Assembly (NCBI RefSeq): GCF_001752395.1
Contig: NZ_MKEK01000001.1
Coordinates: 2,471,147-2,535,146, forward strand
Direction: 5' to 3'
Length of the DNA: 64,000 bases
DNA from: Rheinheimera salexigens
GTDB taxonomy: Bacteria; Pseudomonadota; Gammaproteobacteria; Enterobacterales; Alteromonadaceae
A program made the position numbers and the translations under genes. Under the pieces are notes generated by a model. That model saw nothing but the letters and a program-made list of their open reading frames with translations. It made no database searches and was not told the DNA's origin. Below, one piece after another: positions 1 through 64,000 of the stretch; position 1 is the first letter of the stretch; each line of letters starts with the position of its first letter.

Positions 1-170
1 CTGAACGTGTTTTCAATTGAGCATTCCCATCATTTTCTGCAAAAGTAATTTGTTAATAATACCATTTATCGCAACATTATAGCGATTAATAATAGCGACT
101 ACAAAGTGATGCTCAATTTTATTGTTATCACTTTCAACCATTCACTTTTTAAAAATACTTGGAGATGATT

Positions 171-1355
171 ATGCCATTAGCATTACTTGCATTAGCACTC
201 AGCGCCTTTGCAATAGGCACGACAGAATTTGTTATCGTAGGTTTACTCCCTACTATGGCTCAAGACCTAAATGTTTCGATTCCTTCCGCTGGCTTACTAG
301 TGAGTTTGTATGCACTTGGTGTTGCAATTGGTGCCCCTGTACTTACTGCGTTAACTGGTAAATGGAACAGGAAACACGTTCTATTATTTGTTATGGGCTT
401 ATTTGTTTTTGGTAATCTAGTGGCGTGGCAAGCACCAAGTTTTGAAGCGCTTATTGTAGCCCGAATCCTAACGGGGCTAGCACATGGTGTCTTTTTCTCA
501 ATCGGCTCTACTATTGCAACAGGTTTAGTATCCAAAGAGAAAGCAGCTAGCGCCATAGCAATAATGTTTACTGGATTGACTGTTGCTTTGGTTACTGGCG
601 TGCCACTAGGGACTTATATAGGACAACAATTTGGCTGGGAAGCAACATTTTTAACCGTTTCAGCACTAGGATTAATTGCGATGCTAGGCAGTGCAATACT
701 CGTCCCTAATAATTTAACTCAAGCTAAACCCACAAGAATTTCAGCCCAATTAAAAGTCTTAACCCAACCAAGATTGCTATTAGTTTACGCCATTACAGCT
801 GTCGGATATGGAGGCACTTTTGTCGCGTTTACTTATTTAGCTCCTATTCTCAATCAAATTACAGGGTTAGATCCTAGTGTTATTGGCTTGGTTATGTTGG
901 TTTATGGCGTATCTGTTGCTATCGGTAATATTTGGGGCGGGAAAATGGCTGATAAAATGGGGCCTATTAAGGCACTAACCATTATTTTTGCTGGCCTTGC
1001 TGCAATATTATTTGTATTTAACTTTACTGCTGTAAATCCTATCGCCGCAATAATTACCATTTTAGTATGGGGAGCTTTTGCCTTTGGTAACGTGCCAGGC
1101 TTACAAGTCTATGTTGTAAAATTAGCAGAGCAGCATACCCCAGACGCCGTCGATGTTGCTTCAGGTTTGAACATAGCAGCTTTCAATGTCGGCATTGCAC
1201 TTGGAGCCTGGGGAGGTGGACTCATTGTTGAACTGTCTGGATTAATGAATACACCTTGGGTTGGTGCTGTTGTGGTACTAATTGCGTTGGCACTTACCCG
1301 AGTTAGTGGTGCCTTAGATAACAGAGAAATGGCGTTATCCTGTAAAGTTGCTTAA
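171..1355 (+). CDS. MFS transporter, DHA1/AraJ-like drug or sugar exporter
   Basis: Predicted 12-helix inner-membrane major facilitator of 394 residues, the usual size for the DHA1 drug:H+ antiporter group. The N-terminus has the run GTTEFVIVGLLP followed by alternating hydrophobic helices over the full length, typical of AraJ/YdhP/CmlA-like exporters. The start is taken as ATG 171 because GGAG lies at 161-164, six bases upstream; ATG 165 and TTG 159 are in frame but badly placed for this ribosome binding site. It is monocistronic and followed by a hairpin terminator. The substrate cannot be told from sequence. It may be backbone or island cargo, because the left island boundary is not visible. 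Family assignment is confident, substrate is not. Confidence 0.88.
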   Translation: MPLALLALALSAFAIGTTEFVIVGLLPTMAQDLNVSIPSAGLLVSLYALGVAIGAPVLTALTGKWNRKHVLLFVMGLFVFGNLVAWQAPSFEALIVARILTGLAHGVFFSIGSTIATGLVSKEKAASAIAIMFTGLTVALVTGVPLGTYIGQQFGWEATFLTVSALGLIAMLGSAILVPNNLTQAKPTRISAQLKVLTQPRLLLVYAITAVGYGGTFVAFTYLAPILNQITGLDPSVIGLVMLVYGVSVAIGNIWGGKMADKMGPIKALTIIFAGLAAILFVFNFTAVNPIAAIITILVWGAFAFGNVPGLQVYVVKLAEQHTPDAVDVASGLNIAAFNVGIALGAWGGGLIVELSGLMNTPWVGAVVVLIALALTRVSGALDNREMALSCKVA

Positions 1356-1395
1356 CTCTTCAAAAAATTTGCTAACGTCTGTTTTCGAGAAACAC

Positions 1396-1430
1396 GGATC
1401 TTCTGATAGCTTAATCGAAGATCCATTTTT
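1396..1430 (+). terminator. Rho-independent terminator of the MFS gene
   Basis: An 8-bp perfect stem, GGATCTTC (1396-1403) with GAAGATCC (1417-1424), is followed by ATTTTT. It lies 40 bases after the MFS stop codon. Confidence 0.75.
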
Positions 1431-1724
1431 CGCTTACTAGGATCGTTTACTAAAAGTGCTGTAAATGTCTTCAATTGGCACTAAAGAGACATTAAATTTT
1501 ACTCGTAAATACGTTGCAATTAGTGAACCACTAAATGCATTAAACATTACCCTAAAAAGGGATAGATCAAGTATTAGCTAGTACAACGAATACCGACCAA
1601 CATCAGCATTAGTTGTTGGGGGGATCACCAAACAAACTATTCGCTCAATTGATAAATATAAACTTACTCTCGAAAGCTTTCACATTTTAATAGCAATTTT
1701 AGTGCAGCTTTTACTAAATAAAAT
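1431..1724. other. Intergenic stretch with one 31-nt imperfect palindrome
   Basis: No coding potential is seen between the MFS terminator and the end of the recombinase trio. It holds one copy (1464-1494) of a 31-nt imperfect palindrome (arms AATGTCT and AGACATT) that recurs in related form at 11445-11475 and 15882-15912. Confidence 0.5.
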
Positions 1725-4700
1725 TCAAAACTCAATATCCATCTCATCTTCAAAAGTAATTAACTTTTCAGACGCTTCAGCTGGCATATCTGCTTGTGCA
1801 TTTAATTTTTTTATCATTAATCTTGTTTTACAAGCGATGATTAGAAAGTGAATAAAGTTCATCACTACTGTCTGCTTTTGGACTTTTCCATTTTCTCTCT
1901 CAGTTTCAAACCATAACCACATAAGGCCTTTCTCTGCCTCTTTCGGCCAATACTTGGGTTGCTTTATGAGCTTGTTTTTCACTTTTGGAGGTTCAGGTTG
2001 CCATAGTGTTGGCTCACAACCCCAGATTTTTTTAATGGCAGCAACTTTATATTTGGAACTTTTAGGCAGATACAGATTACTATTAACACGTACTTCTTTA
2101 ATAAATAGCATTTCAGTTATTTCTAGAAATTTTAAATACTCTTCAGGCTCTTTAAACTGTATTAACCAGGCTTGAGCAACTAATAACCCTTTAAATCCGG
2201 TAAGTGAACTCAGTATTTCAGATTCATCTATCTCATTATTATCTAAAAGAAATTGAGCTTTATTTTTTAATTTTTCATAGATATCTCTTTTGTATGATAT
2301 TTTCTTATCACTTCGTAATTGTTGTTTACTATGCGGTAAATCAGGATACTTAGTAATACGTTTTTTGCCGTGTTTAGGGTATTCTCGTTGTGTTTCTAAA
2401 CTTGCCTGCTCCAAAATTCGCAGCCAACTCTCTTCAATCGTATATTTATTCCCTTTATCAATAGCTAATCCTGATTCAGCTATATCAAGTTTTCCTATAA
2501 AACTAAAACCTCGCTCCATTTGTGTTAAGCAGGGTATAGTTAAATGATTTTTTAATTGTACATTTTGTATATTGAGCAACTCAGAATTTAAAACTAAATC
2601 GCTTAATTGCCAATTAAAGTCTGCTTCATCACTAAAGTTAAATTTTATTGCATCAACAAAGCTATCATCAGACAGTGTCTCATCAATTTTAGCTCTACGG
2701 ACTAAACGACTTAATGCAACTTGTTTTAAAATTAGCTGACTGCTTGAAATTAAATACGAAAAAAATTCGTTAAGATGGAAGTAACTACTAAAAGTTATTT
2801 GAGGCTCGCTGTGCCCTACTATGGCACATAAGGCATATACAGATTTTCGTGAGTTATCTTGCAAACCTAATGCTACTCTAGCATCTTGGCAAGAATGCTC
2901 TGAGAAATAATCATCAAGTAAAAATGGTGGTAATGTTGGTTTATGCTTTTGTAACTGTTGCTGTAAAATAATTCTATAAAATTGCCAACATACAAATGAA
3001 TGGCGTAAATTATGATAACGAAAACTTTTATCAACTAGGTAGTCTCGAAGTTGAGTGCTAATTAAAGAAAGCTCCATATTAACATTTTTATCAAATAACA
3101 AAGTTGATTTTGTAAACCCACCAGACATTTTAAGTTCAAGTTTATGCTTAAGCAGAGCAAGCCAGCGTTTTGGCCAAAATGCGCCTAATTGTAAACTTCT
3201 AGTTCCTGCTCGACTTTTTAAAGAACGGTTCATTGTAGGAACAATTTTTATAGAAATATCATACGCATTATTGGTTTGCGTTATCTCAAAATCACTGAGT
3301 CGAATGTAACAAACCTCACCACGTCGCATCCCGGTATAAAAACCTAAACAAAGCAGTAATATAGCGTCATAGTGCGCTTCTCCTGCGCTATGCAACTTAG
3401 TTAGTAATGTCTCCATTTGCGATACACTTAAAATGTTCGCATCTACTAATGATGTAGTAGAAATAACATCCAGTTTTCCTGCGTAAAAACCAGGTATTAC
3501 TTCAATGTTTTGAATATAATTTGCTAGATAATAAACGTATCTTTGTTTCGTATCAGGAATTATTTCTGCAACTAAGTTTAACTTTTCTAGTAAAGTTTCA
3601 TCATCTAAACGTGAAAAATCTACATCATTAAAAATGATAAAAAATGGTTTTAACAGCGTAGATGCATAGCCCTTAATAGTCCTAAACGTTAATGTTGCCT
3701 TTTTTACACCACCGTACTTCAGTAAATGCAACACCCATTTACCATAAAGTGAAACATAAAAGTTATTTTTAAAACTTTCTGTTTTTAACTTTATTTCAAC
3801 TGAGTCAGCAACGACATACTTCTTGGGTATTTTTTGTTGTTCGGCCTCATAAGCTTTATTTACATCAGCTATTTTCTTATTTGTCCAATTTGATGGTTTT
3901 TGAATTAAGGCTATAAGCTCTTTAATTAACTTTACAGAGTGTTTTATATCTAAATAAGCTTCTTTTTTAAGACCATCATTAATTAACAATCCATTTAAAA
4001 AAGCACTATCTTTCTCTAAGCCGTTAGCAGGTTCACCTTGCATGTCATTATCTAATTGCAATACAGCTTTATTAGTTATTAATCTAATAAAACCAGCTTC
4101 AGAAAGTGATGTAGCACCTTGCATTTTAAGTAGCAATCGCGTTTGGAATGCGCCTTTATGAAGCAACCAATAGGTGAGTCTATAACTTTTTAATGCTGTA
4201 ATTGTTACGCTATCGCTTATGTTTTCATTAAGGGCAGATAAGTATTTTTTTATAAAACTTAATAAGATACGAGAAGATAAGCTTTTTACAGTCGATTCTA
4301 AATTTAAAGGCTTTATGACATTTAAGTCATTTTTAAGTTTCTGTAGAAAAAGTTGAAATAATAGTGCGGTATACTGACCAATAATATAGCGTTGCTCGTT
4401 ACTACTTGCCTTTTTTACCCCAGTATTTGTATTGTTCGTAATAGGAGCTTGTAAATAAATAATGTTTCCAACGTAGAACACTTTGTAATTACGCATTACG
4501 TCTGCAACATTACTGAGTTGACTAACACCTTCGTATAAATAAAGTATAACCGCCAGCCTGCCAAATTCTTGCTGCCAAGACTGAAGTTTTACAGGATATT
4601 CCGTGTCTTTCTTAATCGCCTCAAATAATTTTATAGCTTTATTCGCGTTCACTTGATGGTTAAGAGTAAGACTTAGAGGATCACGGCGTATTTCTGTTAT

Positions 4701-5024
4701 TTGTGGTACTTTAGCCGTAGATAAACCAAATGTATTTTGAGCATATCGCAATATTGCTTCTAAGGTTTTTCTTTGATATTGCTGTTTATCCGCTGCTGTT
4801 GAAATTGTCCCTATAACTTTTTGTAAAAAATGCTTATCAAATGTCTCGGTTTCTTTTGAAGCTTTAATCAATCGATTTAAAGTTAACGCGATCTCATAAA
4901 AAGCATCACGATAATTATCTGCTTCCACCTTTGTAACGTGTAATAGTATTTCCGTTAAGCATGGGTGCTGATTACCTTTTTCGTTAAGTGAGTTTATAAA
5001 AGATCTGATTTGCATGCTTGCCAT
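1725..5024 (-). CDS. Large tyrosine recombinase, third gene of recombinase trio
   Basis: A 1099-residue protein containing a complete tyrosine recombinase catalytic set in its middle: Arg in TGMRRGEV (about residue 565), HxxR in YHNLRHSF (about 671), and GHSEPQ plus SSYF (about 741-750) for the second His and the nucleophilic Tyr. About 550 residues precede and 350 residues follow the core, far longer than ordinary integrases of 300-450 residues. It is the last gene of an operon and overlaps the preceding gene by 31 bases; ATG 5015 is an alternative start with AGGGATGG just upstream. Very AT-rich. Probably the active strand-exchange subunit of a mobile island. The three-gene arrangement resembles the gamma-mobile-trio (GmtY/Z/X) set, but I cannot verify homology or assign the names. 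Confidence 0.8.
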   Translation of the reverse strand: MASMQIRSFINSLNEKGNQHPCLTEILLHVTKVEADNYRDAFYEIALTLNRLIKASKETETFDKHFLQKVIGTISTAADKQQYQRKTLEAILRYAQNTFGLSTAKVPQITEIRRDPLSLTLNHQVNANKAIKLFEAIKKDTEYPVKLQSWQQEFGRLAVILYLYEGVSQLSNVADVMRNYKVFYVGNIIYLQAPITNNTNTGVKKASSNEQRYIIGQYTALLFQLFLQKLKNDLNVIKPLNLESTVKSLSSRILLSFIKKYLSALNENISDSVTITALKSYRLTYWLLHKGAFQTRLLLKMQGATSLSEAGFIRLITNKAVLQLDNDMQGEPANGLEKDSAFLNGLLINDGLKKEAYLDIKHSVKLIKELIALIQKPSNWTNKKIADVNKAYEAEQQKIPKKYVVADSVEIKLKTESFKNNFYVSLYGKWVLHLLKYGGVKKATLTFRTIKGYASTLLKPFFIIFNDVDFSRLDDETLLEKLNLVAEIIPDTKQRYVYYLANYIQNIEVIPGFYAGKLDVISTTSLVDANILSVSQMETLLTKLHSAGEAHYDAILLLCLGFYTGMRRGEVCYIRLSDFEITQTNNAYDISIKIVPTMNRSLKSRAGTRSLQLGAFWPKRWLALLKHKLELKMSGGFTKSTLLFDKNVNMELSLISTQLRDYLVDKSFRYHNLRHSFVCWQFYRIILQQQLQKHKPTLPPFLLDDYFSEHSCQDARVALGLQDNSRKSVYALCAIVGHSEPQITFSSYFHLNEFFSYLISSSQLILKQVALSRLVRRAKIDETLSDDSFVDAIKFNFSDEADFNWQLSDLVLNSELLNIQNVQLKNHLTIPCLTQMERGFSFIGKLDIAESGLAIDKGNKYTIEESWLRILEQASLETQREYPKHGKKRITKYPDLPHSKQQLRSDKKISYKRDIYEKLKNKAQFLLDNNEIDESEILSSLTGFKGLLVAQAWLIQFKEPEEYLKFLEITEMLFIKEVRVNSNLYLPKSSKYKVAAIKKIWGCEPTLWQPEPPKVKNKLIKQPKYWPKEAEKGLMWLWFETERENGKVQKQTVVMNFIHFLIIACKTRLMIKKLNAQADMPAEASEKLITFEDEMDIEF

Positions 5025-7504
5025 CCCTGTGAAATAAGTAAACCGCTTATTACAGAAGCCATTTGATTTGAACTATCAGCAAACACATAGGTAGAACTTA
5101 GATACAAAGGAGACTGCCCCTCCTGCCAGTGGCCCATTTGTAAGTTTATGGGTTCAGGAGGCAGCCCTGAAGTTAATAAAGTGGTTTTTAACCAGTGCCT
5201 ACCCATATTTGCTGGACCGGTTATCCCTTCTTCAGCAGAATTAACTAACCACGATGGTGAAACGGGTTTTAAATTCATTGCTTTATCTATATAAAACAAT
5301 GGGCCATGCTGTTGCCTAGAGTTCCTATTATCTACAAACCAATCTATGATCTGACTTTCATTCTTTTCCGCTAATATTTTTTCATTATTAATAACATTTG
5401 AAATTTGCATAGTTAAATCAGGATCAAATAGCGACAGTAAATCTCTTAATACTCTAAGGTGTACAACTAAGTTTTTTAGTTGCTCTGCAAGCACTTCTGC
5501 AACAACTACTATTCGGGTATGGGAAAAGCTTCCGTCATCTTTATCGCTTAACGTTAGCAATTTTAATGAAGGAATATAAAGGGCTAGTGTTGGAAGTGGG
5601 TTGTGGACTGCTCGATACCCTGTAGCGAAATTAATCATCCACGCCGTATAACGAATGAAATTATTATGATAATTAATAATTTCATTCAGTGGTTTATAAA
5701 ACTTTGGCTTACTAGCTTTTAATTGTTGTTTTAGCTGTGCAACTAATTGTTTGCAATAATCTGCTTTAGGTACATATGGCGACCCTACCCTATTGTTAAG
5801 TTTTTTTGCCGGTAATTCTGGGGCAAAAAGCGTAGGCAGACTGTACTCTGCAGCATAATCGGATATGGAATTCCATAAATCCTTAAGCATCTGAATTCTT
5901 TCACCGTCTGAAAGGTTCACATAGCTTCGGCTAACTCTTGTGGCATAACACGCAACTTGGTAGCTAAAATCAATCACTATGGGATCAACTTTACCGTCGG
6001 CATCTATAAATCGCACCAAAAAATTTTCAATCATACTGGTCGAGATATTTGAGCTCATAAATGTTTCACTTTCACGCTGTAAAACTTTATCTAGCTTGGT
6101 TTGTAATTTGTTGCTATCAGAGTTAAAAATCATCTGGCCATTATTTGGTTCCATTCCTCCTATATATACAGAGATAACATTAGGGCAAGGTGTTAATACC
6201 CATGGTGATGATGGATAAAAGTCTTCAGGGTTAATTACGGCTCTATTTGCACTAGCTCGATGTTTGAAGCGCCAAAAACAGAAGTTATTTTTATCAAGAT
6301 AAATTCCTTCATCATCCGACTTTAAGTTTTTAATAACTTTTAGCTTTGACAGTCGCTCTAAAGATAATCCAGTTGTAAACATACAGAACAACATAAATTC
6401 TGATTCTGACTCTCTGTTTGCAATTAAAATACGCTCACAAATTTTTCTAACAACCCTAATACTGGCTTTAGATAAAATTAAATTACTGGTTAAATTAAGG
6501 TTATTACTCCGCCTTAAACTATTTGTGATATTTATCGATTTTTCGAATTGTAAATCAGAATCAAAAATTGCACCTATTGAGTTTCTATCTTCTATTAGTC
6601 TCTCTGGTTCATCCTCAACTGAGTTTATAAAGTGGGTGCGTAAAATTTCAATATCTTGGCTATCTACACCATCTTCATCTAATACAGGTAAGGCTTCTAA
6701 CTTAGAGTAGTCACTCCTCTCAGAAGGATTAAGCGCAATACCACTAAATCTAGGTTTGGAACTTTTACGCTTGTTGCTCTGTGGCTCTACTGCACGTCTT
6801 GGTCTTGGTGGCTGCCAATCGTTTGAAAAAAATCGTTTTAATGAAGAAACATAAGGTCGATCTTTTTTATTTAAAATGCTCTCACTGTCATTAAGCAACT
6901 TATCTAGTTTTGCAGCAATTTCAGTAGCTCCCCACGAGCCTAATTCATCTGAAAACAACTGGACATAAAACATGTTGCTGTCTGCATGTTGTAACATCCG
7001 AAATGCTAAACAAACTTCCTCACAGCGTGTGCTAGTTAAGGGTTGGATATCTTCAGCTTGCAGTATTGTTTTATTGGTTATGTAATGCCTAACAAATGCC
7101 TGAAAGAATTTCTTATCCACCGGCGAGTTTTTGAGCACTGAGGCATAAAACAGAATTAAATATAACGGATTAGCTTTTGCCCAATTTAAGGACCTGTGTC
7201 TTTTTCGATAAAGATTAACATCCGACTTGTCAGAATCGGCGCAGATATCAAGCTGTAACGTTTCACGTAAATAATCAGGTAACTGCAAGTGTTGTTGTAA
7301 ATTATCATCATCACTCATTGTTAAGTCTGCTAGTGATGCTGACACGTAATAAAAACCAGCTAAATCTTCAGGAGCATCAATTGCCGTTAAAAAAGCATTA
7401 ATATTATTTTCTATACTTTCAAGCTTATCTTGTTCATAGCGGTTTTTAGCCTGTTTCACAGCGTGAGTTAACAAACTATGCCTAATAGTATTAGTGCTTT
7501 TCAT
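4994..7504 (-). CDS. Degenerate tyrosine-recombinase-fold protein, second gene of trio
   Basis: An 836-residue protein whose C-terminal part carries recombinase-like signatures with substituted residues. The box I position reads TTGLSLERL, with Ser where the catalytic Arg is expected; box II reads GRHWLKTTLL, with Lys for Arg; MGHW and a Tyr in LYLSSTYVF follow. It is therefore probably a structural or regulatory partner, or a very divergent enzyme. ATG 7504 is chosen because GGAGAGG lies nine bases upstream; GTG 7525 is in frame but lacks a site. It starts four bases after the stop of the 187-residue gene, implying coupled translation. No other domain is recognised in the N-terminal half. 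Confidence 0.7.
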   Translation of the reverse strand: MKSTNTIRHSLLTHAVKQAKNRYEQDKLESIENNINAFLTAIDAPEDLAGFYYVSASLADLTMSDDDNLQQHLQLPDYLRETLQLDICADSDKSDVNLYRKRHRSLNWAKANPLYLILFYASVLKNSPVDKKFFQAFVRHYITNKTILQAEDIQPLTSTRCEEVCLAFRMLQHADSNMFYVQLFSDELGSWGATEIAAKLDKLLNDSESILNKKDRPYVSSLKRFFSNDWQPPRPRRAVEPQSNKRKSSKPRFSGIALNPSERSDYSKLEALPVLDEDGVDSQDIEILRTHFINSVEDEPERLIEDRNSIGAIFDSDLQFEKSINITNSLRRSNNLNLTSNLILSKASIRVVRKICERILIANRESESEFMLFCMFTTGLSLERLSKLKVIKNLKSDDEGIYLDKNNFCFWRFKHRASANRAVINPEDFYPSSPWVLTPCPNVISVYIGGMEPNNGQMIFNSDSNKLQTKLDKVLQRESETFMSSNISTSMIENFLVRFIDADGKVDPIVIDFSYQVACYATRVSRSYVNLSDGERIQMLKDLWNSISDYAAEYSLPTLFAPELPAKKLNNRVGSPYVPKADYCKQLVAQLKQQLKASKPKFYKPLNEIINYHNNFIRYTAWMINFATGYRAVHNPLPTLALYIPSLKLLTLSDKDDGSFSHTRIVVVAEVLAEQLKNLVVHLRVLRDLLSLFDPDLTMQISNVINNEKILAEKNESQIIDWFVDNRNSRQQHGPLFYIDKAMNLKPVSPSWLVNSAEEGITGPANMGRHWLKTTLLTSGLPPEPINLQMGHWQEGQSPLYLSSTYVFADSSNQMASVISGLLISQGWQACKSDLL

Positions 7505-7508
7505 AGCG

Positions 7509-8072
7509 CTAACCTCTCCTTTCACTTCTGAAAGATTTCCTACTTATGCCTAAATGGTCACACAAAGCATTTTTATTTGTTAATCCCGGATAAAGCAGGC
7601 TCCATTTGGGCTCATTAAAAATGCCTCGGGTATCTGTGTTAAACCATTTACACAGCAACTCATGAATTTTATAAGGTTCTGTAAAAACCCTTTGCTCTAA
7701 TAGCACATTGGTTAATTCATTTAAAATAGCCATATCTCTGAATGCTTTACTGGGCTTTTTATTAAAAACGAAAGCAGGCACTACATCAGGTCGACTTTTG
7801 CAATAAAGGCTAAAGCTATTTAAACCACAAAACACTCGGAATACTTTCTTAGAATCAAAATAACCCCATACAGGCTGTTGGAGCATATCTATTACTGGAA
7901 TGCGATGTGACTCAACCTCAGTTGCTCCTTTTACCAGTAAATGAGCATTTAGGTTGATATTTGTGCATAATATTTTTAAATCGCCGTCTAACTCCAATTT
8001 TACATCAGCTAAATTTTGAAGCTCAGCTTGGCTTAATAGGTTTGTAATCTGCTTATGAGTAATAGTTTCCAT
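7509..8072 (-). CDS. Small first gene of recombinase trio, putative DNA-binding accessory protein
   Basis: A 187-residue protein of unknown family. The C-terminus (NALCDHLGISRKSFRSERRG) looks like a helix-turn-helix recognition segment followed by a basic tail. GGAG stands eight bases before ATG 8072. It opens the three-gene minus-strand operon with two large recombinase-fold proteins, so a role as an accessory or directionality factor is plausible. This is inference from position and the basic tail only; no catalytic motif is visible. Confidence 0.65.
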   Translation of the reverse strand: METITHKQITNLLSQAELQNLADVKLELDGDLKILCTNINLNAHLLVKGATEVESHRIPVIDMLQQPVWGYFDSKKVFRVFCGLNSFSLYCKSRPDVVPAFVFNKKPSKAFRDMAILNELTNVLLEQRVFTEPYKIHELLCKWFNTDTRGIFNEPKWSLLYPGLTNKNALCDHLGISRKSFRSERRG

Positions 8073-8756
8073 CTGCTAGCTCCGCTTAAGTCCATTTTAG
8101 GCGTAACTGATGATAGCTCATTATTTTCTCGATTCGCCTTTATTTTTCAATTATTTACAAATAAGACTAGTTTTCATCATATTGATAATTAAAAAGAATC
8201 TCCGGTTCGCAGGGTCTTAAGTTCGAATATCATATATAGAGTGTCTGAAAAAGTAGTTTTACTTATCACCTGCTAAATCGTAGATCATTGTAAAAGAACT
8301 CCCTACATCAGCACCTGTTGCATTTTAAATGGTCCACCGGTAGTAATTTCAGTAAGCCACAATTATAAAACTCAAGGACCATCGATTGCAGAAATCATCC
8401 ATTAATATCAAAGACTGCTAAGAGCCAATTGCAGTCATTGCTGTCTCGTAATTATGCATTGCAATAACTTAAAGCAAGAAACGTTTCAGCTGTATTTATA
8501 TCCATTATTAAGTACTTTCCTGATTTTCACAGACAACTAAAATAAACAATTTAATCACAACATAGAGATAGCAAAGTGTGGCAGATTTTGTTAATAATAT
8601 GGGGAATTACTAACAGGAAGCCCTTTTGTCAGAATAAAAGGAAAGTTTCCTCTGATAAAGTTGTTGAACTAAGCCGCTACGCGGAGCTTGTCGTAAAAAA
8701 CACCATCTGAGCCACACTTACTCCGGGACTATTCCCATTACAACCGGAGACACATC
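8073..8756. other. Promoter region of the trio and left end region of the IS91-like element
   Basis: 684 bases without a convincing gene. The AT-rich part next to 8072 should hold the trio promoter. Near the right side an imperfect hairpin at 8671-8689 (CCGC, TAC loop, GCGG with AAG/CTT flanks) follows GAAC at 8666-8669; GAAC is the kind of tetranucleotide IS91-type elements use as target, so this may be the element's left end. A 9-bp inverted pair AAGTGTGGC (8574-8582) and GCCACACTT (8711-8719) is also present, without a clear role. Confidence 0.35.
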
Positions 8757-9596
8757 ATGACCCCTTTACGCAAAACGATGATAGATGAATGTCGGTTGCG
8801 TGGTCTTGCCCGCAAAACCGAAGAAACGTACTTATATGCGGTTGAGCAACTTAGTCGACATTATCATCAAAGCCCAGATACGATTTCAGAAGCCCAGCTT
8901 GAACAGTATTTTAGGTATCTCACGTTAGAGAAACACCTATCTCGCAATTCAATTCATGTGCAATTAAATGGTATCTACTTCTTTTTTAAAACGGTTTTAC
9001 ACCGAGGGTTTACGATAACCAAGCCGCTTACTAAGCGCACGGTTACGTCACCCTTAATGTTAAAACAAGAAGAGATACAGCGTGTTATTGCTCTGTGTCC
9101 AAACCAAAAGCATCGCTTTATGTTGATGACATACTATGGCACTGGTTTAAGATTAATGGAGTTAATTAATCTTAAAGTTGCCGATATTGATGGTCAAAGA
9201 AAGACATTGAAGGTGTGCTCTGGTAAAGGAAATAAAGATCGCTACGTACTATTAACCCCAGCGGTATTGCAGTTACTCCGCGAGTATTGGCGGCAATATC
9301 GGCCACGCGATTGGTTGTTTTACTCTAGTCGAGGTATGGAGCTCGCTATGTCCAGTAGCAGTATCAGTAAGGTCTTTAGAACGGCTGTTAAGGCGGCAGG
9401 CTTACCGACTGGATGCAGTATTCATAGCTTGCGTCATGCTTATGCAACGCATCAGCTAGTAGCAGGAATGCCCTTGCATGAACTGCAAAACCAGTTAGGC
9501 CATAGCAATATTAAAACGACACAGCACTACTTGCATTGGTTGCCGGAAATGGGCAACGGTGCGAGAGATTTACTTGCTGATTGGGCTATCTCATGA
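8757..9596 (+). CDS. Tyrosine recombinase associated with IS91-like element
   Basis: A 279-residue XerC/D-type recombinase: an N-terminal SAM-like core-binding domain (about residues 1-90) then the catalytic domain with all expected residues: GTGLRLMELI (Arg), SGKGNKDRY (Lys), HSLRHAYATH (HxxR), GHSNIKTTQHYL (His and Tyr). It lacks the extra insertion typical of integron IntI enzymes. It ends in ATGA shared with the start of the IS91 transposase, so the two are translationally coupled. Such recombinase-plus-IS91 pairs are known in IS91-family elements; the recombinase role there is unclear. Confidence 0.88.
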   Translation: MTPLRKTMIDECRLRGLARKTEETYLYAVEQLSRHYHQSPDTISEAQLEQYFRYLTLEKHLSRNSIHVQLNGIYFFFKTVLHRGFTITKPLTKRTVTSPLMLKQEEIQRVIALCPNQKHRFMLMTYYGTGLRLMELINLKVADIDGQRKTLKVCSGKGNKDRYVLLTPAVLQLLREYWRQYRPRDWLFYSSRGMELAMSSSSISKVFRTAVKAAGLPTGCSIHSLRHAYATHQLVAGMPLHELQNQLGHSNIKTTQHYLHWLPEMGNGARDLLADWAIS

Positions 9597-10681
9597 GCTT
9601 ACATTTGTCAGAGGTACTAGATCAATTTCTACCTGACTATCAGCAGAGCCAAACGATGAGTTGGCAACAACAGGCTGTATGTAAACATATCATGCAGTGT
9701 CGCACCGCTGCTCTAGGCCAACAATTGTGGCAATGCGATAGTTGCCACCAACAGCAAGTGGTGTACTGCTCGTGCCGAGATAGACATTGCCCGCGCTGTC
9801 AAGGGCAACGCACCCGTGATTGGCTGCAAGCACAGAGTGCCAACTTGGTGCAGGCGAAATACTTCCACCTCGTGTTTACCTTGCCGCATGAGCTCAATGT
9901 ACTGAGCCAGTATGCACCAGAGAAACTCTATAAAAGCCTGTTTAATGCGGTGTGGCAAACGTTAAGCACCTTTGCTCAGAGACATCGTAAAGTGGCAGGT
10001 GAATTAGGCATGACAGCTATCCTGCATACGTGGGGGCAAACCCTGTCGCAGCATATTCACCTACACTGCTTAATTCCTGGCGGTATGTTAAATAAAGCTG
10101 AGCGTTGGCAATTGATAAGCAAAGGTTATTTGTTTCCAGTGAAGGCATTATCCACAGTGTTCAGAGCGAAGATGTTGCAGCAGTTACGCAGTGAGCAGCT
10201 CAGCATCCCCAACGCCGATGCATTGATGGCGAAACCTTGGACGGTGTTTAGCAAAGCTTGTTTGTGTAAACCACAAACGGTACTGAGTTATCTTGGTCGT
10301 TATACCCGCAAAGGCGTATTGCATGAAAGTCGGTTGCAGCATATTGATACTGACAATGTTAGCTTTAGATACCGTGACTATAAAGACGGCAACAAACACA
10401 AAGTGATGATCTTAAAGGGGACTGAGTTTATCCGCCGTTACTTAAGCCATGTATTACCAAAAGGCTTTATGCGCATTCGACATTATGGAATATTGGCGAA
10501 TCGATGTCGCAAGCAGAAACTGGCGATTATTAGAAAACAGGAGGTGGCAGCGAATCCAGAGGAAAAACAGACAACCTCTGAACAGGAAACGCCTTGCTGG
10601 CATTGCCCGCACTGCCGAACGGGTTTACTTCACTTAGTGTCTGTATTAGCACAAGATTTGCACCGAAAGCCTGATAGCTGA
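9593..10681 (+). CDS. IS91-family HUH transposase
   Basis: A 362-residue rolling-circle type transposase. The N-terminus is a Cys-rich zinc-binding domain (CDSCHQQQ, CSCRDRHCPRCQ, about residues 45-75). The HUH metal-binding motif is HIHLHCLIPGG and the catalytic Tyr region is SYLGRYTRK. ATG 9593 overlaps the upstream recombinase stop by four bases; TTG 9581 is in frame but unnecessary. A second Cys pair near the C-terminus (CWHCPHC) may bind metal. Length is about normal for the IS91 group. The reading frame is intact, so the element may be functional. Confidence 0.92.
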   Translation: MSLHLSEVLDQFLPDYQQSQTMSWQQQAVCKHIMQCRTAALGQQLWQCDSCHQQQVVYCSCRDRHCPRCQGQRTRDWLQAQSANLVQAKYFHLVFTLPHELNVLSQYAPEKLYKSLFNAVWQTLSTFAQRHRKVAGELGMTAILHTWGQTLSQHIHLHCLIPGGMLNKAERWQLISKGYLFPVKALSTVFRAKMLQQLRSEQLSIPNADALMAKPWTVFSKACLCKPQTVLSYLGRYTRKGVLHESRLQHIDTDNVSFRYRDYKDGNKHKVMILKGTEFIRRYLSHVLPKGFMRIRHYGILANRCRKQKLAIIRKQEVAANPEEKQTTSEQETPCWHCPHCRTGLLHLVSVLAQDLHRKPDS

Positions 10682-10915
10682 CCTGTTAAAGCATCAGGAT
10701 GATAAAGAGTAGGTCGATAAGATCTAGGATTGCTATTGCCTAATAACAGAAACCTTACAAAAAAATTAGAAAGCAGCGAGTATGATGACAACCCAGAATC
10801 GACATAAGTACATGCTTAATAGTTATTTACGCTTCAACATGATGTAAATCAGTTGTTCCCTAAAGTAACAAATTCCATTAGCATCAAGTATACCAATAAT
10901 AAAGCGAGTCGGCCC

Positions 10916-10976
10916 GTCCAACAGGCGTTTACCCGCCACTGCACAACGTGCCGGATAAAACGCTAAAGGGTTATGG
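10916..10976 (+). other. attC-like recombination site 1 (about 61 bp)
   Basis: Outer boxes GTCCAAC (10916-10922, fits RYYYAAC) and GTTATGG (10970-10976, near GTTRRRY). Inside, GCGTTT (10925-10930) pairs with AAACGC (10958-10963), CCG (10933-10935) with CGG (10952-10954) and CAC with GTG around the centre. The length matches the shortest known attC sites. It would belong to a preceding cassette whose gene is gone. Confidence 0.55.
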
Positions 10977-11001
10977 CTGTAATCGATAGAGGATATCTAA
11001 A

Positions 11002-11355
11002 ATGGCAGATCTGGTAACAACCGTCTCCACCGCTATAAGCTTGGCGACTAGACTCAGAGAAATAAGCAAGAATATTGAAGATGCTGAGTTCAAGAATCTT
11101 CTTGCAGACCTGAACCTTGAGCTAGCAGATGCCAAGATGAAGATGGCTGTTCTGATATCTGAAAACGCGGAAATGAAAGCGAAACTGGACTCCCTTACGA
11201 GCGCCACTGGCGAACCATGTCCCAAGTGCAATAATAGGACATTTCAAATTGTATCTACTCGCGCCCATCCGACGTTTGGTGACATGGGCGCTAAGGAAAG
11301 AGAGTATAAATGTTCTGGCTGTGGGTTCGAAGAATCTAAACTCATCAAACCATAA
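11002..11355 (+). CDS. Cassette-borne coiled-coil zinc-ribbon protein
   Basis: A 117-residue protein: a helical, probably coiled-coil N-terminal two thirds with hydrophobic/charged periodicity, then a C-terminal zinc ribbon with two Cys pairs (CPKC and CSGC, about residues 72-108). GAGG precedes ATG 11002 by nine to ten bases. Its stop codon lies inside the first box of an attC-like site, the arrangement of an integron gene cassette, and another attC-like site lies just upstream, so the gene forms a complete cassette. Function unknown; no catalytic motif is seen. Confidence 0.8.
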   Translation: MADLVTTVSTAISLATRLREISKNIEDAEFKNLLADLNLELADAKMKMAVLISENAEMKAKLDSLTSATGEPCPKCNNRTFQIVSTRAHPTFGDMGAKEREYKCSGCGFEESKLIKP

Positions 11356-11433
11356 CAAGGCCAGGCACGGCGACGCCTACTACATTGCGGCTTCGCCTCC
11401 ATTTCGTAGCCGCGCATGCTGGCAGCGTTATAC
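11350..11433 (+). other. attC-like recombination site 2 (about 84 bp)
   Basis: Outer boxes CCATAAC (11350-11356) and GTTATAC (11427-11433). Read inward from each side both halves give ATAAC, three bases, GCCAG, so the arms pair with a small bulge. A further imperfect stem and a GGC-TTC-GCC hairpin occupy the centre. It resembles Vibrio-type repeats that begin with TAACAA and end with GCGTTAT. Confidence 0.65.
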
Positions 11434-11484
11434 GATGGCCGTAAAAAGTCCGCTTGCGACCCAAAGCGGTCATTAGGAACGATC

Positions 11485-12744
11485 ATGTTGATCCCAGTGA
11501 AAGGAGTTCATGTGAGCCAACAAGAAGAGAAGTACCCAGCTAGCGCCATATCCTCGTGGAGCGGCTTCGTTTATCAAGGGAAAATTGCGCTATATCACTC
11601 ACTTAAACTTATTCATGATGGTGACTTGGACTTCGAGCTTCAGCTAGATAGTAGCGACGACTTCGCTATTTATAAGGCCGGAAAGCTACATTCTGCTCAT
11701 CAAGTTAAAGCCAAGATTAGTCGTTATCGCAGTGGCTACGCCAAGGCACTAGAGCAGTGCACTTTAATCGAATACGACAAAATAAAAGGGACGCCCCGTT
11801 ACTTTCACGTATCCGTACAGCTAGACAATACCGATGATCACAAAGGCGCTAGCGGAGAAATAGTAAAATTCTACCGCTACGGAGACAACTTTCACTGTGG
11901 ACTGGGTGAAATTGAAGGACTAACCAAAGCACTAATAAAAAAAATATTTGAGAACGAGTCCATCACTGTCAGTGATAATCTCATAAATTTTAACTATTGC
12001 TTACTTTCAGAAAAAATAAGTACCAAGGCGATACACAATCACAAATTAAATCAAGTGGACGGCTTTTCAGAAAACAAAGCTGCTTACGTGGGCCGTATCG
12101 AGGGCAAAGAAATCTTAGAGGACCTTCTGAACCAAAACCCCTACCAGGATAGGGGTTACTATGCAGTTGAGTTGAAGACTGAACTCCTAACATACTTGGA
12201 AGAAATACTGGATCAGACACTTCCACGCATGAGTGATGCCACTTATGAGAGAGCTAGACGTTTGTGTGAGCACATTCGCGAAACGCCCATCAACGAATTA
12301 AAAAAACTATGCCAGATGATGAAGCCATCCGAGCGGTTCCAAGACGTTCAGACGAACGACATTAGGCGATATACCAAGCTCATCCAGGCTATTTCGGTGG
12401 AGCCCATATTCAAGCATCTCCCGCACTACCTAGATAGCGAAAATAGGTTCTACGTACCTACAGCGCTTGACGTAGATGAAAGCGAAGAGTGTGAGTCTGA
12501 CATGATCCGTGAAATGAAAAACAACGGCGATCTGCTGAGACTACTTTTTGAGTACAATCATCTAATTGCTAGTAAATCAGAAGCCTCATTCACCTTTAAT
12601 ACAAAATTCACAAACTCAGATGATTTCGACAACAAACCGGCGACTGAGAAGCTTGAAAGTAACATCACCAAATCACTATGCATTAGCGTAATTACAATAG
12701 ATGACGCGGAGGGGCGACTAAATGATAAAACAACTCATGGATGA
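11485..12744 (+). CDS. ABC-3C-type system effector, restriction-endonuclease-like N-domain
   Basis: A 419-residue protein (410 if it starts at GTG 11512, which has AAGGAG five bases upstream). The N-terminal segment resembles DUF4297-like nuclease effectors: SSWSGFVYQGKIALYHSL, then Asp-rich DSSDDFAIY and HSAHQVKAK, matching a D...QxK version of the PD-(D/E)xK active site. The rest is a helical C-terminal domain of the kind that couples effectors to the other two components. It overlaps the next gene by 23 bases. Predicted to cut nucleic acid when the ABC ATPase signals infection; this role is inference from the three-gene context and the motif. Confidence 0.68.
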   Translation: MLIPVKGVHVSQQEEKYPASAISSWSGFVYQGKIALYHSLKLIHDGDLDFELQLDSSDDFAIYKAGKLHSAHQVKAKISRYRSGYAKALEQCTLIEYDKIKGTPRYFHVSVQLDNTDDHKGASGEIVKFYRYGDNFHCGLGEIEGLTKALIKKIFENESITVSDNLINFNYCLLSEKISTKAIHNHKLNQVDGFSENKAAYVGRIEGKEILEDLLNQNPYQDRGYYAVELKTELLTYLEEILDQTLPRMSDATYERARRLCEHIRETPINELKKLCQMMKPSERFQDVQTNDIRRYTKLIQAISVEPIFKHLPHYLDSENRFYVPTALDVDESEECESDMIREMKNNGDLLRLLFEYNHLIASKSEASFTFNTKFTNSDDFDNKPATEKLESNITKSLCISVITIDDAEGRLNDKTTHG

Positions 12745-13387
12745 AGCACTTGTTGCCCATGGCTTTGTGAACAAACATGAACTGGAAACCACAAGCTTTT
12801 ATATTCGCGAGTCTGGATCTGCCATTAGGTTCGCAGTCGTACATAACTTAGACGACCTAACTGCCCCTGCCGAACTGAATAACCGAATCAATCACCTTGC
12901 TCCTGAGGAATTTCTCAGAAACCCAAGCTTCAAGAAAAACTGCGATTTAATTTGTATTCATCGCCTTAACGTTCTGGCCGAATTCAAGGATCAAGAAGAA
13001 GAGATCTTCGCAATCGAAGAAGATCCGCACTTTTATAAAAAATATGTCCTTTATTACAGTACTGCGGAAGAAAGTGCGCTCACTAATTTCACATACAGCA
13101 AACTGGTATCTGTGATTGCTGAAAAAAAGGAGTTTCTTAATTACAAAGAAAACCCTCTTGAAGCTTCACAATACAGCTTCGCTGCCAAGATTTTTATCAA
13201 GCTTCCTTTCTTGGAGCTACCTAGTCATAAAGGAAATCTCGTGTCCTTGAGACAGCAAGCAACTGAGGCCGTTGCAGAAGCAGGCCTGAGCGATACGTAC
13301 TCGACTATTCAGCAAGTCACAAACGCAAACACTGACGAAATGATTAAGGAAATGATTAAAAATGAATTGGCAAATATCCAAGATTGA
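12722..13387 (+). CDS. ABC-3C-type middle component
   Basis: A 221-residue soluble protein with no catalytic motif I recognise. Size and position between an effector gene and an SMC-like ABC ATPase gene fit the middle component of ABC-three-component systems. GGAGG stands about ten bases before ATG 12722. It overlaps both neighbours (23 and 26 bases), so the three are one translationally coupled operon. Probably links the ATPase to the effector; that is inferred from gene order only. Confidence 0.65.
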   Translation: MIKQLMDEALVAHGFVNKHELETTSFYIRESGSAIRFAVVHNLDDLTAPAELNNRINHLAPEEFLRNPSFKKNCDLICIHRLNVLAEFKDQEEEIFAIEEDPHFYKKYVLYYSTAEESALTNFTYSKLVSVIAEKKEFLNYKENPLEASQYSFAAKIFIKLPFLELPSHKGNLVSLRQQATEAVAEAGLSDTYSTIQQVTNANTDEMIKEMIKNELANIQD

Positions 13388-15695
13388 AGTTTCTAGCTTC
13401 AAAGCATTCAAGCATATCTACTTGGATCTTGGCGAGTCTTCCTTGCTAACTCTCGATGGCCCGAACGGTTATGGTAAAACCAGCATATTCGACGCCATCG
13501 AGCTGCTACTTACCGGCCAGATCGGTCGAATACAAAACTTATTCTCTACTCTACTAAGTAATCGCACAAAGAACTACGCGGACAATCTCTTCTGGAACAA
13601 TCGCTCCGGCGAGAACGATCTTTGCATTAAAATTGAATTCATTAATGGTGAACGTAAACTTATTTTAGCAAGACATTGCCCAGCTTCGATATTCAAGAAG
13701 CCAGCAAACAATCGTGCAGACAATTATGAGAACTTTAACCTTTACGAGCTGCCGGAATTTGAATCATCTGACTTTACGAAGAGCAATCTGCGCGACAACA
13801 ACTTCCTTGACGACGTTTTTGGTAAAAATTTCAGGGAAAACTTCTCCTTCCTTAACTATTTGGAACAAGGACAAAACCGGCTATTACACACTCGGGTAGA
13901 CCAACGTAAGGATAAACTAGGAAACCTCTTTAACATCAGCGATATCGAAGCTGAGATTGAAAACTGCAACACCATATACAGTAAGTTCACAAGGTACATC
14001 AATAATTCTGAACGCAAGGAAAAAGCTTTATTACTACAAGAAGAGATAGCCAGCTTAAAAAGCAAATTGCAGGCAGAGACAAGTAATGTTGAGTACAAAA
14101 AACTCTCCACGACTGATGTCCAACCAATATGGGACAAGGAGATCCTATTCTCAACGTACTCAGCGGTAGATCATGCTGCCTACCAAGAATCAGTTCGCAA
14201 AATTATTGCCCTTCTACCGCTCAAAGCCACAATAAAAACTAGGGTTCACAACGAGACAATCGATGATGACATCGAACGTAACGAAGAATCTCTGAGAAGC
14301 TTAGCTCAATTTGGTAAAGACCTTGAGAAGCTTGATGGACTTGAAGCAATCAAGAAGGAGATTGATGAACTGGAGCGTTCAGCGGCCATCATCAAGCGTG
14401 GGGCCTCGATGATCAAGATCGAAGAAGCCCAATCACTACCAAACTGGGCAAATGGGCGCCATGAGTGGTTTGGGTTACAAATTGAATCTCGAAACAACCT
14501 ACGCGAAAAAAGCAGCGCCAATGCGAGCACCATAGCCGAATTAGAACGCCTGAAAGGGCAGCTGATTGATGAACATAAGAAGTCCTATCCCGATGATCAG
14601 TTGTGCCCTCTCTGTGGCACGAACTGGGAAGATCACAAATCAATGGTGGATGCCATTGAAGCAAGAACCAAGCAGATCTCTGAATCACTAAGTAAGGACG
14701 GAAAGAACTTAGTTAACCTTATTGCTGCTATGGATGCTGAGCTGACGCTTATCGACACCCATATTCAAGATAACTTGAAAGTTCTCAAGCCTACATTTGA
14801 GCCAAATCTTCATGCAGAGCTGACCAAAATTAAGCTTCGGCTCCCAGCAATAACCCTCTTAATGGAGAAGCTGAAAAGCGACAATATTCAGTTTACTGAC
14901 TCATTTACGGACAGTAATGACGTAGTAAACGAGCGACTTGAAAAGCTCAAAATGATTCTAAGGAATAAAAAACAGATTGAAGCTGATGGTTTAGCGCTGC
15001 CGGAGGACTGGCGAGAAACAACAAACAGCGCCTTCAAAGACCTACAGGACTTCTACATAATCACGCCTGAAGACTTGAGAGATAAAGAGCAGTACATATC
15101 GATTAAAGCTAACGAGGCTCAAAATGCAAGACTCCAAACCTGTATTTCCGATCTTAAACTTATCGAAAAAGAAACCCTAGCGGCCCAAAAAGCACAAGGT
15201 AAAATCAAAAAGCTCCGCGACACACTGAAGGAAACAGAGCAAAGGTATACCGACCAGACAATTTCGGCTATTGAGCTCATATTCCATATCTACAGTGGCC
15301 GACTGATCCAAAACTACCAGCGTGGTCTGGGCCTATTTATCGAGAGCCGAGAAGGTACACAGTTGAGATTTCTGACTGCCGAGAAGTCTGAACACGACGC
15401 AGTCATGTCTATGAGTTCTGGTCAGGTGTCCGCTCTTAGTCTTGCCTTCTTTCTTTCCCTAAACAAGGTCTATGCTACCGTACCTCTCATCTTGATTGAT
15501 GATCCGTCGCAATCCCTGGATGAAATTAACGTTGCTTCTTTGACAGATCTACTCCGTTGCGAACTTAAACATTGTCAGTTGGTTGTCTCTTCACACGAGG
15601 ATGATATCTCGGCCTATATGCGTTATCGATTTGAAAGGGCAGGTTTGACAACAAGCTCTCTCAACATGCAGCTCTTGGCGAAAGATGCTTGCTAA
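13362..15695 (+). CDS. SMC/Rad50-like ABC ATPase of ABC-3C-type system
   Basis: A 777-residue ABC ATPase. Walker A is GPNGYGKTS (about residues 34-42), followed by long coiled-coil segments broken near residue 414 by CPLCGTNW, a Rad50-like CxxC hook. The C-terminal half-site has signature MSSGQVSAL (about 684), Walker B ILIDDPSQSLD (about 710) and switch His in SSHEDD. The architecture is that of SMC-type DNA-associated ATPases used in conflict systems. It is the last of three overlapping genes. Likely senses DNA structure or invading nucleic acid and licenses the nuclease-like first protein. Family certain, biological role inferred. Confidence 0.85.
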   Translation: MNWQISKIEVSSFKAFKHIYLDLGESSLLTLDGPNGYGKTSIFDAIELLLTGQIGRIQNLFSTLLSNRTKNYADNLFWNNRSGENDLCIKIEFINGERKLILARHCPASIFKKPANNRADNYENFNLYELPEFESSDFTKSNLRDNNFLDDVFGKNFRENFSFLNYLEQGQNRLLHTRVDQRKDKLGNLFNISDIEAEIENCNTIYSKFTRYINNSERKEKALLLQEEIASLKSKLQAETSNVEYKKLSTTDVQPIWDKEILFSTYSAVDHAAYQESVRKIIALLPLKATIKTRVHNETIDDDIERNEESLRSLAQFGKDLEKLDGLEAIKKEIDELERSAAIIKRGASMIKIEEAQSLPNWANGRHEWFGLQIESRNNLREKSSANASTIAELERLKGQLIDEHKKSYPDDQLCPLCGTNWEDHKSMVDAIEARTKQISESLSKDGKNLVNLIAAMDAELTLIDTHIQDNLKVLKPTFEPNLHAELTKIKLRLPAITLLMEKLKSDNIQFTDSFTDSNDVVNERLEKLKMILRNKKQIEADGLALPEDWRETTNSAFKDLQDFYIITPEDLRDKEQYISIKANEAQNARLQTCISDLKLIEKETLAAQKAQGKIKKLRDTLKETEQRYTDQTISAIELIFHIYSGRLIQNYQRGLGLFIESREGTQLRFLTAEKSEHDAVMSMSSGQVSALSLAFFLSLNKVYATVPLILIDDPSQSLDEINVASLTDLLRCELKHCQLVVSSHEDDISAYMRYRFERAGLTTSSLNMQLLAKDAC

Positions 15696-16145
15696 AAGCC
15701 GCTTATAGCTACCTGGTAGAGTTGGGCTTTCGTGATGGTAATGTTGATGAGTTGAGCCCCGTTGAGGTGTCTGCTATCAGTACGCTTCCGTCAGATTAAG
15801 GAAAGTAGGTCAAGGATTGACAAGAAAAAGAAGTAAAGAAGCTGGATCTGGATGGTTTTGGGAGATAAGCGAGTTGGTTATAATGTCTGCAATTGGCACT
15901 AACCGGTCTTTGTTTTTTAGTGGAGTGCATGCCTGCTAGTGGCATTAAGATACGAGCCGTCGAAGTGGTACTTTTAGTGAAATTAATGGTGCAGTAAACT
16001 TACAACGAGTGGTAATAAGCGCTTGCAAATTGGTTGTGTTCTAAATGCAATTAACTAATTAATTGTTCCTCAAGCGAAAACTGATGCACAAGGCTAAATA
16101 TTGCCAATTTATGCACGGTAATAGGTCACATAGTTCACATAAATA
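15696..16145. other. Intergenic stretch after the ABC operon
   Basis: 450 bases with no convincing complete gene. A short open stretch reads on for about 35 codons after the ATPase stop in the same direction and may be a gene remnant. One copy of the 31-nt imperfect palindrome lies at 15882-15912 (contains CAATTGGCACTAA, identical to the core of the copy at 1464). No attC-like site was found here, so the ABC operon is not shown to be a cassette. Confidence 0.4.
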
Positions 16146-16174
16146 AAAACCCTCTAAACAAACTAGAGGGTTTT
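16146..16174. terminator. Bidirectional rho-independent terminator
   Basis: Perfect 11-bp stem AAAACCCTCTA (16146-16156) with TAGAGGGTTTT (16164-16174), seven-base loop, A-tract and T-tract on either side. It separates the plus-strand ABC operon from the minus-strand operon ending at 16194. Confidence 0.88.
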
Positions 16175-16193
16175 ATATATCACTCATATCTGG

Positions 16194-16502
16194 CTATTGG
16201 AGTGTGAAGCAAAGTGGCAGATGAAATATTTCTTCTGCTGGCATAATAAACGCCCTTTCTTTAAAAATCGATAATACAAACCGCTTGTATTCCTCTGTGT
16301 TACATTCGGTCTGCAGCTTATAGCTCTCAAACAATGTATTTAAAAAGTTAGTGGCCGGGTCATAAATTAATACCTTTCCAGTCCTTATAAAATAAGAACA
16401 CCTATAACCAGCCGTTTTGATACCAAAGGCGTATTTTGTGTCTGTACCTGGTGCATTTTGCACTATGTAATACGACAACGTCGGGCTAAATTGATCAATC
16501 AT
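16194..16502 (-). CDS. Unknown 102-residue protein, third gene of degenerate-recombinase operon
   Basis: Not recognised. A small protein rich in aromatic residues in its first half, without a signal peptide, membrane helix or metal motif. It overlaps the preceding gene by four bases and is followed by a strong terminator, so it is the last member of a three-gene minus-strand operon with a recombinase homologue. It could be a partner, a toxin/antitoxin-like protein or a DNA-mimic; nothing in the sequence decides. Confidence 0.6.
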   Translation of the reverse strand: MIDQFSPTLSYYIVQNAPGTDTKYAFGIKTAGYRCSYFIRTGKVLIYDPATNFLNTLFESYKLQTECNTEEYKRFVLSIFKERAFIMPAEEIFHLPLCFTLQ

Positions 16503-16801
16503 TCGTAATACTCCGTCTGACTTGTGTTCTCTAGTAAGAAGCGTACAAAGCGACGCTGGATCTCATACATATCAATCGCTTTTATACAGCTTACACAACA
16601 AGCTTCCTGTTTCAGCCAGTGATATACCGCCTCACAATTATCATGCTCAGTTCCTTCGCCACAGGCAGATACTAAATTCCTGTCATAAGGATTTATTTTT
16701 AGCGCTGTGATTAAAAATGTAGTCAGCTCACGTACCTGACGATGAAATTGCTTCTGAACAATAAAGTTCTTGTGCATAACCGTCTGTTCGATTGAAATCA
16801 T
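16499..16801 (-). CDS. Unknown 100-residue protein, second gene of degenerate-recombinase operon
   Basis: Not recognised. Several Cys and His residues (SACGEGTEHDNC, EACCVSCIKA, about residues 45-75) could form a metal site. It begins 10 bases after the recombinase-like gene and overlaps the next gene by four bases, implying co-translation. The consistent spacing and lack of overlap with other frames make it a real gene, but no function can be assigned. Confidence 0.62.
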   Translation of the reverse strand: MISIEQTVMHKNFIVQKQFHRQVRELTTFLITALKINPYDRNLVSACGEGTEHDNCEAVYHWLKQEACCVSCIKAIDMYEIQRRFVRFLLENTSQTEYYE

Positions 16802-16811
16802 GGCTATATCC

Positions 16812-17960
16812 TTAGCGATTGCTGTTAGATGAGGTGAAAAGTGAAAGCTGCTTTTGATCAGTTAATGCGCTGTGTTCAGGCTGCTGTAAAGCAAATAAAT
16901 GCTGTATTTTTAAACCTCCAAGTTGCACAGCAACACTCTGGATAGAGAAGCCCTGCTCTATCCATACCCTTGCAGCAGTTAATCTGCATTGGTGTATATT
17001 ACGGTGGCGAACATCTGCATTTTTAAGCGCCTTAAACCACATGCGCGATGCAATTGTTTTGTGTTTAAACGGCAGATTTTTGCCCGAAGTAAAAACAAAC
17101 TTAGCATTACCCGTTTTTACCTGTTGCCGGCGTAATACCTCATGTATTTGCGGAGTTATTACAACGTCTCTTGCTGCTGGAGTACTTATAAACTGGCTAA
17201 CAGAGTTCTGTTCTAGAACAGAGCGAACTCGAATAAAACCGTACTTAAAATCAATATCTTGCCATTGCAGGCTATAAAGCTCTGCACAACTCATTCCCGT
17301 GTAAAACAGTACGGTAAAAAACTCGTACAAAATTACAGGCACACTTCTTAATATTGCCTCCATCTCGTTACGCGAAAATGGATCAAAATCTTTCTTCCCG
17401 CCCGATAGTGCTGAAACGCCATCTATAGGGTTAAAAGAATAGGTTTTGGCTGCGTCTTGCAGGATATGTGTCGCAACACGAACAATAAAGTTGAGGTTAC
17501 GTGCTGAATTAACAAAATTAAATTCAGCCACTTTATCACTTAGCTGCATTCGTAAATTCAGCAAACAACTGGCGGTAATAGCTTCTACACAACGTTCACC
17601 CAGTGCGGGTATTAGATAGTGGGTAATTATTTGCTCAACTTTACGTTTAACAAAAGGGGCTAAGTCACTGGTGTTTGCATGCAACCAACTATCGGCATAC
17701 TGTGCAAAAGTAGGCAACTTAACAGCATCGGAATAGCGGATAGCGGCAGTAACATATTGCAGGTTACTAAATGGGAAATGTGCCGAATAACTGAATATCC
17801 CTGTAATCATTTCAAACGAAATCACTTTTATCTTTTCAGATAAAACTTTACGATTTTGATGTGTATCTTGCAGTTGAGTATTCTCAACACACTTCAAACC
17901 GAGGTAGTTAAAGTTTAACGTTAGAAACCCTGTCTCTGTGCATCGCTTAATGGTTATCAT
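16812..17960 (-). CDS. Tyrosine-recombinase homologue lacking catalytic residues
   Basis: A 382-residue protein with an integrase-like arm, core-binding and catalytic domain layout. The catalytic positions are mostly lost: box I reads TGMSCAEL (Ser for Arg), HQCR retains HxxR, the next His is Gly in QLGGL, and no Tyr follows in the nucleophile region (LFALQQPEH). It should bind DNA but not recombine by the normal mechanism, so a regulator or architectural protein is likely. ATG 17960 is used because AAGGAG is nine bases upstream. It heads an operon with two unknown small proteins and lies behind paired operator palindromes. Alternatively it is a decaying integrase, though the intact frame and tight operon argue against that. 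Confidence 0.75.
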   Translation of the reverse strand: MITIKRCTETGFLTLNFNYLGLKCVENTQLQDTHQNRKVLSEKIKVISFEMITGIFSYSAHFPFSNLQYVTAAIRYSDAVKLPTFAQYADSWLHANTSDLAPFVKRKVEQIITHYLIPALGERCVEAITASCLLNLRMQLSDKVAEFNFVNSARNLNFIVRVATHILQDAAKTYSFNPIDGVSALSGGKKDFDPFSRNEMEAILRSVPVILYEFFTVLFYTGMSCAELYSLQWQDIDFKYGFIRVRSVLEQNSVSQFISTPAARDVVITPQIHEVLRRQQVKTGNAKFVFTSGKNLPFKHKTIASRMWFKALKNADVRHRNIHQCRLTAARVWIEQGFSIQSVAVQLGGLKIQHLFALQQPEHSALTDQKQLSLFTSSNSNR

Positions 17961-18013
17961 CAAACTATCTCCTTGAGCTTAGCTATTATTGGCTAGTAAG
18001 AACACTCACAACT

Positions 18014-18063
18014 TGTTCTTGCAAAGAACACTATACACCATATCTTTGTTCTTTCAAGGAACA
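18014..18063 (-). promoter_or_regulatory. Promoter with paired operator palindromes upstream of degenerate-recombinase operon
   Basis: Two 17-nt palindromes, TGTTCTTGCAAAGAACA (18014-18030) and TGTTCTTTCAAGGAACA (18047-18063), are 33 bases apart centre to centre, about three helical turns. Between and across them, read on the minus strand, lie a -35 TTGAAA (18057-18052), a 16-base spacer and a -10 TATAGT (18035-18030). A dimeric repressor binding both would block the promoter, which points at the operon starting at 17960. Confidence 0.7.
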
Positions 18064-18064
18064 T

Positions 18065-18302
18065 TTATAGTTATTTTTAATTTAACCGGATAGAGGGTTA
18101 GTTGTATTTTTCAGGTTTGATAGATTAAGTTCGCTAGTTAGCAATGAAGGGGATGAGTTTTTGATGGCTGATTAGGGTGAGCACATAGCATTGCCAATTC
18201 TGTTCTGTCCTTGGCTACCAGATGCATGAGTAAGGTCTTATATCTTATAAGTAACAGTGTTGGCGTAGTTAATCAGATCGACATCGGTAAATGCGTCGAT
18301 AT
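18065..18302. other. Intergenic stretch, possibly more IS3 remnant
   Basis: About 240 bases between the operator region and the recognisable IS3-family fragment. No intact reading frame of note on either strand; part may be decayed transposase sequence. Confidence 0.3.
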
Positions 18303-18364
18303 AAAACAGCTTACATACAAATCCATAACAACAGCTAAATAAACCCTGCGATGACCTGTCCAAG
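18303..18364 (-). pseudogene. IS3-family transposase remnant, distal part
   Basis: On the minus strand this reads WTGHRRVYLAVVMDLY-like residues, the start of the integrase-core region of IS3-family OrfB proteins. It continues a fragment on the other side of the IS66 insertion (20762-20891) once the 8-bp target duplication TGTCCAAG is removed. Stops and lost residues show it is long dead. Confidence 0.6.
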
Positions 18365-18448
18365 GTGAGCGTAACCCCAACCACACATTCCCAACTTAGC
18401 TAAATCTTCTTACCCTGTTTTGAATCTACTACCAGACAGGGGTTTCAC

Positions 18449-18739
18449 ATGATCCGCAGAACAACCGAGCAGTGGCTGACGCTGTTTGACCAGCATAAAT
18501 CTAGTGGGCTAACGCAAACTGAATTTGCAAAACAGCAAGGCATTGACCCGACCTATTTCAGCTATCGTAAGCGGCAACTTCTCGCCTGGCAACAGGAAGA
18601 CGAAGCCAGTTTTGTTGAACTGACGCCGCAAGGCGTGTTGCTTAGTCAGCCAATCCTGCTTAAAAAGCGCGATGTCGAGCTGCACTTGCCGCCCGGCACG
18701 GATGCCCTATGGTTAGCAGCGTTACTCCGGGCCCTGTAA
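18449..18739 (+). CDS. tnpA: IS66 family accessory protein TnpA
   Basis: A 96-residue protein with a helix-turn-helix N-terminal half (TQTEFAKQQGIDPTYFSYRK), as in IS66 TnpA accessory proteins. AGGGG precedes ATG 18449. The first of the three IS66 genes; it ends two bases before tnpB starts. Confidence 0.88.
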   Translation: MIRRTTEQWLTLFDQHKSSGLTQTEFAKQQGIDPTYFSYRKRQLLAWQQEDEASFVELTPQGVLLSQPILLKKRDVELHLPPGTDALWLAALLRAL

Positions 18740-18741
18740 CC

Positions 18742-19098
18742 ATGAAGATGTTTATCAATACACCCAAAATCTACCTGCATAAACAGCCGGTGGATTTTAG
18801 AAAATCCATCAATGGCTTGTCACTATTGGTTGAACAGGACATGCAGCAATCACCGTTTAGCGGTGCCCTGTTTGTATTCTGTAACCGTCAGCGTACCCGA
18901 TTAAAAGTGCTGTACTGGGACAGCACCGGTTTTTGTTTATGGTACAAACGGTTAGAAAAAGACAAATTTCGCTGGCCACGCCTGATGCCCGGTAAGGTGC
19001 TCTGCATCAGTGAGCAGCAGTGGCACTGGTTATTGCAGGGTATTGATATCCAAAAACTAACACCGCATCAGCCGTTGCAATACCAAAGCGTGGGCTGA
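18742..19098 (+). CDS. tnpB: IS66 family accessory protein TnpB
   Basis: A 118-residue protein with the conserved IS66 Orf2 signatures: YLHKQPVDFRKSINGL near the start, FVFCNRQRTRLKVLYWD in the middle and GFCLWYKRLEKDKF after it. ATG 18742 is chosen; the frame is open further upstream into tnpA but that would overlap needlessly. Required together with TnpA and TnpC for transposition. Confidence 0.92.
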   Translation: MKMFINTPKIYLHKQPVDFRKSINGLSLLVEQDMQQSPFSGALFVFCNRQRTRLKVLYWDSTGFCLWYKRLEKDKFRWPRLMPGKVLCISEQQWHWLLQGIDIQKLTPHQPLQYQSVG

Positions 19099-19190
19099 TA
19101 TGCCGATCGGCTATAAATCTTTTTGATCGCAGCTTAAACAATCTAAATAAGTACAGGCACTTAGCCGCATTGGCCGTTACAATAACGGTC

Positions 19191-20714
19191 ATGAAAAAGA
19201 CACCTCCAACACTGCCTGATGATATTGAAACGCTCAAGAAAATGTTGCTTGAGCGCGATAAACGCATCGCCAAATTAGAGCAAGTAAACCAGAAGCTCTC
19301 TGATAAGCTGCAGCAATTGCTGGAGCAGTACAACCTTGCCCAGTATAAAAAATACAGCCCCAGCAGCGAAAGCTATCAGGGCGATGGCGAGGTGCTCAAT
19401 GAAGCGGAGCAGCTGGCTGACGAAGAGCAAGCCGAGACTACAGTGGTTCAGCCCGAAGCTGAAGCAGAAAAGCCCGCCACACCGCGACGTCCACGTATCG
19501 CTGCCGAGTTGCCACGGGTGGAAGTTGTCCATGATATTACCGATAAAACCTGTGCCTGCTGCGGCAATGCGCTGCACCGGATGGGTGAAGAAGTCAGCGA
19601 GCAGATTGAGTTTATCCCTGCCCAAATCCAGGTGATTAAAAACATCCGGCCCAAATATAGCTGCCGTTCGTGTGAAAATAAGGGTACGACAGTAGCGATA
19701 CAAATTGCCGATGTGCCGCCGGCCATTATTCCCAAAAGCATGGCAACACCCAGCCTGCTGGCCCAAATCATCAGCAGCAAAATGCACTACGGCCTGCCGC
19801 TGTACCGGCAAGAAAAAATGTTTGCCCAAGCCGGTATTGAACTGAGCCGACAAACCATGAGCCGCTGGTTAATCGCCTGTGCTGATAAACTGGAACCGCT
19901 GCTAGCCCTGATGAAAGACACGCTGTTGCAACAACCGGTGCTGTGGGCCGATGAAACGCCCGTCAACGTGCTGGATGTAGAAAAAAGCATCTGTTACATG
20001 TGGGTGTATGGCTGCGGTATTGAGTCGTCAACAGGCCCCAAGCTGGTACTGTTTGATTACCAGGATGGGCGTGGTGGTAAACACCCTAAAGCCTATTTTA
20101 ACGGTTACACCGGCTATCTGCAGGTTGATGGCTATGCCGGTTATGAGCAAACGGATGCGACCTTAGTCGGTTGTTGGGCGCATGCCAGACGCAAGTTCGT
20201 CGAAGCGCAAAAAGCCCAGGGTAAAGGCAAAACCGGTAAAGCCGACTGGGCCATCAATCATATCCAAAAATTGTACGCTCTGGAGAGCAAATTAAAAACT
20301 AAGGCAGCAGAGGTGAAATACCAGCAAAGACACGATGTTGCCAAGCCCTTGTTACAACAACTGCGGGACTGGCTGGAGAAATCCAAAGATGCCATCCCCA
20401 AAGAAAGTGCGCTGGGTAAAGCTATTACCTACAGCCTTAATCAATGGCCGAAGCTGATAGGTTATCTGGAAGATGGCAGGCTGAACATCGACAACAATCG
20501 CGCCGAGCGTGCTATTAAGCCCTTCGTCATCGGCCGAAAAGCCTGGCTGTTTGCTAATACCACCTCAGGGGCTAAAGCCAGTGCGGCACTTTACAGCCTG
20601 GTCGAAACCGCCAAAATCAACGGTCTGGAGCCATATGATTATCTGACCACATTATTTAAAGCGCTGCCCACCGCTGATACACCAGACAAGCTGACAAAGC
20701 TGTTGCCATTCTGA
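19191..20714 (+). CDS. tnpC: IS66 family DDE transposase TnpC
   Basis: A 507-residue transposase. Domain order: N-terminal leucine zipper (about residues 10-50), a Cys-type zinc finger (CACCGN and CRSC, about 115-165), then the DDE domain with LWADETPVNV, GYLQVDGYAGYE and the C-terminal NNRAERAIKPFVIGRK. Full length for the family with no interruption. ATG 19191 is preferred over TTG 19170, which lacks a ribosome site. Confidence 0.95.
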   Translation: MKKTPPTLPDDIETLKKMLLERDKRIAKLEQVNQKLSDKLQQLLEQYNLAQYKKYSPSSESYQGDGEVLNEAEQLADEEQAETTVVQPEAEAEKPATPRRPRIAAELPRVEVVHDITDKTCACCGNALHRMGEEVSEQIEFIPAQIQVIKNIRPKYSCRSCENKGTTVAIQIADVPPAIIPKSMATPSLLAQIISSKMHYGLPLYRQEKMFAQAGIELSRQTMSRWLIACADKLEPLLALMKDTLLQQPVLWADETPVNVLDVEKSICYMWVYGCGIESSTGPKLVLFDYQDGRGGKHPKAYFNGYTGYLQVDGYAGYEQTDATLVGCWAHARRKFVEAQKAQGKGKTGKADWAINHIQKLYALESKLKTKAAEVKYQQRHDVAKPLLQQLRDWLEKSKDAIPKESALGKAITYSLNQWPKLIGYLEDGRLNIDNNRAERAIKPFVIGRKAWLFANTTSGAKASAALYSLVETAKINGLEPYDYLTTLFKALPTADTPDKLTKLLPF

Positions 20715-20761
20715 CTTACAAGGCAATCACACCGGGACGGTGTGGTTGCTGCAACGCTTAC

Positions 20762-20891
20762 TGTCCAAGTGCAAATGGCATCACCTCGCTAGGTTGGCTC
20801 ATCAAAGTTAAACTGACGATTTAGCTTATTGAGTGTTTCAAAATGCTCATTAACTATTTTCGTGTGTGTGACTTGGAACTTAGCAGCTGCC
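20762..20891 (-). pseudogene. IS3-family transposase remnant, proximal part
   Basis: Minus-strand reading gives KFQVTHTKIVNEHFETLNKL and LNRQFNFDEPT, then a stop, matching the linker before the integrase core in IS3-family OrfB (typically LNR.F....PN..W.TDITY). It joins the fragment at 18303-18364 across the IS66 element. Internal stops mark it as a pseudogene. Confidence 0.6.
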
Positions 20892-21037
20892 TAGCCACAG
20901 CATTTACAAAAAATGCTGAGGCTTAAGGCTAACTGATATAAATAATACTATTAAAAACTATCCCGCATCAGATCAACACCATCAATTACTCTTTAGCTAA
21001 AAAGAGCTTCAATTCACAATCACCATGTTATTATTCG
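20892..21037. other. Short intergenic stretch, no feature seen
   Basis: Noncoding sequence between the transposase remnant and the end of the 462-residue gene. I see no clear terminator hairpin. Confidence 0.3.
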
Positions 21038-22426
21038 TTAGAATAGCGAGCCTAATAAGTTTGGCTTATTGTGTGCAATTGACCCTTCCAGATAGTTATT
21101 TACTACCTTAGAAATACGTTTAATCAATTGCTTATCCTTAGTGAAATATCCTAAAGGAATATGTACAGGGCTTAGATCTGGCATTAATAGATGATAGCAA
21201 ACCGCTGCAAACTCATTATCCATGAAAATCACTTCAACACTACCATCAAATAAACCGTTCAAAATACCAGCACATGAAGACAGGTTACCCAGCTTTCTCT
21301 TCCATTCTTTAGTCGCTTTTTCTTTAGACTTATCGCTATCATCACTTGGTAAATACACTGTAAAATCATAACAATTATCATTGTTTTTCTTTTGATGTGC
21401 CAATAAGCATTCTTTTGCGTTATTGAAACTTTCGCTTACCCCCCAATAGCGAGTGTTTGCGCCTATCCAACTTAATGTTTTTAACGGTTCTTGTTTTTTT
21501 GCAGGTTTAAGCTGCTTCAAGTGCTGCTCTATTTTTGTCCACGGTAGTTTACTATAAAGCGAGCCTATCAATAATTCATAAGGCTTTTTGCTTGGACTAT
21601 CTGCCATTTCAGCAATCATCGCGCGAAAATCAATTTCGTCAGGTTTTATAAAGCGAGAAACCGACATATCCTCAAAAGCATCCCATGCTTGTTGAACACT
21701 ATCAATATTGCTACCTAGTCTTAAATTATCCGTGTCTTTTGCAATTGCTAGGCTTATTGCTTCGTCGTTTTCATAAATTTTATCGATATAAAAAGGTTTA
21801 ATTTTATTATCAAAGTTCATTTCAAATTTTCGTTTTATTCTATGTGAAACAGATCTCTTTTTAGTCACTTTATCAACGGAATACAGGCTAGGAAGCGAGT
21901 TATCAGCTGTCTTTATTTTACCTAATTCACCTGCTTCGAAGAAACGATGAAAGTGCTTACTAAACATATTTTTAGCATGTTGCTCGCTCATACTTTGAAC
22001 TTCATAGTTAACCGCTAGCTTAAGCCCCATATGCCAGCCACCATTGCTCTTATTAACTTTGTTAAACCCTACTAATTCGAACGTAGCATCTGATGTACGT
22101 GACTCAGGCTTCTCAACCATTGGTTTATCTTGCAAAGGAGAGAAATAACCTTTTGCCACAGTAGTTAGGCACAACCTACCGTCTTCTAAGTATGACACCT
22201 CACTTTTATTGATAGGCTCTTCTAAAGCAACATCAAGTTCACGCTGGTTGAAACCAAAAAATGAGGCTAGCTCTAATTTAGATAAAGGTGATATGTATAA
22301 GACACGAAGTAAAAAGTCTTTAGTAAAAGGGAAACCCTGCTTACTTAAATAAGAGTATTCAATGCTATAAGTTTCAGCTGGCACAATATAATCAACTTCA
22401 TTAAATTCAATATAATTATTTTCCAT
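21038..22426 (-). CDS. Partner protein of the NERD-kinase-helicase, unknown family
   Basis: A 462-residue soluble protein of unknown family. The first 100 residues look like a winged-helix domain (KLELASFFGFNQRELDVALE, EDGRLCLTTVAKGYF). No HKD, kinase or nuclease motif was found in the rest. It starts five bases after the stop of the 1665-residue helicase gene, whose last codons supply its purine-rich ribosome site, so the two are co-translated and very likely act together. Possible second subunit of a Mokosh-like two-gene defence system; this is a context guess. Confidence 0.65.
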   Translation of the reverse strand: MENNYIEFNEVDYIVPAETYSIEYSYLSKQGFPFTKDFLLRVLYISPLSKLELASFFGFNQRELDVALEEPINKSEVSYLEDGRLCLTTVAKGYFSPLQDKPMVEKPESRTSDATFELVGFNKVNKSNGGWHMGLKLAVNYEVQSMSEQHAKNMFSKHFHRFFEAGELGKIKTADNSLPSLYSVDKVTKKRSVSHRIKRKFEMNFDNKIKPFYIDKIYENDEAISLAIAKDTDNLRLGSNIDSVQQAWDAFEDMSVSRFIKPDEIDFRAMIAEMADSPSKKPYELLIGSLYSKLPWTKIEQHLKQLKPAKKQEPLKTLSWIGANTRYWGVSESFNNAKECLLAHQKKNNDNCYDFTVYLPSDDSDKSKEKATKEWKRKLGNLSSCAGILNGLFDGSVEVIFMDNEFAAVCYHLLMPDLSPVHIPLGYFTKDKQLIKRISKVVNNYLEGSIAHNKPNLLGSLF

Positions 22427-22431
22427 AATAA

Positions 22432-25400
22432 TTAAACCGCCTTTTTATGCTTATTAGGGAGTACATTTACGAAAGCATATTGGTCATTATTGTTATTATC
22501 TTCCATAAATTTAATTACACTACCAAAAGGTAAGCCGCTATTTTTTCCTTGCCACATTCTTTTATCACCAACAATAACGAGTCGATCCATTGCGCGAGAC
22601 AAAGCAACATTTATTCGATTTGACGATCGTAAAAAACCAGGAGTCTTTTGTTGTTCAGAACGGGTAACAGATAAAATAATAATACGATTTTCTTTACCTT
22701 GATAACTATCAACTGTATCAATTTTCAATATTGAAGTGAGTGACTCAGAAAGGCTAATTTTTTTAAGTTTTTGACGTATCCGTTTTTTTTGCTCACCATA
22801 CATACAAATAATACCAATAGCTGCTTCTCCTTCTTTTACTTGCTCACGAAGGTTGTTAACCAGCTCTTCATCTTCATCAACTTCTATTAGTAAATCGATA
22901 ATCGCAGCAGCTTCAGCATCATTATAAATACTTGTACCGGAACCCTCTTGATGATGTGCTTTTTTGCCTAGTAATGAAGTATCTAACCACGTTGCAGGTG
23001 ATGTTAATTGTGGCGGAACATGAGTATAAATATTAGGTATTTTTCGCTCACCGTTCTCAAGTTCACCTCTATAAAAACATTGAGACACCAGAGTGCCTAT
23101 AGCAGGAGCCATACGGTATTGAACTAATAACTTAGCACCTATTTGTTTACCGTAATGTGAGTTAAAGGCACGAGCAAAATCACTTTCAATAAGCTCATCA
23201 ATATCACCACTCGATTTAATACCTAACTTTCTAGCAAGTGCCCTTTTGTGTAGTTCTGAATACAAAGGTGGAAGTTGTTGATGATCGCCAACTAACAGCA
23301 CTCTTTTACCTGCTTGCATGGCTATCGCTAATTCACTAGCTATTGAACGTGCAGCCTCATCAATAATGACCCAGTCATATTGATTACTAGCTATATCAAT
23401 ATGCCAATTACCAATACCAACACAAGTCCCCGCAACTAGTTGACGGGAGCGAGCAAAAAATTCATCAAGATTTGCATTTCCGGAGCTCATTACTCTTAGC
23501 ATATCTTTAGAAAGTTCAATTAAACGTTTTACACTGTTAGCAATGTGAGGCTCAACTGCATACTCATTATTTAAAGCTTTAATTAAAGAATCACTGGTAG
23601 CAATTAAGTTGTCATGCCAATCTTTATTGGTTCTAATTTCATTTGATAAACGGCTATTAATTAAAGATTTTCGCTCACCAATTTGCTTTTTAAGTTCTTT
23701 TATTTGCTTCGCTTCTAACCCTTTGTTATCAAGCTCAGTTAATGTTTTAATCTGTTCACTAATAACAGATAGTAATCTCTTATCAAGCTCTAAAAATGCT
23801 TCTAAATACTCTTTAGGCGCTTTTAATGATTTAGCTAAAGCCATAACCCGGTATTTTAGTTGAGAGGAGAATTGCTCCGCTTTTTTGCTAACTATATTCG
23901 CTGAAAACACATCAAGTAATGAGCTAGAAACAGCAGCTTCACGACTACTAAACCTTACTACATCTAAGGGGGTATCAATACGATTACAGTGCTTACGAAT
24001 ACGTTCTGCTGCGGTATTTACGGCTTCATGTGACTGACTGACCAATAAAATTCGCTGCGTACCATGTTTTTCCACTAAATAATGCACAAAAGCAGCAATA
24101 AACTCTGTTTTACCCGTTCCTGGTGGCCCTTGCAGCATTGAGAGTGGGCCATACCGTAATAACTTTTGAAACGCGATACGCTGTTTGTCGTTTAGCTTTA
24201 TTGTATTGCCATTGTCATCAGTTCTATCGTAACGAGCAAAGTCTTCGGGAGTAACATTATGTTCGTAATCAATAGGATCGTGTTGGCAGTCAGGATCAAA
24301 GTAATCAACTAGGTTTTCAATTACAGAATCATTTTCAATGATTCGTGTTAGCGCATTTTTTCGCTTAGTAAAAGAGGACTTATCAGCCTTACTTCTAAAG
24401 AAAATAACATCCTCTTCCTTAAGCCTATTAACGCGAGGGCTACAACGTGAAAGAAATACTTTATTCAACTCAGTCTTTGCTAAGTTAACTTGGCCAATAA
24501 AAAACTCGTTCTCTCCTTCAATAATAATGGCCTCAACCTCATCTTTGGCGGTAAAAGCATCAAGCGGATCTTTCTCAGCTTCATAAGGTAATACGATAAT
24601 ATCCTTATTATCTTTATGTTGCAGTGGCTCACCTGTCAGCTCAACATAAGGATGTGACTCTGATTCAGTTTGAATAATCGCTTGCCAAAGCTCCCGTGTA
24701 GAAATAGGCTTAACAGCACTTTCTTCAGTTGGCTGATTAACTTCACTCACGCGCTCATCGCTAATATTGCTAATATTGCTAATATTGCTAATATTGCTAA
24801 TATTGCTAATATTGCTAATCATGTTAGCAGCTAAGCTAGCTGCTTTGCGGTTAAGTTCAAATTGCTTAATTGCATTTTCAAAGCTGTATAACTGCTTTAC
24901 TCTATGGTTTAAGCTATCTAATAGACTTGCTCTTCCTTGTCTTACACAAATAGCAAATGGCACTTCAAAATTAGCATTGTCAATATCTCTTCTTGAAATA
25001 CTTTCTCTTTTTAGAGGTGGCATACCATGCTCAAATTCAAAACGCGCCTTATCAAAGAATAACTTTTGAATACCACCCAATCCACAAAAGCTTAGGACTA
25101 AGTTTGAAGGGCTATTTCGACTTTCTTCTATAAATACATACAATTTACCGTTGTCAGGATAAATAGTGATTGGCTCAAAGCTATCTCGACTGCCAATTTC
25201 AATGTTTATCGTTTCAACCGCCACTTGCAGACATTGCGCAGGATTAAAAACAGCATCTTTAAACCGGGTTAATTCTTTAAAGCCATAATCAACGTCTTGT
25301 AACTCTTTAATTATTGCATTACTAATTGCTGGATGTAGCGAACTTTCCTTACCCCAATCAATTCTTAATAATTCTGCACATATCTTCATTACTGCAAAGT

Positions 25401-27429
25401 TATCACGCTCAAATGCAGAGCTATTTTCAACATTTGACGGGCTATATTCAGAGTTAAATATTTCTTGCGCATCATGATGAAAATCTAATACATCAATAAT
25501 ATAAACATCGCCACTGTCAGCTAAAATAATGTTTTCAGGTTTTAAATCACCATGCGAAAAGCCAAGTGAGTGCATGTGCATTACATGCGAAACTAAAGAT
25601 TTAACGATACTCTCTGGGTCTCTAACATTAACCGTTACATCAAGCGTATTGCCTGCAATCCATTCCGTCACCAAATACAAGGCGCTGTCACGTGAAGTTA
25701 TACCAACGTCTATTATTGGGGGCACAAAACTCAAATTAAGGCTTTGTAATTTTTCAACGCGCTCTAAAAAGAATAAGGTTCGTTGACCCAGCCCTGAGCT
25801 AAGCTCTGTTGGATTTATATTGTTCCATACTTTAACTAAACCAGTTTCACTCTTGTAGACTTCTTTGCTATCACTCTCTGAGACAAACTCAATTTCGGGG
25901 TGTAATCTGTTTACCTTGCTATGTTGAATAAATCTTTCAAGTTTATTAGTTGAAAACGAAAAAGCTTCTTCTTGGCATGGGGAATTATCAACTAAAGCAT
26001 CAAGTAACTCACCTGCATTTGCATAGCTTTTTCCAGTAAAAGCTTTGAGTAATACAGAGCCAAACCAATCATTACAATCACTAAACTGTTCTGTAATATT
26101 TTGTTCAAACTTAGGGGTTAAGCGCTCGGCTTTAATTATTGCCCAAGCTATAATTGCTAGCCTAGAAACATCGTAATGATAAGGGCTTGTAAAACTATCT
26201 TTTTGCTCATAAACCGATAGTTCATCACGTATTTCACCAACGCTTTCTTTTTTACGCTCAAAAGCAGAAATAAAATTAGATAGTGCGACACGTTGTCCTG
26301 TACTTAACCAAACACTATGACTACCTATATCGCGATGGGCTAAATGCAACTGATGTAAATCAGCAAAGCGAGCTATTAGCACCTTCACTAAGTTCAGCCG
26401 TTCATCAAGTGACAAGTTTTCTCCATAAGTAATAATAAAATCATTAAGCCGCTCTTGACCTTGAGGCAGCTCGACAACTTCGTTGTATTGCGAGGTTATT
26501 TTATCTTTTGATGGAATGGTTAATGATGAAACGCAATGAGCATATAAATCGTGGTTTTCACGCTTTATTTTCGTTAATATTTCTCGCTCACGCGATACAA
26601 TTTTAAATCGTCCATCAGGCGTTTTAGCCTCAATATTTATAAGCTTATCAAAGTCCCAGCTACGAATTATTGCGCGATCATTTTTATCTGATTCACTCTG
26701 AGCATAAAATTCTGAGTAACTACCTTTAGGATGCTCAAATATTTTATCTTGGCCAATCCATCCATCAACCGTTAATGGCTTGGATTCAACTTTACTTCCA
26801 TTTAACAAGCGTTTCTCTAATAAAGAAATGTCGTTAAGTAATACTCTAGATTCAGGATGAGGCGTAAAGCGTTTATTAAAAGCGTATTCGTTAGCACATA
26901 ACTTACAAAAATCACTCAAGCTTACGGTTTCAGCAAGCTCATTTTCCTGCAGTTTAGAAAAGTCACTGTTCCCTGTCATCACCACTAAAAAATATACACG
27001 CGGCAAGTGATTACCATTACTGAATTGGCCTTTAAAAGGTTTTAGTAAGTTATCTAATAAGAATTTTTTAGTGCGAGTAATTTCAACAGGAGACTTGCCT
27101 CTGTCGTCATTGCCAAAAAACCATTTACCGTTATTTGAGGTGATTGGTTGTCCATTCCAATGTTTCAATTCAATAATTAAAATATTGCAATGAGTCACAA
27201 TCAATAAATCTATTTCGCCTTGTTGGTTTCTATTAATAAAACGAAAACCTGCATAACCTTTCCAACCTGCATTAAACGAAGCTTGTATCGAGTTAAGCAC
27301 ATCAGAACCTTGGCTTGGCTTTAGATTTTTGTTCTTTTGACCTTTTGGCGAACTTAAAACATTTTTAATTTTTTCAATTGCATCGATTTCGTGACGTTCA
27401 AGGCCGCCTTGCCAATATTTAATATCCAT
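22432..27429 (-). CDS. NERD nuclease - tandem kinase - SF1 helicase fusion protein
   Basis: A 1665-residue multidomain protein. Residues about 1-150 form a NERD nuclease-related domain (QGEIDLLIV then LIIELKHWNG). Residues about 270-480 look like a pseudokinase: HRDIGSHSVWL lacks the catalytic Asn and there is no DFG. Residues about 530-720 are a second kinase with HGDLKPENII and IIDVLDF. A linker with seven Asn-Ile-Ser units follows near residue 875. The C-terminal third is a Upf1-like SF1 helicase: Walker A QGPPGTGKTEF (about 1100), a coiled-coil insertion, Walker B IIDEAARS (about 1355), GDHQQLPP, VDSYQGKE and NVALSRA. Located between hsdR and its own partner gene. Probably an anti-phage protein joining nucleic acid unwinding, cleavage and phosphorylation; mechanism is inference. 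Confidence 0.85.
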   Translation of the reverse strand: MDIKYWQGGLERHEIDAIEKIKNVLSSPKGQKNKNLKPSQGSDVLNSIQASFNAGWKGYAGFRFINRNQQGEIDLLIVTHCNILIIELKHWNGQPITSNNGKWFFGNDDRGKSPVEITRTKKFLLDNLLKPFKGQFSNGNHLPRVYFLVVMTGNSDFSKLQENELAETVSLSDFCKLCANEYAFNKRFTPHPESRVLLNDISLLEKRLLNGSKVESKPLTVDGWIGQDKIFEHPKGSYSEFYAQSESDKNDRAIIRSWDFDKLINIEAKTPDGRFKIVSREREILTKIKRENHDLYAHCVSSLTIPSKDKITSQYNEVVELPQGQERLNDFIITYGENLSLDERLNLVKVLIARFADLHQLHLAHRDIGSHSVWLSTGQRVALSNFISAFERKKESVGEIRDELSVYEQKDSFTSPYHYDVSRLAIIAWAIIKAERLTPKFEQNITEQFSDCNDWFGSVLLKAFTGKSYANAGELLDALVDNSPCQEEAFSFSTNKLERFIQHSKVNRLHPEIEFVSESDSKEVYKSETGLVKVWNNINPTELSSGLGQRTLFFLERVEKLQSLNLSFVPPIIDVGITSRDSALYLVTEWIAGNTLDVTVNVRDPESIVKSLVSHVMHMHSLGFSHGDLKPENIILADSGDVYIIDVLDFHHDAQEIFNSEYSPSNVENSSAFERDNFAVMKICAELLRIDWGKESSLHPAISNAIIKELQDVDYGFKELTRFKDAVFNPAQCLQVAVETINIEIGSRDSFEPITIYPDNGKLYVFIEESRNSPSNLVLSFCGLGGIQKLFFDKARFEFEHGMPPLKRESISRRDIDNANFEVPFAICVRQGRASLLDSLNHRVKQLYSFENAIKQFELNRKAASLAANMISNISNISNISNISNISNISDERVSEVNQPTEESAVKPISTRELWQAIIQTESESHPYVELTGEPLQHKDNKDIIVLPYEAEKDPLDAFTAKDEVEAIIIEGENEFFIGQVNLAKTELNKVFLSRCSPRVNRLKEEDVIFFRSKADKSSFTKRKNALTRIIENDSVIENLVDYFDPDCQHDPIDYEHNVTPEDFARYDRTDDNGNTIKLNDKQRIAFQKLLRYGPLSMLQGPPGTGKTEFIAAFVHYLVEKHGTQRILLVSQSHEAVNTAAERIRKHCNRIDTPLDVVRFSSREAAVSSSLLDVFSANIVSKKAEQFSSQLKYRVMALAKSLKAPKEYLEAFLELDKRLLSVISEQIKTLTELDNKGLEAKQIKELKKQIGERKSLINSRLSNEIRTNKDWHDNLIATSDSLIKALNNEYAVEPHIANSVKRLIELSKDMLRVMSSGNANLDEFFARSRQLVAGTCVGIGNWHIDIASNQYDWVIIDEAARSIASELAIAMQAGKRVLLVGDHQQLPPLYSELHKRALARKLGIKSSGDIDELIESDFARAFNSHYGKQIGAKLLVQYRMAPAIGTLVSQCFYRGELENGERKIPNIYTHVPPQLTSPATWLDTSLLGKKAHHQEGSGTSIYNDAEAAAIIDLLIEVDEDEELVNNLREQVKEGEAAIGIICMYGEQKKRIRQKLKKISLSESLTSILKIDTVDSYQGKENRIIILSVTRSEQQKTPGFLRSSNRINVALSRAMDRLVIVGDKRMWQGKNSGLPFGSVIKFMEDNNNNDQYAFVNVLPNKHKKAV
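24761..24819 (-). repeat. 9-bp in-frame tandem repeat in helicase linker
   Basis: Six perfect copies of CTAATATTG plus a partial seventh. On the coding (minus) strand each unit encodes three residues, giving an Asn-Ile-Ser run between the kinase and helicase domains. Copy-number change would lengthen or shorten the linker without breaking the frame. Confidence 0.9.
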
Positions 27430-27505
27430 ATTTACTTCTTATTATTTTTTATAATTATAAATTACTGTTAGCTATTTATGCATCGTACATTTTGTACCTA
27501 ACATT

Positions 27506-30500
27506 CTAAATACTACTCATCATATTGAAGATCAACTTTGTAAACAGATCCGCTTTTCTTGGGTCGCTTAGCAATTGCATCATCTGGTTTTGATGGGCAT
27601 CGCTGCTGCTTAAAATTGCATCGTCTACGGCTTTAGGGAAGTCACCTAGCATGGCTTGCTCTGGTGTGTTGTTGGCCACTTGGTGCATTACCGTTGTGTT
27701 TTCTTTTACCTTACCCAAAATGGTGTAGGCATAGTTAATCATATCGGCGTTGGTAAGCTCGTCGGTAATAAACAGTTCATTTAGTTTTGCCACCAACTCT
27801 GAAAGGAAGATTTCTTTTTTATCTTTAGGTGATGCTGAACCTAAGGCATCGCCTGGTTCTAGTTTACAGTCTGCGGCGTCTTCTTTTAGCTTAATGTCTT
27901 GCTGGCGAATTTTAGATAAGCGGTAATGGCTCATCACCACATTGCTTAGATCGATATCTTCTTCGTCTGTTTCAGCTTCACGCAGCATTGGCCTTAGGTT
28001 ACGTGCATAAAGGCTAAGCATTTCTAAGTCTTTATTTTCGTAATCGACAATTTGCGACATAAACTCATAAAAACGAACAAAGGTGCCTAAATCTTTCTTG
28101 AATATCTCCAATGCATCTTTTTCTTTTTTACAGTCTTTAAAGCTGTTTTCAGCGTTAGCAATTAACACGGCATCATTTGTCTTCTTTGTGCGCTCAAACA
28201 TCTCTTTGGATTGCTTATACGCTGCCACAGCCGACTTATAACGGCTAGTCCAACGCTGTACCGCAGGTTTACAGATATTGCCAATAGCGGCGTTACTTTT
28301 ACTTTTAACAAAGAAGGCTTGAGCGAACTGCTCTACTTCATACCATTGGAATATCCCCGCAGCACGTAGCTTGTCATGCAAATCCCAGATTAAGTTAGGA
28401 TCAGAAACATCGGCCAATTCAGCGGTTTGATAATAAGGCTGAAAGGCATCCAGAATATCTTGCGGCTCGTTAAAGAAGTCTAAAACAAAGGTGCCCGTTT
28501 CTGCCTTACCTGGATAGGTACGGTTTAAGCGAGAAAGCGTTTGCACACATTCAACACCACCGAGCTTTTTATCCACATACATAGCGCATAATTTAGGTTG
28601 ATCAAAACCGGTTTGAAATTTATTGGCCACTATCATCACTTGATAATCATCGCTGTCGAAGGCTTTACGCATATCACGCCCTTTTAGGCCAGGGTTCATA
28701 TTAGCTTCGGTAAATTTGTCACCAATTAACGCTGCTGAGTTAGGATCTTTGTCGGTGAATTCTACTTCACCTGAAAAAGCGATCATGGCTTCAATGGCTT
28801 GATAGCCTTTTTCTGCTTTTTTATCGGCTAAATATTTATCAAAAGACAGCTTGTAGCGTACTGCTTCTTTACGCGAGCTAGTTACTATCATGGCTTTAGC
28901 CTGACCACCTAATAAACCCATGATGTTGTCTTTAAAGTGCTCAACTATCACCTGTACTTTCTGGCTTATATTGTAGTCGTGTAGGCGCACCCATTGGTTA
29001 AGTTTTACCTTGGCTTTTTTGCTTTCAACTTCTTGATCCTCGCTTTGCACTTTCATAGCAAGGTTATAAGCCACTTTATAGTTAGTGTAGTTTTTTAACA
29101 CATCTAAAATAAAGCCTTCTTCAATAGCTTGGCGCATGCTGTACACATGGTAAGCTTCTGGCTTATTGGTTTTAGAAGCAGGTTGGCTTGGGTCTGGCAA
29201 GCGGCCAAATAGCTCTAAGGTTTTAGTCTTAGGTGTAGCGGTAAAGGCTAAATAACTAAGGTTCTTAGAAGCTTTGCGCGAGGCTACAGCGGCGTCAAGA
29301 ATATCATCTGCGCTTAGCTCTTCATCTTCGCCTTTGCTATCTATCATTAACACTTCTTTTAGCTGCCGAGCAGTGCTGCCGGTTTGCGAGCTATGGGCTT
29401 CATCAGCAATAACCACATAGTTACGCTCTTTTAAGCTAACGCTGTTTTCAATGGCTTTTAATACATAAGGGAAAGTTTGAATAGTCACAATAATAATGGG
29501 CTGTGAGCTTTCTAGCGCCGCGGCTAATTTTTCTGATTTAGAGCCATCACCTTCAGTGCGATTAATACGGCCAACCACACCTTCGGTAGCCGTAAATTGC
29601 GAGATAGTTTCTTGTAATTGATCATCAAGTACCGTTCGGTCTGTTACAACAATAATAGAGTCAAACAGCTTATTACCTTCGGCGGTATGCAGTGCCGACA
29701 ACTGGTGAGCAGACCAAGCAATAGAATTAGATTTACCCGATCCCGCACTGTGTTGAATAAGATACTTTTGGCCTGGGCCTTCACTGCGGGCGGCATTAAC
29801 TAACTTGCTAACCACATCCCACTGATGGTAACGCGGAAATATTAAGGTTTCTTTCTTGTACCGGCGCCCTTCCCAATCTTCTTTGTCTTCAATTTCTAAA
29901 TGAATAAAACGAGCCAGAATATTCAACAAGTTATCGGGTAGTAATACCTCGTTCCACAAATAATCGGTTGCGAATTGGTTTATATCGGCTGGAACATCGT
30001 TGCCTGCACCGCCTTCAGCCGTACCTTTATTAAAAGGTAAGAAAAAAGTGTTATCACCTTCTAAACGCGTGGCCATATACACTTCATATTGGCTAACAGC
30101 AAAGTGCACTAAAGCGCCACGCTTAAAGGTAAGCAATGGCTCTGGTTTTTTAGTGGCGGGGTCAATAGGCAAGCGCGTGGTTTTATACTGCTTAATGGCA
30201 TTTTGAATAGCCTGTTTAAACTCAGACTTAAGCTCTAAGGTGGCAACCGGCAAACCATTTAAAAACAAAACCAGATCAATGCGCCATTTTTTGGCTTTTG
30301 CACCCGTTTCTAATTCATGCTCAATACTTGTCCACGGTGAATAAGTTAACTCTGGCACAAGGCGTAATCGGTTCTTAGCGTAACGGGCTAAAGTATCAGG
30401 GTTTAAGTCATGCTCGGGCTTAAATTGGCATAAACTAAAGCGAGTACCACGGTCACGCAATTCATTACGTAACACGCCTAAAGTACCGAAGCTACGTAAT

Positions 30501-30796
30501 TCTTTATTAGCTGCATTAGGGTCGGCTTTGTTTAATTGCGAAGCAACACGCTCTATAAACTTTTTCTCTGGATGCTTTTCATTGCCAACAGATGGGGGGT
30601 AAAGTGCACAGAATTTTTGCCATTGCTCATCTTGAGTGTCTTTAATAAAACCCAACACATCTTCTTCATACAAGGCCAATTCGCGGTTATAACCAGCGGG
30701 ATTACCCAGCAACCAACCATTAGCAAGCAACTGATTAATCATATCGTTTTGAAATATAAACTCAGTTGATTTATCACCACCAAATACAGCTTGCAT
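27506..30796 (-). CDS. hsdR: Type I restriction enzyme R subunit HsdR
   Basis: A 1096-residue motor/nuclease subunit, normal length. N-terminal PD-(D/E)xK nuclease with the ATLELKSEF motif (about residue 187), SF2 translocase with Walker A SAGSGKSNS (about 353), DEAH in IADEAHSSQ (about 467), TATPKT, and a GFDQP/LNRTYPGK late helicase region. The C-terminal helical domain docks the M2S core. It cuts DNA lacking the methylation pattern set by HsdM/HsdS. Minus strand, 137 bases after hsdS, and may have its own promoter in that gap; the NERD-helicase gene follows after 76 bases. Confidence 0.95.
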   Translation of the reverse strand: MQAVFGGDKSTEFIFQNDMINQLLANGWLLGNPAGYNRELALYEEDVLGFIKDTQDEQWQKFCALYPPSVGNEKHPEKKFIERVASQLNKADPNAANKELRSFGTLGVLRNELRDRGTRFSLCQFKPEHDLNPDTLARYAKNRLRLVPELTYSPWTSIEHELETGAKAKKWRIDLVLFLNGLPVATLELKSEFKQAIQNAIKQYKTTRLPIDPATKKPEPLLTFKRGALVHFAVSQYEVYMATRLEGDNTFFLPFNKGTAEGGAGNDVPADINQFATDYLWNEVLLPDNLLNILARFIHLEIEDKEDWEGRRYKKETLIFPRYHQWDVVSKLVNAARSEGPGQKYLIQHSAGSGKSNSIAWSAHQLSALHTAEGNKLFDSIIVVTDRTVLDDQLQETISQFTATEGVVGRINRTEGDGSKSEKLAAALESSQPIIIVTIQTFPYVLKAIENSVSLKERNYVVIADEAHSSQTGSTARQLKEVLMIDSKGEDEELSADDILDAAVASRKASKNLSYLAFTATPKTKTLELFGRLPDPSQPASKTNKPEAYHVYSMRQAIEEGFILDVLKNYTNYKVAYNLAMKVQSEDQEVESKKAKVKLNQWVRLHDYNISQKVQVIVEHFKDNIMGLLGGQAKAMIVTSSRKEAVRYKLSFDKYLADKKAEKGYQAIEAMIAFSGEVEFTDKDPNSAALIGDKFTEANMNPGLKGRDMRKAFDSDDYQVMIVANKFQTGFDQPKLCAMYVDKKLGGVECVQTLSRLNRTYPGKAETGTFVLDFFNEPQDILDAFQPYYQTAELADVSDPNLIWDLHDKLRAAGIFQWYEVEQFAQAFFVKSKSNAAIGNICKPAVQRWTSRYKSAVAAYKQSKEMFERTKKTNDAVLIANAENSFKDCKKEKDALEIFKKDLGTFVRFYEFMSQIVDYENKDLEMLSLYARNLRPMLREAETDEEDIDLSNVVMSHYRLSKIRQQDIKLKEDAADCKLEPGDALGSASPKDKKEIFLSELVAKLNELFITDELTNADMINYAYTILGKVKENTTVMHQVANNTPEQAMLGDFPKAVDDAILSSSDAHQNQMMQLLSDPRKADLFTKLIFNMMSSI

Positions 30797-30933
30797 AGGG
30801 TTAAGTCCTTTTATGTTCTTTTAATATTTTTGTTATATTCAATCTTACGCTTACTCAGCTTGCCAATTACGTATATCACAAATCGGCAGGGATAGCTGAT
30901 TTGGACAATGACACAAACTCTCAATATTCGACA

Positions 30934-32265
30934 CTATGCACTAATCCCACTTGTGTCATTACCCGCAGGGTGTGAGACATGATGTCGAACATCAATTTTA
31001 CCAGTTACGGCTGCGGAGATTAGTGCAGTGCGGCGCTCTTGCATTAGTTGAATATTCTTTTCGCATTTAGAAACAGTTTGATCGATCACAGTTAGCTTAT
31101 GCAGTGTCTCTCTAACAATTTCGATTTGTTCATCAGCAGGTGGGCACGAAACCACTAACTCTCTGATGGTTTCTTGATTGATATTAGGGTCTTTTCGCGC
31201 ACCCTCTGCACCTACCATCCAATAAGGTCGATAGAACTCTACATATAAATGTAAAAAGTCAGGGTGTATTTTTTCATTTGGAAGGATTGCACAGACCGCC
31301 TGATTTATTGACGATTCAAATTTTAATAAAGAGTGTTTGCCAATAGTTCCTGCTCCACCATACATTGCTATCAATACGGAATTGATAGGTATAATTGTGC
31401 ATGCTGACTCTCGAATAGCTTTGCTTGTAATAGATATGGGAGTTTCAAAAAGCTGATCATTATTCAAGTCTGTTGATCTTATCCAAGGAATATTACCATC
31501 CTGATAATATTCCTCATATTTAGAGGTGCTTGGTGTACCTCCACTTTCAGTCTTATAAAACCACTTTATCTTTGGGGAGCGCCAATGCTCCGGCACTTCC
31601 CCTAGCCACTCAACACCTGAATCACGCATCGGGGCGTTGGGGTTTAGGCCTTTGGTGACGGCATGACTAATAACGGCTTGGCGTTTTTCTTTTAGCAGTT
31701 GGATAAGCTGTTGTTGTTTGTCGATAAGGGTATCGATTTTGGCGGTTTCGTGATCAAGGAAATTGGCGATTTTTTCAGCTTCGTCATCAGGAACTTCAGG
31801 GATTACAATGTTTTTCATCTCCGAAGAGTTTGTGCTCCATAAGTCTGCAACTATCCCCTTACCGTAACGATAAAATTCTTCCTGAAAGGGTTGGCTTCTT
31901 AAAAGATGATGTGCATAGCTTGGACTGATACGTTTTGGCTCCATAACTATGCTAATTAAAGATACAGAGCCTTCCAAAGGTGAAATGCCAGAAGAACCTT
32001 TACGGTCTGACCTGCTATTAATAACAAAATCATTTTTCTTCACCAGCTTTCGATTGTCACCAGCATCTGTTTTGGCTGCATTCTCAAGCTGTGGAACAAT
32101 CCCACTCATCGTCACGGAAAGCGCTGAATAATCTTTATCACTAACTTTTTCACGTCGCTCTACAAAAAACTGCCCCAGCCTTTTTGCTTCCCAATGTTCG
32201 GGCAACTTACCCAGCCACTCAACCCCAGAATCCTTATATTTCGGATACGCCTGATACTTACCCAT
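30934..32265 (-). CDS. hsdS: Type I restriction enzyme specificity subunit HsdS
   Basis: A 443-residue protein with two target-recognition domains, each opened by the classic motif (EWLGKLPEHW near residue 15 and EWLGEVPEHW near 220) and each followed by a helical conserved spacer (FLDHETAKIDTLIDKQQQL and the C-terminal copy). The two half-domains give a bipartite target sequence that cannot be read from the protein. It is separated from hsdM by an unusual 177-base hairpin-rich insert. Confidence 0.93.
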   Translation of the reverse strand: MGKYQAYPKYKDSGVEWLGKLPEHWEAKRLGQFFVERREKVSDKDYSALSVTMSGIVPQLENAAKTDAGDNRKLVKKNDFVINSRSDRKGSSGISPLEGSVSLISIVMEPKRISPSYAHHLLRSQPFQEEFYRYGKGIVADLWSTNSSEMKNIVIPEVPDDEAEKIANFLDHETAKIDTLIDKQQQLIQLLKEKRQAVISHAVTKGLNPNAPMRDSGVEWLGEVPEHWRSPKIKWFYKTESGGTPSTSKYEEYYQDGNIPWIRSTDLNNDQLFETPISITSKAIRESACTIIPINSVLIAMYGGAGTIGKHSLLKFESSINQAVCAILPNEKIHPDFLHLYVEFYRPYWMVGAEGARKDPNINQETIRELVVSCPPADEQIEIVRETLHKLTVIDQTVSKCEKNIQLMQERRTALISAAVTGKIDVRHHVSHPAGNDTSGISA

Positions 32266-32442
32266 GAACTAATCCTCTTGTTGAGGGTTTTTGCGTGAGA
32301 GCAAGGCGTGCCTGCGCGCAGCGAAGGAGCATACAGATCGTATGTGACTGAGCGGCCGCTCTTTTGCATCCATGCAAACGCGGCATACCGTTCGTCCTGA
32401 ACATAAGCACAGCCACAACGCAGCAATCGCGTAAAAAGACCA
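32266..32442. repeat. Hairpin-rich insert between hsdM and hsdS
   Basis: 177 bases, more GC-rich than its neighbours, containing two clear palindromes: CATAC-AGATC-GTATG and TTTGCAT-CC-ATGCAAA, plus GCGGCCGC. hsdM and hsdS normally abut or overlap, so this looks like an inserted MITE-like or REP-like repeat. An open frame crosses it in the same direction but has odd composition and no family resemblance. Confidence 0.5.
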
Positions 32443-34815
32443 TCAGGAGTGCACCTCTTGCAGCAGCGCCATAATCTCCGCCGACACCGCATCTAAATCC
32501 GCATCAATCTCGGCTAAGTCCCTTGGTGGCTGGTACTCGTAGAAGTGGCGGTTAAACGGAATCTCGTAACCGACAATGCCAATCTGCTCGTCTTTCGCAT
32601 CTTTCTTACTGGCGTCGATCCAGGCATCCGGCACATGGGGCTGCACTTCTTTTATAAAGTAGGCTTCGTTGAGGGCATTAACGCTTTGACTTGGGTCCAG
32701 TGCGACGTTTTCATTATCGCGCAGCTCGCTGTCGGGCTGGTATTCAATGGTTTTGCCGTTGACATCAAACAGGCCATAGATTGGATTAGGTGAAACTTTG
32801 TGGACTTTCTTAATCACTTTCTCGGCCGCTGGGTTTTTCCAGCTGACAGCGGCGGTGATTTGTTTCAACTCTTTCGTATCGAGCTTGAGGCTTTGCGCTT
32901 TGATCGCAGCTTTTACCGCAGCATCGTAGCGATTCATATCATCGTGCTGCTCACTGCCAATCACCGCTTGCAGTTGCTGAGCTTTGAACATGATCAGTTT
33001 TTGCTCAAGCCAAGTTTTGCTATCGAGTAGTTCTTTGATTTTCGCTTCTTTGAGCTCGCTGAAATTGGCTTTGCAATGCACGCGAATCTCAACGATTTGA
33101 TCGTCATTAAAAACGCCATAGTTTGCACAATCAGTGCTGTCGCTCCAGTTCTGCCCGTAGCTGGCATACACCCACTTCATCGGGGCATTCAGTTGTTTGT
33201 CATCAAAACGCAGTTCGGCAATGCGCTCATCACTGAACTGGTAGCTTTCGCGCAATGGGCGCTCAATGCTGATGCGGCGGTAACCAAATTCATGGTTGTC
33301 GAAAATCTTGCTGGCAAAGGTTTTCGCGGTTTCAGCTTTGGGGTTAGCTGACTGGCGGCCACGATTGCTTTTAACATCAGCAGGCTTATCTAAATCTCGT
33401 GCTTCTTCTTCGGTAAAGGCACCAAAGCTGCGAATGATGGTGGCGATATCTGACTCGCTCATCTCATTGCGTTTGCTGCCGAGGGATTTGCGCATTTTGC
33501 TGTACAGATTGACGCCATTGATCAGCTGCACTTTGCCTTTGCGTTCGTCGCGCTTTTTATTCGACAGCACCCAAACATAGGTGGCGATGCCGGTGTTGTA
33601 GAACATATCGGTGGGCAGGCCAATAATGGCTTCCACCAAATCGGCTTCTAGCAGGTAACGGCGAATCTCGGATTCACCCGAGCCCGCGCCACCAGTAAAG
33701 AGCGGCGAGCCATTAAGGATAATACCGATACGACCGCCGCCTTCGTTTGTATCACGCAGCTTGTCGATTAAATGCATTAAGAACAATAACGAACCATCGG
33801 AGACGCGTGGCAAGCCGGGGCCAAAACGACCATCAAAACCTTTAAGGGTATGTTCGTCTTTAATGCTGGATTCAATCTTTTTCCAGTCCACACCAAACGG
33901 TGGGTTAGAAAGCATGTAGTCAAATTTGTCGGCGTACAGCTGGTCGTTGGAAAGCGTGTTGCCGAGTTTAATATTAGAAACGTCTTGCCCTTTTATCAGC
34001 ATGTCGGCTTTACAAATGGCGTAGCTCTCAGGGTTGAGCTCTTGACCAAAGGCACGCATAACAGCGTGAGGGTTCAGTTCGTGTACGTATTCCATACCCG
34101 AAGACAAAAAACCGCCCGTACCTGCTGTTGGGTCATATATGGTACGGATAATACCGGGCTTGGTTAGCGCATCGTCGTCTTCCATAAACACTAATGCTGT
34201 GGTTAGGCGCACTATGTCACGCGGGGTAAAGTGCTCACCGGCAGTTTCATTAGAGCCTTCAGCAAAGCGGCGAATTAATTCTTCAAACACTAAGCCCATA
34301 TCGTGGTTAGAAATCGCCTTAGGGCTAAGGTCGGTTTGGCGTACTCTTTGTACTACTTTAAACAGTAAGTCGGCATCGTTAAGCTGACCTAAAAACTCAG
34401 CAAAGTTAAAGTATTCAAATATCTCTCGGGCATCTTTAGAAAAGCTTTGAATATAGTTTTCCAAGTTAGCTTTAATGTCGTCTTGGCCAAGCTTGGCTAA
34501 GTCCATTTTAGAGGTGTTATAAAAGCTTAGGGTTTGGCCATTAACTTGGGTTGCCCTTAATAGCAGTTTTTCTTGCGCTTCTTCTGGCAGGTTCATGGCT
34601 TGAATTCTGTCGTACTCGGCTAATACCTGCTGTTTGCTTTGTCCTAGCACGCCTTCTAAACGGCGCAGTAAGGTAAAGGGTAATATAATGCGGCCATACT
34701 GGCTTTGCTTAAAGTCACCACGTAACAAGTCGGCGATAGACCAGCAAAATGCAGCCAAATTGTTTGGTTTAGCGTTAGGTGTAGAAGACGTACTATCTGC
34801 CATTTTAATATCCAT
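32443..34815 (-). CDS. hsdM: Type I restriction enzyme modification subunit HsdM
   Basis: A 790-residue N6-adenine DNA methyltransferase. N-terminal helical HsdM domain ([20 protein letters not shown]), S-adenosylmethionine motif [10 protein letters not shown] (about residue 232) and catalytic NPPFG (about 307). It is about 250 residues longer than the common 500-550-residue HsdM, owing to a C-terminal extension rich in charged residues found in one HsdM subgroup. ATG 34803 is an alternative start; neither has a strong ribosome site. First gene of the hsdM-hsdS-hsdR cluster. Confidence 0.93.
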
Positions 34816-35532
34816 AAATGATGAGTCGTTATATTAACGAAAATGTTGCGATGAATGACTACTATAAATTGTGAATCATCCATGAATACACATTTCGATG
34901 ATACCACAACATTTACAGAAGTTTCAGTAGGTTGAAAACAGCATAACGCCGCACACAAAGCGTTTATACTGCGAGTGAGTTCATTAGGTAGGATACTCAG
35001 GTTAAAGTGTTTTCTTACTGGCATACTAGTTTAAATTCTCTGGTTATAAACCAGTCTCTAAAGACTAGGTAATAGAGTTAAACTTAACTCTGCTTTCAAA
35101 GCCGTTACTGCACCTATATTGAGTGTGAAACACCATTAAATTATCGGTTGTTATCGGCCAAACTGCACCTAACAAGTGGAGGGATTTAGCTAAACGAACT
35201 AAATTTTGAGCTTGGCAAACTCATGGTAAAAGATATTTTCAGCTGATTCGTATTTTGTGTGTGTCAAGGTATTTGCTTATTTTGCCACCTATTGCTAAGA
35301 TGATTTTGTGACTGACAACAAAGCAAGTCCCCATTTAAGGTAACCACAAATTAATAGTGGTCAAAATGGAAACTTTCAAGTTGTGGCCGTTTTGTGGCCG
35401 TTAATTAGTCAGACCTATCTATAAACCACCTGTAAGCACCTAGAGCAAAAGCTCTAAATATCCTGTAACTGCTTGTTTAATATGATTTAAACTGTTATAA
35501 AATGTTTTAGACTGCTTTAGTGTGTATTTATA
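34816..35532. other. Island end region without genes
   Basis: About 700 AT-rich bases between hsdM and the tRNA fragment. It should contain the hsdM promoter. No convincing gene, repeat array or integrase remnant was seen; a short tandem GTGGCCGTT pair occurs near 35383-35402. Confidence 0.4.
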
Positions 35533-35585
35533 ACACCACCTTGACATGGTAGGGGTCGGTGGTTCGAGTCCACTAGGACGCACCA
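35533..35585 (+). tRNA. 3' fragment of tRNA-Val(GAC), likely island attachment site
   Basis: 53 nt matching the 3' two thirds of tRNA-Val with a GAC anticodon: the anticodon arm ACCACCTTGACATGGTAGG, T arm GGTTCGAGTCC and CCA end at 35583-35585. The 5' part (acceptor 5' strand and D arm) is absent; upstream bases do not pair with the 3' acceptor strand. A tRNA-type terminator follows. This is the pattern left at the far end of an element integrated in a tRNA gene. Confidence 0.75.
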
Positions 35586-35596
35586 ACAAATTCAAA

Positions 35597-35627
35597 CAAA
35601 AAAGCCGCTTTTAAAGCGGTTTTTTTG
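35597..35627 (+). terminator. Rho-independent terminator of the former tRNA-Val gene
   Basis: CCGCTTT (35605-35611) pairs with AAAGCGG (35613-35619), flanked by an A-run and a T-run of seven. It sits 12 bases after the CCA end of the tRNA fragment. Confidence 0.85.
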
Positions 35628-36196
35628 TATTTCACTTTATTCTCCGCCCTAAATATCTAGTCCCATACCCAATGTGTTTACTCCTTGCAAAACTTTGTTC
35701 TGGTTGCGTAAACAAGTCTAAAAATAAGCTATTTATAATCTACTAGTAACAACTAAAAATTTTATTTGTAAAAATAATGCTTAAAGATATTAAACACTAG
35801 ACTAAACAATAGGCTAAAAAATCAACCGAATTAAGTCTTTAATGCATAGTAATGCTGATTTAAACAATCGCCCTGATTACGACTGTGTGATTCAAGATCT
35901 CACAGGTTATGTATTAACCTTCCAAATTTTTGGTTACTTTAGTCACTGGTTAATTTTTAAACATATTTTAATCGTTCGACTACTATTATATTGAGTACAC
36001 AGTCAAGCATCTAATCTAACTAAGTGTTAAAAGATTGAAGCTTTAGCTGCTAAAGAAAACTTAGTATGTATTGCCAAGCTTGATGGATTAAAAACAGTAA
36101 TTAATCCGTTATCGCTAAGCGTGTCTCAATGTTAATTACAAATAAAGCAAAATTTAAACAGGATCAAATTAACCAAATAACTTGCTAGGATGGATT
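35628..36196. other. Intergenic stretch upstream of katE
   Basis: Roughly 570 AT-rich bases with no gene seen. It must contain the katE promoter, but I cannot point to a defined box. Confidence 0.35.
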
Positions 36197-38092
36197 ATGA
36201 AAAAGAATATTGATCATACCGACCCCGCTAAAACGATGAATCCAAAACGTGGTAATGGAGGTGAGACTCATCAAGATGCAGACAAGAAATCTCAAACATT
36301 AACTACTCAACAAGGAGTAGTGATTAGTGATAATCAAAACTCGTTAACATCAGGAAGTCGCGGCCCTACACTTTTAGAAGACTTTGTATTACGTGAAAAA
36401 ATTAATCATTTTGACCATGAGCGTATTCCAGAGCGTATTGTGCATGCAAGAGGCAGTGCGGCACATGGTTACTTTGAACTAAATGAATCTTTAGCAGACT
36501 ATACAACCGCTAAAATACTCTGTGAAACAAATAAACAAACACCTTTATTTACTCGATTTTCTACTGTTGCCGGAAGTAAAGGTTCTAAAGACACACCTCG
36601 TGATGTACGCGGTTTTGCTGTCAAAATTTATACCGAACAAGGTAATTGGGACATTGTCGGCAATAATATGCCTATTTTCTTTATTCAAGATGCAATGAAA
36701 TTTCCTGATCTGATACATGCTGTGAAACCCGAACCAGACCGTGGGTTTCCTCAGGCTGCTTCTGCCCACGATACTTTTTGGGATTTTGTTTCATTAAGTC
36801 CAGAAACCATGCATAACTTAATATGGCTTATGAGTGATCGTGCCCTACCGCGCAGCTTGCGTATGATGGAAGGCTTTGGCATTCATAGTTATCGTTTAAT
36901 AAATAAAGAAGGCATAAGTACCTTTGTACGCTTTCATTGGAAACCCGTGCTTGGAGTACAGTCAACTACTTGGGATGAAGCCGTAAAAATCTCTGGTGCA
37001 GATCCTGACTATCATCGTCGTGATTTATTCGAAGCAATTAATAATGAAGACTACCCAGAGTGGGAATTTGGTGTGCAATTATTTACTGAGGAAGATGCAG
37101 AACAATTTCCTTTTGACCATTTAGACGCCACAAAACTTATTCCTGAAGAGCTCGTTCCAGTAAAAATTGTCGGTAAAATGGTGCTCAATCGCTACCCTGA
37201 TAATTTTTTTGCTGAAACCGAGCAAGTCGCATTTTGTCCATCGCATGTAGTTCCCGGCATAGATTTTAGTAATGATCCTTTGCTGCAAGGCCGGCTATTT
37301 AGTTATTTAGACACCCAGCTATCCCGGTTAGGCTCACCTAACTTTGCCCAAATACCTATTAATGCACCTAAATGTCCATTTGCTAATATGCAACGTGATG
37401 GCCACATGCAGATGCACGTACCTAAAGGTCGGGTTGCCTATGAGCCGCAAAGCTTAGACCCAGAGATGCCGCGTGAAAGTGCTAAGCAGGGTTTTGTATC
37501 ATATCAAGAGCAACTTGACGATAATGTAAAAGGCCGGGTTAGAGCAGATAGCTTTGCGGATCACTACAGTCAGCCTCGTATGTTCTACCGTAGTCAAACC
37601 CCCTACGAACAAGCACATATTGCTTCAGCTTATGCGTTTGAACTTGGTAAAGTAGATACACCACATGTGCGCATGCGCACACTTACGCACATACGTAATA
37701 TTGATGAAGACTTAGCTAAGCGCGTTGCAAGTGCGCTAGGTATGACCTTACCAGAAGCTACCGCTCCCGCTGCAGCCATACAAGATATGGCAACCTCAGC
37801 TGCTTTACAGACTATTGGACTTTCACCTAATAGCTTAAAAGGTCGTTTAGTGGGTATCCTAGTTGCCAAAGGCTCGAAGCGTAGTGAGATTGAAAAATAT
37901 CAAACTGCCGCTAAAGCACAAGGCGCAAGCGTGAAAATTGTAGCACCAGGCCGTGAAGTTCAGCTTGATGATGGTACTCGCATTCAATCTGCAGAACGTA
38001 TCGCTGGTGCCCCGTCAGTTTTTTTGATGCCGTCGTCAGCATCATTATGCCTGATCAAGCCAAACAACTGGCTAAAGATAGTTCAACACTAG
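36197..38092 (+). CDS. katE: Large-subunit monofunctional catalase (HPII/KatE-like), frameshifted near 3' end
   Basis: Haem catalase degrading hydrogen peroxide. Catalytic His in [14 protein letters not shown] (about residue 81), Asn in [10 protein letters not shown] (about 156), haem-ligand Tyr in [11 protein letters not shown] (about 461). After the core comes the flavodoxin/DJ-1-like C-terminal domain of large catalases ([15 protein letters not shown]). Start ATG 36197; TTG 36182 is in frame but unlikely. At about 38020 a run of seven T breaks the frame: with eight T the text would read [12 protein letters not shown] and continue into the frame ending at 38283. As given, the protein ends with about 20 abnormal residues. 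The catalytic core is complete. Confidence 0.9.
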
Positions 38093-38283
38093 ATTGGTTT
38101 ACTGACGCTTACGTACATTGCAAAGCCATTGCTTATTGCGGTGCGACAGATGAATTTATCTTAAGTAAACTGCCGATTAAAAAAGATGACTTTATCACGC
38201 CACTTTCTGAAGTAGATACCTTTATAGAAAATGCTAAAACACGACTATGGCAGCGTGAACCTAAAGTGCGTGACTTAGCATAA
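38024..38283 (+). pseudogene. katE: Displaced C-terminal part of katE
   Basis: The +1 frame after the T-run at about 38019-38026 reads [12 protein letters not shown]...DAYVHCKAIAYCG, the normal ending of large-subunit catalases. Together with 36197-38020 it would give a catalase of about 695 residues. A one-base deletion or homopolymer sequencing error separates the two. Confidence 0.85.
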
Positions 38284-38348
38284 AGCTAAATGACAGCATA
38301 AAAATTATGCTTAAGATTAAAGCCTATATTGTTAAGCGTAAAGTAAGT

Positions 38349-38387
38349 AAGCCCAAAACGCAGCATAACTACTGACGTTTTGGGCTT
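38349..38387 (+). terminator. Rho-independent terminator of katE
   Basis: 12-bp perfect stem AAGCCCAAAACG (38349-38360) with CGTTTTGGGCTT (38376-38387), 66 bases after the catalase stop. Confidence 0.75.
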
Positions 38388-38739
38388 AAAATCCCCCTCA
38401 CCCTAAAGTTTACACTCCTTCAACATCCATCCAAAAAACTTCACTTTAATTTCAACTTTCGCTTTCACATATAACTAGAGTTAAAGCTCTGTTTTATTTA
38501 ACAGCCTTTTTAGCTCACTTACTCAACTATTTTTTAATTAACCGGGCCTCATTCATATTAGGTTCATTAACTTATTTGTTGTTTATTTCGTCAATTCACT
38601 AACGCATTAGTTAAAAATTAATATATAGTGGCCCGCTTTTTTTTTAAAAAAAATATAAAACACCGCTAATTACTTCGCAAATAAACAATTTGCCTAAGTA
38701 AATTGGAAACAGAATTCGAAAGCTTTAAAGGAATTAATA
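38388..38739. other. AT-rich intergenic stretch
   Basis: About 350 bases, including a T9/A-rich run near 38639-38655, without a gene. It probably carries the promoter that once served the degenerate mini-copy and perhaps now serves the large surface protein. Confidence 0.35.
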
Positions 38740-39126
38740 TTGCTTAGCCACATTAAAGATCTCTGCCCCCAATTAGGACTGTTTTTTAAGTTTTTTACAC
38801 TACTGTTCAAACTACACCTAGAACAATTCAAAACATTAATAAGCGGTTTTTGCTCGATATTACCACAGTTGCAAACGGTGCCATTGACTGCCGTTTATCG
38901 TAAGTTTAGCCAAGGGAATGGGTGGGAGAACTCTATACTAAACAATAGTAATCAATTACTTATTTACGACTTACCAGCGCAATCAGGTGTATTGAACTGG
39001 TGGAGTAACAGCAGCCAGTATGGCGATAAATTTATCCGCAATAGCGATTCTGATACTGAATTTTATTGGGCCGCTTTGTTGTGTCATCAAATGACTTGTT
39101 CATCTATGCAAAATGCCGCTAACTAA
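38740..39126 (+). pseudogene. Degenerate mini-copy of the large surface protein
   Basis: 128 codons, TTG start with AAAGGAA eight bases upstream. Residues about 42-75 (LPQLQTVPLTAVYRKFS) match the choice-of-anchor region of the next gene (LPQLQPVPENAVYRKFS), and residues about 80-112 (GVLNWWSNSSQYGDKF) match its barrel (GVLSWWSNSSSQYGDKV). In the full gene these segments are about 430 residues apart. This is therefore the remnant of a duplicated gene with a large internal deletion, not an independent small protein. Confidence 0.75.
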
Positions 39127-39143
39127 TACAAAAGAGAAATATT

Positions 39144-42100
39144 ATGCTTAAGAATATGCTGGCTATTACCTTTGACACACTTGGTACCTATACTAAAAAA
39201 TATGGTGTTACTAGACTTAGAATATTTTTAAGCATTGTGTTTTTGACATTGATGCAAACCGCTTGGGCGGCGACCCCCGCCGATGAAAATTTTGACGCAT
39301 TGCCAGTTGCCAATCAGGGAAGTAACTCCGTGACCATCAACGGCATTACCTACACCAATAATGCGGCCAATAATATTATGATAGCTAATGATGGCTATCT
39401 CGCATCTGGAGCAGATCATGCCTTGGTATATCGCAGTTTAGGAACCAATACATCGACTTTAGTCAGTTTCAAAACGAGTGATGGTGATGAATTCAAACTG
39501 AACAGTTTTGCAGTTTCTACGGGTATTGGTAACACTACTGACCTTACCATTAAAGGATATAAAGATAATGTAGAGCAAGTGAGCACCAGTTATAATCTTT
39601 CCGGTATTTATTTTGGTACTTTTAATGTTTCAGCGAATGCAGGCTGGGAAAATATTGATGAAGTGCGGATTAGTGGTGTAGATCTCGATATAGACATAGA
39701 TGATTTGGACTTTAGCCCTGCTATTACCAACAACGCCCCTGTGTTGACAAACCTAAACGGTGACAGTGTCGCCTGGGCTGGCGTGGGTAATTATGTGTCC
39801 TTAGATGCTGGCACCAGTCTCGGCGTGAGCGATGTTGAGCTTGATGCGCTTAACGGTGGTAGCGGTAACTATGCCGGCGCCTCTTTAACCCTGCAACGCG
39901 TTGGCGCTGCGATTACCACAGATGTGTTCGGTTTTAATACCAGCGGCGCGCTTTTCAGCGTCAGCGGTTCCAATCTGCAGAGTGGCGGCCAGACTTTTGC
40001 GACCTTTACTAATACTACTGGCGTACTGAGCATCAATGTTAACAGTAGCGAGACCACTGCCACCAAATCACTGGTGCAGGATGTGTTGCAACGGATTCAA
40101 TACAGTAATAATACCCCCGCAGCGGATGCTGTGTTGCGTTTTAGCATAAGTGACGGCACAGACAGCACTACGGTAGATGTGACAGTCACCAGTGACAGTA
40201 TCTATGTCACCAATACTACCGATACCGCAACGATTAACATCAATAATGGAGTGAGTTTCAGCGAGGCGGTAGCAATAGCCTTAGCAGACACCAGTGGCAG
40301 CCAAACGCTAATTTTGTCTGATGCATTTACCAGTAGCATGGTACTGGCTGGAAATTTAACTATCTCAGAAAATTTAGCAATTGACGCCAGTGCTGCGGGT
40401 TCAAGTTTTGTTATTGCGGGCAACACCTTAACTTTAGGTTCAGGTTTTACGCTGTCCTTAACCCATGCTAACCAATTGCAGATTTCCAGTACTATCAATG
40501 GTGGCGGCAATTTGAGCAAGTCTGGTGCGGGCAGCTTGCTCTTGACCGGAACCAACAGCAGCCGCACCGGCAGCACCTCTGTGTTGGGTGGCACACTGGA
40601 TATTGCCACTGACACTAATCTAGATGGTGCCAATACCGGCGCCTTGATTTTAGATGGCGGCACCTTGGCGATGTTTGTGGCTGGCGGTTCTACTGGTAAT
40701 CCTATTATTCAGACCATTAATAATCCCATCACTCTTGGCGCCGCAGGCGGGTCATTCAATCCAACGGGCGGGGGTGGTCGTAACATTATTAATATGTCCG
40801 GAGTGATTTCCGGTAGCGGTAGCCTGACTAAAATTGGCGCCTCAGTGCTGCAACTTAGCGGCAATAATAGCTATTCAGGTCAGACCCTAATCACCACTGG
40901 GGGTTTGCTTTTAGCCCACAATAATGGTTTAGGAGCAACATCTGGCAGCACTACCGTTAACGCGGGTTCGGCACTACGGGTAACCGCAGGTGTGGTCAGC
41001 CCTGAACCACTGTTTCTCAATGGTACCGGTAGAAATATTGACAGTACCGAGTACGGGGCTCTGGGAGCAGATGCTTACAGCCTGGGTACCAGCACAATGT
41101 CCGGCAATATAGAGTTATCTACCGGTACGAATATTAGCGCCATCGGCGGCAGTAATTTGATCTTAAGCGGCATCGTCAGTGGCACAGGTACGCTAACTAA
41201 AACCGACGCTGGGAGCGTAACGTTAACGAGTATCAACACTTACACAGGTAGCACATTTGCCTCTGCAGGCACCTTAGTGTTGGATAATGGTGCTGCCATG
41301 GCAGACGGGACTGAGGTAAGCATAGCGTCGGGGGCGACTTTGCGACTTGATGCCAGTGAAACCATAGGGGCGCTTTCTGGTGCAGGAACGCTGTCCATGA
41401 ATAGTGCTCATTTGACTGTTAACCAAACCAGTGATAGCAGTTTTTCTGGCAATATCACCGGTAGCGGCAGCAATTTAACCAAGTCTGGTTCGAGTAAGTT
41501 AACCCTTTCTGGCACTAGCACTTACACAGGTATCACCAGTATCAGCGGCGGTAGCTTGAACATAACCGGCGCTTTAAACGGTACTACCGGCGCTACAATT
41601 GGCTCAGGTGGAGTGCTAGAAGGTACGGGAAGTATCTTTGCGACCAGCTCAACGAATACCTTGACTGTGCAAAGTGGCGGTACTTTGTCACCAGGGGGCT
41701 CAGGATCTGGCATAGTCACAATTAACGGCAATCTAACCATAGCATCGGGCGGTGTCCTGACGGCACAAATAGCAGGGACGGTGCTAGGTTCAGGTTATGA
41801 CTCTGTTACAGTGAACGGCGCTATCGATGTGTCATCGGCTAGCTTAAATGTCAGCCACAGTTATACCCCGGGATTAGGTGATAGCTACCGCCTACTAGTA
41901 AACGATGGCATAGATAGTATAACAGGAAGCTTTACCGGTTTGTCTCAGGGTGGAACCGTAGCGGCGAGTGGTAACTCTACATTACTGACAGCTTATTATG
42001 CTGCAACTGATGGTGGTGGTTACAGTGGTGGTAATGAGTTTATGCTCGTTGCGCCAGTAGATAATGTTGCACCAACAGTATCTTCAGTCAATGTACCAGC

Positions 42101-45100
42101 TAATGCAACCTACGTTACTGGACAAAATCTTGACTTTACCGTTAACGTTTCAGAAGTTGTTTACGTCAACACAAGCGGAGGATCGCCACAATTAGCGTTA
42201 GTGATCGGCTCCACCACACGCGATGCCGTTTATCAGGCCGGTTCGGGTACGTCATCTCTACTTTTTAGATATACTGTAAACGCTGTTGATAGTGATAATA
42301 ACGGTATTGTGCTATCTAGTACGTTGTCTATTAACGGCGGTAGCATAAAAGACGCTGCTGGCAATAACTTAGTGACTACGCTTAACAGTGTAGGAAGTAC
42401 CAGTTTAGTCTTAGTTAATGACTATACAGTACCAGATGCACCAGTTATCGGCAGTGCAACTTCCGGTGATACTCAAGCTAGTGTCAGTTTTACTGCTCCT
42501 GCAAATACCGGCGGCGTTGCAATTACTGGTTACACTGTCACGTCTAGCCCAGGAGGGCTCACGGCGACGGGAGCATCTTCACCACTTACTGTAACAAGCT
42601 TAACTAATGGCACAAATTACAGTTTTACTGTTACCGCAACAAATTCTATCGGCACCAGCTCTGCTTCTGCTGCATCAAATACGGTTATCCCTAAGGCAGC
42701 ACAAGTCATTACTTTTGCTAACCCCGGCGCTCAAAGCTTTGGCAGTTCGCCAACGTTAACGGCGACGGCAAATTCTGGGTTAACACCAGTGTTTACTTCA
42801 TCCACCACCGGCGTGTGTACCATTACAAGTGGCGGCGCATTAAGCTTTATCACCGCGGGCACTTGTACCATTAACGCTGATCAAGCGGGTAACATTGCTT
42901 ACTTGCCAGCACCGCAGGTAAGCCAAAGTTTCTCGGTTAATGCAGTCGTTTCTAGTGCGCCAATAATCGGCACTGCCACCGCAGGTGATGCCCAAGCTAC
43001 GGTTAGTTTCACGGCCCCTGCCAGCAATGGTGGCGCCGCCATTACTAGCTATACCGTGACTTCAAGCCCCGGCGGCTTGACTACCAGCGGCGCAGCTTCA
43101 CCCTTAACGGTAACTGGCCTAACGAATGGTACGGCCTATACCTTTAGCGTTACTGCGAATAACTCTGCTGGTACCAGTGCTTCTTCTGCTACGTCTATCG
43201 CTGTAACACCAAATGGCGCGCCAACCATTAGCGGTACGCCTAATACCAGTGTTAATCAAGGTGTTCTGTATTCTTTTACCCCTACAGCCCTAGATTCCCC
43301 AAGTGATAGTTTACATTTTAGTATTACCAACAAACCCAGCTGGGCAAACTTTATTAGTACTACCGGCGCATTAACCGGTACCCCTAATAATGCCGATATT
43401 GGCGTGACAACGGGTATTGTTATCACCGTATCTGATGGTAGTTTAACCGCATCGTTGGCCGCCTTTAACTTAACGGTGACTAACACAAACGATGCACCCA
43501 CTATTACTGGCTCGCCACTTACATCGATTGATGAAGGCAATCCTTACCGTTTTGAACCCGTAGCCAGTGATATTGATGCAGATAGCACCTTAACGTTCAG
43601 TATAACCAACCAGCCAAGCTGGACAACCTTTGATACTGCAACAGGTGTATTAAGTGGCACCCCGACTAAAACCGACGTTGGGGTGACAACGGGGATTATT
43701 ATTACCGTCTCGGATGGTGAGCTATCCTCTAGCTTAGCACCCTTTTCGCTTACGGTTATTAACGTCAACGAGGCACCTATGGCTGTGGATGACAGCTTCA
43801 CGTTGCCTTTCTCTGCTAGCAATATCTACAACTTAGATGTACTCGTAAACGATACCGATCTGGATCAAGATAGCCTAAGTATTACTGCAGCAAAAAACCA
43901 AATTGGCAGCATTAGCATTCAAGCCAATAAGTTGCAGTTTACCGCGCCTGACAACTTTAGTGGGACGGCAACGTTTAGCTATACCATTACTGATGGCGAA
44001 TTAACGGATATGGCACAGGTTACCTTACTGATTGAGGGCACCAATCCTGATGCTCCCGTCATTACGGTTCCTGACGATCTATTGGTTAATGCCACCGGCA
44101 TGTTTACCAAGGTTAATGTTGGGGTGGCTACTGCAATTGATACTAAAGGCAATCGCTTAGCCGTCACTCTAACTAATGGCTTACCGATGTTCCCTGCCGG
44201 CAAACATCAATTAAACTGGCAAGCTACGGATGCTAACGGTGTGAGTAGCACAACGACTCAAATGCTACAGATACAGCCTCAGGTAGCTATTAGTAAACCG
44301 CAAACGGTTAGTAATAACAGCCAAGTGACGGTAAGTGTCATGTTAAATGGCCAACCACCTAGCTACCCGGTGGATGTGACTTACCATGTTACAGGCACGA
44401 CTAATGCCGTGACCGAGCATAATCTCGCCTCAGGCTCTGTGCTTATCAATTCAGGTCTTAGTGCAACTATCAGCTTTGATGTCTTTGCCGACTTATCTAC
44501 GCTGTTAGAAAAAGATATTGTGATCACCCTTGATAACACGCTTAATCTTGGCGCCAATGCCAGTAGTATTATCACGGTAACGGAAGCAAACTTAGCCCCA
44601 ACGGTGAGATTAAGTGCTAGCCAGCAAGGTGAAAACCGGCTAACGCTAGGTAAAGCTTCTGGTCCGGTTACGGTGTCGGCACAGGTTGAAGATCCTAACC
44701 ATGCAGACACCATTAGTCTGCAATGGTTGGCTGATACGGCCTTAACCAATAGTTCAAGCGATAGCAGCCAATTTGTGTTTGACCCTATCGGTTTAGCGAG
44801 TGGCGTGTATAAAATTACCCTAACGGCTACAGATAATGCAGCAGAGCCATTAACCCGGACTGACGAAATTTATCTACTGGTACAAGATGTATTGCCTACT
44901 TTGGATGATAGCGACAGTAATAACAACTTGATCCCAGATAATATAGAAGGTTTCGCTGACAGTAATGGCAACGGTATCCCTAATTATCTAGATCCTGGTT
45001 TTGCGTGTCATGTCATGGCCGAGCAGCTTATCAACATTACTCAATTTGTCGCTGAAGGTGAACCAGGTACCTGTTTACGTAAAGGTGCAGCTGCAGCCCT

Positions 45101-46775
45101 GAGTAATACCGGTGGCCTTTTATTAAGCCGTGTCGATCTGCAATGGATAGAGCCCGATATGCAGGCCACTAACATTGGCGGCAGCTTTGACTTTATCTTA
45201 CGTGACTTACCTACAGCCGGTGCGAATTATCGTATGGTATTACCACAGCTGCAACCGGTGCCAGAAAATGCGGTTTATCGTAAATTCAGCCCAGAAAAAG
45301 GGTGGAGTAACTTTGTCCTAAACGATAACAATCAACTATTTACTGCCGCGGGTGAGCCCGGTTTTTGCCCTCCTCCAGGTGACGCTATCTGGCAAGAAGG
45401 CTTAACGGCAGGTCATTGGTGTGTGCAGTTACTAATAGAAGATGGTGGCCCGAATGATGCTGATGGTATGGCTAACGGAACTATTGTTGATCCAGGCGGT
45501 GTAGCCGTTGTGTTAAATGGTAATTCGCTCCCAGTGGCGACTCACGATGAGTACTCGGTACAATGGAATCAAACCCATACGCTTAATGTATTAGAAAACG
45601 ATACGGATGCCGACGGGGACGACTTAATAATTAATCAAACGTCAGCCGCCTTTGGCAATGTGAGCATCAGTGAAGACGGCCAGACCTTGTTATACACACC
45701 TGCGTTAGATTTTGTCGGTACAGATACGCTAAGTTACAGTCTTGCTGATGGCAAAGGTGGCAGTGCCAGCGCCTCGGTAACAGTTGTTGTGTATTACAAT
45801 AGAGCACCAATTGTCACTAATAGCACAGCTAGCACTAATGATAAAACCACTATCGAGATAGATGTGTTAGCAAATGCCTCAGATCCTGATGGCGATACCT
45901 TAGTGCTAAATAACGCCCGAGCACAACAAGGTAGCGTTGTCATTACCGCGGCTCAAACCTTGCGTTATACGCCTAAGCCTGGTTTTAGTGGTATGGATAC
46001 GGTTAGCTTTACGGTCAATGATAATGTAGGGGGCAACGTTAATGGCGAAGTCACCATTACTGTTGCAGCTTATGAAGTTATTACTGTCGTTAATAAATCA
46101 TCCGGTGGTACTACCGGTCTAGGGTCTCTGTTGTTATTAAGTTTGTTAGTCGTACGCCGTTGCAAACTGCGCACGGTTTTAGTCAGTTCATTGTTGGTAC
46201 TCAGTAGCATGGTGTCGGCTCAAACTAGCGGCTTTACGGTAGACGGCTTTATAGGCCAGAGTAAAGCTCGTCAGTCGGCCAGCGAGATTAGTGCGGGTTT
46301 ACCGGCGCAAACTCACTTACGCCAGTATGACGATACGGCGACTAGCTTCGCACTCGGTGGCAGCTATGCACTTGCTGAGCGCTTAGCGTTACAAGTCCAT
46401 TATGTCGACTTAGGGGAAACATCGCTTAGTATTGAAGCCGATACACTTACCCCTGAGCAAGTGCATAACACAGTTGCAAAAGCCGGTCCGCTATTAGCAA
46501 AAGGTATTCGCAGCGGCTTAAGTTACTCTTTTTGGCAAACAACCCGTTGGACTGCATCCGCGCAAGCGGGTGTGCTGAGCTGGTGGAGTAACAGCAGCAG
46601 CCAGTATGGTGATAAGGTTATCCACACTAGCGACTCTGATACTGAATGTTATTGGGGAGCTGCTGCGGGGTATACCTTAACAGAGCAATTAACTCTGCAA
46701 TTAAATTATAACCGCTACACGTTTAGTGGAAATAAAGCAGATAATCTTATGCTTGGGCTGAGCTTCAGCTTCTAG
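39144..46775 (+). CDS. Giant repetitive surface protein with internal GlyGly-CTERM-like segment and C-terminal outer-membrane barrel
   Basis: 2543 residues. Signal peptide about 1-43, cleaved after AWA. Four autotransporter-associated beta-strand repeats between about 460 and 820 (pattern LTKSG...LTLSG...YTG.T...GGTL). Then a bacterial Ig-like domain (about 980), two Fn3 domains (about 1105-1190 and 1270-1355, TGYTVTSSPGGLT and TSYTVTSSPGGLT), two dystroglycan-type cadherin-like domains, further Ig-like domains, a choice-of-anchor U-type domain with Cys (about 1960-2130) and two more Ig-like domains. At about 2318-2338 GGTTGLGSLLLLSLLVVRR resembles a GlyGly-CTERM sorting signal, directly followed by a signal-peptide-like stretch and an OmpA-like barrel ending in LGLSFSF. 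Probably an adhesin; a former two-gene fusion is likely. Confidence 0.82.
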   Translation: MLKNMLAITFDTLGTYTKKYGVTRLRIFLSIVFLTLMQTAWAATPADENFDALPVANQGSNSVTINGITYTNNAANNIMIANDGYLASGADHALVYRSLGTNTSTLVSFKTSDGDEFKLNSFAVSTGIGNTTDLTIKGYKDNVEQVSTSYNLSGIYFGTFNVSANAGWENIDEVRISGVDLDIDIDDLDFSPAITNNAPVLTNLNGDSVAWAGVGNYVSLDAGTSLGVSDVELDALNGGSGNYAGASLTLQRVGAAITTDVFGFNTSGALFSVSGSNLQSGGQTFATFTNTTGVLSINVNSSETTATKSLVQDVLQRIQYSNNTPAADAVLRFSISDGTDSTTVDVTVTSDSIYVTNTTDTATININNGVSFSEAVAIALADTSGSQTLILSDAFTSSMVLAGNLTISENLAIDASAAGSSFVIAGNTLTLGSGFTLSLTHANQLQISSTINGGGNLSKSGAGSLLLTGTNSSRTGSTSVLGGTLDIATDTNLDGANTGALILDGGTLAMFVAGGSTGNPIIQTINNPITLGAAGGSFNPTGGGGRNIINMSGVISGSGSLTKIGASVLQLSGNNSYSGQTLITTGGLLLAHNNGLGATSGSTTVNAGSALRVTAGVVSPEPLFLNGTGRNIDSTEYGALGADAYSLGTSTMSGNIELSTGTNISAIGGSNLILSGIVSGTGTLTKTDAGSVTLTSINTYTGSTFASAGTLVLDNGAAMADGTEVSIASGATLRLDASETIGALSGAGTLSMNSAHLTVNQTSDSSFSGNITGSGSNLTKSGSSKLTLSGTSTYTGITSISGGSLNITGALNGTTGATIGSGGVLEGTGSIFATSSTNTLTVQSGGTLSPGGSGSGIVTINGNLTIASGGVLTAQIAGTVLGSGYDSVTVNGAIDVSSASLNVSHSYTPGLGDSYRLLVNDGIDSITGSFTGLSQGGTVAASGNSTLLTAYYAATDGGGYSGGNEFMLVAPVDNVAPTVSSVNVPANATYVTGQNLDFTVNVSEVVYVNTSGGSPQLALVIGSTTRDAVYQAGSGTSSLLFRYTVNAVDSDNNGIVLSSTLSINGGSIKDAAGNNLVTTLNSVGSTSLVLVNDYTVPDAPVIGSATSGDTQASVSFTAPANTGGVAITGYTVTSSPGGLTATGASSPLTVTSLTNGTNYSFTVTATNSIGTSSASAASNTVIPKAAQVITFANPGAQSFGSSPTLTATANSGLTPVFTSSTTGVCTITSGGALSFITAGTCTINADQAGNIAYLPAPQVSQSFSVNAVVSSAPIIGTATAGDAQATVSFTAPASNGGAAITSYTVTSSPGGLTTSGAASPLTVTGLTNGTAYTFSVTANNSAGTSASSATSIAVTPNGAPTISGTPNTSVNQGVLYSFTPTALDSPSDSLHFSITNKPSWANFISTTGALTGTPNNADIGVTTGIVITVSDGSLTASLAAFNLTVTNTNDAPTITGSPLTSIDEGNPYRFEPVASDIDADSTLTFSITNQPSWTTFDTATGVLSGTPTKTDVGVTTGIIITVSDGELSSSLAPFSLTVINVNEAPMAVDDSFTLPFSASNIYNLDVLVNDTDLDQDSLSITAAKNQIGSISIQANKLQFTAPDNFSGTATFSYTITDGELTDMAQVTLLIEGTNPDAPVITVPDDLLVNATGMFTKVNVGVATAIDTKGNRLAVTLTNGLPMFPAGKHQLNWQATDANGVSSTTTQMLQIQPQVAISKPQTVSNNSQVTVSVMLNGQPPSYPVDVTYHVTGTTNAVTEHNLASGSVLINSGLSATISFDVFADLSTLLEKDIVITLDNTLNLGANASSIITVTEANLAPTVRLSASQQGENRLTLGKASGPVTVSAQVEDPNHADTISLQWLADTALTNSSSDSSQFVFDPIGLASGVYKITLTATDNAAEPLTRTDEIYLLVQDVLPTLDDSDSNNNLIPDNIEGFADSNGNGIPNYLDPGFACHVMAEQLINITQFVAEGEPGTCLRKGAAAALSNTGGLLLSRVDLQWIEPDMQATNIGGSFDFILRDLPTAGANYRMVLPQLQPVPENAVYRKFSPEKGWSNFVLNDNNQLFTAAGEPGFCPPPGDAIWQEGLTAGHWCVQLLIEDGGPNDADGMANGTIVDPGGVAVVLNGNSLPVATHDEYSVQWNQTHTLNVLENDTDADGDDLIINQTSAAFGNVSISEDGQTLLYTPALDFVGTDTLSYSLADGKGGSASASVTVVVYYNRAPIVTNSTASTNDKTTIEIDVLANASDPDGDTLVLNNARAQQGSVVITAAQTLRYTPKPGFSGMDTVSFTVNDNVGGNVNGEVTITVAAYEVITVVNKSSGGTTGLGSLLLLSLLVVRRCKLRTVLVSSLLVLSSMVSAQTSGFTVDGFIGQSKARQSASEISAGLPAQTHLRQYDDTATSFALGGSYALAERLALQVHYVDLGETSLSIEADTLTPEQVHNTVAKAGPLLAKGIRSGLSYSFWQTTRWTASAQAGVLSWWSNSSSQYGDKVIHTSDSDTECYWGAAAGYTLTEQLTLQLNYNRYTFSGNKADNLMLGLSFSF

Positions 46776-46782
46776 TGATAGC

Positions 46783-46814
46783 ACACAGGCGCCCTTGGGC
46801 GCCTGTGTTTTTTT
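46783..46814 (+). terminator. Strong rho-independent terminator of the surface protein gene
   Basis: Perfect 12-bp stem ACACAGGCGCCC (46783-46794) with GGGCGCCTGTGT (46797-46808), then a T-run, eight bases after the stop codon. Confidence 0.92.
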
Positions 46815-46876
46815 ACTTCAACAATACATCCACTAATGCAGATACATCTTCTTACTGCGCTTCTTATGACTACATA

Positions 46877-47405
46877 TTATAACTGCATATTATAACTATC
46901 AATTGTAGCGTAAACCTTGCTAGTACCATCTTTAAGTAATACCAATATATCATACGGCATAAAACGGTCGCCCACTTCCATACCTGGTGAACCTAATGGC
47001 ATGGCTGGTACCGTAAGTCCAATAGCATTGGCCACTGGTTCTGCTAAAAACATATGGATATATTTTGCTGGAATATGACCCTCAAATACATAGCCATTCT
47101 CAGATACTGCTGTATGGCATGAGATATGATTGGGCTGAATGCCATAACGATTTTTAATAAAGCTTAAATCATCATAGTCTTTTGCGATAGCTGTTATGCC
47201 ATTTTGCTCTATATGCGATATCCATTTTTTTACAACAGCCACAGCTACTTGTTTTATAAACAGTTAATAAAGGCTCGCTCTGTTGTTGGCTCACCACAGG
47301 CTCTGCCGTAACTTTCGGATCATTATTAGTTACAGCGGGTTCCGAGCATGCTGTTAGCAAAAACACTGCTGCAAATAAGGCAGTTAAAGTTGTAATTTTT
47401 GGCAC
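46877..47405 (-). pseudogene. DUF411 metal-binding lipoprotein, frameshifted
   Basis: N-terminal part (from 47405) has a lipoprotein signal with lipobox LTAC, a low-complexity linker, and LLTVYKTSSCGCCKK with a CxCC metal site. The rest of the domain (46877 to about 47240) lies in another frame beginning WISHIEQNGI and running to SYNMQL. The frames are separated at a run of seven A near 47226-47232; six would restore one DUF411 protein of about 175 residues. DUF411 proteins accompany copper-resistance operons and bind Cu(I). It is the last gene of the copABCD operon, 45 bases after copD. Either a homopolymer error or a true knockout. Confidence 0.82.
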
Positions 47406-47450
47406 AGGGTTCTCCTAAAAAATAAGTCTTAATAACAAATAAAGCTAAGA

Positions 47451-48350
47451 TTAACTTTGTGGCCCAACAAGTGTCGTAAACACGCTAGTCGTCACTAATA
47501 CTGAGACCACCAATAGCGTTTCAATTAAAATTGACAGCCGCAACGGTTGGGCATTTTTATGCTGCGCCAACTCAGCAACAAGTTTAAGTTTATGCCAAGC
47601 CGCTAACAGCAACATGCCACTGACAAATATCAGTTTTAACATCAATAACTGACCATAGTCGGTAGTGAATAAATTGCTAATAGGCTCTACAAGTTGCAGT
47701 AGTAATAGCACACCACAAGCGATTAATATGGATACAAAAAACACCGCTACCTTGCCAAAGTTTTCCATTAATGTCACTAAACTATCAGCTGGCAAGGCTT
47801 TACAACTTTGATGTAAGGGCCACAAAGAACCAGCCCAAGCTGCCATGGCAAGTATATGCAACATTAACAAGCCTTTAAACACCGTATTTAGCTCTACCGT
47901 ATGGCCTGTAAAAGTAAAGCTAATTGCTAGCAGAATAAACCCAGTCACTGTGACTATTCTTAGTATGGTTTTAAACCTTGCCAGCTTGTTTATCCCCCAC
48001 TCACTAAGTAACAACAGCGTAAAACCGACAACAATGAAACTGACTTGGCTACCCACTGCTGATTGCCACATGATACTAAGCATTAAGGGGTCAAACATGC
48101 CTGCTATGCCATTTTCAGCCATAGCACCGGCTTGAATTGGCAATTGTAACAGTGATATTACTAGGCCTAAGCCCGCCCATTTTAAAAACCAACGGCTAAG
48201 CCAAACATCAAAAGCCTCCAGCTTAGTATCAGTAGTCCTTAACTGCTTTGATCGTAAAGTTTGCATTAATATGCTGCCGACACAACTGCTGACTGCAGCA
48301 TAAGTGGCAAACTTTGTTAGTAATAGCATTAACTCCCAATTGCCAACCAT
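47451..48350 (-). CDS. copD: Copper resistance protein CopD, inner-membrane
   Basis: About 299 residues with eight or so hydrophobic helices, typical for CopD/PcoD proteins that move copper across the inner membrane in concert with CopC. Helix-end His and Met residues such as MWQSAVGSQ and LHILAMAAWAGSLWPLH match the family. ATG 48350 is used; GTG 48353 is directly upstream. It begins 17 bases after copC and is co-transcribed with copABC. Confidence 0.88.
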   Translation of the reverse strand: MVGNWELMLLLTKFATYAAVSSCVGSILMQTLRSKQLRTTDTKLEAFDVWLSRWFLKWAGLGLVISLLQLPIQAGAMAENGIAGMFDPLMLSIMWQSAVGSQVSFIVVGFTLLLLSEWGINKLARFKTILRIVTVTGFILLAISFTFTGHTVELNTVFKGLLMLHILAMAAWAGSLWPLHQSCKALPADSLVTLMENFGKVAVFFVSILIACGVLLLLQLVEPISNLFTTDYGQLLMLKLIFVSGMLLLAAWHKLKLVAELAQHKNAQPLRLSILIETLLVVSVLVTTSVFTTLVGPQS

Positions 48351-48367
48351 CACTAAGTTACCTACTA

Positions 48368-48796
48368 TTAATGCTGATGAGAATGCGACTGGTGATTAAG
48401 TGACTGACTAGAAGGCTGTTTTGCTTCCATCTTCATATCGCCATGGAGCATAAAACCATAATCACCGGTCATTTTATGGCCATCTTGGCCCATAACAATC
48501 CAACTCACCTGATACTCGCCCTCTTTAAGGGTTGGCAGTGGCCACTCAAATTCTGAGGCGGCTGTAGCTGAAGCCGCAAAACCAAATTTAACCGCTTTTT
48601 TCTCTGCATCAATTAAGCTTAATTTCATCATCCGTACTGGGGCACTGAATGTCTGCTTTAACGTTGCAGGGCTTTGCATTAACATCGCCTCATCTGCTGG
48701 TACTGTCTCAGTTAAATCAACATGTGCAGACACCGTAGTCGCCATTAATAAAACAGCTATAGCACTCACTATTTTTAATGTTTTTAATATTTTCAT
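48368..48796 (-). CDS. copC: Periplasmic copper-binding protein CopC
   Basis: About 142 residues. Signal peptide ending TVSAH, so mature His1 provides the N-terminal Cu(II) ligand as in CopC/PcoC. The Ig-like domain carries ETVPADEAML, SLIDAEKKAV and SWIVMGQDGHKMTGDYGFML. A Met/His-rich tail (HGDMKMEAKQ, HQSHSHQH) is extra. ATG 48796 has AAGGTG seven bases upstream; GTG 48805 is in frame but poorer. Passes copper to CopD. Confidence 0.92.
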   Translation of the reverse strand: MKILKTLKIVSAIAVLLMATTVSAHVDLTETVPADEAMLMQSPATLKQTFSAPVRMMKLSLIDAEKKAVKFGFAASATAASEFEWPLPTLKEGEYQVSWIVMGQDGHKMTGDYGFMLHGDMKMEAKQPSSQSLNHQSHSHQH

Positions 48797-48813
48797 TTTT
48801 ATCACCTTAATTA

Positions 48814-50115
48814 TTAAAACCAGAACCGCACACCCGCGACCGCACTCGTAGTATCAGTCGCTTCATTATTCGCTCGGGCAAAGTCAGCACTATTACCATA
48901 CTTAGCCATCCATTCAACGCCGATATAAGGCGCAAACTGACGCGAGAACTCATAGCGCAAACGCATACCTGCATTGAATGACGACACACCTTTACCGATG
49001 CCATTAATGGCATCGTCTTTACCATAAGCTGTTAATCCTACTGTGCTTTGTAATATCAAACGTTGAGTGAGTAATAGTTCATATTCGGCTTCTGCTGCTA
49101 TAGCGGTCCGGCCAGAGTTACCGAGATAGGCTGTTACATCTACCTCAAACCAATAAGGCGCTAACCCTTGGATACCCAATGCCAACCACTGCCGACTTTC
49201 ACCTTCCGCATAGGTATCAAATCGGGCTCCGAGTTGGGCATCCCAAAAAGTATAAACCGCACGGCTCCATAACAAGTCGGTTTGGCTTTCTTCCAACTTA
49301 CCATCGCTTACTTCACCTTCCAGCTTTATTGCTAATCGATCAAAGGTGGTGCCATACCAACCCTGTAATTCAAATGCTAAGCTATCCGTAGCAAACTGGT
49401 GCTCCAACTTATCTGCTTTAATTGCGTAAAAACGGTGCTCATCAGCCAATATTAACTGGCGACCGCCGCCTATGGCATAAGGCCCGTCCGCTAAGGTATA
49501 ACCGCCAGAATAAGCATGAGGATCTCGGGCATCTGCAGGCGCTTTGCCACCCTGCATTTTCATATCGCCATGATCCATTTGGCTATGATCCATCGCCATA
49601 TCGCCATGGTCCATTTGACTGTGGTCCATTGCCATATCGCCATGATTCATCTTGCTATGGTCCATTTCGCTGTGGCTCATCGCCTTATCGCCATGGTTCA
49701 TCTTGCTATGATCCATTTGACTGTGGTCCATCGCCTTATCGCCATGGTTCATCTTGCTATGATCCATCTGGCTGTGGTCCATCGCCTTATCACCATGGTT
49801 CATCTTGCTATGATCCATCTGGCTGTGGTCCATCGCCTTATCGCCATGGTTCATCTTGCTATGATCCATTTCGCTGTGGTCCATCGCCTTATCGCCATGG
49901 TTCATCTTGCTATGATCCATCTGGCTGTGGTCCATTACCTTATCGCCATGGTTCATCTTGCTATGATCCATCTGGCTGTGGTCCATTGCCTTATCGCCAT
50001 GGTTCATCTTGCTATGGTCCATCTGGCTGTCTGCCATCACCCCAGCACTTACCAGCAATAAACTAGCTGTTAACGCAATCACCGGCGTGGTACTTACTAA
50101 TTTTGTTATTTTCAT
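48814..50115 (-). CDS. copB: Outer-membrane copper resistance protein CopB with long Met/His repeat
   Basis: 433 residues: signal peptide about 1-28, a metal-binding repeat (about 32-190) of eight 17-residue units MDHSKMNHGDKAMDHSQ and shorter variants, then the CopB/PcoB beta-barrel (DPHAYSGGYTLADGPYA, ending GVRFWF with terminal Phe). The repeat is much longer than in standard CopB and would bind many Cu(I)/Cu(II) ions through Met and His. Overlaps copA by four bases (ATGA), copC follows after 17. Confidence 0.93.
   Translation of the reverse strand: MKITKLVSTTPVIALTASLLLVSAGVMADSQMDHSKMNHGDKAMDHSQMDHSKMNHGDKVMDHSQMDHSKMNHGDKAMDHSEMDHSKMNHGDKAMDHSQMDHSKMNHGDKAMDHSQMDHSKMNHGDKAMDHSQMDHSKMNHGDKAMSHSEMDHSKMNHGDMAMDHSQMDHGDMAMDHSQMDHGDMKMQGGKAPADARDPHAYSGGYTLADGPYAIGGGRQLILADEHRFYAIKADKLEHQFATDSLAFELQGWYGTTFDRLAIKLEGEVSDGKLEESQTDLLWSRAVYTFWDAQLGARFDTYAEGESRQWLALGIQGLAPYWFEVDVTAYLGNSGRTAIAAEAEYELLLTQRLILQSTVGLTAYGKDDAINGIGKGVSSFNAGMRLRYEFSRQFAPYIGVEWMAKYGNSADFARANNEATDTTSAVAGVRFWF
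49615..50022 (-). repeat. 51-bp tandem repeat array in copB
   Basis: Eight consecutive 51-bp units encode the 17-residue MDHSKMNHGDK motif. Units are nearly identical at DNA level (variants: KA/KV/MA and SQ/SE), implying recent expansion by slippage or recombination. Open frames on the opposite strand across this stretch are by-products of the repeat. Confidence 0.93.
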
Positions 50116-51896
50116 GACACCACCACTTCTCTAAACATACCTGCATCCATATGAAATAACAGATGACAATGCCAAGCCCAGCGACCTACATCATGCGGCG
50201 TTGTTAAAAAGCTAATTCGCTGAGCGGGTTGTACTGGAATAGTGTGGCGTCTGACTTGGACTTCACCATTTTCATTTTCCAGATCACTCCACATTCCATG
50301 CAAATGCATAGGATGAGTCATCATGGTGTCATTTTGCAAAATCACTCTAACGCGTTGGTTAAGGTTCATATGCACTGGCGTACTTTGACCAAACTCTAAA
50401 CCATCAATTGACCAGCTATACCGCTCCATATTGCCGGTAAGATGCAATTCAATTTCAGCTTCAGGTTGGCGATATTCCATTACCCCTTCAAGCGAGCGAA
50501 GGTCAGATAGAGTCAGCACTTTACGGCCATTATTACGCAAACCTATACCTGGGTCGTCTAAATTTGTTCTTGGCGTATCAACGCGCATATCAACTGAAGG
50601 TCCGTATTCAGTACTAGCATGTCTTACTTGTGTGCTTGCTTTTGCAAAGGCAGTTGAAGGCCCAGCATGCTGGCTTAAGTCCATTGCGTTATTAGCCGTG
50701 TGTTGACTATGATCCATGGCTCCTTCTGCCATTGAACCGCCATGAGACATACTGCCCATCATGTCTGCCATGGCTAACCACTCCACAGGATCTAGCGCAG
50801 GAACCGGCGCATTAATATTATCGGCAACGGCTAATGTGCCACGGGCATATCCGCTACGTTCTATGCTTTGAGCAAAAATGGTATAAGCGTCAGATTGCGG
50901 TGTGACCAGAACATCATAGGTTTCACCCGGGCCAAATCGGAATTCATCAACGGTTACCGGATGCACGTTTTGACCATCTGATTGCACGACGGTCATTTTT
51001 AGTTCTGGAATACGGACATCGAAGAAGGTATTACTGGCGCCATTAATAAAGCGTAAACGAACTTTTTCGCCTTTTTTAAATAGGCCGCGCCAATTTGCCA
51101 ACGGCGTACTACCATTAAACAGATAGGTAAGCGCCGCACTCGATAAATCAGATAAATCGGTAGGGCTCATTCTCATCTGTTGCCACATTTCTCGCTTAGA
51201 TAATGCAGACGCTAAGCCCTGCTCTGACATATCACTCAAAAAGTCTTTAACAGTAGGCTGATTATAGTTATACATGTCACCTTGGACTTTTAGCTTACTA
51301 AACACCCGCATTGGATCTTCATCAGTCCAGTCTGAAAGCTGTACCACATACTCTCTATCCGCTACGATGATATCTTGCTCTCTAGGCTCGATGATCAGTG
51401 CACCGTACATGCCGGTCATTTCTTGAAAGCCACTATGGGAGTGATACCAGTAAGTACCGCTTTGTTGCAAAGTAAACTTATAAACAAAGGTTTCACCGGG
51501 CATAATGCCCTTAAAGCTTAAGCCTGGCACCCCATCCATTTGATAAGGTAAAATAATGCCATGCCAGTGAATAGAGCTTGGCACAGATAAGGTATTGGTC
51601 ACTTTAATCGTCACCTCATCGCCTTCGCGTAAACGTAGCGTTGGTGCCGGAATAGAGCCATTTATGGTAGTTGCTGTACGCACTACACCAGTAAAGTTGA
51701 CTAAAGATTCAGCAATGGTTAACTCGATAACTTTGCCACTTAATTCAGGTGCTGAACCTGTCGCCGCATTATCTTTAAAAGAACTACCGGCATGAACAAC
51801 ATGCGGGAAACTAGCTATTACGCCTCCGATGGCAAGCCCTTGGACAAATCGGCGCCGTGAGATAGAAGCTGGTAACTTGAACTTGTTATCATTCAT
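50112..51896 (-). CDS. copA: Periplasmic multicopper oxidase CopA
   Basis: 594 residues, exported by Tat (SRRRFVQGL near residue 15). Three cupredoxin domains; copper ligands in HWHGIILPYQ, YWYHSHSGFQE, HPMHLHGMW and WAWHCHLLFHMDAGM, the last including the type-1 Cys, His and Met. A Met/His-rich insertion at about 375-405 (MMGSMSHGGSM, AMDHSQH) is typical of PcoA/CopA. Oxidises Cu(I) in the periplasm. First gene of copABCD; the upstream divergent region has a cop-box palindrome. Confidence 0.95.
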   Translation of the reverse strand: MNDNKFKLPASISRRRFVQGLAIGGVIASFPHVVHAGSSFKDNAATGSAPELSGKVIELTIAESLVNFTGVVRTATTINGSIPAPTLRLREGDEVTIKVTNTLSVPSSIHWHGIILPYQMDGVPGLSFKGIMPGETFVYKFTLQQSGTYWYHSHSGFQEMTGMYGALIIEPREQDIIVADREYVVQLSDWTDEDPMRVFSKLKVQGDMYNYNQPTVKDFLSDMSEQGLASALSKREMWQQMRMSPTDLSDLSSAALTYLFNGSTPLANWRGLFKKGEKVRLRFINGASNTFFDVRIPELKMTVVQSDGQNVHPVTVDEFRFGPGETYDVLVTPQSDAYTIFAQSIERSGYARGTLAVADNINAPVPALDPVEWLAMADMMGSMSHGGSMAEGAMDHSQHTANNAMDLSQHAGPSTAFAKASTQVRHASTEYGPSVDMRVDTPRTNLDDPGIGLRNNGRKVLTLSDLRSLEGVMEYRQPEAEIELHLTGNMERYSWSIDGLEFGQSTPVHMNLNQRVRVILQNDTMMTHPMHLHGMWSDLENENGEVQVRRHTIPVQPAQRISFLTTPHDVGRWAWHCHLLFHMDAGMFREVVVS

Positions 51897-51968
51897 TTAT
51901 ATAACCCCTGAACTTATTTATTTCATCTAGCTTAGCTATTTATAACTGTCAGCAACATGACTCTGACA

Positions 51969-51982
51969 TGACAAAGTTGTAA
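51969..51982. promoter_or_regulatory. cop-box, probable CopR binding site
   Basis: TGACAAAGTTGTAA is a near palindrome close to the known CusR/CopR box TGACAANNTTGTCA. It lies between divergent copA (starts 51896) and copR (starts 52052), where a shared activator site is expected. Confidence 0.7.
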
Positions 51983-52051
51983 TCTTGTTGTCATCTAGCT
52001 GACAGCCTGTTTATTGCAAGCTATCAGTTCCCCCTATTTACAGGAAAGGTT

Positions 52052-52741
52052 ATGCGATTACTGATTGTTGAAGACGAAATCAAAACGGGTGATTATTTAA
52101 AACAAGGCCTCACTGAAGCGGGTTTTCAAGTTTCTCTAGTCAGAAACGGCTTAGACGGCCATCACCTTGCAATGACCGAAGTATTTGATCTGATTGTGCT
52201 GGATGTGATGTTGCCTGATGTTAATGGCTGGCGGATAGTACAATCTATTCGCGAAAGCAATAACCTTACGCCAGTATTGTTTTTATCCGCCCGTGATAGC
52301 GTTGATGACAGAGTTAAAGGCTTAGAATTAGGCGCGGATGATTACTTAATTAAACCCTTTGCTTTCTCAGAAGTGTTGGCGCGGGTACGCAGCCTAATAC
52401 GCCGCGGCCAAACCATAACCACCCCAGATTTACTTCAGGTGGCCGATTTACAATTAGACGTCCCCAAAAGAAGAGTCATGCGTAGCGGAGTCAAAATTGC
52501 CTTGAGTAATAAAGAGTTTTCTTTATTAGAGTTATTAATGCGCCGCAGCGGTGAAGTCTTACCCCGATCTTTAATCGCCTCACAGGTTTGGGATATGAAT
52601 TTTGATAGTGACACCAATGTTATTGATGTCGCGATAAGAAGGTTACGGGCTAAAGTAGACGATGATTTTATGCCAAAATTAATCCACACCGTGCGCGGCA
52701 TGGGCTATAAACTTGAAAACGAGCAAGCGGATGAAGCATAA
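52052..52741 (+). CDS. copR: Copper-responsive response regulator CopR
   Basis: 229-residue OmpR/PhoB-type regulator. Receiver domain with acidic pocket VEDE, phospho-acceptor Asp in [10 protein letters not shown] (about residue 51) and Lys in DYLIKPFAF; then a winged-helix DNA-binding domain with [12 protein letters not shown] and [16 protein letters not shown] precedes ATG 52052. It overlaps the sensor kinase gene by 11 bases and is divergent from copABCD, its likely target. Confidence 0.93.
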
Positions 52742-54125
52742 CACTAAACGGCCACTGTCCTTGACCCTGAGAGTGGTACTGTCTGTCGTTGTCACTATTG
52801 CGGTTTGTTTACTGGTTGTTAGGCAACTGCTTATCAGTTCTATAGAGCACCATTTTATTGAGCAAGATGCCGATGAACTTGGCGTTATTGTTCACTCTGT
52901 TCAGCAAGTGTTCCTTAAAGAACCTACAGTTCCGAAAACTTTAGCTCAATCATTATCGCAAGCTGTTGCCGGACATCATGGCGTGTATTACCAAATAAAC
53001 AATTCTCAGCAGCAAATTATTTATAACAATGCTAATTTTGATTTAAGCCAACTTACAGATATTGATGAATCCATAGATACATTTAAAATTGAAAATATCC
53101 AACACTGGCAATACCAAGATAAAGCCTATCGGGGGATTACTCTGAACATCGCCACTGCAAACGATAACTACCGGTTAATTGCAGCAATTGATATGGATTT
53201 TCACATCCACTTTTTGCAGCAACTCGGTCAAAGTCTTTGGGTGATTCTACTCGGTTCCTGCCTCCTTACTTTATTAGCAGCTTGGATTGCGGTGCATCAA
53301 GGTTTAGCGCCACTTAGAGGACTAAGTGACAATATGCGCGACATTCAAACCAGCAAACTCGACATTAGATTAAACGCCAACGAAGTACCTTCTGAGTTAA
53401 CGCATATGGTGCAGTCATTCAACCACATGCTAAACCGCTTAGAGGATGGCTTTATTAAGTTATCGCACTTTAGTGCCGACATTGCTCACGAAATTCGCAC
53501 CCCTTTAACCAATATTATTACCCAAACCCAAGTCAGTTTATCTCGGCAACGAACGGCTGAGGAATACCAAAACGTGTTATTTTCGAATTTGGAAGAGCAA
53601 GAGCGGCTTAGCAAGATGGTTAGCGATATGCTGTGGTTGGCTAAAAGTAAAAATGGTTTAATCACACCAAATAAACAGCCTTTAAATATTGCCGATGAAG
53701 TCGCGGCCATATTCGAGTTTTTTGAAGCGTTAGCAGACGAGGCCGGAGTCAAACTCGCGTTTACCGGTCAGCCTAGCGTCATCAATGCCGATCGCACCTT
53801 ACTAAGGCATGCTTTAACTAATTTGCTATCAAATGCGATACGACACACAGCTTCTGGCAACAGCATTACGGTCAACAGCTATCAGCAAGTTGCTAACACG
53901 CTTTGTATCAGTGTCGAAAACCCTGGCCCAGCAATATCCGCCGAGCATTTACCTTATTTGTTTGAACGTTTTTATCGCGCCGATCAATCCAGACAACGCC
54001 ATAGTGATGGTGCGGGTTTAGGGCTGGCAATTACTAAAGCGATTATCGAAGCACATGACGGTGATATCACCGTCACCTCAGAGCAAAATCTCACACGTTT
54101 TGTCATTACACTACGCATGACTTAA
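52731..54125 (+). CDS. copS: Copper sensor histidine kinase CopS
   Basis: About 464 residues. Two membrane helices (about 10-30 and 160-180) bracket a periplasmic sensing domain; a HAMP segment follows (about 180-235). Phospho-acceptor His in [16 protein letters not shown] box [11 protein letters not shown] boxes ENPGPAIS and GAGLGLAI. CusS-type architecture. ATG 52731 is preferred to the upstream TTG. It phosphorylates CopR when periplasmic copper rises. Confidence 0.92.
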
Positions 54126-54155
54126 CTATATAAACCCCTGATAAACCCCTGAAAA

Positions 54156-54185
54156 AACCCTGCGCAATGTTAATTGCGCAGGGTT
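54156..54185. terminator. Bidirectional terminator between copS and reductase gene
   Basis: Perfect 13-bp stem AACCCTGCGCAAT (54156-54168) with ATTGCGCAGGGTT (54173-54185), four-base loop, between two converging genes. Confidence 0.88.
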
Positions 54186-54192
54186 AGTTTAT

Positions 54193-56067
54193 TTAGCTAA
54201 AGACATCAAAAGCAATATCAGATTCAGGCACCCCTTTATCTCTAAGTAACCTTATGGTGTCATCCATCAACCCTTTGGGCCCGCATAAGTAGAACTCAGG
54301 ATCACCTTGCGCAACGATATTTTGCCAATTTAATGCCAGCACATGTTGGGCATAGCCGGTCGCACCTAACCAATCTTTGTCTGGTCGTGACAACACTGGG
54401 TAATAGTAAAAATGTGGGTATTGTTTAGCGAGTTCATAAAAGTAATCAACATAAACAATATCATTTTCATTTCGTGCGCCATAAAAGAAATGGATCTCTC
54501 TGGCTGGCTTGGCATTAGTTTTATCAATTGAATTACGGTTTTGTATAAACAACTGCTCTTCAACCAAAGCTTTTAAAGGTGCCATGCCGGAACCTGCTCC
54601 CACTAATACGATGTTTTTTTGACTATTCTCATTGGCATAGAACTCTTCAAACGGGCCTAGTGCTTCTACCGTGTCACCCACTTTTAAATTACCTAAGAAA
54701 TTTGAACCAATGCCGGGTAATACATCTGGCTCACCAGCACTTTGCAGCTTAATGACAAACATCAACTCATTAGTGTTTTCATCAATACTGGCTAACGAAT
54801 AACTCCGACTACAAGCACGGTGTTGATAATCTAAAGGCGAGATATGCTGCCAATAAGGTTTTAATTCACTGGGTAAATCGGCAGGTATTGAATGACACTC
54901 TGAATCAGGGATAAAGAATCGCATAAAAGCGCCCGCTTTATATTGTACTGGCACCTTAGAATGGGCTTTAAACCGTAACTCTTTAATATAAGGACTCAGG
55001 TAAACACTACTAACCAACTCAAGTTTATATTTTTTAGCATCAGTAATATCCATCAATGTCATATGCTCAACATCATCACTAAAATGCTGACACGCTAGGC
55101 GGTAACCTTGCTCTAGCTCTTGGTTGCTAAAGTGCAGTAAATCGGCTGCAGTCTTTTTTATATTTTGATTAATCATAATGCGACAACGTCCACAGGTGCC
55201 CCCGCCGCCGCAAGTTGATGGTAAAATGATGTTGTGATCAACTAGACCATCCAACAAGTTTTTATGATTAGAAAACGCCAGTTGGCCCATACTTTTTTGA
55301 TTGCTATCAAACAATTTGACCGTATTTTTACGTGCAAACAGTTTAATTTTGTACTGACCACGTTTTGCTAAGTCAATTGTCCACACCAGCCCTGTACCAC
55401 TAAGAAACAAGGTAAAAAAAGCAAAAAACATCATAAATTCATTATTAAAACTGCCTTCATTGGCATAATCCATAAAGTGTAGTTTTAGAAAAAAATCAGC
55501 TAAGCGCTTATCATCATCACTATGGCCTGCAATACGGCCAGAATCAGCTTCAACATAGACACTAGTGTTAATATCATCAGAGTAGTTTACTTGCCACACG
55601 GCATTTTTTTGTTTCAGTAAATCTGCAATAGGTGGCTGCATTAAGGTCGTCGATACTATCTGTCCTGGTCCTGTATACGACTGAGCCGCCAACGCCTCTG
55701 CAAAACTATTATCAATGATGACTGGCTCACCGGTAATTGCATCAACCATTGAATGTTTGTTAACAAAATTATCATATAAACCGCGTTGATGGTTCAGCAG
55801 ATAATAAGGCTTACCTACTAACTCAATTAGCGCAAGGCTATTACTTGCAAGCTGCTGTTGTAGCACCATTTTTGGTTCTTTTAATTCCAGCCCTTTTAAT
55901 TTAAGCTCTTGCCAATCCACAGGAGTAACTTTGTTAGATTTATAGGTATTACCTGCGGCTTTGGTATGGTCCATAAAATTAAAGTACATGCCACTTCCCA
56001 GCCAAATCATTAACTGAATACCGACAATAACTGAGCTCCACTTATGGATTTTTCTTACCATATTCAT
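54193..56067 (-). CDS. PepSY-ferredoxin-NqrF-like membrane reductase
   Basis: 624 residues. The N-terminal 250 residues form a PepSY-TM module with helices near residues 12-30 and 215-235. Next a plant-type 2Fe-2S ferredoxin domain (TCGGGGTCGRC with the fourth Cys in LACQHF), then an FAD/NAD(P)H module like NqrF: RSYSLAS for flavin, GAGSGMAPL for nucleotide, YLCGPKG and a DVFS C-terminus. It should pass electrons from NAD(P)H to a periplasm-facing acceptor, for example a ferric or cupric chelate. It overlaps the preceding PepSY gene by four bases. Confidence 0.8.
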   Translation of the reverse strand: MNMVRKIHKWSSVIVGIQLMIWLGSGMYFNFMDHTKAAGNTYKSNKVTPVDWQELKLKGLELKEPKMVLQQQLASNSLALIELVGKPYYLLNHQRGLYDNFVNKHSMVDAITGEPVIIDNSFAEALAAQSYTGPGQIVSTTLMQPPIADLLKQKNAVWQVNYSDDINTSVYVEADSGRIAGHSDDDKRLADFFLKLHFMDYANEGSFNNEFMMFFAFFTLFLSGTGLVWTIDLAKRGQYKIKLFARKNTVKLFDSNQKSMGQLAFSNHKNLLDGLVDHNIILPSTCGGGGTCGRCRIMINQNIKKTAADLLHFSNQELEQGYRLACQHFSDDVEHMTLMDITDAKKYKLELVSSVYLSPYIKELRFKAHSKVPVQYKAGAFMRFFIPDSECHSIPADLPSELKPYWQHISPLDYQHRACSRSYSLASIDENTNELMFVIKLQSAGEPDVLPGIGSNFLGNLKVGDTVEALGPFEEFYANENSQKNIVLVGAGSGMAPLKALVEEQLFIQNRNSIDKTNAKPAREIHFFYGARNENDIVYVDYFYELAKQYPHFYYYPVLSRPDKDWLGATGYAQHVLALNWQNIVAQGDPEFYLCGPKGLMDDTIRLLRDKGVPESDIAFDVFS

Positions 56068-56819
56068 TGTGCAACTCCTTGGTCATTTTGCGACGCTGCT
56101 GCTGGTTTAATTAAAGCGTCATCTGTTTTACGAAACACGCGGAAATACACTAGCAACAAACCAAATATTGCTGACAAAATACCTAATAACGTAAACCAGA
56201 ATAATAATGTGTTATCTATCTCGCTATTTTCATAATCCATAACATGAAACCGGAACATCCAATCAAATAAGCGCCAAAAACTGTGGCGTTTACCCACTAA
56301 TCTGCCGTTTTCAGCCGAAACATAAATTGCCGGAGAACCAAAATCATTGAAGTTCACTCGCCAAGCAGGCATTACCGCAGGGTTAAGTTCAAATGGCGCA
56401 TTTTCGCTGATAAGCTCAGTACTTTTTATCGCCCCGCTGCCACTGTAATAATAAGTAGCGGCTTTTTCGGCTTGTGCCTGATTAAGTGGCGCTAATTCCG
56501 CACCACTTTGCGCATCTACCACTCGCTTTTTGTTATCCAGCGTAAAGCGATACACCACCTTATCTAAATAACGTTCAATACTAACTTGTTTCGCTTGTGG
56601 GTAACTTTGCATTAAGCTTTGTAAAGGATAATCTATTAAGGTTGGGTCTATTTTATCTTGTGCGTTATTAACTAAGGTATCGCCATGAATGTAATCAATA
56701 TTTAAATAAACCATGTAAGCACCACTTCCCGACCATATAACAAACTGAATACCTATAAAGGCCATTAACCATTTATGGTATTTTCTACTGGTTTTAAGTA
56801 GTCGCATTGAGTCATTCAT
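56064..56819 (-). CDS. PepSY-TM domain protein
   Basis: About 251 residues: one helix near the N-terminus (WLMAFIGIQFVIWSGSGAYM), a PepSY-type periplasmic region and a C-terminal helix (LLFWFTLLGILSAIFGLLLVYF). It resembles the N-terminal module of the next protein, suggesting they arose by duplication and form a heterodimer. ATG 56819 is chosen, with GGGG six bases upstream; ATG 56831 is possible. Probably supports reductive release of metal taken up through the neighbouring TonB receptor. Confidence 0.78.
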   Translation of the reverse strand: MNDSMRLLKTSRKYHKWLMAFIGIQFVIWSGSGAYMVYLNIDYIHGDTLVNNAQDKIDPTLIDYPLQSLMQSYPQAKQVSIERYLDKVVYRFTLDNKKRVVDAQSGAELAPLNQAQAEKAATYYYSGSGAIKSTELISENAPFELNPAVMPAWRVNFNDFGSPAIYVSAENGRLVGKRHSFWRLFDWMFRFHVMDYENSEIDNTLLFWFTLLGILSAIFGLLLVYFRVFRKTDDALIKPAAASQNDQGVAQ

Positions 56820-56931
56820 GTGTAACCCCATTTACTGCATGCTTATTCTGCAAAGTGCACAAACTATTGTTGATAATAATGTGTTTGAGCCAAGCAAAAA
56901 TATTTTAATTTCAAAAATAAAACATTATTAA

Positions 56932-56958
56932 AGGCCTTTGTCATAACGACAAAGGCCT
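56932..56958 (-). terminator. Hairpin terminator after TonB receptor gene
   Basis: Perfect 11-bp stem AGGCCTTTGTC (56932-56942) with GACAAAGGCCT (56948-56958). It lies 26 bases past the receptor stop on the minus strand, so the PepSY genes may be transcribed by read-through or from their own promoter. Confidence 0.7.
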
Positions 56959-56983
56959 CTGTGTTTATCGTGTTAATACTGAA

Positions 56984-59659
56984 TTAGAACTTATAAGTGG
57001 CACGAACATAGCCGCGTCTTCCCAGTAAGTCATAAGTCATCACATCGGTATTAGCGTCATTCCAAGAGGTTAGATAAGGTGCATTTTTATCAAAGATATT
57101 ATCTACGCCAGCGGAAAATGTTAAATCATCATTGAAATACCAGCTAGCTGATACATCCGAATACGTAACCGAACCTACTGACTTACCTAACGGATCTAAA
57201 TCACTACCGTTAACATCATCTGCACTGCCGATATAACGTAATGAATAAGTAGCAGACCAAACATCTGTCATTACACTGTAGCTAATATTACTGCGCCATT
57301 CAGTATAACTGCCCTGGTCTTCAGTGATATCGCCTACTTTATCGATTGTAGGTTGGCCTCTAAACGGCGTACTTTCATGCGTTAGTAAACGAGTAACATC
57401 AAGCGAAGCACGGCTACTTAAACCAAACAAAGTAAATTTATACATAGTGTTAAGATCAACACCACTGACTTTCTCTACTGCGGCATTAACCGGCCGTTGA
57501 TTCAACTCGCTAACTTGATGCGTTACAGGATGACGGTCGAAAGTATCGCAGAATTTGGCATTACCGATTGGGTCTTCATAACAAAGACGCAGCATATCCG
57601 AACCATTAACCGAAGTGATAGAGTCGTCAATTTCAATATTGAAGTAATCTATCGTAGCTGAGAACCCTTCTAAAAACGCTGGCTGCCAAACAATACCCAT
57701 AGTGGTGGTGGTAGCTGTTTCAGGCTCTAGTTTTGGATTACCGCCTACACTGGTCAAAATAGTATTGCCATCTTGCACAAAGTTTACCGGTACACCCGCA
57801 GCCAAACAGTTAGCGGCAATAGTACCAGTGGCATTTTCACACGGATCGATAGTCCGTAAATTTTCACCGTTAGTGCCACCAAATAACTCGGTAATAACCG
57901 GTGCCCTAAAGGCTGTAGAATGAACAGTACGTAGCATCAATTCGTCGTTAACATTCCAGCTTAAGCCCATTTTATAGGTTGTTTCTGCACCCGCGGTATT
58001 ATAATCCGAATAACGAGCCGCCAATTCGACCGATAACTGCTTAACTAAAAATTTATCTGCTAATAAAGGCACCGACAACTCGCCGAATATTTCATTAACG
58101 CTGTAACTACCACTAATAGGATCTTCTAAACCGTTGCGCAGCACTGTTGAATCAGGATCACGCCAGCCTTTTTCAGTGCGGCTTTCTGCACCGACAGCAA
58201 AACCAAGACCACCAGCCGGTAGTTCAAGTAAATAGCCATTCATATTTACTGACCAAGTGCGCATTTCATTGCCACCGGTACCTTCTCGACGATATTTAAC
58301 ATAATCAATGACTTCTTTGCTTAGCTCATTTTTACCAAACCAGTCACCACAAGGAATGCCATTACTATTATCATAAGTACAAATGCTGTCATCTAAGGTT
58401 TGCGCTGCACGATCGGGGTCCATATCGAAAGTCCAACCATCGACCCCAGTGTTTCGACCATAGTTATACGAAACATCCCATTCCCAACCATTAGATAAAA
58501 ACCCCGTTAAACCCGTCACTATACGAATAGTGTTGGTTTCCTGGAAGAAATAAGGCGCACCTAGCTCAGTATTGCGTCGGCGTAAAAACTCTAAATCTTG
58601 CCCAGTAGGGTTATACCTAAAGTCAGCACCTACTTTAATGCCTGCGAAGCCATTACGTGGTGTCACTATTTGCTCACCTTGGCGGTTGCTGTAACTACTT
58701 TCGATAAACAACTGTAAAGAGTCATTAATTTGGTAATTGGCAAAACTAGACAAATTAAGACGTTGCATCGGGCTTACCGCATTTAAATACGGCAAATAGG
58801 CAAAGCTATGATTGGCGCTATTATAAGGTCCGTAATTGTCACCGTTGGTAGCCGTATTAGGATCTTGGTTAAACTGTACCTGAGTACCATCTGCCAGTAA
58901 GGCTCTGCCGCCTTCCGTGGTGCTACTGCCAAAACATTCAAAAGTGCCTTCTTCAGTACCAAACATTGGACAAGCTACGCGATCTGACTGACGTACAGCT
59001 GATGTATTGGCATAGCTTAAGTTAACAATGATATTACCTTTATCAAATTCAGTGCCTAAAGTAAGGCTAACATCCTGACTTTCACCATCACCTTCACCTG
59101 TTATGCCAGCTTTCACCGACAATTCTGCACCAACAAACTCCTTTTTAGTGATGATATTAACTACACCTGCTACAGCATCAGCACCATAAACTGCCGATGC
59201 ACCATCTTTTAATACCTCTATGCGTTCAATCATTGAGGTAGGGATCATATTTAAGTCGACTGAACTGTTAGCACCCGTTCCGCCGCCAACGACTCGACGA
59301 CCGTTTAATAAAACCAGTGTGCGTTTAATACCCAGCCCACGTAAATTAACTTGGGCGGTACCATAGCCGCCATTAGTCCAGTAGGCATTACTGGCGTTAC
59401 CGGCAACACCAGCTGAAAAAGACATTTCTTGCAGCAAGTTCTCGACGTTAGTAATACCTGATGCGCTGATATCAGCAGAAGATATAACAGACACTGGGCT
59501 GGCTGTTTCTAAATCGGTTCGTTTAATTTTTGAACCGGTGACTTGAATTCGCTCTACATTATCAGCTTCTTGTGCAACAACTTGATGCGGAAGCGACACC
59601 AAACCTACTAGCAGCATGGTGCTATAAACCGGGCTGAATTTTATTATATTTTTCGGCAT
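56984..59659 (-). CDS. TonB-dependent outer-membrane receptor
   Basis: 891 residues: signal peptide cleaved after VVAQ, plug domain (about 40-180; SPVSVISSADI, NLRGLGIKRTLVLLNGRR, IERIEVLKDGASAVYGADAVAGVVNIITK), then a 22-strand barrel with the final strand RRGYVRATYKF ending in Phe. AGGAG stands ahead of ATG 59659. The substrate is unknown; the family includes receptors for metal chelates, peptides and glycans in Alteromonadales. Adjacency to PepSY reductases and a divergent HutC-type regulator suggests ligand-controlled uptake of a reducible chelate. Confidence 0.93.
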   Translation of the reverse strand: MPKNIIKFSPVYSTMLLVGLVSLPHQVVAQEADNVERIQVTGSKIKRTDLETASPVSVISSADISASGITNVENLLQEMSFSAGVAGNASNAYWTNGGYGTAQVNLRGLGIKRTLVLLNGRRVVGGGTGANSSVDLNMIPTSMIERIEVLKDGASAVYGADAVAGVVNIITKKEFVGAELSVKAGITGEGDGESQDVSLTLGTEFDKGNIIVNLSYANTSAVRQSDRVACPMFGTEEGTFECFGSSTTEGGRALLADGTQVQFNQDPNTATNGDNYGPYNSANHSFAYLPYLNAVSPMQRLNLSSFANYQINDSLQLFIESSYSNRQGEQIVTPRNGFAGIKVGADFRYNPTGQDLEFLRRRNTELGAPYFFQETNTIRIVTGLTGFLSNGWEWDVSYNYGRNTGVDGWTFDMDPDRAAQTLDDSICTYDNSNGIPCGDWFGKNELSKEVIDYVKYRREGTGGNEMRTWSVNMNGYLLELPAGGLGFAVGAESRTEKGWRDPDSTVLRNGLEDPISGSYSVNEIFGELSVPLLADKFLVKQLSVELAARYSDYNTAGAETTYKMGLSWNVNDELMLRTVHSTAFRAPVITELFGGTNGENLRTIDPCENATGTIAANCLAAGVPVNFVQDGNTILTSVGGNPKLEPETATTTTMGIVWQPAFLEGFSATIDYFNIEIDDSITSVNGSDMLRLCYEDPIGNAKFCDTFDRHPVTHQVSELNQRPVNAAVEKVSGVDLNTMYKFTLFGLSSRASLDVTRLLTHESTPFRGQPTIDKVGDITEDQGSYTEWRSNISYSVMTDVWSATYSLRYIGSADDVNGSDLDPLGKSVGSVTYSDVSASWYFNDDLTFSAGVDNIFDKNAPYLTSWNDANTDVMTYDLLGRRGYVRATYKF

Positions 59660-59752
59660 ATTTTCGTTCTCCTGGGGTTCACCAAACTGATTTAAAATTT
59701 AAGTGTATGTAGTTCGGCCATGTCTTGTTCAAATGTTATACAACACCATACC

Positions 59753-59761
59753 GGTATATAC
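59753..59761. promoter_or_regulatory. Candidate GntR/HutC operator 1
   Basis: GGTATATAC followed by AAC, similar to HutC-type sites built on GTATATAC. It lies 94 bases upstream of the receptor gene start in the divergent region. Confidence 0.5.
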
Positions 59762-59865
59762 AACAGTCTTTTTTAATTTATTTTGTTTACCTAAAACCTT
59801 TCCAATGCAGACTGTTAACGTAATGTTTAAGCTAAATTGATTTAAATTTGACAGCTTGCTATTGC

Positions 59866-59874
59866 GGTATATAC
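59866..59874. promoter_or_regulatory. Candidate GntR/HutC operator 2
   Basis: A second identical GGTATATAC in the same receptor-gntR intergenic region, 113 bases from the first. Two identical 9-mers in a region read by both divergent genes suggest binding by the adjacent GntR-family protein. Confidence 0.5.
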
Positions 59875-60038
59875 TGTCGATTGCGATTTTTATAAACGGC
59901 TAAGCATGAACAGTTAAAATTAGCTATACACCACATAAAATAATGGTTTGCTATTAGGTTCATGATTTTCTTTATAAAAATAATCATCAACTTCTGTTTA
60001 CTGAAGCCCGTATAACAGTTGGAAAAAGTAGATATTGG

Positions 60039-60743
60039 ATGAAACTACCGAAGTATCGATTAATTTCTGATGACATAAAAAGCAAAATAAGCGCGAGTCT
60101 ATGGACAGCTGGCCAGCAGATACCATCAGAAATAGAGTTAGCTAATCATTTTTCAGCCAGCCGAATGACCGCTAGAAAAGCCGTTGATGAGTTGGTAAAT
60201 AGTGGATTATTAGAGCGAGTACCAAGTGTTGGTACCTTCGTTAAAGAGCCTGTTGCCCAAAGTTCTTTATTAGAAATTCGCAATATAGCCGATGAAATAA
60301 AATCTCGCGGCCATAGCCATAAAATGACGGTATTAAGCAGATTAACCCTGATACCCAACGAGACAGCTGGACTAACGCTATCGTTACAAAGCAAAAAAAT
60401 CTATAAAATCATTATTGTGCACTGGGAAAATGAACAGCCCATACAATTAGAAGAGCGTTATGTTAACGCTGATCGAGTGCCGTTATTTTTGCAACAAGAT
60501 TTTAGCGAAATTACAGCAAGTCAGTATTTAAATTCAATCGCACCGGCCACTAAAGCCGATATAACTATTGAAGCTATAATGCCGACAAAAATTTTAAAAC
60601 ATAACTTGCTACTTGAAGATGATATCCCCTGCCTAAAAGTAACTCGTATTACCCATTCGCACGGCCATCCTATTAGCTATGCGGTGTTATACTACCCTGC
60701 TAATAGATTTAAGTTTACTAGCCAGCTTGATATTGTAAGTTAG
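60039..60743 (+). CDS. GntR-family regulator of the HutC subfamily
   Basis: 234 residues: N-terminal winged helix (IPSEIELANHFSASRMTARK, about residues 28-47, and VPSVGTFV) and a C-terminal UTRA ligand-binding domain (QLEERYVNADRVPLF, HSHGHPISYAVLYYPA). HutC relatives repress catabolic or transport genes until a small ligand binds. It is divergent from the TonB receptor, its probable target; two identical operator-like 9-mers lie between. The ligand is unknown. It is not next to histidine-utilisation genes here. Confidence 0.88.
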   Translation: MKLPKYRLISDDIKSKISASLWTAGQQIPSEIELANHFSASRMTARKAVDELVNSGLLERVPSVGTFVKEPVAQSSLLEIRNIADEIKSRGHSHKMTVLSRLTLIPNETAGLTLSLQSKKIYKIIIVHWENEQPIQLEERYVNADRVPLFLQQDFSEITASQYLNSIAPATKADITIEAIMPTKILKHNLLLEDDIPCLKVTRITHSHGHPISYAVLYYPANRFKFTSQLDIVS

Positions 60744-60790
60744 GGTTAGCAGCAACGAACAAACACAAAACTCCTTCAATAACATAAAAA

Positions 60791-60833
60791 CACTCACATA
60801 ACATACTCTGACAAAAAGCTTGTTATGTGAGTG
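60791..60833. terminator. Hairpin between converging gntR and cupredoxin genes
   Basis: Perfect 13-bp arms CACTCACATAACA (60791-60803) and TGTTATGTGAGTG (60821-60833). Positioned between two converging genes; lacks a strong T-run but can act as terminator. Confidence 0.6.
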
Positions 60834-60880
60834 CGCTAGTTACATTAACCGCTGTAACTTATTTATGCAGGGATATGAAC

Positions 60881-61234
60881 TTAGACCACATTTATCACGC
60901 CACGATACATCTGCATTTGGCAGTGAAACTCATATTTTCCCACGGCCAAAGCTGGCACAGGCACGCTGGTAATGTCATTTAATTTAAGGCTTGCACTAAT
61001 CTCTAGCGCCGGTATTAATACTGTTTCTGTACAAGGTGACGCATCTTTTCTATTAAACTTCAGGGTTAATGGACTACCCGCTTGCACCTCTATTACCGAC
61101 GGCGTGTAAACACCGTCTTTGACCACAATAAGTAGCTCTTTGTCTGTAACCACTGTCGTATTGGGTTTATATAACCAAAACCACCAGATGATTAAAAATA
61201 TTAGGCTGATCCCTATTACGTTAATAATTATCAT
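60881..61234 (-). CDS. Membrane-anchored cupredoxin-like protein
   Basis: 117 residues: one N-terminal helix (about 3-22) and a short cupredoxin fold. Candidate copper ligands are Cys in SPCTETVL and His/Cys/Met in YEFHCQMQMYRG. The sequence resembles cupredoxin_1 domain proteins seen beside Cu(I) ATPases. It starts 11 bases after the ATPase gene, so it is co-expressed and may accept copper delivered to the periplasm. Its exact role is unproven. Confidence 0.75.
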   Translation of the reverse strand: MIIINVIGISLIFLIIWWFWLYKPNTTVVTDKELLIVVKDGVYTPSVIEVQAGSPLTLKFNRKDASPCTETVLIPALEISASLKLNDITSVPVPALAVGKYEFHCQMQMYRGVINVV

Positions 61235-61245
61235 AATGAGTTTCC

Positions 61246-63594
61246 TTAGTGATCTTTAGCTTTAAATAAGCGCAGACGATTCGCATTTGATACCACAGTG
61301 AGCGATGAAAACGCCATTGCCGCACCCGCTATAACTGGGCTTAATAAAATACCAAAAAATGGATATAAGATACCGGCTGCAAAAGGCACTCCTGCAGCGT
61401 TATAGATAAAGGCACCAAATAAGTTCTGTTTGATATTACGTAAAGTGGCTTTACTTACGGCGATAGCATCAGCTAAACCATGTAAAGATCCTCGCATTAA
61501 CGTTATATCTGCACTTTCTATCGCGACATCTGTGCCAGTACCGATGGCAAAACCGACGTTAGCCTGTGCCAATGCAGGGGCATCATTTATGCCATCGCCG
61601 GTCATACCTACAATTTCACCCGCCATTTGCAGCTCTTTTACTTTATCGGCTTTTTCTTCAGGTAAAACCTCGGCCACAAACTCGGTTATGCCAGCCTTTT
61701 TTGCAACCGCGGCCGCCGTTTCACGGTTATCACCCGTTAGCATGATCACCCGAATATTATTGTTTTGCAGCCGTTTAATAGCAGAAATTGAATCGGCTTT
61801 AATAGGGTCAGAAACGGCAATTATCGCAGCTAGCACACCATCTATGCTAAAATACATCGGCGTTTTGGCTTCTTTCGCTAAAGCTTGAGCTTTATGAACA
61901 AAGCTTGTTATATCTATGCCTTTTTCATGCATTAACTTTTCATTACCAAACAATAAGCTTTTATCTTGGCAATTTGCTTCAATGCCTCGCCCCACTAACG
62001 CCTTGAAGTTTTCAACTTTTAGTAACTCAATATCTTTTTCGAGGGCACTTTCAACGATAGCTTCCGCCAACGGATGTTCAGAGCCACTTTCCATACTTGC
62101 TGCCAATTGCAGTATCTGTTTTTCAGTCATGGCATTTGCTAACACAATATCCGTTACTTTGGGTGCGCCTTCGGTAATAGTGCCTGTTTTATCTAATATC
62201 ATGGTCGTAATCTTAGAAGCAGTTTGTAATGCTTCACCGTTACGGATAAGCACCCCCGCTTCGGCCGCTTTACCAACCCCCACCATAACTGACATTGGCG
62301 TAGCTAATCCCAGCGCACAAGGGCAAGCAATGATTAATACTGTTGTTGCTGATACCATGGCAAAAGCGACTGCAGGATCGGGGCCGAAATTCAACCAAGC
62401 CAAGGCGCTTACAATCGAAATGATCATCACCACAGGCACAAAGTAAGCTGAAATAACGTCTGCTAACCGCCCTATTGGTGGCTTAGAGTTTTGCGCGCGC
62501 TTAACCATATTAATAATATGCGCTAAAGCCGTATCTTTACCTACATGACTAGCTCTAAAATTAATAGTGCCGGACTTATTTAATGTTCCGCCAACTACTT
62601 TATCATCTTGTTTTTTGGTAACCGGCATTGGTTCACCAGTTAACATCGACTCATCAACCGACGTAGTGCCCTCGATCACCACACCATCAACCGGTATTTG
62701 CTCACCAGGCCTTACTTTGACGATGTCACTTTTCAGCACCTGTTCAATGGCAATTTTGACTTCTTTGTCGTCACGGATCACGGTTGCCATTTTTGCTTGC
62801 AAACCAATTAAGCGTTTAATTGCTTCTGAGGTTTTTCCTCTGGCTCTCACTTCTAGTGCTAAGCCCAGATCAATTAAACCAATAATCATGGCAGTTGCTT
62901 CAAAGTAAACGTGCCTTGCCATTAACGGAACGGATTCGGGTGCAAATACAACAACCATTGAGTATAACCAAGCTGTTCCCGTTCCTAATGCAATTAATGT
63001 ATCCATATTGGCGGAGTGATTTTTAAAGCTTTGCCAGGCGCCGACAAAAAAGTGTCTGCCCGAGAAATACATCACGCCAAAGGTTAAAATACCAATAATT
63101 AACCACGTAATACGCTCAGCGTTGGTTTCCACGGTCATTGCACCGCCCATTAGGCCGTATGCCATTAGTGGAATACCTAAAGCTAGCGCGATATAAGTGT
63201 GGCGCATTAGCTTTTTATAATAGGCTAAATCTGCCTGTTCTTTCTCATCAAGGGCTTCACTTTCTGAACCTTGATTCATAAGCTTGGCATTATAACCTGC
63301 TGATTCAATCGCTTTTATTAACGATTCTGCTGCTGCATTACCCGACACCATAACGGTTCTATCAGCAAAATTCATTTCTGCCGTTTTGACACCCGGTATC
63401 GTATTTAAGGCGCCTTCAATCTTACCAACACAACTCGCGCATCCAGCGCCTTCTATTATAAGTTGCAGCGTATTTTGGTTGGCAGAGTGTTCAGATGCCA
63501 ACACCGCTGATTCATTACTGTCATTCTGAGGTTGTTGTTTGGCTTTGCTACAACATGACGTTGAAGCGGTTACATCTTTATTATTCTTGTTCAT
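61246..63594 (-). CDS. copA: Cu(I)-exporting P1B-type ATPase CopA
   Basis: 782 residues. Cys-rich N-terminal tail (STSCCSKAK), one HMA domain with GCASC (about 58), eight helices, transport motif [11 protein letters not shown], phosphorylation [13 protein letters not shown]-type loop TGEPMPV, HP motif SEHPLA and hinge GDGINDAP. These define a Cu(I)/Ag(I) exporter. ATG 63594 has GGAGG about nine bases upstream; an in-frame start at 63624 lies within merR. It overlaps the MerR gene by 14 bases, so it is directly controlled by it. Confidence 0.95.
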
Positions 63595-64000
63595 TTTTTG
63601 TTCCTCCATTATCAGACATGCCAAATTGCTCTATTAAGTGACACACCATATGAGGCGTTGGCGATTTATCTTCAATCTTTTCCCACTGTGCCAGTGCTGC
63701 TTGCATTTTATCTCTCAGTTCAAGCATTTGCTGAAATCGCTTCTCTGTTTCGGCTAAACGTTGCTTTATTATTTCTCTAACAGCAGGGCATGCTGTTTTG
63801 CCGTCATCTGCTTCTTGCAAAATTACAGTAATATCCTCTACGGCAAAACCTAGTTGCCGAGCGCTTAATATAAATTTCAATCGAGATTGCTGTTTTGCTG
63901 TATAAAATCTATAGCCATTACTTGCTTTGTTGGGGCTAAGTAAGCCTAACCGCGTGTAATACCGTACTGTATCAGCAGTCGTCTTCAACTCTGTTGCTAA
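63581..64000 (-). CDS. MerR-family metal-responsive regulator (partial, N-terminus beyond window)
   Basis: The reading frame runs to the window edge, so the start lies outside. Visible sequence begins [20 protein letters not shown], the end of the MerR helix-turn-helix, then the long dimer helix and a metal loop with Cys in [15 protein letters not shown] and [12 protein letters not shown] 63988 could be mistaken for a start but would cut the DNA-binding domain. It heads an operon with the Cu(I) ATPase and is probably its copper- or heavy-metal-sensing activator. A CueR-like CxxxxxxxC pair is not obvious, so metal specificity is open. Confidence 0.88.

What the first reader, a model, noticed from the sequence alone, without database searches (positions are those of the whole stretch)
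21038..27429. NERD nuclease, pseudokinase, kinase and Upf1-like helicase in one protein, with a dedicated partner
The 1665-residue protein joins four enzymatic or regulatory modules and is co-translated with a 462-residue unknown protein beside a type I restriction locus. Kinase plus COG1112-type helicase recalls type I Mokosh, but a NERD nuclease at the N-terminus and the tandem kinase arrangement may mark a distinct system.
Basis: partly seen in the sequence, partly recalled or inferred. Interest (0 to 1): 0.72.

Follow-up and report, generated by a model that had tools for sequence, protein, structure and literature searches.

The report
Ordinary type I Mokosh phage-defence operon
The two genes are an intact copy of type I Mokosh, an already catalogued bacterial anti-phage system, and the nuclease and paired kinase domains that looked unusual are standard parts of its large protein.

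Summary
ORF 22432-27429 (-; 1665 aa) has a NERD domain, a kinase-fold domain lacking catalytic residues, a kinase with intact motifs and a Upf1-type SF1 helicase. ORF 21038-22426 (-; 462 aa) starts 5 bases after its stop. Both match PADLOC Mokosh models over nearly their whole length: MkoA PDLC03921 (1873 bits, residues 1-1656 to positions 1-1600 of 1607) and MkoB PDLC03923 (E 6e-101, 1-454 to 3-445 of 454). That MkoA model already covers the NERD and both kinases. A 2023 review lists NERD under Mokosh type I; the NERD-pseudokinase-kinase trio is in print for PglW and DndF. In 295 genomes of the order the same 9 carry mkoA and mkoB. 309 of 5,426 complete E. coli genomes carry at least 80% of a homologous pair. 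One modest addition is a predicted MkoB structure: a winged helix plus a phospholipase-D-like domain without the HKD motif, which suggests NERD does the cutting. The locus sits in a defence island with a Lamassu-like operon and a type I restriction system.

The parts
22432..27429 (-). mkoA, 1665 aa (NERD - pseudokinase - kinase - SF1 Upf1-like helicase)
   Evidence: ORF; PADLOC MkoA PDLC03921, E 0, 1873 bits, residues 1-1656 against 1-1600/1607
26986..27276 (-). NERD nuclease-related domain (aa 52-148) with E72, D74, E87-x-K89
   Evidence: Pfam PF08378 E 1.7e-11; E72, D74, E87 and K89 identical in 128 of 128 distinct homologues
25969..26781 (-). pseudokinase domain (aa about 217-487)
   Evidence: predicted kinase fold; catalytic-loop Asn position is Ser in 127 of 128, DFG Asp position is Ser in 128 of 128
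25225..25917 (-). kinase domain with intact motifs (aa about 505-735; K533, HGD 626-628, N633, D646)
   Evidence: Pfam Pkinase E 7.8e-11; K533, H626, D628, N633 and D646 in 128 of 128; boundaries read by eye from the secondary structure of the model
24760..24819 (-). 6.7 perfect copies of a 9-base repeat, coding an Ile-Ser-Asn repeat in the kinase-helicase linker
   Evidence: Tandem Repeats Finder; a three-residue unit repeated four or more times occurs in 1 of 130 aligned rows, the window itself
22561..24198 (-). SF1 Upf1-like helicase (AAA_11/AAA_12, aa 1078-1623)
   Evidence: Pfam; tested Walker A residues (G1101, G1104, G1106, K1107, T1108) and Walker B D1357, E1358 in 128 of 128; best PDB sequence matches are Nam7/Upf1
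21038..22426 (-). mkoB, 462 aa
   Evidence: PADLOC MkoB PDLC03923, E 6.1e-101, 1-454 against 3-445/454
22118..22336 (-). winged-helix domain of MkoB (aa about 31-103)
21047..21613 (-). phospholipase-D-like domain of MkoB without HKD motif (aa about 272-460)

Best explanation
The pair is a type I Mokosh anti-phage operon, mkoA-mkoB. Shown by computation: family membership, gene order and conserved motifs. Inferred mechanism (about 0.5 likely as a whole): MkoA and MkoB form a complex. The Upf1-like helicase loads on and moves along a phage nucleic-acid species, helped by the winged helix of MkoB. The NERD domain cuts nucleic acid. The kinase, held by its pseudokinase partner, switches the complex by phosphorylating itself, MkoB or another protein when infection is sensed. 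Which nucleic acid (RNA or DNA) is cut, and whether the outcome is clearance of the phage or death of the cell, was not determined here. The confidence given is for the identity.
For: MkoA and MkoB matches over nearly the whole of both proteins (the tool gives no curated cut-off for PADLOC models). The same 9 of 295 genomes of the order hold both families, side by side (one of the 9, G083, has an internal stop in mkoA). Local tblastn finds MkoA in 23 of 23 fetched loci and MkoB directly downstream in 21 of 23; the other 2 (L016, L020) were fetched through an HMM match to MkoB. These loci were all chosen for holding one of the two genes, and some are the same place twice (L001 and L018 are the window; L004/L014 and L005/L017 share contig lengths). 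A plasmid pair from E. coli, one from P. aeruginosa and one from a Pseudomonas phage match the same two models. Nuclease, active-kinase and helicase residues are invariant in 128 distinct MkoA sequences. The setting is a defence island. NERD is listed for Mokosh type I in PMC10952713; MkoA is grouped with SF1 Upf1 helicases in PMC10925250.
Against: No phage assay exists here for this locus. PADLOC also has a shorter MkoA model (PDLC03920, 1112 positions) whose position 51 aligns with residue 552 of the E. coli protein, so it appears to lack the NERD and pseudokinase; I could not establish which form was tested in the original Mokosh study (not held). In two distant copies (P. aeruginosa L021, phage L011) the best, sub-threshold Pkinase stretch falls on the first kinase and not on the second, and the phage copy keeps the catalytic-loop Asn there, so 'first inactive, second active' is less clean at the family's edge. 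The mechanism steps are inferred. The 128 sequences are mostly top-scoring relatives, so their conservation is biased upwards.
Confidence: 0.95

Rival explanations
1. It is a distinct, undescribed system that only shares the helicase with Mokosh, defined by the N-terminal NERD and tandem kinases.
For: A shorter MkoA model that appears to lack that N-terminal half exists (PDLC03920), and the other MkoB model (PDLC03922, 610 positions) matches the window MkoB only weakly (E 0.026).
Against: PDLC03921 and PDLC03923 carry the Mokosh names and match both proteins over nearly their full length. NERD is listed under Mokosh type I in print. The listed homologues 70-82% identical over 100% of the protein carry NERD, Pkinase, AAA_11 and AAA_12 in their precomputed Pfam domains.
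Confidence: 0.04
2. It is a BREX type 2 (PglW) or MADS (MAD6) component.
For: The N-terminal half matches PglW (56-389, E 1e-22) and MAD6 (best stretch 59-416, E 8.7e-30). The NERD-pseudokinase-kinase trio is described for PglW and DndF.
Against: Scores are far below the NCBIfam cut-offs (PglW 74 against 990 bits; MAD6 103.8 against 460). The C-terminal half is a helicase and the partner matches MkoB.
Confidence: 0.01

Closest known systems
Type I Mokosh, long form (PADLOC MkoA PDLC03921 + MkoB PDLC03923)
   Same: Near full-length match of both proteins, gene order, domains and catalytic motifs.
   Different: A 9-base tandem repeat in a linker, not seen in the other 129 aligned rows. About 46-47% identity to enterobacterial MkoA.
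Short-form MkoA (PDLC03920) and the other MkoB model (PDLC03922)
   Same: Kinase plus helicase core.
   Different: By model length and alignment it appears to lack the NERD and pseudokinase. That this MkoB model belongs with the short MkoA is my inference; it matches only weakly.
Mokosh type II (MkoC PDLC03924)
   Same: Upf1-like helicase (best stretch 1340-1648).
   Different: Single-protein system with a fused PLD domain (recalled). Here the PLD-like fold is in the separate MkoB and lacks the HKD motif.
PglW (BREX type 2) and DndF
   Same: NERD-pseudokinase-kinase trio at the N-terminus.
   Different: Different C-terminal halves, as described in PMC12839542, and different partner genes.

Membership tests
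Mokosh type I | MkoA with a serine/threonine kinase and a COG1112/Upf1-like helicase (definition recalled) | tested here: met
   PDLC03921 over residues 1-1656; Pfam Pkinase, AAA_11 and AAA_12; motifs intact
Mokosh type I | Adjacent MkoB gene | tested here: met
   PDLC03923 E 6.1e-101; 5-base gap; 9 of 9 mkoA-bearing genomes among 295 have mkoB beside it
Mokosh type I | NERD domain (long form) | tested here: met
   PF08378 E 1.7e-11; listed for Mokosh type I in PMC10952713 (passage seen)
Mokosh type I | Protects against phage | not testable with these tools
   needs a phage assay
Mokosh type II | Single MkoC protein | tested here: not met
   MkoC scores 124.7 bits, best stretch 1340-1648, against 1873 bits for MkoA; a separate mkoB is present
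BREX type 2 (PglW) | PglW above the curated cut-off | tested here: not met
   NF033442 74 bits against 990
MADS (MAD6) | MAD6 above the curated cut-off | tested here: not met
   NF047741 103.8 bits against 460

The most novel reading that the evidence does not exclude
In long-form type I Mokosh the phospholipase-D-like nuclease fold survives in MkoB as a catalytically dead, winged-helix-tethered nucleic-acid reader, while the NERD of MkoA has taken over cutting. Type I and type II Mokosh would then share an ancestral helicase-PLD pair in which the nuclease was swapped.
Probability: 0.35. Interest if true: 0.35.

Novelty: already known. Interest (0 to 1): 0.13.

Why it matters
It does not add a new system; a routine PADLOC scan names it. 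Its small value is a testable division of labour (NERD cuts, an HKD-less PLD fold reads, a pseudokinase-kinase pair switches) and a further example of the NERD-pseudokinase-kinase trio shared by Mokosh, PglW and DndF.

Tried and rejected

Linkage to the type I RM system as part of Mokosh: weak. With the window's Hsd proteins as queries, 3 of the 6 loci from genome contigs (L003, L005, L006) have both HsdR- and HsdM-like matches, at 24-26% identity, and 3 (L002, L004, L007) have none at E 1e-4; more distant RM genes could be missed.

Literature: 279 papers, 40 listed; 44, 20 listed; 29, all listed. By title none of the 29 papers is a mechanistic study of Mokosh; only titles and abstract openings were seen there. 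The original Mokosh paper (id recalled) is not held. The Asgard paper's statement that Mokosh degrades viral transcripts (PMC11291487, passages seen) is that paper's citation and was not checked.

Rows left out of the 128-sequence counts: L004 (tblastn match in two pieces; one search shows one stop inside a copy on a contig of the same length), L010 (copy split by an IS3 element), L023 (same tblastn score as L009; its mkoB match is in two pieces and is not annotated), the partial loci L012-L020, L001 (the window itself), and 47 of 166 database proteins (the 46 MkoB hits and P0156, 984 aa). The 119 database MkoA proteins come from the 120 listed of 1,558 hits, so distant relatives are under-represented. 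130 rows gave 128 distinct sequences.

A first reading took the wrong column for the catalytic-loop Asn; one search recounted the right one (D+5), and the report uses that.

Full report
Observation. The 1665-aa ORF (22432-27429, -) and the 462-aa ORF (21038-22426, -) are intact; 5 bases separate them. Pfam supports NERD, kinase and helicase. The first kinase region is not where any Pfam kinase model has its best stretch in the window protein, but it folds as a kinase (the first Foldseek row is a JAK structure, with a kinase and a pseudokinase by recall, at TMq 0.20 and rmsd 22.7, so not a rigid match). In 128 distinct homologues it keeps HRD, but the catalytic-loop Asn position is Ser in 127 and Asn in 1 (phage D14H copy), and the position matching the DFG Asp by spacing is Ser in 128. 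The second kinase keeps K533, H626, D628, N633 and D646 in 128 of 128. NERD E72, D74, E87 and K89 are in 128 of 128, as are the tested Walker A and B residues of the helicase. Against a simple picture: in the P. aeruginosa and phage copies the best, sub-threshold Pkinase stretch lies on the first kinase.

Identity. PADLOC names both proteins: MkoA PDLC03921 (E 0, 1873 bits, 1-1656 against 1-1600/1607) and MkoB PDLC03923 (E 6.1e-101, 1-454 against 3-445/454). Because that MkoA model has 1607 positions and aligns from residue 1, the NERD and both kinases are part of the catalogued family. A review lists NERD under Mokosh type I, and a PLD-like domain under Mokosh types I and II and Azaca (PMC10952713, passages seen). 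The NERD-inactive kinase-active kinase trio is described for PglW and DndF (PMC12839542; PMC10853773; passages seen).

Distribution. Of 295 genomes of the order, 9 have MkoB (E up to 1e-10) and the same 9 have MkoA (E up to 1e-100), side by side; one of these mkoA copies (G083) has an internal stop. None of the 14 control genomes has either. On plasmids 136 of 72,556 records hold at least 80% of MkoA in one place, and 2 of 50,697 phage records do. A plasmid pair from E. coli (L009) is found over at least 80% of its length in 309 of 5,426 complete E. coli genomes; a second E. coli pair (L008) also gives 309 of 5,426. In the E. coli, P. aeruginosa and A. baumannii plasmid copies the two annotated genes overlap by 4 bases.

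Setting. The locus lies in a defence island: a Lamassu-like operon at 11416-15695, IS66 genes at 18709-20714, Mokosh, and a type I RM system at 27506-34815. The genome search found one mkoA match in the window's own genome.

Verdict. Confirmed observation, ordinary identity.

Noticed in passing
window 11416-15695 (+): Lamassu-like three-gene operon: LmuA-like (442 aa, ABC-3C CTD1; 84 bits), LmuC-like (221 aa; 68 bits) and LmuB/SMC-like (777 aa; 271 bits).
   Followed up: partly
window 24760-24819: 6.7 perfect copies of a 9-base repeat inside mkoA, coding Ile-Ser-Asn repeats in a linker; such a repeat was found in the window only among 130 aligned rows. Frame-keeping, so whole-unit length changes would not switch the gene off.
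   Followed up: partly
window 1725-8072 (-): Three overlapping genes (1099, 843 and 187 aa), the first with a phage-integrase match below Pfam's cut-off, look like a multi-gene recombinase module.
   Followed up: no
L021 13346-16980; L011 9212-12126: TetR-type regulator and integrase genes lie downstream of mkoAB both on a P. aeruginosa plasmid and in phage vB_PaeS-D14H, suggesting carriage on an integrative element.
   Followed up: no
L010 6001-12184: The Vibrio casei plasmid copy of mkoA is split by an IS3 family transposase gene.
   Followed up: no
L009 12556-16962: The mkoAB pair on an E. coli plasmid sits beside a TnsD-like gene and two TIR-domain genes.
   Followed up: no
L011 2204-7162: The phage D14H MkoA copy keeps Asn in the catalytic loop of the first kinase, the only one of 128 that does.
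   Followed up: no
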